This document shows, piece by piece, positions 1 through 36,902 of a DNA stretch of 36,902 nt. The position numbers and the translations under genes were made by a program. The notes under the pieces were generated by a model. That model was given only the letters and a program-made list of their open reading frames with translations, had not been told where the DNA came from and searched no databases. This DNA is from Bacteroidota bacterium (GTDB lineage Bacteria > Bacteroidota > Bacteroidia > Bacteroidales > F082), in contig QMPP01000007.1 of the NCBI GenBank assembly GCA_003650425.1, positions 1 to 36,902 of the forward strand. The letters run 5' to 3'. Numbering within the stretch: position 1 is the stretch's first letter; the number at the start of each line of letters is the position of its first letter.

Positions 1-1157
1 GTGTATTGCGGAATCATAAAACCTGAGTTCAATCCCGGATTAGCCACCAAAAACGAAGGCAATCCCCTGCGGCCATGCAACAGCTGATAGGTACGTCGCT
101 CTGAAATGCTCCCCCACTCGGCCACCGCTATGGCCAGATTATCCAGCGCCAATGCCAGCGGCTGTCCGTGGAAATTCCCTCCCGAAACAATTACATCCAT
201 ATCGGGAAATATGGTCGGGTTATCGGTAACGGCATTAATTTCGTTGGAAAAAACGTACGCCACGTAATTAACCGAATCCTTAGATGCTCCGTGTACCTGT
301 GGGATACAGCGGAAAGAGTAGGGATCCTGAACATGTTCTTTAGGACGTTTAATCAGTTCGCTATCTTTTAAAATAGCCCTGAACCGCTCGGCAGTTTGAA
401 CCTGTCCCTTATGATGACGAATTTGATGTAGTTCATCCATAAAGGGCTCAATGCGCCCGTCAAAAGCATCCAGCGAAAGAGCTGCGATAATATCAGCCAA
501 CTCCGAAAGCCTGAAAACTTTTAATAAAGAAGTAACTCCGTAAGCGCTCATAAATTGAGTACCGTTAAGCAAAGCAAGCCCTTCCTTCGATTTTAACTTA
601 AGCGGTTTCCAGCCAAATTTGGCTAACACGTTGGCAGCATCCATATATTTTCCTTCAAAACTAACGGCTCCCATCCCCAACAGGGGTAACGACATGTGTG
701 CCAGAGGGGCTAAGTCGCCCGAAGCACCCAACGATCCCTGCTGATAAACAATAGGGATAACATCATTATTAAAAAAGTCGATCAGCCGTTGAACCGTATC
801 CAGGTGAATCCCGGAATGCCCATAGGATAGCGACTGTATTTTCAACAAAAGCATCAACTTAACAATCTCTGTAGGCACTTCATCACCCGTTCCGCAGGCA
901 TGCGATTTAACCAGATTTTCCTGCAGCTTACCCAAATCCTGTTTCGATATAGATTTGTTGTAAAGTGCTCCAAAACCGGTGTTGATGCCATAAATAGGTT
1001 CGTCCTGACTTTTAATTTTTTTATCAAGATAGTTTCGACATTTTACAATTAATGCTTTCGACTCTTCTGAAAGCGCCAATGTTAATCCGTTATGAAAAAT
1101 ATCAAAAACTTTTTTAAAGGTCAGTTTTTCGGGGGAAATATAATGGACGTTTTTCAT
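1..1157 (-). CDS. hutH: Histidine ammonia-lyase (5' part, truncated by window edge)
   Basis: This enzyme deaminates L-histidine to urocanate, the first step of histidine degradation, in the cytoplasm. Reading the minus strand from the ATG at 1157 gives an unbroken frame to the window edge. It contains PIYGINTGFGALYN and, further on, the GSLGASGDLAPL segment whose Ala-Ser-Gly cyclises into the MIO cofactor, then NPGLNSGFMIPQY near the edge, all typical of the family. About 385 residues are visible of a usual length near 500, so the C-terminal part lies outside the window. It starts 58 bases downstream of hisS on the same strand and no clear promoter lies between them, so the two may be co-transcribed. 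The HAL/PAL superfamily assignment is secure; histidine as substrate is inferred from overall similarity. Confidence 0.93.
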   Translation of the reverse strand, partial: MKNVHYISPEKLTFKKVFDIFHNGLTLALSEESKALIVKCRNYLDKKIKSQDEPIYGINTGFGALYNKSISKQDLGKLQENLVKSHACGTGDEVPTEIVKLMLLLKIQSLSYGHSGIHLDTVQRLIDFFNNDVIPIVYQQGSLGASGDLAPLAHMSLPLLGMGAVSFEGKYMDAANVLAKFGWKPLKLKSKEGLALLNGTQFMSAYGVTSLLKVFRLSELADIIAALSLDAFDGRIEPFMDELHQIRHHKGQVQTAERFRAILKDSELIKRPKEHVQDPYSFRCIPQVHGASKDSVNYVAYVFSNEINAVTDNPTIFPDMDVIVSGGNFHGQPLALALDNLAIAVAEWGSISERRTYQLLHGRRGLPSFLVANPGLNSGFMIPQY

Positions 1158-1215
1158 GAAATTATAATTATGTAGGATTCTGCGTTTTTATTATTTAAAC
1201 AACCAATACCATCAG

Positions 1216-2580
1216 CTAATTTTTTACCCTCTCAACAAGTTGTTCTGCCGGGAGTTTTTCCTGATAACCGGTCATCATATTTTTTAAGGTATAATGTTTG
1301 GTTTCCATCTCCTGCTCACCAATTAAAACAACAAACGGGATGGCATGCTGGTTGGCGTATTTCATCTGCTTTTTCATTTTATCAGCATCGGGGTAAAGCT
1401 CGGCACGAATACCGTTTTGCTGTAAAAAGGCCAGCACCTCCAACGCATGCGTTGCCTCCTTTTCGCCAAAATTAACAAACATTACCTCCGTGGAAGTCTC
1501 AACCTCTTTAGGGAAAAGATTCAGCTCGTTCATTACGTCGTAAATACGATCGGCACCAAACGAAACACCCACTCCGGAAACATCCGGTAAACCGAATATA
1601 CCGGTCAAATTATCGTAACGACCACCGCCACAAATACTCCCAATGTTTACATCATTAGCCTTAACCTCAATAATAGCGCCGGTATAGTAATTCAGTCCGC
1701 GTGCCAATGACTGGTCAATTTCCACTTTTGATTTAATCTCCAGCGGTTTTAAATAGTTCAATACCGATTCCAGTTCGAGAATTCCCTTGCCGCCAATTTC
1801 AGTATCTCCCACCAACTGTTTCAAACAATTAATTTTAGAATCGTTTTCTCCACTCAGGTTGATAATGGGCTCCAGGTTATCAATAGCCTCTTGCGATATT
1901 CCTTTGGAAAGAAGCTCTTCGTAAACCTTTTCAATTCCTATTTTATCCAGCTTGTCGATAGCGGTGGTAATATCAATCAGTTTATCAGAGGCATCAATGG
2001 TTTCGGCCATCCCGCTCAATACTTTCCGGTTGTTGAGCTTGATGGTAACATTCACTTTCAAGCGATAAAAAATTTCATCTATTATTCTAACAAGCTCTAC
2101 TTCGTTAAGTAATGAGTTTGATCCCACTACATCCACATCGCACTGGTAAAACTCGCGATAGCGCCCTTTTTGAGGACGGTCGGCACGCCATACAGGTTGA
2201 ATTTGATAACGTTTAAACGGGAAAGTTATATCGTTGCGGTGTTGTACCACGTATCGGGCAAAAGGCACGGTAAGGTCGTAACGAAGTCCTTTTTCGGAAA
2301 CAGCCAACGCCACGCGGTTCAGATTTTTAGTTTCATAATCTTCGGGTTTTACCTTTTTGAGAAAATCACCGGAATTTAAAATTTTAAACAACAACTTATC
2401 ACCCTCTTCACCGTACTTTCCCAGCAAAGTGGAAAGGTTTTCCATGGCCGGGGTTTCGATGGGCTGATAGCCGTATTGCTTAAACACATCCTGAATGGTA
2501 CTAAAAATGTAATTTCTTCGTGCCATTTCAAGGGGAGAGAAATCGCGCGTTCCTTTCGGTATGGAAGGTTTTTGTGCCAT
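1216..2580 (-). CDS. hisS: Histidyl-tRNA synthetase
   Basis: A class II aminoacyl-tRNA synthetase that charges tRNA-His. The N-terminus [16 protein letters not shown], the motif 2 region ([21 protein letters not shown]), the histidine-specific [14 protein letters not shown] block and the motif 3-like [13 protein letters not shown] are all visible. The C-terminal anticodon-binding domain starts at about residue 360. The start is placed at the ATG at 2580 (454 aa). A longer in-frame TTG at 2604 overlaps a TAnnTTTG promoter element on the same strand and would add eight residues not seen in the family. The length fits the Bacteroidota type of HisRS. It is transcribed divergently from the desulfurase-SelD gene. 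Confidence 0.97.
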
Positions 2581-2601
2581 AATGTACTTTTTTACAGGCT
2601 G

Positions 2602-2609
2602 CAAAAGTA
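2602..2609 (-). promoter_or_regulatory. Putative -7 element of the hisS promoter
   Basis: TACTTTTG on the minus strand matches the Bacteroidota -7 consensus TAnnTTTG. It lies about 21 bases before the chosen hisS ATG. No clear -33 TTG was identified. It also argues against the TTG start at 2604. Confidence 0.6.
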
Positions 2610-2764
2610 GTGGTTTTTACGGTGAGTAAAGCAGGATTACGGAAAATATATAAACGTTGAGTCGTAACTCTTCTGAACAATTTCTCCTGTTTAAGAATAT
2701 TCATAAAGATAAAACCTTACACAACTTCGTTGATATTTTATCCCCACCCGATTTTGAAAAAGAA

Positions 2765-2772
2765 TACTTTTG
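2765..2772 (+). promoter_or_regulatory. Putative -7 element for the desulfurase-SelD gene
   Basis: TACTTTTG matches TAnnTTTG and sits 40 bases before the ATG at 2812. The TTG inside it is the first possible start of the long frame, which makes that upstream start unlikely. The -33 match is weak. Confidence 0.55.
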
Positions 2773-2811
2773 TCAGGAAGTTGTTTAAACCCGGTTACAA
2801 AAATTCAGCCT

Positions 2812-5025
2812 ATGAATACCCCTGAACCCATTTACCTCGATTACAATGCTACCACGCCCATTGCCAAAGAGGTAGCCGATGCCATGCGCCCCTATCTGGA
2901 ACACTATTTCGGAAATCCTTCCAGCGTTCACAGCTATGGTGTTAAAACCAAAATGGCGGTTGAAAAATCGCGTCGTCAGATTGCTGACCTTATTGGTTGC
3001 GACCCCTCGGAGATTATTTTTACCAGCGGTGGCACTGAATCTAATAATTATGCCATCAAGGGAATTGCCCTGGCTAATAAGAACAGGGGAAACCACATCA
3101 TCACTTCATCGGTGGAGCACCCGGCAGTTTTTGAGGTATGCAGTTATCTTGAAAAAAACGGTTTCGAAATTTCAACCATCGCGGTGGATGAGTTCGGTAT
3201 TATTAAAATGGATGAGCTGGAAGCAGCCATCCGTCCCGAAACCATACTGATTACCGTCATGCATGCCAACAACGAGGTGGGTAGCATACAGCCCATCGCC
3301 GAAATGGCAAAACTGGCTAAAGAGCACAACATCTACCTTCACTCCGATGCTGCTCAGTCGCTAGGAAAGATACCGGTTAATGTACAGGAAATGGGAGTTG
3401 ATTTACTGAGTATTGCCGGCCATAAACTATATGCACCCAAAGGGATTGGCGCCCTTTATATTCGCAAGGGGGTTCATTTGGAAAAGCTGATTCATGGTGC
3501 CGACCACGAGCAAAACCTGCGTGCCGGAACCGAAAATGTGCTGGAAATTGTAGGACTTGGAGCCGCCGCCGAACTGGCCAAAAACCACCTCGATAAAAAC
3601 ATGGAGCACTACCAAACCACCCGCAATTACCTGCAAAAGTTATTAACCGACGCGCTGCCGAATGTAAAAATAAACGGCCATCCCGAAAAACGGCTTCCCA
3701 ACACTTTAAGTATCTCCTTTCCCAAGGTGGAAGCCAACACGCTTATCGACCGGCTGGATGGCGTTGCCGCCTCGGCGGGCGCTGCCTGTCATGCCGAAAG
3801 CGTGGATGTTTCTGCCGTGTTAGAAGCCATGCTGGTGCCCCTCGACTTTGCCATGGGAACCATCCGGTTTTCAACAGGACGAGGCCTTACCATGGCCGAT
3901 ATCAAAACGGCTGCCGACGAAATCATCCGCACGGTTAAACAGTTAATGCCCAAGGAAGAATCGGTACCTGTTTCCGAAAAGCCCAAAGCTGACGAAATTA
4001 AACTTACCCACTACACACATGGGCTTGGCTGTGCCTGTAAAATACAGCCTCAACACCTGGAAAGCGTGCTTCAAAAACTCAATCCCATTTTTGATAAAAA
4101 CGTGCTGGTGGGAACCGAAACTGCTGACGATGCCACCGTTTATCAGCTGAGCGATGATTTGGCTATCGTGCAAACGCTCGACTTTTTTACGCCCATTGTT
4201 GACGACCCTTACGAATTTGGCGCTATCGCTGCTGCCAATGCCCTCAGTGATGTGTATGCCATGGGAGCCAAACCCTTGTTTGCGCTCAACATCGTGGGCT
4301 TTCCAGAGGATACGCTACCCATGGAGGTGTTGGAACTCATTCTTAAAGGAGCACAGGATAAAGCTACCGAAGCCGGCATTCCCATTCTTGGCGGACATAC
4401 TATTGAAGACCCTGAACCCAAATACGGGATGGTGGTTACCGGAAGCTTGAAACCAACCGAGATTATTAGAAATACCGGAGCAAAACCCGGTGATGTGTTG
4501 ATTCTTACCAAGCCATTGGGAACAGGAATTCTCTCGACTGCCATTAAACGCGGAATGGTAGAAGAGTCATTAAGAAAAGAGGTAACACAACTCATGTCGT
4601 CGCTAAATAAAACTGCCGCAGAGGTGATGAAAAATTATACGGTTCACGCCTGTACCGACGTTACCGGTTTCGGGTTAATGGGCCACTTAAAAGAGATGAC
4701 CGTGGGATCGGAATGCAACGTAACGGTTGAATATGCTGCTGTGCCTTACCTGCGTGAGGTGAAAAATCTGGCCACGGCAGGCGTCATTCCCGGAGGAACT
4801 TACAACAACATGGACTATGTAGCCGGTTTCGTCGATTACGGCAACCTGCCTCGTACCGACCAGTTGCTGCTTTGTGATGCTCAGACTTCGGGCGGATTGC
4901 TGATAGCTCTTCCGGCCGATTTGGCTCAACAGCTATTAACCGACCTCCAGACAAACGGAGTAGAAGATGCTACCCTAATCGGAAAATTTACAGAAACAGG
5001 AAAAGGAACCATCAAAATTATCTGA
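2812..5025 (+). CDS. Cysteine desulfurase fused to selenophosphate synthetase (NifS/IscS-like + SelD)
   Basis: A two-domain protein of 737 aa. Residues 1 to about 385 are a class V aminotransferase-fold cysteine desulfurase. IYLDYNATTPIAKEV opens the domain, GHKLYAPKG carries the pyridoxal-phosphate lysine (K205), and SAGAACHAES carries the catalytic Cys326. From about residue 398 to the end is SelD: THGLGCACKIQP resembles the E. coli active-site loop (C407, C409, K410), followed by the AIRS-type ATP-binding fold (ALSDVYAMGAKP, ILGGHTIEDPEP, VTGFGLMGHLKEM). The active-site residue is Cys, not selenocysteine. SelD makes selenophosphate from selenide and ATP, and the desulfurase half could supply selenide from selenocysteine, so the fusion would channel selenium between the two steps. 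The start is the ATG at 2812, because the upstream TTG lies in the promoter. No selA, selB, tRNA-Sec or selenouridine synthase gene lies in the window. Confidence 0.93.
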   Translation: MNTPEPIYLDYNATTPIAKEVADAMRPYLEHYFGNPSSVHSYGVKTKMAVEKSRRQIADLIGCDPSEIIFTSGGTESNNYAIKGIALANKNRGNHIITSSVEHPAVFEVCSYLEKNGFEISTIAVDEFGIIKMDELEAAIRPETILITVMHANNEVGSIQPIAEMAKLAKEHNIYLHSDAAQSLGKIPVNVQEMGVDLLSIAGHKLYAPKGIGALYIRKGVHLEKLIHGADHEQNLRAGTENVLEIVGLGAAAELAKNHLDKNMEHYQTTRNYLQKLLTDALPNVKINGHPEKRLPNTLSISFPKVEANTLIDRLDGVAASAGAACHAESVDVSAVLEAMLVPLDFAMGTIRFSTGRGLTMADIKTAADEIIRTVKQLMPKEESVPVSEKPKADEIKLTHYTHGLGCACKIQPQHLESVLQKLNPIFDKNVLVGTETADDATVYQLSDDLAIVQTLDFFTPIVDDPYEFGAIAAANALSDVYAMGAKPLFALNIVGFPEDTLPMEVLELILKGAQDKATEAGIPILGGHTIEDPEPKYGMVVTGSLKPTEIIRNTGAKPGDVLILTKPLGTGILSTAIKRGMVEESLRKEVTQLMSSLNKTAAEVMKNYTVHACTDVTGFGLMGHLKEMTVGSECNVTVEYAAVPYLREVKNLATAGVIPGGTYNNMDYVAGFVDYGNLPRTDQLLLCDAQTSGGLLIALPADLAQQLLTDLQTNGVEDATLIGKFTETGKGTIKII

Positions 5026-5182
5026 GAAAGTTTCCCGGAGGCGATTCACCCCGTACGTTGTTAGTTCGTTTTGAGGATCTTTCAATCACAGCTTTTTCTC
5101 TTCATTGGTGTATTTCGACCAATTGCCGATTTCCTCGCCGGTTCTTCGACAGCCGAAGCATACATCATTCGAATCGCGAAAG
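5026..5182. other. Intergenic, no feature recognised
   Basis: Between the SelD fusion and the repeat copy I see no coding frame with family resemblance, no terminator hairpin with a T-tract and no -7 element. An open frame from a TTG at 5105 runs into the repeat, but nothing supports translation of its first part. Confidence 0.4.
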
Positions 5183-5340
5183 CAAAAAAAACTACACCGA
5201 TTATTAAACCGGTACAGTTTCATTAACCAAAAGAAATTACACTATATTAATACTGTTTTAAGCTACGTTAAACTTAATCCAATTATCAATCAAAATTAGT
5301 CAATACATCAGGAGTTCGTGAAAGTTCTTTTTTTCAATTG
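5183..5340 (+). repeat. Long direct repeat, copy 1
   Basis: This stretch recurs at 9083-9257 with only scattered substitutions, one single-base indel and an 18-base tandem duplication in the other copy. The shared core runs from the A-rich start through the CGGTACAG segment to the CATCAGGAGTTCGTG segment. In one frame both copies read LNRYSFINQKKLHYINTVL. No transposase or target-site structure accompanies it. It ends about 55 bases before the sensor kinase ATG. Confidence 0.85.
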
Positions 5341-5394
5341 CTATGGTTAGCAAAAAATAATTTTACTTTTACCAAAAACTATTATTTGTTATTT

Positions 5395-7530
5395 ATGCTT
5401 AACCACAAGCACAAAACTTTATTACTAAACATTATTGCCAGCCCTTTTTTTCTGGCAATTCCGGTAACACTCCTTATTATTATCTTTCTTCCCAACCCGT
5501 CATCAAAATATAAAATTGAGCTGGTAAGTAAACAAGTTGCCAATAAACCCGAATCAAATGTTCAGTTTTGTGATTTGAACGGTAACGGAAAAGATGAAAG
5601 GATAATTGCCTATCATAATACCGTAAAAAAAACGGCTTCCATTAAAGTAATGACCCACGACGAGATTAATTACGATGCATGGAATTTTAACGGCTATTTT
5701 CAAGGACAAAGCTCTGTAAATTTTTACTGTACTGATATTAATGAGGATGGTTTTACTGAAATATTTGCCTTTTATTACAGGAGTGATTCAGTGTTTATGA
5801 CTGTTATTCAGCCCTATCCTGATAAAAAAATCATTTTTAAAGAAAAACTTATCACAACAGTCTGGAAGCGCAACGGCAAAATTGATTATTCTATCAGTAA
5901 TTATAATACGGAAGATTTAAACCGGGATGGAAACAAAGAGCTTCTGTTTTTGTTACAGGCTGGCTATTCGCTGCAACCCAGAATGATTGTTGCTTATGAT
6001 TTTGCTAAAAACAGCATTTCAACAAGTAAATCGTATGGAGCCTATTTAACAACCTTAACACTCATAAAAAACAAACAAAGTATTCCAGAATTATATGTTG
6101 GCAGTTTTACACCCGCCAATATATCTGACAGCATGGGGATTCCATACAGCGATTATTATTCGTGGTTTTTGGGCTTTGATAGCAAGCTTGAGCTATTATT
6201 CAATCCGGTAAAAAATGTTTATTATCCTTCAAGAGTTGATGTATGTAAATTTGAAAATGATGAAGGCGAACAATTTATCGCGGCATCTTTTATAAATAAC
6301 ATCAAAAAACTTCTGACAATAAAATTTATCAAACAAGGTAATGAAGTAATTAGCTTCAAAGAGTTTGTAAAATCAAAAAAGTCAAAATCAGGGTTTGTTT
6401 CGTTAATGCGACCTGTTCAGACAGATGGAAAAAACTATATTTTGCTTGGGATTAAAAACAATCAGTTCATCCTCATTAATGAAAAACTGGAAATAGTAAA
6501 AAAAGATGTTTATAAAGCGGTATATGCATTAATGAATATCGCGGATCTGAATAAAGACGGTAAAAAAGAATTTGTTTTTATGTCGCCCGATAACGAAATC
6601 GTGGTGTACGATAACAATTTGAATAATCCGACTTCTTTCAATACCGGACTTTTACCTTTTTCATCAGGCTGGCTTAACTCAGGAATAAAACACAATGGTA
6701 ATGAACAGAATGAGCTGTATTTAAAAAACCTCCACCACCTTTACCTTTTTACATATAACTTAAACAGGCTTTACTACCTGAAGTACCCCATTTGGCTGCT
6801 GCTTTACGGTTTGGCGGTTTTGATTTTATGGTTTGCCCAGCGTATGCAAAAAATAAACCTGAAGCGAAAGCAGCTTATTGAGGATACCATCAACAATTTA
6901 CAAATGCGAACCATTAAAAGCCAGATGGACCCGCATTTTATGTTTAACGTGCTGAACGGACTGGCTCATAATGTGGCCGTGGGAAATTCAAAGGATGCCT
7001 ACAATCAAATTTTGCGGTTCAGTAAGTTACTCAGGTCACTGATGAAAAAAACCGACCGGATTGACACCTCTCTTTCAGAAGAAATTGAATTTATCACGAG
7101 TTACCTGGAGCTGGAAAAATTCAGGTTTAAAGACCAATTTGAGTTTGATATTCACTTTGACGACCAAATAGATAAAACGATCAGGCTGCCCCGGATGCTG
7201 ATTCAGTTGTTGGTTGAAAACTCCATCAAACACGGGTTAAGAAATAAAACAGGAATTAAAAAACTTAAAGTATCCGTATCTTTAAACAACAACCAATTAA
7301 CCATTATTGTTGAAGACAACGGGGTAGGCCGTGAAGAAGCCATGCAAAAAACCCACGACACCGGCAAAGGGATGAAACTTATTAAAGATATGATCCGCCT
7401 TAACAGAAAACTCGGGGGCAAACAAATTACCCTTAACTATACCGACCTTTACGATGATAGTGGCAATGCAGCAGGGACAAGGGTGGAGGTTATAGTGGAA
7501 TCAGAGACTTCTAAACCGCGAAGACGCTAA
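5395..7530 (+). CDS. LytS-family sensor histidine kinase with extracellular FG-GAP-like repeats
   Basis: A membrane sensor kinase of 711 aa. A hydrophobic segment at about residues 11-31 is followed by a large extracytoplasmic domain. That domain has at least four Asp/Asn-rich calcium-loop-like motifs (DLNGNGKDE, DINEDGFTE, DLNRDGNKE, DLNKDGKKE), as in FG-GAP/VCBS propellers. A second transmembrane segment at about 464-482 leads to the His_kinase domain (KSQMDPHFMFNVLNGL, phospho-acceptor His514) and a HATPase_c domain (LLVENSIKHG, EDNGVGR). The start is the ATG at 5395, just before the first membrane segment; an upstream TTG at 5338 is less likely. The last residues (SKPRRR) and the stop are encoded by an intergenic repeat motif, so the native C-terminus may have been altered. 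The partner is probably the LytTR regulator at 8274. The ligand is unknown. Confidence 0.9.
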   Translation: MLNHKHKTLLLNIIASPFFLAIPVTLLIIIFLPNPSSKYKIELVSKQVANKPESNVQFCDLNGNGKDERIIAYHNTVKKTASIKVMTHDEINYDAWNFNGYFQGQSSVNFYCTDINEDGFTEIFAFYYRSDSVFMTVIQPYPDKKIIFKEKLITTVWKRNGKIDYSISNYNTEDLNRDGNKELLFLLQAGYSLQPRMIVAYDFAKNSISTSKSYGAYLTTLTLIKNKQSIPELYVGSFTPANISDSMGIPYSDYYSWFLGFDSKLELLFNPVKNVYYPSRVDVCKFENDEGEQFIAASFINNIKKLLTIKFIKQGNEVISFKEFVKSKKSKSGFVSLMRPVQTDGKNYILLGIKNNQFILINEKLEIVKKDVYKAVYALMNIADLNKDGKKEFVFMSPDNEIVVYDNNLNNPTSFNTGLLPFSSGWLNSGIKHNGNEQNELYLKNLHHLYLFTYNLNRLYYLKYPIWLLLYGLAVLILWFAQRMQKINLKRKQLIEDTINNLQMRTIKSQMDPHFMFNVLNGLAHNVAVGNSKDAYNQILRFSKLLRSLMKKTDRIDTSLSEEIEFITSYLELEKFRFKDQFEFDIHFDDQIDKTIRLPRMLIQLLVENSIKHGLRNKTGIKKLKVSVSLNNNQLTIIVEDNGVGREEAMQKTHDTGKGMKLIKDMIRLNRKLGGKQITLNYTDLYDDSGNAAGTRVEVIVESETSKPRRR

Positions 7531-7540
7531 GACGCGAAGG
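7516..7540 (+). repeat. Short intergenic repeat motif at the kinase 3' end
   Basis: The CGCGAAGACGCTAAGACGCG stretch contains imperfect internal copies of CGCGAAG. It resembles a motif often scattered between genes in Bacteroidota. It overlaps the kinase stop codon at 7528-7530. Recognition is from memory. Confidence 0.4.
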
Positions 7541-7610
7541 AACTGGCAGGTATTCTCGTAAATCGTAAATCAAACCTTCAAAAGCATAAAACAAGCACCT
7601 CAAAGCAATA

Positions 7611-7693
7611 CCCCCGTCATTCCGACCGTAGTGGAGGAATCTCCCCGGAACAGCCCATTATACTCAGGAGATTCCTCTATTCACTCATTCCGC
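7611..7693. repeat. Palindromic intergenic repeat (GTCATTCCGA family)
   Basis: GAGGAATCTCC (7634-7644) and GGAGATTCCTC (7667-7677) are perfect 11-base inverted arms with a 22-base spacer. GTCATTCCGACC lies on the left and CTCATTCCGC on the right. The motif resembles a widespread miniature palindromic repeat that many bacterial genomes carry between genes. It could form a hairpin in RNA downstream of the kinase. Confidence 0.65.
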
Positions 7694-7769
7694 AAGCTTC
7701 ATTCGTTCAATCGGAATCGCTGCACCGGTTAAACCAACATGAAATCTCTGAACAATTAAAAAAATAATG

Positions 7770-7777
7770 TAACTTTG
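7770..7777 (+). promoter_or_regulatory. Putative -7 element of the toxin-antitoxin promoter
   Basis: TAACTTTG matches TAnnTTTG. It lies 22 bases before the ATG at 7800 and its last bases overlap the operator-like palindrome at 7776-7793. Confidence 0.6.
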
Positions 7778-7793
7778 TATCCGTTTAGATACA
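7776..7793. promoter_or_regulatory. Operator-like palindrome of the toxin-antitoxin locus
   Basis: TGTATC-N6-GATACA is a perfect inverted repeat that starts inside the -7 element and ends six bases before the first ATG. Overlap with the promoter core is the usual arrangement for autoregulation by a HigA-type antitoxin. The binding protein is inferred to be the downstream gene product. Confidence 0.6.
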
Positions 7794-7799
7794 GTATTT

Positions 7800-7901
7800 A
7801 TGTTCTTTATTGAGAAAACAACGGAATTTGATAAATGGCTCAGAAAATTAAAAGATTTAAAAGCCAAAGGAAATCTGGAAAAAATTAAAAAAACAGGAGA
7901 A
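7800..7901 (+). pseudogene. Relic of a HigB/RelE-type toxin N-terminus
   Basis: The first 34 codons read MFFIEKTTEFDKWLRKLKD and then a Lys-rich stretch. This is the familiar opening of HigB/PF05973-type phage-derived toxins (ExTxEFDxWLxxLKD). A complete toxin is about 100 residues; here the catalytic remainder is absent and the frame runs straight into the antitoxin. The simplest reading is an internal in-frame deletion that removed the toxin body. Confidence 0.6.
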
Positions 7902-8186
7902 ATGAAAACTTCAAAATTTGAAATAGCAGATTACTTGGATAGTAAAGAAATGATTGCAGCGTATCTCAATACTGTTTTGGAAGAAGGAAATGAAGAAGAT
8001 GTAATTATTGCCATAGGGCATATTGCAAAAGCAATTGGAATGACCAAAATATCGGAAGAAACAGGCTTAAGCAGAACAAGTTTGTACAAAGCTCTATCGA
8101 ACGGGGCCAAGCCTCAGTTTGCAACAATTATGAAGGTTTTAAAAGCAATAGGAGGACATATTAAAGTGGATCCTGTTTCCACTTGA
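7800..8186 (+). CDS. HigA-like antitoxin, in frame with a toxin remnant
   Basis: The long frame is 128 aa. From Met35 (ATG at 7902, preceded by AGGAG two bases upstream) the sequence MKTSKFEIADYLDSKEMI starts a probable-addiction-module antidote protein. The helix-turn-helix is AKAIGMTKISEETGLSRTSL followed by YKALSNGAKPQFATIMKVLK, a Cro/C1-type fold typical of HigA partners of PF05973 toxins. The native antitoxin is probably 95 aa (7902-8186); residues 1-34 derive from the toxin. It may still bind the operator at 7776-7793. It lies between a sensor kinase and its likely regulator, which suggests insertion into a two-component operon followed by loss of the toxin. Either start could be used. 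Confidence 0.8.
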   Translation: MFFIEKTTEFDKWLRKLKDLKAKGNLEKIKKTGEMKTSKFEIADYLDSKEMIAAYLNTVLEEGNEEDVIIAIGHIAKAIGMTKISEETGLSRTSLYKALSNGAKPQFATIMKVLKAIGGHIKVDPVST

Positions 8187-8247
8187 AAAACAACATTATT
8201 TTCCGTGCCAAAGGCAACCCGCCGGGTACAAATCAAAAATATTTTTA

Positions 8248-8255
8248 TAACTTTG
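8248..8255 (+). promoter_or_regulatory. Putative -7 element for the LytTR regulator
   Basis: TAACTTTG matches TAnnTTTG and lies 18 bases before the ATG at 8274, so the regulator could be transcribed separately from the kinase. No convincing -33 is visible. Confidence 0.5.
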
Positions 8256-8273
8256 TAAATCAAACAACCCACC

Positions 8274-9014
8274 ATGACTAAACTAACAGCCATTATAGTT
8301 GATGACGAGCAGGATTCCATCGATAACCTTGAATGGCTGATAAACAACGAACTCCCCGAAATCACCATTGCCGGCAAAGCGGTTAATGCCCAAAACGGGC
8401 TGGAAATGATTATTGATAAGGAGCCCGAAATAGTGTTTCTGGATATTCAGATGCCGGATAAAGATGGTTTTTGGCTGGTGGATAAACTGAGTAAACTGCA
8501 AACCGAGCCCTGCATCATTTTCGTTACCGCTTTCGATGAGTACGCCATCGAGGCCATTAAACATGCCGCTTTCGATTTTCTCACCAAGCCTGTTGACCCG
8601 GACATACTTAAAGAAACCATCGGCAGGTATCTTGCCAACCGGCACAAATACTCCCTTGCCGATAAGCTGGAAAGCCTGAATAGTTTTTTTAATCGCGGAA
8701 AAATAAAATTGAACAACTATAATGGATTTATTATTATTAAAACAGACGATATAATCTATTGTGAAGCGAATAGTAATTATTGTAAAATAATGTTAACTGA
8801 CGGCAGAAAAGAACTGCTGACCATGCAGCTTGGTCAGGTGGAGAAAAAGCTTGATAAAGAAAACTTCGTAAGAATTAACCGTTCGGCACTTGTCAATCTG
8901 GATTATGTTGACAGTTTTAACCGGAAAACTAAAACAGTAATGCTATCCGATGTGCTTCAAAAATATGAGTTTAAAGTTTCCTCAAAAGGGGTAAAGCGGC
9001 TGATGAACTTTTAA
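8274..9014 (+). CDS. LytTR-family response regulator
   Basis: A 246-aa regulator. The N-terminal receiver domain has the acidic patch IIVDDEQDS, the phospho-acceptor in IVFLDIQMPD (Asp57), and the conserved lysine in FLTKPVD (Lys105). From about residue 145 the C-terminal LytTR DNA-binding domain follows (DIIYCEANSNYCKIMLTDG, then FVRINRSALVNLDYV). It most likely receives phosphate from the LytS-type kinase at 5395 and regulates transcription. The pair is split by the toxin-antitoxin remnant. Target genes cannot be read from the sequence. Confidence 0.93.
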   Translation: MTKLTAIIVDDEQDSIDNLEWLINNELPEITIAGKAVNAQNGLEMIIDKEPEIVFLDIQMPDKDGFWLVDKLSKLQTEPCIIFVTAFDEYAIEAIKHAAFDFLTKPVDPDILKETIGRYLANRHKYSLADKLESLNSFFNRGKIKLNNYNGFIIIKTDDIIYCEANSNYCKIMLTDGRKELLTMQLGQVEKKLDKENFVRINRSALVNLDYVDSFNRKTKTVMLSDVLQKYEFKVSSKGVKRLMNF

Positions 9015-9082
9015 TTTGACAATTCTTACACTTTTCTTATGAAGTTGTTTATTGTAAGTTATTGTTTAAAACAATCATGGCA

Positions 9083-9257
9083 ACAAAAAAACTGCACCAA
9101 CTATTAAACCGGTACAGTCTATTAAACCGGTACAGTTTCATTAACCAAAAGAAATTACACTATATTAATACTGTTTTAAGTTACGTTAAACTTAATCCAA
9201 TTATCAATCAAATTAGTCAAAACATCAGGAGTTCGTGGAAATTCTTTTTTACAATTG
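9083..9257 (+). repeat. Long direct repeat, copy 2
   Basis: This is the second copy of the repeat at 5183-5340, in the same orientation. It carries an extra 18-base unit and a one-base deletion after the CAATCAAA segment. An ATG at 9077 opens a frame of 69 codons through it (MATKKLHQLLNRYS...). The corresponding frame in copy 1 lacks an ATG at that position. The two copies bracket the kinase, toxin-antitoxin relic and regulator. Confidence 0.85.
9101..9136 (+). repeat. 18-base tandem duplication inside repeat copy 2
   Basis: CTATTAAACCGGTACAGT occurs twice in immediate succession (9101-9118 and 9119-9136). Copy 1 has a single unit. The length is a multiple of three, so the frame is kept. Confidence 0.9.
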
Positions 9258-9277
9258 TCTATATAATTACAAACAAT

Positions 9278-9658
9278 TTATTTTGATTCGCGAATAAATC
9301 TCATGTATCTCCATTCTTGCTGGGCAGCGTTAATACCATGGCTTTCCAAATCATCGGGATTGCCATAAATATCATACCGGTTAGCAGGAGGTGCACTGTT
9401 GGTTCTTACCCAAAGATATTGGTCATCAATGCTCAGAATTTGATAATAGCTAACACCCACTTCCATTCCCAAATCGGCACCATTGGTGAGTTCAAGTACA
9501 TAAGCACCGGGGGTATCAACTCCGTTAATTTTAGTAACAAAAGTTAATGTGTCGTTTATATTATCAATGTGTTTAACACTCCTGCTGGCTTCGGGTGCTT
9601 CGTAACCCGTAGGGGATGGGTGAAATGATGCTTCCCTGAAAGAAGCACTATCCCCCGC
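9278..9658 (-). pseudogene. C-terminal remnant of a surface or carbohydrate-related protein
   Basis: On the minus strand a frame of about 126 codons runs from 9658 to the stop at 9278, preceded by a stop at 9659-9661. It has no ATG near its beginning. The translation (VTKINGVDTPGAYVLELTNG, then MEVGVSYYQILSIDDQYLWV, ending EWRYMRFIRESK) looks like the last beta-rich domain of a secreted Bacteroidota protein, with composition typical of PKD or SusE-like tails. The upstream part is gone. I do not recognise the parent gene. The position beside repeat copy 2 suggests a rearrangement truncated it. Confidence 0.55.
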
Positions 9659-9896
9659 TTAAGAAAATCACGTAATTTTATTTATTTACCATGCTGGTCA
9701 TATTTTTTAAAGATTCAAAATAGGAGATTTAACGTGATGTGTTTAACAGTAAAAACAATGAAAAACAACACTAATCGTTATTTTATATCAATAATTAGCA
9801 CCCGTTTTCCGGTTTTATCATGGTCATATTTATTTAAACTGAAAATAAATTAACAGGCAACATAGAAGGAGGGCTTTTATACGAAACCAATTAAAG
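9659..9896. other. Intergenic region upstream of the redox operon, with two similar motifs
   Basis: No gene is seen. The motif TGGTCATATTTTTTAAA at 9695-9711 recurs as TGGTCATATTTATTTAAA at 9821-9838. These may be regulator binding sites for the downstream operon, but similarity in such AT-rich sequence could be chance. Confidence 0.35.
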
Positions 9897-9904
9897 TAAT
9901 TTTG
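9897..9904 (+). promoter_or_regulatory. Putative -7 element of the 14-gene redox operon
   Basis: TAATTTTG matches TAnnTTTG and lies 40 bases before the ATG at 9945. No other -7 match was noticed in the tightly packed genes that follow, so this is the likely main promoter. Confidence 0.55.
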
Positions 9905-9944
9905 TCACCATAATTAGCTAATGATAAATTAAAAACATAGTATT

Positions 9945-10943
9945 ATGGACTTGTCAGTCAGTTACTTAGGTTTAAAAATCAAAAACCCGATCGTGGTTGG
10001 TAGTTCCGGTTTAACCGCATCGATTGAAAACCTGAAAAAAATGGAAAACAGCGGAGCTGGTGCTGTAGTTTTAAAATCCATCTTTGAAGAAGAAATTTTT
10101 TACGAATATAAAAGTATTCTTGAAAAAGAAAAAGAGGAAGACACCCCTAATTACGAGTATCTTGATTACTATGATTACAAAATCAAACAGGATAATGTAA
10201 AAAAGTATCTTGAACTAATTAAGAATGCGAAAAATGCTTTAAATATTCCGGTTATTGCAAGTTGCAACTGCGTTAGTTCTTGGGAATGGTGCTTTTTTGC
10301 CAAAAAGATTGAAGAGGCAGGTGCCGATGCTATTGAATTAAATATGTTTATACTTCCTTCGGATTTTACAAAAACCTGTGATGGAATTGAGAAAACATAT
10401 TTAAAACATATTGAAGCAATCAGAAAAGCGGTAAATATCCCGGTAGCTGTTAAACTTAGCTATTATTTTGCCGATTTGGCTGCTTTTGTAAAAAGAATAT
10501 CCGAAACTGGTGTAGATGGCGTGGTATTGTTCAACCGTTTCTTCCATCCTGATTTTGACATCGAAAACTTTCAAATTATTCCTTCCAACGTGTTAAGCCG
10601 TTCATCTGACCTCGCTATCTCGTTGCGTTGGATGTCAATTTTGTCAGGACGCCTTAGCAGTGACCTTATTGCTTCTACCGGTGTTCACGACGGCGCTTCG
10701 GTTATTAAAGAGATTTTAGCCGGTGCCGATGCGGTACAGGTGGTTTCAACACTTTATAAAAATGGAATCGAATCAATCGAGGATATGTTGGAAGAGGTGA
10801 AAACCTGGATGGAAAAACATGGCTTTAATAAAATTGATGACTTTAAAGGTAAAATGAGCCAGGTAAACAGCCCGAACCCTGCCGAGTACGAAAGAGTTCA
10901 GTTTATGCGCTACTTTGAAGATAAAAAATACAATCTCGGTTAA
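9945..10943 (+). CDS. Dihydroorotate dehydrogenase-like FMN protein
   Basis: A 332-aa TIM-barrel flavoprotein of the DHOD/PreA superfamily. MDLSVSYLGLKIKNPIVVGSSG is the family's N-terminal strand and substrate/FMN loop; IPVIASCNCVSSWEW (Cys107, Cys109), GADAIELNMF, IPVAVKLSYY, STGVHDGASVIKEILAGADAVQVVSTLY follow as FMN-contacting strands. The AIELN segment matches the usual asparagine-rich FMN site. It lacks the ferredoxin tail of PreA. It need not be the pyrimidine-pathway enzyme: it lies 17 bases before an Mrp-like membrane complex operon on the same strand, so it is probably co-transcribed and may be a redox partner of that complex. The true substrate is unknown. Confidence 0.8.
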   Translation: MDLSVSYLGLKIKNPIVVGSSGLTASIENLKKMENSGAGAVVLKSIFEEEIFYEYKSILEKEKEEDTPNYEYLDYYDYKIKQDNVKKYLELIKNAKNALNIPVIASCNCVSSWEWCFFAKKIEEAGADAIELNMFILPSDFTKTCDGIEKTYLKHIEAIRKAVNIPVAVKLSYYFADLAAFVKRISETGVDGVVLFNRFFHPDFDIENFQIIPSNVLSRSSDLAISLRWMSILSGRLSSDLIASTGVHDGASVIKEILAGADAVQVVSTLYKNGIESIEDMLEEVKTWMEKHGFNKIDDFKGKMSQVNSPNPAEYERVQFMRYFEDKKYNLG

Positions 10944-10960
10944 TTAAAATAATTACTTTT

Positions 10961-11473
10961 ATGCAAGCATTAACATTAAATCAAAAACTGGGAAGGTTTA
11001 TCGTAAATTGGGTATTCCTGATGTTGTTGTGGATTATGTTTACCAGTACGTTTGCTGCTCAGGAGTTGATAGTTGGTGGTTTACTTACCATGATTATCTC
11101 GCTGCTAAGCATTCGTCTGTTCACCTGCTGTGATTTATCATTACTTAGTCCTGTTAAGATATTTTGGATGGTATATTACTTTGGTGTATTTTTGGTAGCA
11201 CTTATTCAGGCAAACCTCGATGTTGCCCGCAGGGTAATATCCCCTTCGCTTCCCATTAACCCGGGTGTTGTTAAATTTAAAACCAAACTGAAAACCAATT
11301 ATTCAAAAATGGTTTTAGCCAACAGTATCACCCTGACTCCCGGAACGCTTACCATTGACGTTATAGACGATACCTTTTATATACACTGGATTGATGTGAA
11401 AACTACCGATCCGGAGAAAGCGTTCACGGAAATTGCCGAATCTTTTGAGAAAGTTTTATTAAAAATATTTTAA
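10961..11473 (+). CDS. MnhE/MrpE-like membrane subunit (MbxA-like)
   Basis: A 170-aa membrane protein of the Na+/H+ antiporter subunit E family. Hydrophobic helices fill residues 15 to 85 (WVFLMLLWIMFTSTF, ELIVGGLLTMIISLLSIRLF, IFWMVYYFGVFLVALIQ), followed by the diagnostic DVARRVISPSLPINPGVV and the cytoplasmic tail with ANSITLTPGTLTIDV. It is the first membrane subunit of the MBX-like complex and its stop overlaps the next start by one base. In MBH/MBX/Mrp systems this subunit supports the ion-translocating unit. Confidence 0.9.
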   Translation: MQALTLNQKLGRFIVNWVFLMLLWIMFTSTFAAQELIVGGLLTMIISLLSIRLFTCCDLSLLSPVKIFWMVYYFGVFLVALIQANLDVARRVISPSLPINPGVVKFKTKLKTNYSKMVLANSITLTPGTLTIDVIDDTFYIHWIDVKTTDPEKAFTEIAESFEKVLLKIF

Positions 11474-11733
11474 TGATGACATACATTATTTATATAGCAT
11501 TATCGCTCATGGCATTAGGTATGATTATGTCAGCCATACGATTCGTTAAAGGCCCTACCGCCGGCGACCGAGTTGTAGCGCTCGACACACTTACCACCAT
11601 CGGCGTATCAGCACTGGTGCTGCTTGCTTATGTATTTCAACGCTTTATTTACGTTGATGTAGCATTGGTTTACGCAGTACTCGGGTTTATAGGAGTAATT
11701 GTAATTGCCAGATATTTGGAGGGTGCACTATGA
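11473..11733 (+). CDS. MnhF/MrpF-like membrane subunit (MbxB-like)
   Basis: An 86-aa protein with three transmembrane helices. SAIRFVKGPTAGDRVVALDT is the family signature of Mrp subunit F, followed by two more helices ending in YLEGAL. It overlaps its neighbours at both ends (TAATG upstream, ATGA downstream), which indicates translational coupling within the complex operon. Confidence 0.92.
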   Translation: MMTYIIYIALSLMALGMIMSAIRFVKGPTAGDRVVALDTLTTIGVSALVLLAYVFQRFIYVDVALVYAVLGFIGVIVIARYLEGAL

Positions 11734-12095
11734 GTATTATGGAAATTATCGGCGGCATACTAATTATTATTGGTAGCATATTCCTGTTCCTCGGAGCCTT
11801 GGGAATTTACCGTATGCCCGACATTTATAATCGTCTTCAGGCAGGCACAAAAGCCACTACGCTTGGAGCAATGAGTTTAATTCTTGGTGTTGGTTTTCTG
11901 GAGCCTTCATGGATACTGAAAAGTTTGGTTTTAATCATTTTTATTGCTTTTTCCAACCCTATCAGTTCACATGCACTAGCACGGGCAACTTACCGTCGTG
12001 GTCATTATCCGCTTATTTTAAGCGATGATAAAGAAAATATGGATGCCTACCAGGAAGTAGTCCCTCACGAAAAAGAAAAGGAGGAAAAGGTATGA
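11730..12095 (+). CDS. MnhG/MrpG-like membrane subunit (MbxC-like)
   Basis: A 121-aa protein of the Mrp subunit G family. Three helices with the signature GALGIYRMPDIYNRLQAGTK and ISSHALARATYRRGH, followed by a charged cytoplasmic tail. The start overlaps the preceding stop by four bases and its own stop overlaps the next start by four. Confidence 0.92.
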   Translation: MSIMEIIGGILIIIGSIFLFLGALGIYRMPDIYNRLQAGTKATTLGAMSLILGVGFLEPSWILKSLVLIIFIAFSNPISSHALARATYRRGHYPLILSDDKENMDAYQEVVPHEKEKEEKV

Positions 12096-12376
12096 TAGCA
12101 TTAATTCTGATATTGGTTTTACTTGTGTTGATGATTGCTGCATCAGTTTACGCCGTTAGGCAAAAAGACTTGTTGTACGCCGTTATTGCTACGGGTATTA
12201 TTAGCCTTATACTGTCCATCTTGTTTTACCTGCTTCAGGCACCCGATGTGGCGCTTACCGAAGCAGCTATCGGGGTGGCCTTAACAACCATTATTTTTGT
12301 TATTACCATTCGTAATACCGAAAGAATGGAAGTTGAAAATGATAAAAAGAATAACACTAAATCAGCGGCGAAATGA
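12092..12376 (+). CDS. Mrp/MbxD-like small membrane subunit (DUF4040)
   Basis: A 94-aa, three-helix protein with QKDLLYAVIATGIISLILSI and LLQAPDVALTEAAIGVALTT. These are hallmarks of the DUF4040 segment that is the C-terminal part of MrpA in antiporters and a separate gene (MbhD/MbxD) in the complex I-like relatives. Being separate from a large MrpA favours the MBH/MBX type over a classical Mrp antiporter. Four-base overlaps occur on both sides. Confidence 0.88.
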   Translation: MIALILILVLLVLMIAASVYAVRQKDLLYAVIATGIISLILSILFYLLQAPDVALTEAAIGVALTTIIFVITIRNTERMEVENDKKNNTKSAAK

Positions 12377-13095
12377 AAAAGATACTAGTATTATTGTTGC
12401 TGGCTGTTGTTGGGTTTTATTTGGCCGGAACCTTTTTTGATATCGGTTTTGGAAACTCTCATTTTGTAAAAAATGATGCCATAAAACCCGTTAAAGATAT
12501 CTATCTGCAACAAACAGTTCAAGAGTTAAAAGTTTCCAATGCGGTTACCAGCATTGTGGTTAACTTTAGAGGATTTGATACATTGGGAGAGGTTACGGTT
12601 CTGTTTCTTTCGGTAACTGCACTCGGTAGTATTTTATATAAGAAAAGACACCACGTGGGTGAGCGTTCGGTATTGTTTTCGGCTAGTAGTATTGTTACTT
12701 CCGGCTCAAAACTATTGTTCCCTGCCATTGTTTTGCTTGGTGCTTACGTATTTATCCACGGTCACTTGTCTCCCGGCGGAGGATTTCAGGGTGGAGTTAT
12801 TATAGCCACCGGATTCTTGCTGATGCTGCTGGCTTACGAAAACTACTCGGTTAGCCACAACGGACTTTCCATTGTTGAATCGTTGGCAGGTATCACCTTT
12901 GTCGGTGTTGGCTTATTGGGATTTATGAATGGCGGAACTTTCCTTCAAAACTTCCTTCCCACAGGCGAGTTAAACAATTTGTTTAGTGGTGGTATTATTC
13001 CCATTATTTATATTGCTGTAGGGTTTAAAGTGGCCGCCGAGCTTACCGGTGTTATTTATACCGTATTAAACGAGAAAGGAGAGCAAAATGGATAG
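12373..13095 (+). CDS. Fused MbxE/MnhB-like membrane subunit
   Basis: A 240-aa protein that joins two units often separate in archaeal MBH. Residues 1 to about 90 carry the MbhE-like region (AVTSIVVNFRGFDTLGEVTV and the following helix). From about residue 100 is an MnhB domain, with VFIHGHLSPGGGFQGGVIIA as its signature, and helices to the end. It sits in the ion-translocating half of the complex. Its end overlaps the next start by eight bases. Confidence 0.88.
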   Translation: MKKILVLLLLAVVGFYLAGTFFDIGFGNSHFVKNDAIKPVKDIYLQQTVQELKVSNAVTSIVVNFRGFDTLGEVTVLFLSVTALGSILYKKRHHVGERSVLFSASSIVTSGSKLLFPAIVLLGAYVFIHGHLSPGGGFQGGVIIATGFLLMLLAYENYSVSHNGLSIVESLAGITFVGVGLLGFMNGGTFLQNFLPTGELNNLFSGGIIPIIYIAVGFKVAAELTGVIYTVLNEKGEQNG

Positions 13096-13459
13096 TGCCT
13101 ATTTTCAATATTTAAATTATGCCATTTACGGCACAGCAGTACTGGTTATGTTAACCGGACTGTATGCTGCCCTGGTTAAAAAGTCGTTGCTGAAAATTGT
13201 TATCGGTCTTTCAATTGTCGATTCGGGGTTAAACTTGTTAATCGTTACGTTAGGCTATTTAAAAGGCGGTACAGCTCCTATTTTTTCTTCGGGTTATAAT
13301 GGCACGCAAACAATGGTTGACCCCATTCCGCAGGCATTGGTTCTTACAGCCATTGTTATTGGGTTTGGTGTTACTGCTGTTGCCCTTTCGCTCGTAATCC
13401 GTCTTTGGAGACATCATCATACATTATATATTGACGAAATAAAGAATTTAAAATGGTAG
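13088..13459 (+). CDS. MnhC/NuoK-like membrane subunit (MbxG-like)
   Basis: A 123-aa protein with three transmembrane helices of the MrpC/NuoK family (KIVIGLSIVDSGLNLLIVTLG, PIPQALVLTAIVIGFGVTAV). Acidic residues inside the helices are kept, as in proton-pathway subunits of complex I. It overlaps the preceding and following genes by eight and seven bases. Confidence 0.92.
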   Translation: MDSAYFQYLNYAIYGTAVLVMLTGLYAALVKKSLLKIVIGLSIVDSGLNLLIVTLGYLKGGTAPIFSSGYNGTQTMVDPIPQALVLTAIVIGFGVTAVALSLVIRLWRHHHTLYIDEIKNLKW

Positions 13460-14940
13460 GAACTCCGGTTTTATTTATAGCAATTCCCCTCTTGGCGGCC
13501 TTTTTAATACCGCTGATTGGGATGGTTTGGAAAGAGTCGGTTAGGATTATACCCGGACTGGTTCTTGCTTACCTATTAGTATTGGCCATCAATCTTTTGA
13601 GCTATGTTACAGTTAATGGACCTATTGTTGAGGTAATTGCCGGATGGGCACCTCCCATAGGAATTAACCTTGTATTCAACGCCTTCTCGGGATTTTTGGT
13701 TACGATTATGGTTTTTATGGGTCTTTTGGTGTGGCTTTACAGCTATCGCTTTAAAAGTAACGTGGAATATGAAGCTGCCCGTAAATATTTCCTTTTATTA
13801 ATGATGCTTATTACCGGTTCGGTAGGCATCGTTTTAACAGGTGATATTTTTAACATGTTCGTGTTTATCGAAATTACGAGTATTTCGGGATATGCTTTAA
13901 CAGCCTTTTATACCGGCCGCGATAGTGCCGAAGCTTCCTTTAAATATTTAATGATGGGTTCCATCGCATCGGTTATGCTGTTGCTGGCCATCATGATTAT
14001 TTATTCACAATTGGGAACGCTTAACATGGCCGACGTTGCATCGAAAATGCATTTGATGGATCCCAAGTTAAAAGCAGTATCATTTATACTGTTTGTTATT
14101 GCTTTGGGCATTGAAGCAGAGGTTTTCCCGCTGAACGGATGGGCACCTGATGCTTATGCAGAAGCGCCCGGCCCGGTAGGTGCTGCTTTTTCAGGGATTG
14201 TTGTTAAAGCAGGTGTTTATGCCCTGATTCGTTATACCTACACTATTTTCGACTTGTCAGGCGCTTTCAACCTGTTAATCATTATTGGATTAATTACGCT
14301 GGTTGTTGCCGAGGTGGCTGCTATTCGTCAGGAAAAACTGAAACGGATGCTTGCTTACTCTTCTATTGGACAAATGGGGTTGGTGTTGGTTTCGTTTGGT
14401 ATTGGTACCAAGGAAGGTGTTTTTGCCGCCCTGTTTATTATGCTAAACCACGCCATCATTAAACCATTACTCTTCTTTAGCGGAAGTTACCTGGTTTATC
14501 ATTCCAAGAAAAAAATGATTTCGGATGTTGACGGTATAGGCAAACTTGCTCCGTTAACCTCCATCTTATTTACCTTAGGTGCTTTTGCCATCGTGGGACT
14601 TCCTCCGTTTGCAGGATTCTGGAGTAAGTTATCGTTTTTAATGGCCGCTGCCGACAGCAACATGCTGCTGGTTATCGGTCTTATTCTTTCGGTAAGTGTG
14701 GTTGAACTTGTATATTATATGCGTGTTGTTAATAGAATATTCTTCTTTAAACGAACAACAAGTTTATTGACAAGACGACCCACTTTTAATGCTTACGTGG
14801 TTATGATTATTTTAGGTTTGATGATTCTGGTTATCGGTTTTTACCCCGATAGCGTTTCAATGTATCTGCATAATGCCGCCAACAGCTTATTCGATAAGTC
14901 TCAGTATATTCATAGTGTGTTAACTGCAACAATACAATAG
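13453..14940 (+). CDS. Antiporter-like proton pump subunit, MnhD/NuoN-like (MbxH-like)
   Basis: A 495-aa polytopic membrane protein of the proton-translocating NuoL/M/N family. Key features are MFVFIEITSISGYALTAF with the conserved glutamate in helix 5, the broken-helix region (EVFPLNGWAPDAYAEAPGPV) and KRMLAYSSIGQMGLVLVSFG. It is the first of two large pump-type subunits here. Two such genes in a row match the MBX arrangement (H and H') and not MBH, which has one. Confidence 0.93.
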   Translation: MVGTPVLFIAIPLLAAFLIPLIGMVWKESVRIIPGLVLAYLLVLAINLLSYVTVNGPIVEVIAGWAPPIGINLVFNAFSGFLVTIMVFMGLLVWLYSYRFKSNVEYEAARKYFLLLMMLITGSVGIVLTGDIFNMFVFIEITSISGYALTAFYTGRDSAEASFKYLMMGSIASVMLLLAIMIIYSQLGTLNMADVASKMHLMDPKLKAVSFILFVIALGIEAEVFPLNGWAPDAYAEAPGPVGAAFSGIVVKAGVYALIRYTYTIFDLSGAFNLLIIIGLITLVVAEVAAIRQEKLKRMLAYSSIGQMGLVLVSFGIGTKEGVFAALFIMLNHAIIKPLLFFSGSYLVYHSKKKMISDVDGIGKLAPLTSILFTLGAFAIVGLPPFAGFWSKLSFLMAAADSNMLLVIGLILSVSVVELVYYMRVVNRIFFFKRTTSLLTRRPTFNAYVVMIILGLMILVIGFYPDSVSMYLHNAANSLFDKSQYIHSVLTATIQ

Positions 14941-14952
14941 GAGAACAAAGAA

Positions 14953-16803
14953 ATGGATATGTTAACATTAATATTATTATTATTTTTAGGTGGGGCTATC
15001 GTTACCTGGTTAGGTAATAAATTAAGCCCTGTCGTTGGCGACCTGCTGTTTTTGGCTACCATTATTATTCCTGCCGGGATGTTCTTTACAGGCGTTACGG
15101 TTGGCGAAGTAACACATTTGCATGCACTTGGCCTTACCCTTACCTGGGGCTTAACTCCATTGAGCTACTTGTTCTCAATGATTGTGGTTGGTCTTGGTAT
15201 CCTCCTGGCTATTTATGCTGTACCTTTTATGAAAGGGAAACAAAAAACAGGAGCGTTTTATTTTAACTTTACCCTGTCGGTGATGTCGATGCTGGGAATT
15301 CTCGTAAGTAAAGATTGGGTATCCTTCTTTATCTTTTGGGAAATTATGACATGGTCATCATACCTGATGGTAGTACTTAATGGTAAAGATGTACAGCGAG
15401 TTGGAATAAAATATTTTGTTTTTTCAGCCATTGGCGCTTATGCTATGTTAATGGCCATGGTGATAATGAACAGTCAGTTGGGCAGCTTTTTGTTGGCCGA
15501 CACGTTCAATAATTTCCAACATTTAACCACGGGAAATCAAATATTGATACCTATTCTTTTATTGGTAGCCTTTGGTGTTAAAAGTGCCATGATGCCACTA
15601 CATGTTTGGGCTCCTGATGCATATAGTAATGCCCCCATGGCCTATACCGGACTTTTTTCGGGTGCTCTCTCCAAGATGGGTATTTACGGAATGGTACTGG
15701 TTATGGTTACCATGATTAATCAACTGCCGGAAGGTACTTTGATTAGAGATATCATTGCCTGGATAGGTGGCTTTACCGCTGCAGCAGCAACTTTGTGGGC
15801 TATTACCCAAGATGACGGTAAAAAATTGCTTGCATGGTCTTCGGTTGGGCAGATGGGTTACATTATTGTAGGGGTTGCCATTGGTACCCCGCTGGCTATG
15901 CTGGCTGCGATGTTCCTTGTTGTTGTTCACGCCATGTTTAAAGGTAGTTTGTTTATGGTGGTCGGTGCTATCGAAAAGCAAACCGGCACTACTAACTTTA
16001 CCGAAATAAACGGGTTAATTAGAAAAATGCCCTGGACTTTTATTTCAGCGTTGATTTCTGTTATCGCCTTGGCAGGTATTCCTCCATTGGCCGGATTTGT
16101 TTCTAAATGGATGCTGTACGAGGCACTGATTCAAAACAACAATTACATTTTGGTTATTTTGTTGTTTTTTGCATCCACGGCAGGTTTCCTTTATTGTTAC
16201 AAATTTCTACACGGCTATTTTCTGGGTCAGGAAGAACCCGAATGGGCTCATGTAAAAGAAGCACCCGTAGCCATGGTTATTCCTATGGTGTTGTTAGCAT
16301 TGGGGAACTTTGTTTTAGGAACATTCCCACAGCTTATATTTAAACCCATTGATGCAGCCATGCAGTTCGCAGGTTACGATGCTACCGGTGGTCGCTTGTG
16401 GGGCGAATCGGTTTTGTTTACCGAGTGGGGTGATGTGGTTACTTTACAACCAATACTGTACGCGGTATTAGCTGTTTTTGTATTCTTTGCACTTTTCTTG
16501 TGGTTTAAAGGAACAAAAGGAACCCGTTACGTATCTACAAAAGATATTAGTACCTCGGGGGAGCTTCCAAAAGAGTGGGAAAACCTTACCTTTAAGGTTA
16601 ACTTTATGCAACCTTTCGAGCGTGCTATCGAACCGTTTCTGAAACGACAAATCGATAAATATTATACGGCCTTTGGTAACGGAATGGAAGCCCTGTTTGA
16701 ATTTACCAGACGTATTCATACCGGAAATGGTCAAACTTATGCTATTTATGCTATACTGTTTTTAGCATTACTGTTGCTGTTCAGAGTTAATTTGTTCGGA
16801 TAA
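14953..16803 (+). CDS. Second antiporter-like proton pump subunit (MbxH'-like)
   Basis: A 616-aa member of the NuoL/M/N family. It has FFIFWEIMTWSSYLMVVL with the conserved Glu, MMPLHVWAPDAYSNAPMAYT, LLAWSSVGQMGYIIVGVAIG and a C-terminal extension with soluble stretches and a last helix (AIYAILFLALLLLFRV). It is longer than the first pump subunit and placed next to the NuoH-like gene, as expected for the subunit closest to the membrane arm/peripheral arm junction. Two pumps suggest a higher ion yield per electron pair than in MBH; that is known from archaeal MBS and inferred here. Confidence 0.92.
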   Translation: MDMLTLILLLFLGGAIVTWLGNKLSPVVGDLLFLATIIIPAGMFFTGVTVGEVTHLHALGLTLTWGLTPLSYLFSMIVVGLGILLAIYAVPFMKGKQKTGAFYFNFTLSVMSMLGILVSKDWVSFFIFWEIMTWSSYLMVVLNGKDVQRVGIKYFVFSAIGAYAMLMAMVIMNSQLGSFLLADTFNNFQHLTTGNQILIPILLLVAFGVKSAMMPLHVWAPDAYSNAPMAYTGLFSGALSKMGIYGMVLVMVTMINQLPEGTLIRDIIAWIGGFTAAAATLWAITQDDGKKLLAWSSVGQMGYIIVGVAIGTPLAMLAAMFLVVVHAMFKGSLFMVVGAIEKQTGTTNFTEINGLIRKMPWTFISALISVIALAGIPPLAGFVSKWMLYEALIQNNNYILVILLFFASTAGFLYCYKFLHGYFLGQEEPEWAHVKEAPVAMVIPMVLLALGNFVLGTFPQLIFKPIDAAMQFAGYDATGGRLWGESVLFTEWGDVVTLQPILYAVLAVFVFFALFLWFKGTKGTRYVSTKDISTSGELPKEWENLTFKVNFMQPFERAIEPFLKRQIDKYYTAFGNGMEALFEFTRRIHTGNGQTYAIYAILFLALLLLFRVNLFG

Positions 16804-16817
16804 AAAATTATAGACAA

Positions 16818-17747
16818 ATGGAATATATATTAATAAAAGTGTTAGAGGCGATGGCCACTTTTGTTCTCGCGTTTATCGTGGGAATGACTTACGGAGGAGT
16901 TGTTCGAAAAATTACCGGAAGAGTTCATAACCGTTTAGGACCTCCCTGGTATCAGAACTTTATCGATGCTTTTAAACTTTTTTCAAAAACTCGTGGAATA
17001 CACCATGGTGCTATGCACTTTTTAGGAGCTGCCTTTTTAATGGTTACTTCGGTAGTTTCGCTGATGATTATCCCGATTTTGGCACCCGGCGGACATGCCT
17101 GGTACAACAGCTGGTTTACTAATTTGAATTTTAATGGCGACCTGATTTTTCTGATTTATATTATGACCTTTGGTCCGTTGGGTATGGCCATGGGAGCAGG
17201 CCAAACCGGTAACCCTAACTCATCTATTGGTGTAACCCGTGGATTGAGCCAAATGGTAGGGTTTGAAATTCCCTGGGTGATGGCTTTGGTAGCGCTGATG
17301 ATTACTTATAAAACAACTTCTATTGTTGACTTTATGAACATTCAGCGCGAAACAGGCACTTGGCTTATGTTTGCCAACCCGTTTGCATTTATTGCCGCCG
17401 TGCTGGCCATGTTGGGAATGTTCAGATATTCTCCTTTTGATATCGTGGGCGCACCAACCGAGCTGGCATCAGGCCCTGTTTCTGAAAATGGAGGTAAATT
17501 TTTGTTTACCATGATGTCGTCAGGATCGGTATTTACCTTTGCCAAACTGGTGTTGTATGTCGATTTGTTTATGGGTGGAGCCAACAATCTAATTATGCTC
17601 GTGGTAAAAACATTTCTACTTTATATGATTCCCGTTTTATATGGCATAGTTAGTCCCCGTTACCGTACCGAACAAGCGGTAAGATGGTTTTGGGGATGGC
17701 CAACCTTTATTGGCTTACTGGCTATTTTATATGCTGTTATGTTTTAA
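16818..17747 (+). CDS. NuoH-like membrane anchor subunit (MbxM-like)
   Basis: A 309-aa protein with about eight transmembrane helices of the complex I subunit 1/HycD/EchB family. GRVHNRLGPPWYQNFIDAFKL is the family's signature loop; RYSPFDIVGAPTELASGPVSE is the second signature, carrying conserved acidic residues at the quinone/catalytic interface. It would link the membrane pumps to the peripheral redox subunits. It is 14 bases after the preceding gene. Confidence 0.94.
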   Translation: MEYILIKVLEAMATFVLAFIVGMTYGGVVRKITGRVHNRLGPPWYQNFIDAFKLFSKTRGIHHGAMHFLGAAFLMVTSVVSLMIIPILAPGGHAWYNSWFTNLNFNGDLIFLIYIMTFGPLGMAMGAGQTGNPNSSIGVTRGLSQMVGFEIPWVMALVALMITYKTTSIVDFMNIQRETGTWLMFANPFAFIAAVLAMLGMFRYSPFDIVGAPTELASGPVSENGGKFLFTMMSSGSVFTFAKLVLYVDLFMGGANNLIMLVVKTFLLYMIPVLYGIVSPRYRTEQAVRWFWGWPTFIGLLAILYAVMF

Positions 17748-17760
17748 AAATTATTGAAGA

Positions 17761-18312
17761 ATGTATAACGATAAGAATTCAAAAAAGATAGTTGAGACAA
17801 TTCAAAATTGGGCACGAAGCCACTCCATATGGGTTTTAGCTTACGGAACCGGTTGCGGTGCCATTGAAATTTCTCCTACCATGACTTCGAGATACGATGC
17901 AGAACGGCTTGGTTTCAGGGGTGCTGCCACCCCGCGTCAGGCCGATGTAATGCTCATTACCGGTTACCTGACGGTTAAAACAGTAAAACGGGTGGTTCGT
18001 GTTTACGAGCAAATGCAAAGTCCTAAATATGTTGTGGGATTTGGTTCATGTACCATCAATGGTGGTATGTATTACGATTCGTACAATACTATTAATCTGC
18101 TCGACAGATATTTGCCCGTGGATGTATATATCAACGGTTGTATGCCTCGTCCCGAAGCCGTTCTTGCCGGTTTGAGTAAGCTACAGCAAATTATCCGCGA
18201 AGGAAATGCCAATGGTGCTGAAAAGTACCTTGAAAACCTTGCATGGTATAAGGAAAATCAGCGCAAAATTGCTCCTAACTGGATAGCTAAAGCTCCTGAT
18301 TTAAACTGGTAA
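17761..18312 (+). CDS. NuoB-like [4Fe-4S] subunit with only three cysteines (MbxJ-like)
   Basis: A 183-aa peripheral subunit of the NuoB/hydrogenase small subunit family. Complex I uses a CC pair plus two further cysteines. Here the sequence is YGTGCGAIEIS (Cys32, next position Gly), VGFGSCTINGG (Cys97) and INGCMPRPEAV (Cys127), so only three ligands remain and no other cysteine occurs in the chain. Family knowledge: archaeal MBS uses a site-differentiated iron-sulfur cluster at this place to reduce sulfane sulfur. The pattern here supports an MBX/MBS-type catalytic cluster with an open iron site and argues against a hydrogenase or a quinone-reducing complex I. Confidence 0.92.
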   Translation: MYNDKNSKKIVETIQNWARSHSIWVLAYGTGCGAIEISPTMTSRYDAERLGFRGAATPRQADVMLITGYLTVKTVKRVVRVYEQMQSPKYVVGFGSCTINGGMYYDSYNTINLLDRYLPVDVYINGCMPRPEAVLAGLSKLQQIIREGNANGAEKYLENLAWYKENQRKIAPNWIAKAPDLNW

Positions 18313-18333
18313 TATAACGATAAAGAAAAAGTT

Positions 18334-18900
18334 ATGAAAGAGATAAAAGATAAAATGATTGCTCAAATTAAAGCTGTGTTTCCGGAGGCGGTAAACAAAG
18401 ATTATGATGGTAATCGTTTGGATTTGACGGTTAACAAAGAGGCTGTACCTTCTGTCTTGCTTTATTTAAAAGATTCGATGGGTTTCAGGCATCTTTCACA
18501 TATTGCCTATGTTGATTGGATTGAGCAAGGTGAATTTGAACTGGTGTATATTCTCTGGTCACCTTTGGATAAAGTAAAGCTATATGTCCATACTCGCATC
18601 AATCGCGAAAATCCTGTGATAGAAAATATCGACATGATTTGGCGTCAGGCGAATACCTACGAAAGGGAAATCAGGGAAATGCTGGGTATTGAGTTTACCG
18701 GCTTAGTAGCTCCTGATGAGTTTATCCTTGAAGATTGGGACGATATACCTCCTTTTCGTAAAGACTTTGACACCTTAGAATATGTAAATCGCACTTTCTG
18801 GCATCGTCCGGGAAGAGAAGATGCACAAGATGTTCGTTCAACCATTTCCGAACGTTCGGGTGAAGAAATTCCTGATTTTGCAAAAAAATACTCCAGATAG
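18334..18900 (+). CDS. NuoC-like subunit (MbxK-like)
   Basis: A 188-aa soluble subunit of the complex I 30 kDa family. NTYEREIREMLGIEFTGLVA is the family signature, followed by a tail with DDIPPFRKDFDTLEYVNRTF. No metal ligands are seen, as usual for the family. It is two bases before the NuoD-like gene, with which it forms the peripheral arm. Confidence 0.92.
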   Translation: MKEIKDKMIAQIKAVFPEAVNKDYDGNRLDLTVNKEAVPSVLLYLKDSMGFRHLSHIAYVDWIEQGEFELVYILWSPLDKVKLYVHTRINRENPVIENIDMIWRQANTYEREIREMLGIEFTGLVAPDEFILEDWDDIPPFRKDFDTLEYVNRTFWHRPGREDAQDVRSTISERSGEEIPDFAKKYSR

Positions 18901-18902
18901 TT

Positions 18903-20006
18903 ATGAGAGAAAAGGCAACAACAATATATTTAGGACCTCAGCATCCCGGTATTACCGGTAACATGATGGTGCGTTTGAAAGTTATTGGCGACACTATCGT
19001 TAGTGCTCAAACAGAGGTCGGTTACCTGCACCGTGCTTTTGAAAAGCTACAGGAAAGAAGAAACTGGTTACAGGGTTTTACCCTGATGTGCCGTTTCTGT
19101 GTTCCCGAATCTGATCCTATGGAAAATGTTTATGCTCGTTCGGTAGAGGCCATCGATGGTCGTGAAGTGCCTGAAAGAGGTAAATACATCAGAGTTATGG
19201 TTTTGGAATTGGCTCGTATAGCCACGCAGCTGATGTGGTATGCCGGGCAAAACGGCTCGCTGGGTCTTTATACCATGGGGCAATGGTCGATTGGTGATAG
19301 GGATTATATCCTGGATCTTTTTGAAGAGCTGACCGGCGGTCGTGTTTATCACATGTATCAGTGGCCGGGCGGTGTTCGCCGTGACCTTCCTGAAGGGTTT
19401 ACCGATAAGGTACTCCGTACTTTGGATTACCTCGAAAAACGGTTGAAGGACTACGATGACCTTATGTTCGCCAACTCTATCTTCCAGAAAAGAACCCAGG
19501 GTGTTGGTATTGTTCCAAAAGAGAACATTATTGAGCACGGTGTCGTGGGTCCCGTTCTTCGTGGTGCCGGTATCCGTAGCGATATCCGTATTGATGAACC
19601 GTATGAAGTTTACGATAAGTTAGACTTCGAGATACCTACACAGGAAGGGAGCGATATTTGGGCCAGAGCATTGGTTCGTCGTGCTGAAGTACACCAGTCC
19701 ATTCGTATCATTCGTCAGGTTATCGACCAAATGCCATCCGGAGAATATTTCAACAAGTTTCCAAATCCTTTAAAGTGGATTGTGCCTGCAGGCGATGCCT
19801 ATGTAAGGGTTGAATCAGGTCGTGGAGAAGTTGGCTTTTATGCCGTATCGGATGGTACCATTCATCCCAGAAGAATGCACCTGAGAGGAGCTGCTTACGT
19901 TCACGCTATTACACTACTCGAGAGTATTCTTCCAGGACAGAATATTGCCGACGTTTCGGCTATTATGAATAGCCTTGGAACCTGTGCGCCGGAAATTGAA
20001 CGTTAA
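18903..20006 (+). CDS. NuoD-like subunit, degenerate [NiFe] site (MbxL-like)
   Basis: A 367-aa protein of the NuoD/hydrogenase large subunit family (YLGPQHPGITGNMMVRL at the N-terminus, VGYLHRAFEKLQERRNWLQ, GRGEVGFYAVSDGTIHPRR). The N-terminal CxxC survives (MCRFCVPESDP, Cys63 and Cys66). The C-terminal end is NSLGTCAPEIER, with a single Cys361 where hydrogenases have DPCxxC. Hence a [NiFe] centre cannot be bound in the normal way. The loss fits the MBX/MBS group, which evolved from hydrogenases. No C-terminal extension for hydrogenase protease processing exists: the chain ends right after the motif. Confidence 0.93.
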   Translation: MREKATTIYLGPQHPGITGNMMVRLKVIGDTIVSAQTEVGYLHRAFEKLQERRNWLQGFTLMCRFCVPESDPMENVYARSVEAIDGREVPERGKYIRVMVLELARIATQLMWYAGQNGSLGLYTMGQWSIGDRDYILDLFEELTGGRVYHMYQWPGGVRRDLPEGFTDKVLRTLDYLEKRLKDYDDLMFANSIFQKRTQGVGIVPKENIIEHGVVGPVLRGAGIRSDIRIDEPYEVYDKLDFEIPTQEGSDIWARALVRRAEVHQSIRIIRQVIDQMPSGEYFNKFPNPLKWIVPAGDAYVRVESGRGEVGFYAVSDGTIHPRRMHLRGAAYVHAITLLESILPGQNIADVSAIMNSLGTCAPEIER

Positions 20007-20036
20007 TAATTTAGAATAAGACAAAAATCAATAGAT

Positions 20037-21827
20037 ATGAGTTTTTTCGATCTGCAAGGAACACTTAAACCGCTTACCGCGCTGAAACAGTTCGGTAAAA
20101 AGCCACATACACTAAAAGATATTCCATGGAAAAAGCGTGAAGCTTCTGACCGATACAGAGGATTGCACTTTAACGACTTGGATGAATGTATTGGCTGTGG
20201 TAACTGTTCTACTATTTGTCAAAACGCTGCCATCGACATGATCCATCTCGAAGGCATTGAAGGTAAAAAAGGTGACTCGGGATTGCGCCCACGTGTCGAC
20301 AACGGTCGATGCTGCTGGTGTGCCCTTTGTGTAGAGGTTTGCCCAACAGGAAGCCTTAGTCTTACCAAAGATTATATTTATGTAACCGAAGATCCGGATG
20401 CCTTTTTATGGACGCCGGGGGTTGATAATCCTGATGGTGCCGAGCGTAAATCATTCGTTAGTGATAAAGATCACTCACTAAACGATTTCAACCGTATTCC
20501 GATGCCTGAACTAGAAGGCAAAGAAAGAGTTAAGTCGTTTGCTGAGGTTGTGCTGGGTTATAACGAACAGCAGGCTCGTGAAGAGGCATCACGTTGTATC
20601 AGCTGCGGTATTTGTACCGAAGTTTGTCCCGACCACATGCATATTCCTGAGTATATCAATGCTATTGCTAGTGGTAACGATAAAGATGCCGTTAAAATTA
20701 TTTACGACAACAACCCGTTGCCGGAGATGTGTGGTAAAGTTTGTACCCGTCGTTGTGAAGATGTTTGTGCCATTGCCACCCGCGGTGATTCCGTGGCTAT
20801 TCGTTGGCTAAAACGTTATGCTACTGAAACTGCTGCCACGGCTGACCTTACACACGAAATTGTAAATCCCGAGATTAAGGAAGCTAATGGCAAAACGGTT
20901 GGTATCATCGGTGCAGGCCCTTCAGGTCTTACGGCTGCTTACTATCTGGCATTACGTGGTTACGATGTAACGATTTACGAAGCCAGCGCTAAAGCTGGGG
21001 GTGCTACCATGTATGGTATTCCTAAGTATCGTTTACCAATCGAAAGTTTGGATAAACAGATTGGCTACATCCAAAGTATTGGGGTTAAAATTAACTTCAA
21101 CACTAAAGTTGGTAAGGACATTTCATTTAAGGAAATCTACGATAAATATGACACCGTATTTATGGGTGTTGGGTTCCCTGATGCGTGGCCATTGGGTGTG
21201 GATGGTGATGATGCCAAAGGCTCCATGCAGGCATTCCGTTATCTGTATATGATTAATGCCGGTGATAAAGTAGATATCGGCGATAAAGTTGTTGTTGTTG
21301 GTGGTGGTAATGTTGCCATCGATGCAGCAAGAGTTTCCCGTCGTTTTGGCGCTGAGGTTACCATTCTCTATCGTCGTCGTGTTGCAGACATGCCGGCCGA
21401 TTGGGAAGAAATTGAAGGTGCCGAAGACGAAGGTGTTCATATCATTCCACAAGGTATTCCAACTAAAATCCACAAAGATGACAAAGGTCATGTAACTGGC
21501 ATTGAATACCTGAAAGCCAAGATGGTTGCCGACGATAAAGGCGGTCGACCGCGTCCTGTTGCCATCGAAGGTAGTGAAACCATTCTTGAAGCAACGGCTG
21601 TTATGGCTGCTATCGGACAGATGGGTGACTATAGCTTCCTCCCCAAAGAGTTTGAAGATAAGATCAAAATTGAAAGAGGTAGATTTGTTGTTAACGAAAA
21701 ACAGCAAACCGGCGACCCGAAAGTATTTGCCGGTGGCGATGCCGTTAACCGTACTGCTGATGCTATTTCGGCTATTGCCGACGGTTTCCGTGCCTGCAAA
21801 GCCATTGATGAATATTTGAGTAAATAG
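20037..21827 (+). CDS. Ferredoxin subunit (MbxN-like) fused to a GltD/NfnB/PreT-like NAD(P)H flavoprotein
   Basis: A 596-aa fusion. Residues 45-105 hold two [4Fe-4S] motifs: DECIGCGNCSTIC (Cys51, 54, 57, 61) and RCCWCALCVEVCP (Cys92 or 93, 95, 98, 102), the equivalent of MbxN/NuoI. From about 180 begins the GltD family: a cysteine-rich N-terminal domain (SRCISCGICTEVC, MCGKVCTRRCEDVC), a FAD Rossmann motif (VGIIGAGPSGLTAAYYLA), an NAD(P)H Rossmann motif (VVVVGGGNVAIDAARVS) and the closing FAD motif (VFAGGDAVNRTADAIS). It would pass electrons between NAD(P)H/FAD and the cluster chain of the complex. The last gene of the operon, it is followed by a strong terminator. The exact nucleotide preference cannot be told by eye. 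Confidence 0.93.
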   Translation: MSFFDLQGTLKPLTALKQFGKKPHTLKDIPWKKREASDRYRGLHFNDLDECIGCGNCSTICQNAAIDMIHLEGIEGKKGDSGLRPRVDNGRCCWCALCVEVCPTGSLSLTKDYIYVTEDPDAFLWTPGVDNPDGAERKSFVSDKDHSLNDFNRIPMPELEGKERVKSFAEVVLGYNEQQAREEASRCISCGICTEVCPDHMHIPEYINAIASGNDKDAVKIIYDNNPLPEMCGKVCTRRCEDVCAIATRGDSVAIRWLKRYATETAATADLTHEIVNPEIKEANGKTVGIIGAGPSGLTAAYYLALRGYDVTIYEASAKAGGATMYGIPKYRLPIESLDKQIGYIQSIGVKINFNTKVGKDISFKEIYDKYDTVFMGVGFPDAWPLGVDGDDAKGSMQAFRYLYMINAGDKVDIGDKVVVVGGGNVAIDAARVSRRFGAEVTILYRRRVADMPADWEEIEGAEDEGVHIIPQGIPTKIHKDDKGHVTGIEYLKAKMVADDKGGRPRPVAIEGSETILEATAVMAAIGQMGDYSFLPKEFEDKIKIERGRFVVNEKQQTGDPKVFAGGDAVNRTADAISAIADGFRACKAIDEYLSK

Positions 21828-21871
21828 TTCATAGCAGTTCTATTTCAGAGTATATCTATCTCTGATTTAGT

Positions 21872-21890
21872 TCACGGTTTGTAACCGTGA
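21872..21890 (+). terminator. Hairpin after the redox operon
   Basis: TCACGGTT, a TGT loop and AACCGTGA form a perfect 8-base stem. No T-tract follows, so it may be an RNA-stabilising hairpin and not a terminator by itself. It is 12 bases upstream of a stronger hairpin. Confidence 0.45.
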
Positions 21891-21901
21891 GCTTATAATA
21901 C

Positions 21902-21932
21902 AAAAAGCGACGCCATTGGCGTCGCTTTTTTT
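21902..21932. terminator. Strong, probably bidirectional intrinsic terminator
   Basis: A run of A, then GCGACGCC, a short loop and GGCGTCGC, then a run of seven T. The A-run makes it work on both strands. It lies between the convergent redox operon and the helicase gene. Confidence 0.92.
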
Positions 21933-21981
21933 GATTAATAACTCTGGGTTTTGCTAAAAAGCGCTACTTCTAAAAGGATGG

Positions 21982-24447
21982 CTACTCCTCATCCTTCCTG
22001 TTTACCCAGGCTCTTACAAAATGCAAATCTCGCCAGGTAACCTTGTCGTCCAGTGCTTCTTTGGCTTCGCCCGCAAAGGCTTCGGGATGTTCTGTAAAAT
22101 AACTGGCAATAAGCTTGATAGTTTTAGGTGCTACCAGTTTCTCGATGGAAATATCACCGCTTTCAACATAGGGTGTTAAATGCCGTTCGATGGTATTAAC
22201 GACATAGCCGCGTTCGGTGGCAATTTGCTCAATGGTTTTTCCCTCCTGCCACATCTCGAAGCTTATTTGCCGTGTGGGTATTTTAGGTTTCTTCGGTTTC
22301 TCTTCGGGGATGAAAACAGGTTCGGGTTCAAAATTCTTTTCATCGCAATAATCTGAAATAATGGCCAACAGTTCGCTTCCAAAAAGATCAATTTTCTTAT
22401 TCCCAATGCCTTTGATAGTTTTAAGAGCCGGAAGTGTTAAAGGTAACTTGTTGCTTATCTCGCACATGGCTTTAAGCGGTATTACCATGTAATGATTCCA
22501 CTGGAGCTCCGCCACCTTGGCATTTCTCCAGTGCCTTATTCGTTCATATAGCTCGGGGTGTTCCACGTGAGCACTCACCGAACCCGAAGCCCTTTTTTTC
22601 TTTTGCTTTACAGGCTCTTCAATGGCGGCTTTTGCTTTGGCATCAATAAATTCATTAACAACAAACCCTTTTTTACAAGCCCGTAGCACATGGTACTTAT
22701 GGCTGGCCTCTTGCTTAATGTTTTTAATGGCGTTGTTAAGCGATTTCCGAATGGCTTTGTTATCAGTTTCAACATTAACTTCGTCTATTTTATCAATGAC
22801 TAACATGCGGATTTTCTCCGAAAAATAATCAGAAGCCTTGATAACTCTATCCTGTAATGCCTTGTTATCTTCTGCTTCCGGATTTTCTGCCAGTAAAGCT
22901 TTGAGCTGGTGTTGAAATTTTTCGGAAACAGTTACCACTTCCTCTTTTAGTTTGTTACTTATTTCGAAGAAAGGTTCTTTTAAATCGATTTGCAAACCGG
23001 AGGCATGCTCCTTCGAGAGTTTTATTGCATAATATAGTCGTCGTTGTAACAATTGAAAGTCGAAAAGATCAAAAAGAAGCTGTTTTTGATACGCTTGCTT
23101 CGATTGAATAAGCTCGTTGTCATCGGGTTGCCGTTCTTCAAAATCTTTGGTAAACTGTTCCACTGTGGTATCGTGTTTGATACCGGTAGTAGTGATTTTA
23201 CTACTGAGAATCATTCCTTCCAGCGACTTGCAACGGCTGAGTGCCACGTAAACCTGTCCGTGGGCAAAAGCATCTTGTGCATCAATTACGGCTTTCTCAA
23301 AAGTAAGTCCTTGGCTTTTATGAATGGTGATGGCCCAGGCCGGCTTCAGCGGAAACTGAACAAAAATACCTTCCACCGACTCGGTAATTTCTTTACTCTC
23401 CTCATTCAGCGAATATTTAACCTTTTCCCACTCCAGGGGAACCACCTCTATGGCTTCTTCATCGCCCTCACAAAGAACATCAATGGTATCATTATTGATA
23501 CTGATGACGATTCCTATTTTTCCATTATAAAATCTCTTTTCAGGATCAGGATCATTTTTTACAAACATCACCTGAGCTCCTTTTTTTAAACGTAAAACCG
23601 ATTCGGTAGGAAAGATGTACTCGGGAAAGTTACCTTTGATGTCGGCCTCAAATTTATACTCCTTGCCTTTCAGCTTGGCCATTTTTTCATCGTTAATAGC
23701 TTTGGCTTTGGCGTTGTGGGTGGTAAGAATGATGTAACCGGGTTTTTCAAAATTAAAATCGGGATGATACCTTTTATTTAACAGATTCAGTACCTCCTCA
23801 TCAATCTGGTTATCGCGTACCTTATTTAACAACTTGATAAAATATTCATCTTTTTGACGATAAACAAAGGTTAGTTCTACGGTTACGTAATGTGTTTTTT
23901 TCAAGGCATTGCTGCTAAAGAAAAAGGGGGTGTCGTAATGGTTTCGCAGCAAGCGCCACTCATTTTCTTTTATCACCGGTGCCAGTTGCTGCAAGTCACC
24001 AATCATTAACAGCTGCACCCCGCCAAATGGCCGATTGTAGTCACGAAACCGGCGCAGGGTAGCATCGATGCCATCAAGCAAATCGGCACGTACCATGCTA
24101 ATTTCATCAATCACCAGCAAATCCATGCTTTTAATGATGTTAATTTTTTCACGATTGAACCGGTTTGCCCTTGATTGATTCTCTTCGGAGTTGCGTGCAT
24201 GGATGTACTCGGGAATTTGTGGCCCGAAAGAAAGCTGAAAAAATGAGTGAATAGTAACGCCTGCCGCGTTAATAGCCGCTACTCCCGTGGGAGCCACCAC
24301 CACCATTCGTTTTGAAGAATGTTGTTTGAGGTTGTGTAAAAAAGTGGTTTTGCCTGTTCCGGCCTTTCCGGTCAGAAATACATTTCTGCCCGTTAGCTGT
24401 ACAAAGTCGTGCGCAAGTTTAAGCTGAGGGTTGTTTTGAAAGTTCAT
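21982..24447 (-). CDS. Pif1-like SF1B helicase with HRDC and HTH domains
   Basis: An 821-aa DNA helicase. Walker A is FLTGKAGTGKTTFL, followed by APTGVAAINAAGVTIHSFF, the Walker B DLLVIDEISMVRADLLDG, the GDLQQLAPV motif, the YRQ motif, and the C-terminal motifs AITIHKSQGLTFEKAV and GQVYVALSRCKSLEGM. This is the Pif1/RecD-like (SF1B) order. From about residue 640 comes an HRDC-like helical domain (HWRNAKVAELQWNHYMVIPL, IKGIGNKKIDLFG), and from about 725 a helix-turn-helix (WQEGKTIEQIATERGYVVNT). It probably resolves structured DNA during replication or repair. The start is the ATG at 24447. This domain set is common in Bacteroidota, so it is not necessarily linked to the neighbouring ATPase pair. 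Confidence 0.92.
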   Translation of the reverse strand: MNFQNNPQLKLAHDFVQLTGRNVFLTGKAGTGKTTFLHNLKQHSSKRMVVVAPTGVAAINAAGVTIHSFFQLSFGPQIPEYIHARNSEENQSRANRFNREKINIIKSMDLLVIDEISMVRADLLDGIDATLRRFRDYNRPFGGVQLLMIGDLQQLAPVIKENEWRLLRNHYDTPFFFSSNALKKTHYVTVELTFVYRQKDEYFIKLLNKVRDNQIDEEVLNLLNKRYHPDFNFEKPGYIILTTHNAKAKAINDEKMAKLKGKEYKFEADIKGNFPEYIFPTESVLRLKKGAQVMFVKNDPDPEKRFYNGKIGIVISINNDTIDVLCEGDEEAIEVVPLEWEKVKYSLNEESKEITESVEGIFVQFPLKPAWAITIHKSQGLTFEKAVIDAQDAFAHGQVYVALSRCKSLEGMILSSKITTTGIKHDTTVEQFTKDFEERQPDDNELIQSKQAYQKQLLFDLFDFQLLQRRLYYAIKLSKEHASGLQIDLKEPFFEISNKLKEEVVTVSEKFQHQLKALLAENPEAEDNKALQDRVIKASDYFSEKIRMLVIDKIDEVNVETDNKAIRKSLNNAIKNIKQEASHKYHVLRACKKGFVVNEFIDAKAKAAIEEPVKQKKKRASGSVSAHVEHPELYERIRHWRNAKVAELQWNHYMVIPLKAMCEISNKLPLTLPALKTIKGIGNKKIDLFGSELLAIISDYCDEKNFEPEPVFIPEEKPKKPKIPTRQISFEMWQEGKTIEQIATERGYVVNTIERHLTPYVESGDISIEKLVAPKTIKLIASYFTEHPEAFAGEAKEALDDKVTWRDLHFVRAWVNRKDEE

Positions 24448-24762
24448 ATCATAAGTAAAATAAAATACAAATATCGGAATTTATTGGCAATTATTTCATG
24501 TTAAATTAAGGCAAACTGGCCACACATTGTCTGCTACCATGATAACCGGCAATATAATAGCCTGTTAGTAAATATTACATTGGTATTATTGAAAGAATTG
24601 AAAACAAGTGATGGATTTATCTTGGTTTTCTTGCTCAGGGATTTATCCCGAAAGAAATAAATATTAATAGAATTGGCTTTAGCCATTAATTGTTAAACTA
24701 TCATCAGATGTAGTCAATTATACTCTCAGAAAAGATATTAACAAATAATATTCAGATATTAG
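24448..24762. other. AT-rich intergenic region between helicase and ATPase pair
   Basis: No convincing reading frame, RNA gene or terminator is seen in these 315 bases. A weak one-mismatch -7 element for the helicase lies near 24455-24475 on the minus strand. Base composition falls visibly towards the ATPase gene. Confidence 0.4.
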
Positions 24763-24770
24763 TACTTTTG
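24763..24770 (+). promoter_or_regulatory. Putative -7 element of the ATPase pair
   Basis: TACTTTTG matches TAnnTTTG and lies 20 bases before the ATG at 24791. No clear -33 sequence. Confidence 0.55.
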
Positions 24771-24790
24771 CATAATATATAATTTTATTG

Positions 24791-26020
24791 ATGATGAGTA
24801 AAATACGAATAAAGAATTTTGGACCTATAAAAATGGGACTAATTGAAAATAATGGATGGATAAACATTAGTAAAATAACTATTTTTATAGGGAATCAGGG
24901 AAGTGGTAAAAGTGCTGTTGCTAAGCTTATTTCAACTTTTACTTGGATGGAAAAAGCACTTTCTCGAGGAGATATGAAAATTAGTGATTTTGAAAGGTAT
25001 AATCGTTTTAGAAAAAAACACTGTGCATATCAGAATATTCACAATTACTTTAAAGATAACACTTATATTGAATATGTTGGGAAATTATATTCTTTTACAT
25101 ATAGGAGTGGTAATTTAAAAATTAAAACATTAAATAACCCCAAGTACTATATGCCTAAGGTAATGTATGTGCCCGCTGAAAGGAATTTTGTAAGTGCTGT
25201 TTCCCAACCAGATAAATTGAAATATTTGCCCCAGCCTCTATATACATTTTTAGATGAGTTTGAAAGATCAAAATTTGAAATATCCGAACCTATTGAATTG
25301 CCAATAAATAATCTATCGTTTAAATTTGAAAAGAAAAAAAAGGAAGCTAAATTAGTTGGTGGGGATTATGAAGTAATATTATCAGAAGCATCAAGTGGTC
25401 TTCAATCATTTATTCCATTATTCATTGTTACGAAAAATCTTGCAGAAGGAATAGGAAAAGAATTTGATTTTACAAAAAACAAATTAAGCCTCAATGAAAA
25501 ACAAAAGCTAAGAAAACAATTATTAGAAATATTATTGGATAAAAATCTAAATGAAGACTTAAAAAAATCGGCAATAGACCTACTTTCTTCTCTTACTAAA
25601 AATGATTATTTTTTTAATATTGTTGAAGAACCTGAACAAAATCTTTTTCCTGCTTCTCAAAGAAAAATCATTTTTAGTCTTCTTAAATACAACAATTTAA
25701 ATAAAAGAAACAAACTATTGATGACAACACATAGCCCATACATAATAAATTACCTTAGCATTGCCATAGAAGCCAATTTTATTAAAAGTAAGATTAAAAA
25801 CAACCCAAACTTATTACAAAAATTAGATAAAATAATTACAATTGATTCTACGATTAATGCAGAAGATGTATCAATTTATGAATTTGATGAAATAGAAGGT
25901 AGTGTAAAGAAATTAAAATCTTATGAAGGAATTCCTTCCGACAGAAATTTGCTGAATGAGTCACTTTCAATGAGTAATGAAATCTTTAGTCAATTATTAG
26001 AAATAGATCAAGAAATATGA
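24791..26020 (+). CDS. AAA/ABC-type ATPase (AAA_15/OLD-like), candidate defence component
   Basis: A 409-aa SMC/ABC-like ATPase: KIRIKNFGPIKMGLI is the typical OLD/RecF-like opening; GNQGSGKS (residues 34-41) is Walker A; SEASSGLQSFIPL is the ABC signature; FNIVEEPEQNLFP (about 275-290) is Walker B with the double Glu; LMTTHSPYI (about 311-319) is the H-loop. No TOPRIM nuclease domain follows, unlike full OLD proteins. The start is ATG 24791 (or 24794); the TTG at 24788 is less likely. Its stop overlaps the next gene by four bases. ATPases of this shape coupled to a small effector are common in anti-phage systems. Composition is more AT-rich than the flanking genes, suggesting transfer. I do not recognise a named system. 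Confidence 0.85.
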   Translation: MMSKIRIKNFGPIKMGLIENNGWINISKITIFIGNQGSGKSAVAKLISTFTWMEKALSRGDMKISDFERYNRFRKKHCAYQNIHNYFKDNTYIEYVGKLYSFTYRSGNLKIKTLNNPKYYMPKVMYVPAERNFVSAVSQPDKLKYLPQPLYTFLDEFERSKFEISEPIELPINNLSFKFEKKKKEAKLVGGDYEVILSEASSGLQSFIPLFIVTKNLAEGIGKEFDFTKNKLSLNEKQKLRKQLLEILLDKNLNEDLKKSAIDLLSSLTKNDYFFNIVEEPEQNLFPASQRKIIFSLLKYNNLNKRNKLLMTTHSPYIINYLSIAIEANFIKSKIKNNPNLLQKLDKIITIDSTINAEDVSIYEFDEIEGSVKKLKSYEGIPSDRNLLNESLSMSNEIFSQLLEIDQEI

Positions 26021-26517
26021 AAATCGATTTTTTTAACAATAATTGCTCAGAAAATTCAATAACGGAAAGTATATTTGGTATTTGCGATGATGAAAATGGA
26101 AATAAGGCTTATACCAATACAACTGATGAAAGTAAATGGATTGCTCGTGTTTTAAATCCTAATAATAGGGAAATTTTATTCACAGCTGTTGATAATTGTA
26201 TTGTAATTAAAAAAGAAGGTACAAATGATGATGAAAGTACTTGTGATGGAATGTTGAGATTTTTAGATAATATCAATCTCGTTGAATTAAAAAATAAGCG
26301 TGCTAATTGGATTTTAGAAGCAAAAAAACAACTGCTAAACACCATTAAATTATTAGGTCTAAATCATAATTTAGATGAGTTTAAACAAAAAAAGGCTTTT
26401 GCATCAAATAAAAAACATCCTCAGTTTGTAGTAATATCAAGTGAGAATAAGAAAAGATTTTATAATGAAACAAATGGATTTATACTCGATATAAATAGTG
26501 AAATTACAATTAAATAA
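26017..26517 (+). CDS. Small protein with PD-(D/E)xK-like motif, partner of the ATPase
   Basis: A 166-aa soluble protein, start overlapping the ATPase stop (ATGA). I do not recognise the family. Visible features: CDGMLRFLDNINLVELKNK gives Asp77, then Glu90-x-Lys92 at the end of a predicted strand, then a helix with KKQLLNTI (Gln105). The order D...ExK...Q is the pattern of PD-(D/E)xK phosphodiesterase folds (restriction and RecB-like nucleases). No signal peptide or membrane segment. Translational coupling to an ABC-type ATPase suggests an effector or nuclease subunit controlled by that ATPase. The nuclease idea is inference from a short motif and could be wrong. Confidence 0.7.
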   Translation: MKIDFFNNNCSENSITESIFGICDDENGNKAYTNTTDESKWIARVLNPNNREILFTAVDNCIVIKKEGTNDDESTCDGMLRFLDNINLVELKNKRANWILEAKKQLLNTIKLLGLNHNLDEFKQKKAFASNKKHPQFVVISSENKKRFYNETNGFILDINSEITIK

Positions 26518-26557
26518 CTGGCTACAACAATCAGTGTTTAACAAAAAGAAAACGGTA

Positions 26558-27295
26558 TTATAAATTACTTACCAACCAATAAATTCCAATCAGGATGGCG
26601 GCCAGTCCCCCGTAAAAGCGGAGGTTGCTTAACAACGATTTACTTTTACTAAAGAGCTGCATTTTACTTAATCTACTAATTACCATAGTATAAAGTATCA
26701 TGGCGGTAATAATGCCAATACCGAAACCAATAATGTATTGCGCCGACTCAAACTTCGATTTATAACCAAGCACAGGCAGCATCAGTAAAAAATGAGAAAT
26801 CCCGGCAAAGCCGTGAATAACTCCGACAAACAATGCGGTTAGATTGTTTTGCCCGGCTGTTTTTTTGTGAGGATGTTGGTGCTCGGTTACTTCTTCGTGA
26901 TGATGAGAAGTAATATGCTCATGGGGGTGGATATGAATGTAGGATTCTTTATCGGTTTGATGTTTGTGTGGATGAACATGGTGTTTTTTGTCATGATTAA
27001 TCCGGTAAAAAGCCCACAATCCAATCCCGATTAAGATAACGCCAACCAGTTGTTCGCCGTGAGCAGAAATATCTTCTACCGGAATGTACTCCTTAAACCA
27101 ATAGAACAAGACACCAATAAACAGCATGCCAATTACGTGACCGGTGCCCCAGAAAAAGCCAATTTTCCAATGTTTTTTGTCGGTGTCAAAAACCAAGGGT
27201 GTTACCGCGGCAAGATGGTCGGGGCCACTCAAAACATGAACGATAGCCGCCGTGAGTCCCATAAGCCACGGAAAGAGATGTATTAATGATTCCAC
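26558..27295 (-). CDS. Nickel/cobalt transporter-like membrane protein (UreH/RcnA type)
   Basis: A protein of about 245 aa with six predicted helices. HVLSGPDHLAAVTP in the first helix is the metal-binding signature of UreH/NiCoT-type proteins, and WGTGHVIGMLF and GVIHGFAGISHFLLMLPVLG carry further conserved His residues. Between helices lies a loop very rich in histidine (HHVHPHKHQ, HIHPHEHITSHHHEE, HQHPHK), as expected for nickel or cobalt binding. No ATG suits the start: the frame is open up to a TTG at 27337 overlapping hypE, and a GTG at 27295 is chosen as the most plausible. It follows hypE closely, so a nickel supply role for hydrogenase maturation is likely; export cannot be excluded. 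Confidence 0.85.
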   Translation of the reverse strand: MESLIHLFPWLMGLTAAIVHVLSGPDHLAAVTPLVFDTDKKHWKIGFFWGTGHVIGMLFIGVLFYWFKEYIPVEDISAHGEQLVGVILIGIGLWAFYRINHDKKHHVHPHKHQTDKESYIHIHPHEHITSHHHEEVTEHQHPHKKTAGQNNLTALFVGVIHGFAGISHFLLMLPVLGYKSKFESAQYIIGFGIGIITAMILYTMVISRLSKMQLFSKSKSLLSNLRFYGGLAAILIGIYWLVSNL

Positions 27296-27308
27296 TTTGA
27301 TATTAAAT

Positions 27309-28367
27309 TTAACATATTCGCGGCAGCTGTTCCCCAACCGGTATATGTACCACGCGGGTGCCGCCCATTTGGTTAGTGATAAGAACCTTTCCGTTGTGTT
27401 CTTCTGTTACTTCGCCAATAATGGCTGCTTTTGAAGATTCCTCGAACTGATGTAGTATTTCAACAACTTTGTCGGCAATATCGGCGGCGACAAAAGCCAT
27501 GAAAACGCCTTCGTTTGCTGCGTACAACGGGTCAAGTCCCAAAATTTCACAGGCAGCCTTTACCTGACCTTCAACCGGTATATTTTCATTTTGAAGTAAG
27601 ATGCCAAGGTTCCTCTCTTTAGAAATTTCATTTAGTGTAGCAGCAACGCCGCCTCTTGTAGGGTCGCGAAAAAGGTGAATACCATTGCCAAAGGCATCAA
27701 GCAACGCGGTAGTGAGATGGTTTAAATTGCAAGTATCACTTTCGATATCGGATTCAAATTCCAGTCCTTCACGAACCGATAAGATGGCTATACCATGGGT
27801 AGCAATACTGTTGCTGGCGATAATTTTGTCGCCTGCGCAGATGTTGTCAATATCGATGGCAGCCTTGGGATGAACGGCTCCCAGTCCGGAGGTGTTAATA
27901 AAGATTTTATCGCCTTTTCCTTTGTCAACCACTTTTGTATCGCCAGTTACAATAATAACTCTTGCTTTGTCGGCAGCATATTTTATGGAGACCAGTATAT
28001 CCCAAAACCGGCTGATGGGCAACCCCTCTTCGAGGATAAAACTCAGCGAGAGATATTGTGGGATAGCACCGCACATGGCCACATCATTTACTGTTCCGTT
28101 TACCGCCAGTTCGCCAATATCACCTCCCGGAAAAACAATGGGTGAGATAACAAAGCTGTCGGTAGAAAAGGCTACCGAGCCATTAAATTCCAGCATAGCA
28201 CCATCGTGATGCTTGTCGAGTTTTTCGTTTTTCAGTAAATCAAACACGCCCGATTCCAATAGCTGGTTGGTTAACAATCCACCGCTGCCATGCGACAGGG
28301 TGATGATGTCAAAATCGAATTTCGGTGCCGGGCATTGAAGCTTAAAAAGGCTTTTATTATTTTTCAT
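27309..28367 (-). CDS. hypE: Hydrogenase maturation protein HypE
   Basis: A 352-aa member of the AIRS/PurM-like family that dehydrates the HypF-made thiocarbamate on its own C-terminal cysteine to give the cyanide ligand of [NiFe] hydrogenase. Motifs: ITLSHGSGGLLTNQLL, STDSFVISPIVFPGGDIGEL, RDPTRGGVAATLNEIS and the C-terminal GEQLPRIC, whose last residue is the modified Cys. Full length. It lies downstream of hypD with an 89-base gap that holds a GC-rich palindrome, and upstream of the nickel transporter. Confidence 0.97.
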   Translation of the reverse strand: MKNNKSLFKLQCPAPKFDFDIITLSHGSGGLLTNQLLESGVFDLLKNEKLDKHHDGAMLEFNGSVAFSTDSFVISPIVFPGGDIGELAVNGTVNDVAMCGAIPQYLSLSFILEEGLPISRFWDILVSIKYAADKARVIIVTGDTKVVDKGKGDKIFINTSGLGAVHPKAAIDIDNICAGDKIIASNSIATHGIAILSVREGLEFESDIESDTCNLNHLTTALLDAFGNGIHLFRDPTRGGVAATLNEISKERNLGILLQNENIPVEGQVKAACEILGLDPLYAANEGVFMAFVAADIADKVVEILHQFEESSKAAIIGEVTEEHNGKVLITNQMGGTRVVHIPVGEQLPRIC

Positions 28368-28395
28368 GGTTATTTATTTTCTTCGCTTTGCGCTG

Positions 28396-28413
28396 TCCCC
28401 CGCTGGCGGGGGA
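28396..28413. repeat. GC-rich palindrome between hypD and hypE
   Basis: CCCCCGC-TG-GCGGGGG is a perfect 7-base inverted repeat within TCCCCCGCTGGCGGGGGA, followed by ACAGGGGGTGG. Such blocks recur as intergenic elements in Bacteroidota. In RNA it would form a strong hairpin inside the hyp operon and might reduce hypE expression relative to hypF and hypD. The functional part is inference. Confidence 0.55.
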
Positions 28414-28456
28414 TACAGGGGGTGGATGATTTCTGTTGTTTTCAATATACCGCATT

Positions 28457-29563
28457 TTATGTCAGTTTTATTTCTTCAATCATAGTTGAAAAATTGTAAT
28501 AGGCAGCACAAGCGCCCTCGGAGCTAACCATGGGTGCTCCCAATGGGTTTTGAGGCGTACAGTTTTTGCCAAATTGCGGACACTGATAAGGTTTTTTTAT
28601 TCCTTTCATAATGTCACCGGCAATACATTCGGCATTTTCATTGGCTTTTTCCAGTTCAATTGTAAATTTCCGGTTGGCATCATAGGCAGTAAATTCCTTT
28701 TTTAAATACCAACCACTTCCCGGTATTGTTCCAATACCGCGCCACATCTGGTCGCCGGTTTCAAAAACCCGATTTACAATCTTTTGCGCTTCTACATTTC
28801 CTCCCTCGCGTACCATTCGGGCATATTGGTTTTCAACTTTATGTTGACCCTTCTCCAGTTGTTTTACGGCTGCCAAAATCCCGAGAAGTAAGTCCAATGG
28901 CTCAAACCCGGTAACCACGATGGGAATCTTATATTTTTCTGCCAACGGCAAATACTCCCAATAACCCATGATGGAGCACACATGACCCGCCGCAAGGAAT
29001 GCATCAATTTGAGCATCCGGATCTTCCATTAGCGCACTGATAGCGGGTGGTACCAACACATGTGATGTTAGGATTGAATAGTTGGTAAGCCCCAGCTTTT
29101 GTGCATGAAGTACCGAGAGGGCGTTGGAAGGACCGGTGGTTTCAAAGCCCACTGCAAAGAAGACAACTTCCCTGTCAGGATTCTCTTTGGCAATATTTAC
29201 TGCCTCCAAAGGTGAATATAATATACGCACATCTGCCCCGGCAGCCTTGGCCTCCAACAAGCTTTTGACGGAACCTGGAACCCTGACCATATCACCAAAA
29301 CTACATAAGATTACCTCTTTTTCAAGTGCCAGATATACGGCTTTATCTATCAGGTGTAACGGGGTAACACAAACCGGGCATCCGGGTCCGTGAAGCATGG
29401 TAATCTGTTTAGGTAACACGGTTAGTATTCCGTTTTTTACCAGACTGTGTGTTTGTCCGCCACACACCTCCATAATTTTCCACGGCCTGGTAATAGTGCT
29501 TTCAATCTCTTTCAGAACCTTTTTTGCCAGCTCCGGATTTCTAAATTCAGTTAAATATTTCAT
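28457..29563 (-). CDS. hypD: Hydrogenase maturation protein HypD
   Basis: A 368-aa iron-sulfur scaffold protein that with HypC assembles the Fe(CN)2CO moiety. Motifs: EVCGGQTHSLVKNGIL, MLHGPGCPVCVTPLHLID, FFAVGFETTGPSNAL, VTGFEPLDLLLGI and the C-terminal cysteine set (ECIAGDIMKGIKKPYQCPQF, CTPQNPLGAPMVSSEGACAAYY) that binds the [4Fe-4S] cluster. Its ATG directly follows the hypF stop (TAGATG), so the two are translationally linked. Confidence 0.97.
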   Translation of the reverse strand: MKYLTEFRNPELAKKVLKEIESTITRPWKIMEVCGGQTHSLVKNGILTVLPKQITMLHGPGCPVCVTPLHLIDKAVYLALEKEVILCSFGDMVRVPGSVKSLLEAKAAGADVRILYSPLEAVNIAKENPDREVVFFAVGFETTGPSNALSVLHAQKLGLTNYSILTSHVLVPPAISALMEDPDAQIDAFLAAGHVCSIMGYWEYLPLAEKYKIPIVVTGFEPLDLLLGILAAVKQLEKGQHKVENQYARMVREGGNVEAQKIVNRVFETGDQMWRGIGTIPGSGWYLKKEFTAYDANRKFTIELEKANENAECIAGDIMKGIKKPYQCPQFGKNCTPQNPLGAPMVSSEGACAAYYNFSTMIEEIKLT

Positions 29564-31861
29564 CTATTTATTGTTTGCTTTATTTTGACAGGCCCAATAC
29601 ATCAATTGGCCAAAAGGTATACCCTCATCGTTAGGAGAAAATTCCTTTTGAAAATAGAGGTCGAAATCGACGGGCATATTTTCTAAAATAATGTCAAGCA
29701 GCAGAGTGTTCTGGAAAACCCCACCACTAAAAGCTATTTTGTTAATGTTAAATTTACGTGCTACTTTAATAATGTAATCTACCAGACTGATATGAAATTT
29801 TGCAGCAATATGGTTTTTGTCGGTTTGTAATGTTATATCGTGGATGAGTTTTTTCATTAAAAAAGTGAATAAGTTATCGGGAATATCATCATCAAGGTAG
29901 CTGTCCTGCATCAAAACCGGATGGTAATAATAGTATTTGGAAGCCCTGTTTTCAAGCTGCATGGAGGCCTCTGCTTCAAAGGAATGAACATCAAAACCAA
30001 ATAGTAAGGAGGCTGCCGCATCAAACAACCGACCCATGCTTGAACACTTCAGGTTATCGGGCTTTTGCAATAGTCTGGTGTAAACTTTCCATTCTGTTTC
30101 AGTAAATTTTGGTTTAATGAGTTCTTCAATCTCTTTTGTTTCGCCGGCAATAGATAACAAGGCTATTCTTGGTTCCCGAACCATTTTGTCTGCGAGGATA
30201 AAATTAAAATCACCCGTAAAATATTCACGGGTCATTTGTTTGTTATGGTAAACAAAAAACTCACCTCCCCAGATATTACCATCATCGCCCAAACCGGTTC
30301 CATCCCATATAACTCCCAATATTTTTTCTTCTGAATCAAGCAGGTTATTTTCTCCAAGAACAGAATAGAAATGCGCTTTATGGTGCTGAATTTCATAGAG
30401 ACCCAAATGATGTTTTTTAGCCAGCATTCTTCCAAATCGTGTTGAATAATAATCGGGATGTTTATCAACAACAACGGCTTCAAAATCGGGAGACAAGAGT
30501 TTTTCAAAATGGTTAAAGGTTTGATCGTAGTTGCATTGGGCATCGTAGCTATCAGTATTGCCAAGGTATTGGCTGATGTATATGTTTTGCTGATTAATCA
30601 GCCCGAACACGCTTTTTAGCATAGAGCCTGTTGCCAAAACAGTTTTAGAGGGGAGTTGCAGTTTGGGGTTGATATAGGTTGGTGCTTTGCCCCTCGACCG
30701 GCGGAGTGTAACTTTCTGCTGATGTTTTTTACTGAACTGCACTACTCCATCATCCTGAGGAATGACAATATCTCTATTATTAAGTAAAATAATATCGGCA
30801 ATTTTAGAAAGTGCTGAAATAGCCTTGTCATCCTGAAAAATAATGGTTGAGTCGGTTATGTTGCCGCTGGTGGCGATTATGGGTTTTTTAAATTTTGTTA
30901 GCAGTAAATCATACAATGGAGTGTAGGGCAGCATAATGCCCAACCTCGATAAACTACGATTGATTTCGTTGACAGCTTCCGGACTCAGCAGTTCCAGATT
31001 ACTTTTTGCTCTTAACAAGACAATGGGAGCATGGATACTTTGTAGCTCTTCTTTTTCAACTTCACTTAAAACAACATCTTTTTTAATGCTTTCCACATCG
31101 GGATACATCAACGCGAAGGGTTTGGTAGGGCGGTGTTTTCGTTTGCGAAGCTTTGCAATGGCTTTCGGGTTGGCGGCATCACACGTTAACAAATAGCCTC
31201 CCACTCCTTTAATGGCAACAATATTTCCTTGCTGCCACTGATGAACAATGTAATCGAGATTAGTAAAATTTTGTGTCAGCTTCCCTTTTTCGTAAAGTTG
31301 CATCTCCACGGCGCAATCGGGGCAGGAGTTGGTTTGTGAAAAGTGCCTTCGCTCCATGGGGTTGTTGTATTCTTCATTACAAACTTTACACATCTTGAAC
31401 CTGACCATGGTTGTGTTGGGCCTGTCGTAAGGCAGTTTGGTGATGATAGAGTAACGAGGTCCACAATTGGTGCAGGTGATAAAAGGGTAGCCGTGTCTTC
31501 TGTCGGCAGGGTTACGCAACTCGTTGCGGCAATCATCGCACAAAGCCACATCAGGTGTAAGTAACAATTTAGGTTTGATACTATTTTCACTTTTTACAAT
31601 GGAAAAATCAGTATGAGCGGTAAATTTGGTTTTATATATAGCACTTCGTGTAATGGTTGCCAACGGTGGCAGGCTATTAAGTAGTGCATAATAAAAGTGA
31701 GTGGACTGTTTGTTATCGCTGTTTATTTCGATGTGAACCCCATCGTTGGTATTGTTTACCCAACCGGTTAACCTATACTTTTTTGCCAGCCGGTAAACAA
31801 ACGGACGAAAACCCACGCCCTGTACGATTCCTTCGAAATGTATGTGATAATTATTTAACAA
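29564..31861 (-). CDS. hypF: Carbamoyltransferase HypF
   Basis: A 765-aa multidomain enzyme that transfers the carbamoyl group from carbamoyl phosphate to HypE. Domain order: acylphosphatase (GIVQGVGFRPFVYRLAKKY), two zinc-finger-like motifs (CDDCRNEL...CTNCGPRYS and CKVCNEEY...CPDCAVEM), a YrdC-like domain (IVAIKGVGGYLLTCDA, KRKHRPTKPFALM) and a Kae1-like C-terminal domain (HHKAHFYSVL, WDGTGLGDDGNIWGGEFF, FSGGVFQNTLLLD). No ATG lies at the expected start; TTG at 31861 gives the normal length, with ATT just upstream as the only other candidate. Divergent from hypA. Confidence 0.96.
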   Translation of the reverse strand: MLNNYHIHFEGIVQGVGFRPFVYRLAKKYRLTGWVNNTNDGVHIEINSDNKQSTHFYYALLNSLPPLATITRSAIYKTKFTAHTDFSIVKSENSIKPKLLLTPDVALCDDCRNELRNPADRRHGYPFITCTNCGPRYSIITKLPYDRPNTTMVRFKMCKVCNEEYNNPMERRHFSQTNSCPDCAVEMQLYEKGKLTQNFTNLDYIVHQWQQGNIVAIKGVGGYLLTCDAANPKAIAKLRKRKHRPTKPFALMYPDVESIKKDVVLSEVEKEELQSIHAPIVLLRAKSNLELLSPEAVNEINRSLSRLGIMLPYTPLYDLLLTKFKKPIIATSGNITDSTIIFQDDKAISALSKIADIILLNNRDIVIPQDDGVVQFSKKHQQKVTLRRSRGKAPTYINPKLQLPSKTVLATGSMLKSVFGLINQQNIYISQYLGNTDSYDAQCNYDQTFNHFEKLLSPDFEAVVVDKHPDYYSTRFGRMLAKKHHLGLYEIQHHKAHFYSVLGENNLLDSEEKILGVIWDGTGLGDDGNIWGGEFFVYHNKQMTREYFTGDFNFILADKMVREPRIALLSIAGETKEIEELIKPKFTETEWKVYTRLLQKPDNLKCSSMGRLFDAAASLLFGFDVHSFEAEASMQLENRASKYYYYHPVLMQDSYLDDDIPDNLFTFLMKKLIHDITLQTDKNHIAAKFHISLVDYIIKVARKFNINKIAFSGGVFQNTLLLDIILENMPVDFDLYFQKEFSPNDEGIPFGQLMYWACQNKANNK

Positions 31862-31897
31862 AATTAATAATCTTGATGTTTACTGTTTATTAATTAA

Positions 31898-31905
31898 CAA
31901 AAATA
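31898..31905 (-). promoter_or_regulatory. Putative -7 element for hypF operon
   Basis: TATTTTTG on the minus strand, 36 bases before the hypF start. It is one half of the perfect inverted repeat CAAAAATA-C-TATTTTTG at 31898-31914. Confidence 0.5.
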
Positions 31906-31906
31906 C

Positions 31907-31914
31907 TATTTTTG
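31907..31914 (+). promoter_or_regulatory. Putative -7 element for hypA-hypC
   Basis: TATTTTTG on the plus strand, 18 bases before the hypA ATG at 31933; it is back to back with the opposite-strand element, one base apart. The TTG at 31912 belongs to this element and is not the hypA start. Confidence 0.55.
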
Positions 31915-31932
31915 CTGAAAGAAAACGAAAAA

Positions 31933-32277
31933 ATGCATGAACTTTCAATAGCAGTAGGAATTGTTGACTTAGCCGAAAAAGAAGCTGCCAAAGCCGGGGC
32001 TGACACCATTTCCGTTATTGAGCTGGAAGTAGGGGCTGTTTCGGGAATAATGATGGATGCGCTGGATTTTGCCTGGCCGGTTGCTACAAAAGGAACAATA
32101 CTTGAAAAAGCGGAAAGAATTATCCATCATGTCCAGGGAAAAGCAAAATGCTTACATTGTGGAGCCGTTTTCGAAATAGATAATCTTTACGATCCTTGCC
32201 CAAAGTGTAATGGTTATTTTAAAGATATTATACAAGGGAAAGAGCTTCGAATAAAATCGTTAACAGTAAACGACTAA
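31933..32277 (+). CDS. hypA: Hydrogenase nickel incorporation protein HypA
   Basis: A 114-aa nickel metallochaperone. MHELSIAVGIVDLAEKEA has the nickel-binding His2 after the start Met; the C-terminal half has the zinc site CLHCGAVFEI and CPKCNGYF. The start is set by the MHE motif (ATG 31933), since nickel binding requires the free N-terminus. It normally works with the GTPase HypB, but no hypB is in the window. Confidence 0.97.
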   Translation: MHELSIAVGIVDLAEKEAAKAGADTISVIELEVGAVSGIMMDALDFAWPVATKGTILEKAERIIHHVQGKAKCLHCGAVFEIDNLYDPCPKCNGYFKDIIQGKELRIKSLTVND

Positions 32278-32311
32278 CATCAAAAATAATACATCAAAAA
32301 TATAACATCTC

Positions 32312-32584
32312 ATGTGTTTAGCAGTACCCGGAAAAATAATCAGTATCGATAGCGAGCAGGACGCCATGTTCCGAATTGCCAAAGTGTCGTTTGACGGAGT
32401 AGTAAAAGAAGTTAACCTGGCCATGCTCCCCGAGGCCAAAATAGACGACTATGTTTTGGTTCATGTAGGCAGCGCCATCAGTATAGTTGATGAGGAAGAT
32501 GCCTTGTTTACGTTGGATATTCTAAAAAAACTGGATATGGAAGGTCTAAAAGAGGGTGAGCTATCGGAACCGGAGGCTGATTAA
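32312..32584 (+). CDS. hypC: Hydrogenase assembly chaperone HypC
   Basis: A 90-aa HypC/HupF/HybG family protein. MCLAVPGKIISID has the essential Cys2 that coordinates iron together with HypD; VHVGSAISIVDEEDA is the second signature. The C-terminal tail is acidic. It is 34 bases after hypA and probably co-transcribed with it. Confidence 0.97.
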   Translation: MCLAVPGKIISIDSEQDAMFRIAKVSFDGVVKEVNLAMLPEAKIDDYVLVHVGSAISIVDEEDALFTLDILKKLDMEGLKEGELSEPEAD

Positions 32585-32613
32585 TTTAGATTCATTTTTA
32601 GTTAAATATACAA

Positions 32614-32621
32614 TATATTTG
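32614..32621 (+). promoter_or_regulatory. Putative -7 element for the gene at 32651
   Basis: TATATTTG matches TAnnTTTG, 29 bases before the ATG. Its last G is the first base of the palindrome that follows. Confidence 0.55.
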
Positions 32622-32649
32622 TGTGAATTATATTGTTAACAATTCACAC
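32621..32649. promoter_or_regulatory. Palindrome between promoter and start codon (operator or 5' UTR hairpin)
   Basis: GTGTGAATT (32621-32629) and AATTCACAC (32641-32649) are perfect 9-base inverted arms with an 11-base spacer. A second, overlapping perfect palindrome ATTGTTAACAAT lies at 32632-32643. Position directly after the -7 element suggests a repressor or CRP/FNR-family site; the arm spacing (17 between TGTGA and TCACA) is too wide for a classical CRP box. Confidence 0.6.
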
Positions 32650-32650
32650 T

Positions 32651-33358
32651 ATGAAAAATATTGAAGGTTATGTTTGTTTTGCCGAGCGCTTAGATTTAGC
32701 CCTGGCTCCTTTTTCAGTTAAAAATGGGGTACTAATTCTTGAGGCTGATCCCGAGCCCGGTTATTTCTCAAAAAACGGATTTCCCGAAAACCTTGCTCAT
32801 GCCAGCGATCATCACCTTTACATTCTTACAAAACATCCCGTAACGTGTTTTCAGGATTGGGTTATTCAACATTCGTTTACAGTTCGGGATGAATTGAAGA
32901 TTAACCTTCATATTTCACCGGGACAGTTGACCTTTATGAATAAACAACATAATTGTCTGAGAATAAGAACCCGGGAGGTTGAAAGTATTAAACCGTTTTT
33001 AAAAGATTTAGAGAAGTTGGATGTTGAATTTGTTAAGCACTCAAAACATGTACGTCCATACAATAGCATAGTGCATTTTAAAAAACATGCCGAATTAATT
33101 CCTTTAGAGAATAGTATTTATGCCGATGTAAACGATAAAAATCGTCATTTTATCAAGATTCAAAAAAGTATTGAATTTGAAGAGTTTGAAAACATTGTGG
33201 AAAAGATAAAAAACAATTGCGGCTTCAATATGTTTAATACTGCCTATGCTACTTTGCCAAAGCGAAATGAGGTAATGAATTTTGTGGCAATCTATTCTAA
33301 ACATTGCGACGAAAAGAGACTTCCTGAATTTAAATCCTATATTGATAAACATATTTAG
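32651..33358 (+). CDS. Hypothetical protein, unrecognised
   Basis: A 235-aa soluble protein that I do not recognise. The start is the ATG at 32651; a TTG at 32633 lies within the palindrome and would add only six residues. The sequence shows no signal peptide, membrane helix or CxxCH motif. It alternates short hydrophobic strands and charged segments (YVCFAERLDLALAPFS, LKINLHISPGQLTFMNKQHN, CLRIRTREVESIKPFLKDLE) and has many His and Lys residues. Its own promoter with palindrome, and its place before the octaheme cytochrome gene, suggest conditional expression, possibly linked to anaerobic respiration. That link is only positional. Confidence 0.75.
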   Translation: MKNIEGYVCFAERLDLALAPFSVKNGVLILEADPEPGYFSKNGFPENLAHASDHHLYILTKHPVTCFQDWVIQHSFTVRDELKINLHISPGQLTFMNKQHNCLRIRTREVESIKPFLKDLEKLDVEFVKHSKHVRPYNSIVHFKKHAELIPLENSIYADVNDKNRHFIKIQKSIEFEEFENIVEKIKNNCGFNMFNTAYATLPKRNEVMNFVAIYSKHCDEKRLPEFKSYIDKHI

Positions 33359-33372
33359 AAGCTCTTCTAAAT
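33353..33372 (+). terminator. Weak hairpin at the end of the hypothetical gene
   Basis: ATTTAGAA-GCTC-TTCTAAAT is a perfect 8-base stem that includes the stop codon. It is AT-rich and a T-run only begins about 12 bases later, so termination would be weak. Confidence 0.35.
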
Positions 33373-33527
33373 TAGACAACATCTTTTTTCTAACTTTCAT
33401 TGCCTCCCTATTTGTTTGTAATTAACAGTAAAGCAAAATATTATGCATGCGTAACACTTTATTGTGTCAGATATATTTATATGTGATATAAATAATTGAT
33501 TCGTTAGGATTTAAACAAGTACGATTC

Positions 33528-33535
33528 TATTTTTG
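33528..33535 (+). promoter_or_regulatory. Putative -7 element of the cytochrome operon
   Basis: TATTTTTG matches TAnnTTTG, 26 bases before the ATG at 33562. The about 200-base gap upstream is otherwise AT-rich without a gene. Confidence 0.55.
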
Positions 33536-33561
33536 TAGCCGTCAACACAATACAAAATCCT

Positions 33562-35232
33562 ATGAAAAAAGTATTAGAAATAATTCTTATCATCATTATT
33601 CCATGGATTATTATTCTATGGATTGTTTTTAACTACAATGGTGATAAAGACCGCGATTATTACCCTTCTTCAGAAATTAGCCTGAAACACGATTCAATAC
33701 CGGTCGATCACTCAAAATTTGCCGTGTTGCAAAAAGATTTTAAAAGTGGCCCGGAGGTTACCGAAGCTTGTTTGAGCTGCCATAACGGACGGGGTAAAGA
33801 GTTTATGAAAACCGAGCATTGGAAATGGCATAAAGTAGATTCAATTCCCGGAAGAGGAACTTTTGATCTCGGTAAAAAGAACCTGTTAAATAACTTCTGC
33901 ATTGGTGTCAATTCAAATGAAAAATTGTGTTCGATGTGCCATGCCGGATATGGTTACGGTGATAAAAATTTTGATTTCAACAATCAAAATAACATCGACT
34001 GTTTAATTTGTCACGATGGAACCAAAACCTATCATAAATCAAATCCTTGTAAAGGGCCCAATCTTCCCGGTTCGGGAGCATCTGGTGTAGATGTAGATTT
34101 AAGTTTCGTTGCCCAACATGTAGATTTACCGAAAAGAAACAACTGTGGTAGCTGTCATTTTACAGGTGGTGGCGGTAACAATGTCAAACACGGTGATCTT
34201 GAAATGGGATTGCTTAGTGCCCATACGGGATTAGATGGCGCAGTAGATGTTCACATGAGCGTTGGTAAAGATGGCAAAAATATGCAGTGTACCGATTGCC
34301 ACAAAACACACGAACACCAAATTTCGGGTCAACTTTATTCGGTTTCATCCTCAAACAGTAACCGTGCTACTTGTGAAGAGTGTCATACTGCTTCCCCCCA
34401 CAAAAGCAAGTTACTTAACAACCATTATAAAACCATTGCATGCCAAACATGCCACATTACCGAGTATGCAAAACTCAATCCAACCAAAATTATTTGGGAT
34501 TGGTCAACGGCTGCTAAAATGGACAAAAACGGCAAACCAATCTTTGCAAAAATGTTACCTGACTCAACCTATACATTCGATGGAAAAACATATCATGATG
34601 TAGAAGTTGAGTACGATTCACGTCATGGAACAGCTGTTTTGAAAAAGAATGTTAAACCGGAGTATATTTGGTTTAACGGTACTGCCAACCACTTGTTAAT
34701 TACTGACAAGGTAAAAGATACAACCAAACCGGTGGTTCTTAATCCTCTCTTTGGTTCCTACAAAGATCATTACGCTCCTTCTGATTCTTCCTGTCCGTCA
34801 AAAATATGGCCTGTTAAAATTATGCGCGGTAAACAGCCTTATGATGTCGGAAATATGACACTAGTTCAGCCTAAATTGGCTGGCAAAATTAAAGGGAGTA
34901 ACGCACTTTGGGCCGACTATGATTGGGATTCATCAATAACGGCAGGGATGAACTACCTGAACCTCCCGTATAGTGGAAAATATGGTTTTATCGAAACACA
35001 AACATTTTGGCCGTTAAACCATGAGGTATCCGAATCAAAAGAAGCATTACAATGTGCCGATTGTCACAATGCCAACGATAGCAGGCTTAAAAACCTAACC
35101 GGGTTTTATCTACCTGGAAGAGATAACAACTCACTACTCGACAACGCCGGTTTATTATTCCTGATATTGGTATTGTTAGGCGTTAGTATTCATGGGTTCC
35201 TTAGAATTACAGGATCAAAAAAACAACATTAA
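33562..35232 (+). CDS. Octaheme c-type cytochrome, tetrathionate reductase (OTR) family
   Basis: A 556-aa membrane-anchored cytochrome. Exactly eight CxxCH sites are present, at Cys70, 123, 147, 195, 243, 271, 294 and 498 (CLSCH, CSMCH, CLICH, CGSCH, CTDCH, CEECH, CQTCH, CADCH). An N-terminal helix (about 5-25, a non-cleaved anchor or signal) and a C-terminal helix (about 524-545) would hold it to the outer face of the inner membrane. Heme number, spacing with a long gap before the last site, and size match the OTR family of Shewanella, whose member reduces tetrathionate, nitrite and hydroxylamine in vitro. The physiological substrate here is unknown. It is 18 bases before a cytochrome b gene that could donate quinol electrons. 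Confidence 0.9.
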   Translation: MKKVLEIILIIIIPWIIILWIVFNYNGDKDRDYYPSSEISLKHDSIPVDHSKFAVLQKDFKSGPEVTEACLSCHNGRGKEFMKTEHWKWHKVDSIPGRGTFDLGKKNLLNNFCIGVNSNEKLCSMCHAGYGYGDKNFDFNNQNNIDCLICHDGTKTYHKSNPCKGPNLPGSGASGVDVDLSFVAQHVDLPKRNNCGSCHFTGGGGNNVKHGDLEMGLLSAHTGLDGAVDVHMSVGKDGKNMQCTDCHKTHEHQISGQLYSVSSSNSNRATCEECHTASPHKSKLLNNHYKTIACQTCHITEYAKLNPTKIIWDWSTAAKMDKNGKPIFAKMLPDSTYTFDGKTYHDVEVEYDSRHGTAVLKKNVKPEYIWFNGTANHLLITDKVKDTTKPVVLNPLFGSYKDHYAPSDSSCPSKIWPVKIMRGKQPYDVGNMTLVQPKLAGKIKGSNALWADYDWDSSITAGMNYLNLPYSGKYGFIETQTFWPLNHEVSESKEALQCADCHNANDSRLKNLTGFYLPGRDNNSLLDNAGLLFLILVLLGVSIHGFLRITGSKKQH

Positions 35233-35250
35233 TTTTTAAAGTAAGTAAAA

Positions 35251-36783
35251 ATGAAAAAAGTTTTAATATATAAAGGATACGAACGCTTTTGGCACTGGAC
35301 ACAAGCATTGTTGATATTGCTTTTGGCAGTTACCGGTTTTGAAGTTCATGGAACCTATACCTTGATGGGATACGAAGAAGCCGTTTTAATCCACCGTAAT
35401 CTTGCGTGGGCCTTTATTATTCTCATTATTTTTACACAATTTTGGAATATGACAACGGGCGAGTGGCGACAATATGTTCCATCTACCGAAATGCTAAAAG
35501 CGCAGATTAAATACTATATTACCGGTATTTTTAGTAATGCACCTCACCCAACCCGTAAAACCGTTTATAATAAGTTCAACCCTTTACAGCGACTAACTTA
35601 TCTTGGACTTCGGATTTTAATTATTCCAATTGTAGTGCTTAGTGGACTTGGATACATGTATTACGTTTCGTTGGTCGATCAAAGTGCCATTGGAAGTCTT
35701 GCCCCTGTAGCCTATTTTCACACCATTGGTGCCTTTTTGCTGTTGGGATTTGTTATCGGGCATGTATATTTGACAACCACCGGACACAAACCTCTTTCAG
35801 CCATAAAAGCAATGCTTACCGGATGGGAAGAAATGTCGAATGAAGACGCTGAAATTGCTTTGGAAGAAAACCTTAAGGTGGCACTTATCCAAAGCCGCAA
35901 AGGAATTAGCGGTAAAGGAAGTATCGAAAAAGAGGGAATGTTTGAAACCGCTTTTGAAGATGTTGTCGAAAAACTTGGCATCGATACCGAATCAACCCGG
36001 CTTCGAGAGAAGCTGTTGTCTTCTAATGTGGGGTATTTCAGAATCGGAAAAGATGGTAAATACCAGGAAGTTAATGATGTATGGCTCAAACTTTATAAGT
36101 GTACCAATAAAAAAGAGGTAATAGGTTCTCACGTTACCCTTGACCGTACTCCCGAAGGTAAAGAGCAAATAATGAAGTTGGTAAATAAAATTCTATCTGG
36201 CGAAACCGTCACCGGTGAACGGGTAGAAAGGATTTGCAAAGATGGTACTATCGGATACCATACTGTTTCGGCAACACCGGTAAAAGATAAAGATGGAAAT
36301 ATTGTTGCGCTGGAAGGATTTATTATTGATATCACTTCGCAAGTGGAAGCCGAAAAAGCGTTGGAAAAGAAACTGGAATCTAATAACAATGCCAATGTGT
36401 TTTACGAGCAAATAGCTAAATCAGACAATGTTGGCTACTTCAGAATTGGAAAAGATGGGTTTTACCAAGAAGTAAACGATACCTGGCTAAAATTGTATAA
36501 ATACGATTCCAGAGACGATATTATTGGTAAACACTATTCATTGAGCCGTACAAAGGAAGACTTCATTAAGTTAAAAGAATCGTTTGATAAAGTTCTGGCA
36601 GGCGAAACTATTCCGTTAGGCATTACACGCCGGTATTGTAAAGATGGAAACATTGGTTATCACTCCATTACCATGACTCCTGTTGTTAAAGGGAATAAAG
36701 TGGTTGGTGTTGAGGGATTCATAGTTGATAAAACCGACAAAAAACTCGCCGAGGAGGAACTTAAAAAAGAGAAGCAGATTTAG
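35251..36783 (+). CDS. Membrane cytochrome b (b561/HyaC-like) fused to two PAS domains
   Basis: A 510-aa protein. Residues 1 to about 200 form a four-helix cytochrome b of the Ni/Fe-hydrogenase/thiosulfate reductase type, with candidate heme ligands in ERFWHWTQALLI, VLIHRNLAW and YFHTIGAFLLLGFVIGHVYL. After a charged linker come two similar PAS domains at about 250-370 and 385-500; each contains NVGYFRIGKDG, YQEVND and WLKLYK. A PAC-like end (GFIIDIT, GFIVDKT) follows each. The chain stops after the coiled-coil start (LAEEELKKEKQI), where a histidine kinase or other output domain would normally begin. It ends 27 bases before a terminator. A quinone-linked electron carrier with a built-in sensor, or a truncated sensor, are both possible. 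Confidence 0.88.
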   Translation: MKKVLIYKGYERFWHWTQALLILLLAVTGFEVHGTYTLMGYEEAVLIHRNLAWAFIILIIFTQFWNMTTGEWRQYVPSTEMLKAQIKYYITGIFSNAPHPTRKTVYNKFNPLQRLTYLGLRILIIPIVVLSGLGYMYYVSLVDQSAIGSLAPVAYFHTIGAFLLLGFVIGHVYLTTTGHKPLSAIKAMLTGWEEMSNEDAEIALEENLKVALIQSRKGISGKGSIEKEGMFETAFEDVVEKLGIDTESTRLREKLLSSNVGYFRIGKDGKYQEVNDVWLKLYKCTNKKEVIGSHVTLDRTPEGKEQIMKLVNKILSGETVTGERVERICKDGTIGYHTVSATPVKDKDGNIVALEGFIIDITSQVEAEKALEKKLESNNNANVFYEQIAKSDNVGYFRIGKDGFYQEVNDTWLKLYKYDSRDDIIGKHYSLSRTKEDFIKLKESFDKVLAGETIPLGITRRYCKDGNIGYHSITMTPVVKGNKVVGVEGFIVDKTDKKLAEEELKKEKQI

Positions 36784-36810
36784 TTTAATAATTAGGTTAA
36801 AAGAAGAAAA

Positions 36811-36838
36811 GGGTTGCCGTAACGGCAACCCTTTTTTT
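36811..36838 (+). terminator. Strong intrinsic terminator
   Basis: GGGTTGCCG-TAA-CGGCAACCC is a perfect 9-base stem followed directly by a run of seven T, preceded by an A-rich stretch. It ends the cytochrome operon. Confidence 0.93.
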
Positions 36839-36902
36839 ATTTGAATGCTGGCTGCGCTGCACATTTATTAAAGGTGTATAAAGTTACTCCTGTAAAAATA
36901 TA

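Follow-up and report, generated by a model that had tools for sequence, protein, structure and literature searches.

The window, i.e., the whole stretch of 36,902 nucleotides analysed here, carries 13 genes at 10961-21827, all on one strand, in the MBS/MBX order and with every frame intact in an open reading frame check. Neighbouring genes overlap or are separated by gaps of at most 30 bases. In a profile search, each product matched the family expected at its place: MNHE, MrpF, MnhG, MbhD, MbhE with MnhB, NuoK/MrpC, Proton_antipo_M twice, NuoH, NuoB, NuoC and NuoD, the thirteenth being a fusion of a ferredoxin and a flavoprotein (Table 1). The same gene order is found in archaeal MBX/MBS. Families and order are those given by the initial annotation, which had claimed 13 consecutive genes in MBX/MBS order within 9945-21827. 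The 13 genes do lie within that stretch, but the frame that opens at position 9945 encodes a DHOD-like protein (PRK07565), and the operon itself starts at 10961. The motifs FIE, VVKAG and FWSK of the first pump-like subunit and FWE, LSKMG and FVSK of the second are presumably functional. At the Rfam gathering threshold, no RNA element was found in the window, and scans of the window for promoters (34, with 34.5 expected) and terminators (16, with 13.5 expected) gave numbers close to chance.

Table 1. Features of the operon and of the gene preceding it, with window coordinates and the evidence for each assignment.
Feature	Position	Strand	Evidence
DHOD-like (PRK07565) companion protein	9945..10943	+	NF005741 418 bits, cut-off 303
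MrpE/MbsA-like	10961..11473	+	PF01899 1.9e-40
MrpF/MbsB-like	11473..11733	+	PF04066 2.5e-19
MrpG/MbsC-like	11730..12095	+	PF03334 5e-25
MbhD/DUF4040-like (MbsD)	12092..12376	+	PF13244 2.9e-22
MbhE-MnhB fusion (MbsE-like)	12373..13095	+	PF20501, PF04039
MrpC/NuoK-like (MbsG)	13088..13459	+	PF00420 1.9e-24
MrpD/NuoN-like putative ion pump 1 (MbsH)	13453..14940	+	PF00361 9.3e-62; motifs FIE, VVKAG, FWSK
MrpD/NuoL-M-like putative ion pump 2 (MbsH')	14953..16803	+	PF00361 5.3e-60; motifs FWE, LSKMG, FVSK
NuoH/MbsM-like membrane anchor	16818..17747	+	PF00146 2.4e-49
NuoB/MbsJ-like, proximal cluster, 3 Cys (C32, C97, C127)	17761..18312	+	best PDB chain 6u8y_J, 211.8 bits
NuoC/MbsK-like	18334..18900	+	PF00329 2.8e-26
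NuoD/MbsL-like	18903..20006	+	best PDB chain 6u8y_L, 340.6 bits; tree
NuoI (two 4Fe-4S motifs) fused to GltD/NfnB-type flavoprotein (two more cluster sites, FAD + NAD(P) folds, YRR)	20037..21827	+	596 aa; ferredoxin motifs, Fer4_20, Pyr_redox_2

Conservation of the operon and its companion gene

All 13 genes were present in 45 of the 80 loci of group A and in 15 of the 16 loci of group B, a second subgroup. The gene order was kept in each of these 60 complete loci, and was broken in none; incomplete loci were truncated at the ends of contigs or stretches, or lacked a match. The fusion relatives that we kept are 80 loci of named contigs (the best 80 of 125), in 76 of which the match extended from residue 5 or earlier to residue 590 or later. 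Of 295 genomes of the same order, 46 have the fusion (5 of the 50 matches being partial), compared with only 2 of 395 genomes sampled across the phylum, the genome of the window (G000) being counted in both. The fusion, which the initial annotation proposed to seek in other genomes, is thus found elsewhere and conserved, and the assembly error it had considered as a source is ruled out by the full-length relatives and the 60 ordered loci.

A DHOD-like gene belongs to the neighbourhood of the operon, a feature that the initial annotation had missed. It lies near the operon in 33 of the 80 group A loci and 12 of the 16 group B loci, in several arrangements. With matches at E ≤ 1e-40 counted, the protein was found in 48 of 60 genomes of the order. 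Its paralogues adjoin Nfn, a NuoEF-linked [NiFe] hydrogenase, pyruvate:ferredoxin oxidoreductase and Rnf. Both the association with the operon and the presence of paralogues beside ferredoxin and NAD(P) enzymes are new here, and give a protein common in the order a concrete set of candidate partners. We do not claim that the gene was recruited independently: its tree splits group B (starred branches, at least 2 changes), with weak deep branches and three long rows.

The fused ferredoxin and flavoprotein

The initial annotation read the last gene as a ferredoxin subunit continuing into a GltD/NfnB-type flavoprotein, and its single open frame bears this out. The NCBIfam model NF010590 (PRK13984) matches residues 10-596 continuously (model positions 12-608 of 611), with 655 bits against a curated cut-off of 946; the group B protein of locus L095 scores 902. 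Thermotoga maritima was the sole genome of 14 controls with a full-length-scoring fusion, which exceeds this cut-off and is known here only as a genome match. Hence, the fusion is of an already known kind, a point the initial annotation had missed, and the scores suggest that the T. maritima protein is nearer group B. The 13-gene mbx unit of this bacterium was published as an MBS homologue, according to excerpts of PMC9431562. No description of the fusion was found in titles and abstract openings; older work (Schut et al. 2013, 2016) may contain one.

We aligned the window protein with those of 25 of the 80 group A loci and 14 of the 16 group B loci, leaving out locus L034, whose frame is broken at the given coordinates. 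The 16 candidate cluster cysteines are invariant in the 40 rows. The YRR motif is present in all 26 aligned group A rows, window included, and most of group B has SLE, a motif of the NAD(H) type. YRR is reported to hold the NADP phosphate in NfnB and to mark the strictly NADP(H)-using DsrL-2, the coenzyme use of DsrL being split by YRR versus S/T-x-x (excerpts of PMC7596348). The motif suggests that the flavoprotein of group A is of the NADP(H) type, and coenzyme use in the two groups may be predictable from three residues.

The flavoprotein part is closest to NfnI-L (5jca_L), both in the fold of its structure model (TM by target 0.84) and in sequence (313.5 bits). It shares with NfnB/NfnL, the large subunit of the NADH-dependent ferredoxin:NADP oxidoreductase, the fold, YRR and the seven cluster cysteines of the T. 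maritima protein, but it is fused to NuoI, and the eighth ligand of NfnB, Glu117, has Lys259 as its aligned counterpart, conserved in all 40 rows. Two chains of complexes named NfnABC, 9n5u_A and 9bov_A, have the same Lys in their GltD-like domains. Cys232 is not an addition relative to NfnB, the T. maritima protein having a Cys at this position too. Structure prediction modelled the flavoprotein part fairly well, with residues 1-66 at pLDDT <50, so that distances between clusters are not readable from the model. DsrL, an NAD(P)H:acceptor oxidoreductase of dissimilatory sulfur metabolism, resembles the fusion in that a GltD-like flavoprotein connects a sulfur enzyme with NAD(P)H; unlike it, DsrL has DsrAB as partner, a second, C-terminal ferredoxin domain and no fusion to a membrane complex.

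Placement and site residues of NuoB and NuoD

In the NuoD tree, the window, group A and group B group with the MBS of Pyrococcus furiosus (support 100/100). The tree includes 21 rows of group A (window included), 17 of group B, one archaeal MBS, 30 complex I and two hydrogenases, with long branches flagged; the hydrogenase-like row L162 was kept out. Three rival groupings gave AU p-values of 0.030-0.032 on a thinned quick tree. The quinone-site residues His38 and Tyr87, present in 27 of 27 complex I rows of Bacteroidales, are replaced by Thr and Val in all 38 rows of groups A and B (T18 and V67 in the window). MBH and HycE have Cys at positions 69 and 364, where all 21 rows of group A and all 17 of group B have Glu; C66 and C361 are kept, i.e., two of the four NiFe cysteine positions. 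A count of three in group A was wrong, because Cys63 stands in a shifted register.

The NuoB motif GTGCG was found in 70 of 70 group A rows, which include second copies of L053 and L060 (L104 and L105), and in 15 of 15 group B rows; the CC cluster motif is absent. A further 33 rows, labelled X, comprise 26 complex I (two of them second copies), four re-fetched MBX loci, L152 (further group B), L155 (without the region) and E. coli HycG. The window protein has Gly at the place of MbsJ C25 and retains the ligands C32, C97 and C127. In MBS, excerpts of PMC7684303 report a proximal cluster bound only by C28, C93 and C123, active C25A and C85A/C385A variants, and a loss of about 98% of activity upon removal of the unique iron. 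The proximal cluster of the window NuoB is accordingly predicted to be held by three Cys, with one iron open as in MBS.

These residues, the tree and the best PDB chains (Table 1) support the MBX/MBS kinship proposed initially, and the assignment of the operon by sequence to this branch of non-hydrogenase, non-quinone relatives of group 4 hydrogenases. The phylogenetic check that had been suggested for both subunits places NuoD outside hydrogenases and complex I; NuoB was compared by score and motif. The MBS of P. furiosus (MBX, PDB 6u8y), the best PDB entry for both, has 13 counterpart subunits, the three-Cys proximal cluster, two pump subunits and neither a quinone site nor a full NiFe site. 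It differs in MbsJ C25, in the extra NuoD Cys63, which all 21 rows of group A and 4 of the 17 rows of group B have, and in a NuoI subunit of 208 aa (6u8y_N), where that of the window runs on into a GltD-like flavoprotein. We therefore file the operon under the MBX/MBS branch and not as of the P. furiosus MBS type. Among plasmid records, 246 had NuoD relatives, all below 60% identity, and were left unused.

Proposed reaction and its alternatives

We propose, with a probability of roughly 45%, that the complex is an NADPH-driven, ion-pumping sulfane-sulfur or disulfide reductase of the MBS/MBX branch, with the flavoprotein fused to NuoI as electron input. The gene set, the fusion, the cluster cysteines, the lost quinone and NiFe residues and YRR are read from the sequence; cofactor binding, direction, substrate and pumping are what we infer. 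Electrons would pass from NADPH to FAD, to the two 4Fe-4S clusters of the flavoprotein, to the two of NuoI and to the proximal cluster of NuoB, whose iron without cysteine would split an S-S bond, be it of polysulfide, of sulfane sulfur or of a thiol disulfide. Redox chemistry at the chamber of NuoB, NuoD and NuoH would power both MrpD-like pumps and the Mrp module, the ion being H+ or Na+. As in P. furiosus MBS, the NuoI clusters may receive electrons from ferredoxin as well. The open iron and the coupling geometry of the superfamily would speak for S-S reduction with NAD(P)H rather than for ferredoxin:NAD(P) oxidoreduction. Against the proposed reductase, only about 50-150 mV separate NADPH from polysulfide, little for two pumps and Mrp, and ferredoxin is the donor in P. 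furiosus and in the proposal for T. maritima.

An ion-pumping ferredoxin:NADP+ oxidoreductase, in which ferredoxin would reduce the NuoI clusters, the flavoprotein NADP+, and the energy released would pump ions, was once proposed for Mbx and appears unlikely here. The NADP-type flavoprotein and the DHOD-like paralogues beside ferredoxin and NAD(P) enzymes fit it, as does the name ferredoxin:NADP oxidoreductase given to Mbx in earlier papers (excerpts of PMC4596419 and PMC6349859). Yet electrons would both enter and leave on the NuoI/flavoprotein arm and could bypass the coupling chamber, and the three-Cys cluster kept in 85 of 85 NuoB rows would serve nothing; G000 also carries rnf genes and nfnAB, which makes a further exchanger between ferredoxin and NAD(P) less needed. 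Slightly less plausible still is a confurcating or bifurcating variant in which NADPH and ferredoxin meet at the FAD, as in Nfn, one branch ending on sulfur at the proximal cluster. The proximity to NfnI-L, a subunit of a bifurcating enzyme, and the seven NfnB cysteines speak for it, and nfnA- and nfnB-like genes directly follow the operon in loci L065 and L071, but NfnA is absent from the window operon. Lys259 would make the FAD-proximal cluster not quite Nfn-like, a weak objection given the same Lys in NfnABC.

The two remaining alternatives are rejected by residues and trees. A quinone-reducing complex I with GltD in place of NuoEFG, which we consider very improbable, would account for the shared core fold and for the NCBIfam names of NuoB (over two cut-offs) and NuoD (over one). 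Both complexes indeed set a nicotinamide module on a core of NuoBCDHI and pumps, but the window lacks the quinone-site pair and the CC motif, and its NuoD branches apart. Elsewhere in G000, which is 91.9% complete, a search for such a complex with PF00346 matched the window gene only. An energy-converting [NiFe] hydrogenase matured by the hyp genes at 27309-32277 is barely credible: hypA, hypD and hypE lie in the window and two NiFe cysteine positions remain, but the other two are Glu in all 38 rows, two being absent from MBS as well, NuoD stands apart from hydrogenases on the tree, and a [NiFe] hydrogenase on another contig (C4) can explain the hyp genes.

A wider reading built on the NADPH-driven reductase is more tentative than the reductase itself. 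It would combine an S-S-splitting ion pump at an open Fe-S site, a nicotinamide module gained independently of NuoEFG, a divergence into group A, of the NADP type, and group B, mostly of the NAD type, and service by a DHOD-like flavin protein, which in Bacteroidales goes along with unrelated enzymes of ferredoxin and NAD(P). Should the proposed reaction prove right, an MBS-type complex would allow some Bacteroidales, Ignavibacteria and relatives to conserve energy from NAD(P)H, and the plan of complex I, a nicotinamide module on a pumping core, would have arisen more than once. With the operon, the MBS-to-complex-I series could be tested in a bacterium.

Published responses to sulfur point both ways. 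Expression of T. maritima mbxA rose 4.36-fold after S0 addition (excerpts of PMC9431562), and 10 of the 13 MBS genes of bacterium 3DAC were up with S0, Nfn2 being highly expressed too (excerpts of PMC10356935). Against the NADPH-driven reductase, provided that the two strains carry such a complex, elemental sulfur is reported not to stimulate growth of Melioribacter roseus (excerpts of PMC3534657), a name borne by L079, and sulfur respiration not to support Caldithrix abyssi (excerpts of PMC5317091), L083 being titled Caldithrix sp. With peptone, sulfur slightly stimulated fermentation by C. abyssi and was reduced to sulfide, according to the same excerpts.

Operon composition and kinship of its core

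The genome that contains the window (3.1 Mb in 311 contigs, 91.9% complete; the window is its contig C7) encodes thirteen successive frames with gaps or overlaps of at most 30 bases, each of which matched the expected family in profile searches. The thirteenth encodes a NuoI ferredoxin domain and a GltD/NfnB-type flavoprotein in a single protein of 596 residues. The gene set of the initial annotation therefore stands, but not its start: at 9945 lies a dihydroorotate-dehydrogenase-like (DHOD-like) gene of the PRK07565 family, ending 17 bases before the first of the thirteen frames, at 10961.

The proposed kinship with MBX/MBS, the sulfane-reductase-type relatives of complex I, was supported. 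Among PDB chains, both NuoD and NuoB matched Pyrococcus furiosus MBS best (340.6 and 211.8 bits), ahead of the best complex I/NDH chains (222.8 and 139.7) and of the membrane hydrogenase MBH (147.9 and 107.8). In the NuoD tree (71 rows, with long branches flagged by the program and a single archaeal MBS row), the two subgroups of MBX-type loci with the fusion, group A, to which the window belongs, and group B, both defined by operon cores, stand beside MBS with support 100/100. Complex I (30 rows, 93/88) and the hydrogenases (2 rows) stand apart, which places NuoD outside both families, one of the checks named by the initial annotation. The groups still separate in thinned trees without hydrogenases or without MBS. 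Three rival groupings were rejected, though not overwhelmingly (AU p 0.030 to 0.032). In its anatomy, the complex is a well-supported variant of the MBX/MBS branch.

The accessible text of PMC7684303 describes the proximal cluster of MBS as having three Cys ligands and one open iron that carries out the chemistry, and MbsJ C25 and MbsL C85/C385 as dispensable. In the NuoB of the window the three ligand cysteines are present and a Gly takes the place of C25, as in 70/70 group A and 15/15 group B rows; the NuoB of 26 complex I rows has CC. The quinone-site residues of NuoD are replaced (His38 by Thr18, Tyr87 by Val67) in 21/21 group A and 17/17 group B rows, and the His and Tyr are present in 27/27 Bacteroidales complex I rows. 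Two of the four NiFe cysteine positions (C66 and C361) are kept in 21/21 group A rows, and MBS likewise retains two of four; in group B each is kept in 14/17 rows, both being lost in three. The remaining two positions are Glu in all 38 rows. An additional Cys63 occurs in the NuoD of 21/21 group A and 4/17 group B rows. Both pump subunits carry the Glu and Lys motifs that we take to be those expected of antiporter-like subunits.

Spread and sequence of the fusion

The fusion is real, as had been claimed: it matched NF010590 (PRK13984, "putative oxidoreductase") over its entire length, with a score under the model cut-off, and 76 of the best 80 of 125 relatives, on candidate stretches of named genome contigs, are near full length. 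By title, most of these best 80 come from MAGs of Bacteroidales, Saprospiraceae, Flavobacteriaceae, Chlorobiota and Melioribacteraceae, while Caldithrix and Sulfurovum each appear once; the closest relatives are contigs titled Bacteroidales MAGs. A search for the same fusion across genomes, suggested at the outset, gave matches (E ≤ 1e-100) in 46/295 genomes of the same order and in 2/395 drawn across the phylum, the window's own genome being counted in both. The order's genomes have 50 matches, 26 at 53–100% identity and 24 at 42–46%, four genomes having one of each. Three matches at 53–58% (loci L101–L103) have a YRR-type FAD/NADP domain together with a group B core, their NuoD being 48–50% identical to that of the window; judging from the sequences, this looks like domain exchange within the fusion.

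In a strict search of 14 control genomes, only Thermotoga maritima had a comparable match, above the NF010590 cut-off, and a group B protein scored 902 vs 655 for the window. Hence, the NuoI-flavoprotein architecture is not new, and of the two subgroups that of the window has diverged further. The accessible text of PMC9431562 presents the T. maritima MBX as a 13-subunit MBS homologue with ferredoxin as its presumed donor, and reports that S0 addition raised mbxA 4.36-fold; this text does not mention the fused flavoprotein. In our literature search, no paper listed described the fusion in its title or at the start of its abstract. Complex I-like clusters without NuoEFG, with ferredoxin as supposed donor, are described in the accessible texts on M. 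roseus (PMC3534657) and C. abyssi (PMC5317091).

The NuoI domain of the predicted model is poor over most of its N-terminal half. Foldseek placed the model with P. furiosus NfnI-L (TM by target 0.84), T. maritima NfnB (4ylf_B) and GltD. All 40 of 40 fusion rows share sixteen cysteines: eight in the NuoI domain, in two CxxCxxCxxxC motifs (51, 54, 57, 61; 92, 95, 98, 102), and another eight at 187, 190, 193, 197, 232, 236, 240 and 244 of the flavoprotein; Cys93 is likewise invariant. Aligned to T. maritima NfnB, whose cluster ligands are listed in the accessible text of PMC7596348, the fusion retains all seven Cys ligands and has an invariant Lys259 for the eighth, Glu117. Cys232 aligns with C86, which is absent from the listed ligands; our guess is that Cys232 may replace the missing one. 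Lys259 does not distinguish bifurcating enzymes from plain ones, since 9n5u_A and 9bov_A have the same Lys in their GltD-like domains. As coenzyme motif, all 26 aligned group A rows and L101–L103 carry YRR, and the other 11 group B rows carry SLE (10) or CLE (1). Among the DsrL flavoproteins of dissimilatory sulfur metabolism covered by that text, the YRR enzyme used NADP(H) only, and of two with S/T-x-x one used NAD(H) only and the other strongly preferred it (PMC7596348). Our prediction is that the window's enzyme uses NADP(H) and that most group B enzymes use NAD(H).

Proposed electron path and metabolic setting

We propose that NADPH electrons would enter at the FAD and pass through four clusters in series to the NuoB cluster, where S-S cleavage would power the pumps. 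The path and the site are inferred by homology; for substrate and direction we can offer guesses, ordered by the sequence and literature evidence. A pure Fd:NADP+ reaction would have no need for the NuoB site, which is retained in all 85 NuoB rows. The genome also encodes an rnf cluster ended by a contig edge (rnfC identified by PF01512, and rnfB, rnfD and rnfG by eye), nfnAB (NADH-dependent Fd:NADP oxidoreductase) and a NuoEF-linked [NiFe] hydrogenase; in this 91.9% complete assembly, PF00346 matched nothing besides the window's own gene. The window's octaheme cytochrome and cytochrome b, the latter weakly resembling that of thiosulfate reductase, would fit sulfur chemistry and prove nothing.

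The DHOD-like protein and other genes

Of 80 group A loci (window excluded), 23 have the DHOD-like gene upstream of the operon and 10 have it downstream, farther away in three of the latter (L065, L070, L071); in L065 and L071, whose genes were read, it follows nfnA- and nfnB-like genes. In group B it is downstream in 12/16 loci. It is absent, with both flanks visible, from seven group A and three group B loci; the other 41 show one flank or neither. The genome has five copies, one alone and four beside MBX, nfnAB, the [NiFe] hydrogenase with NuoE/F-like subunits and a divergent nifJ (nfnA and nifJ named by eye). A further search gave 30 loci, including the genome's own nifJ-side copy and one previously seen MBX locus: a partner was recognised in 14 of them (nifJ in 10, six of these on short matches of 69–94 bits; nfn in 2, rnf in 1, MBX in 1) and none in the other 16. 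nifJ is over-represented because the query was the nifJ-side copy. The rnf-side copy immediately precedes rnfB-rnfC. The DHOD-like protein is common, and its gene neighbourhoods link it to ferredoxin/NAD(P) enzymes. In the PDB it matched dihydroorotate dehydrogenases weakly, with a top score of 39 bits, and their SCPN stretch, which presumably matters for their function, is not kept; DHOD activity is therefore doubtful. Roles as an FMN relay or in looking after the NAD(P)H pool are speculation.

Coordinates of the features (L-numbers denote individual loci)
Location	Feature	Neighbour or remark
window 2770-5025	NifS/IscS-type cysteine desulfurase and selenide, water dikinase SelD	one frame
window 9015-9944	930 bases before the operon	
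window 9945-10943	DHOD-like	MBX
window 10961-21827	thirteen-gene operon	
window 20037-21827	fusion	thirteenth gene
window 27309-32277	hypE, hypD, hypA	hydrogenase maturation; likely hypF between, by eye
window 33562-36783	tetrathionate-reductase-family octaheme cytochrome c; adjoining protein with cytochrome b part and PAS domain	cytochrome c above its cut-off
L118:5735-6733	DHOD-like	nfnAB
L117:1-639	DHOD-like	NuoEF-linked [NiFe] hydrogenase
L159:2871-3884	DHOD-like	nifJ
L184:1468-2478	DHOD-like	rnf
L101:2998-4761	fusion	group B core
L102:2569-4323	fusion	group B core
L103:10578-12347	fusion	group B core

The 930 bases before the operon have no frame >76 aa and no Rfam match at the gathering threshold, and may hold a decayed gene. 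Five other loci (L194–L198) are Bacteroidales Mrp-Mbh-type operons, with the NuoB motif GASCNNCDIE read in L194, L196, L197 and L198. In L195–L198 the preceding genes resemble, by eye, FNR and iron-sulfur subunits of the sulfhydrogenase type, which might provide a membrane hydrogenase with an independent NAD(P)H input. The hyp genes of the window are consistent with the [NiFe] hydrogenase encoded on contig C4 of the same genome.
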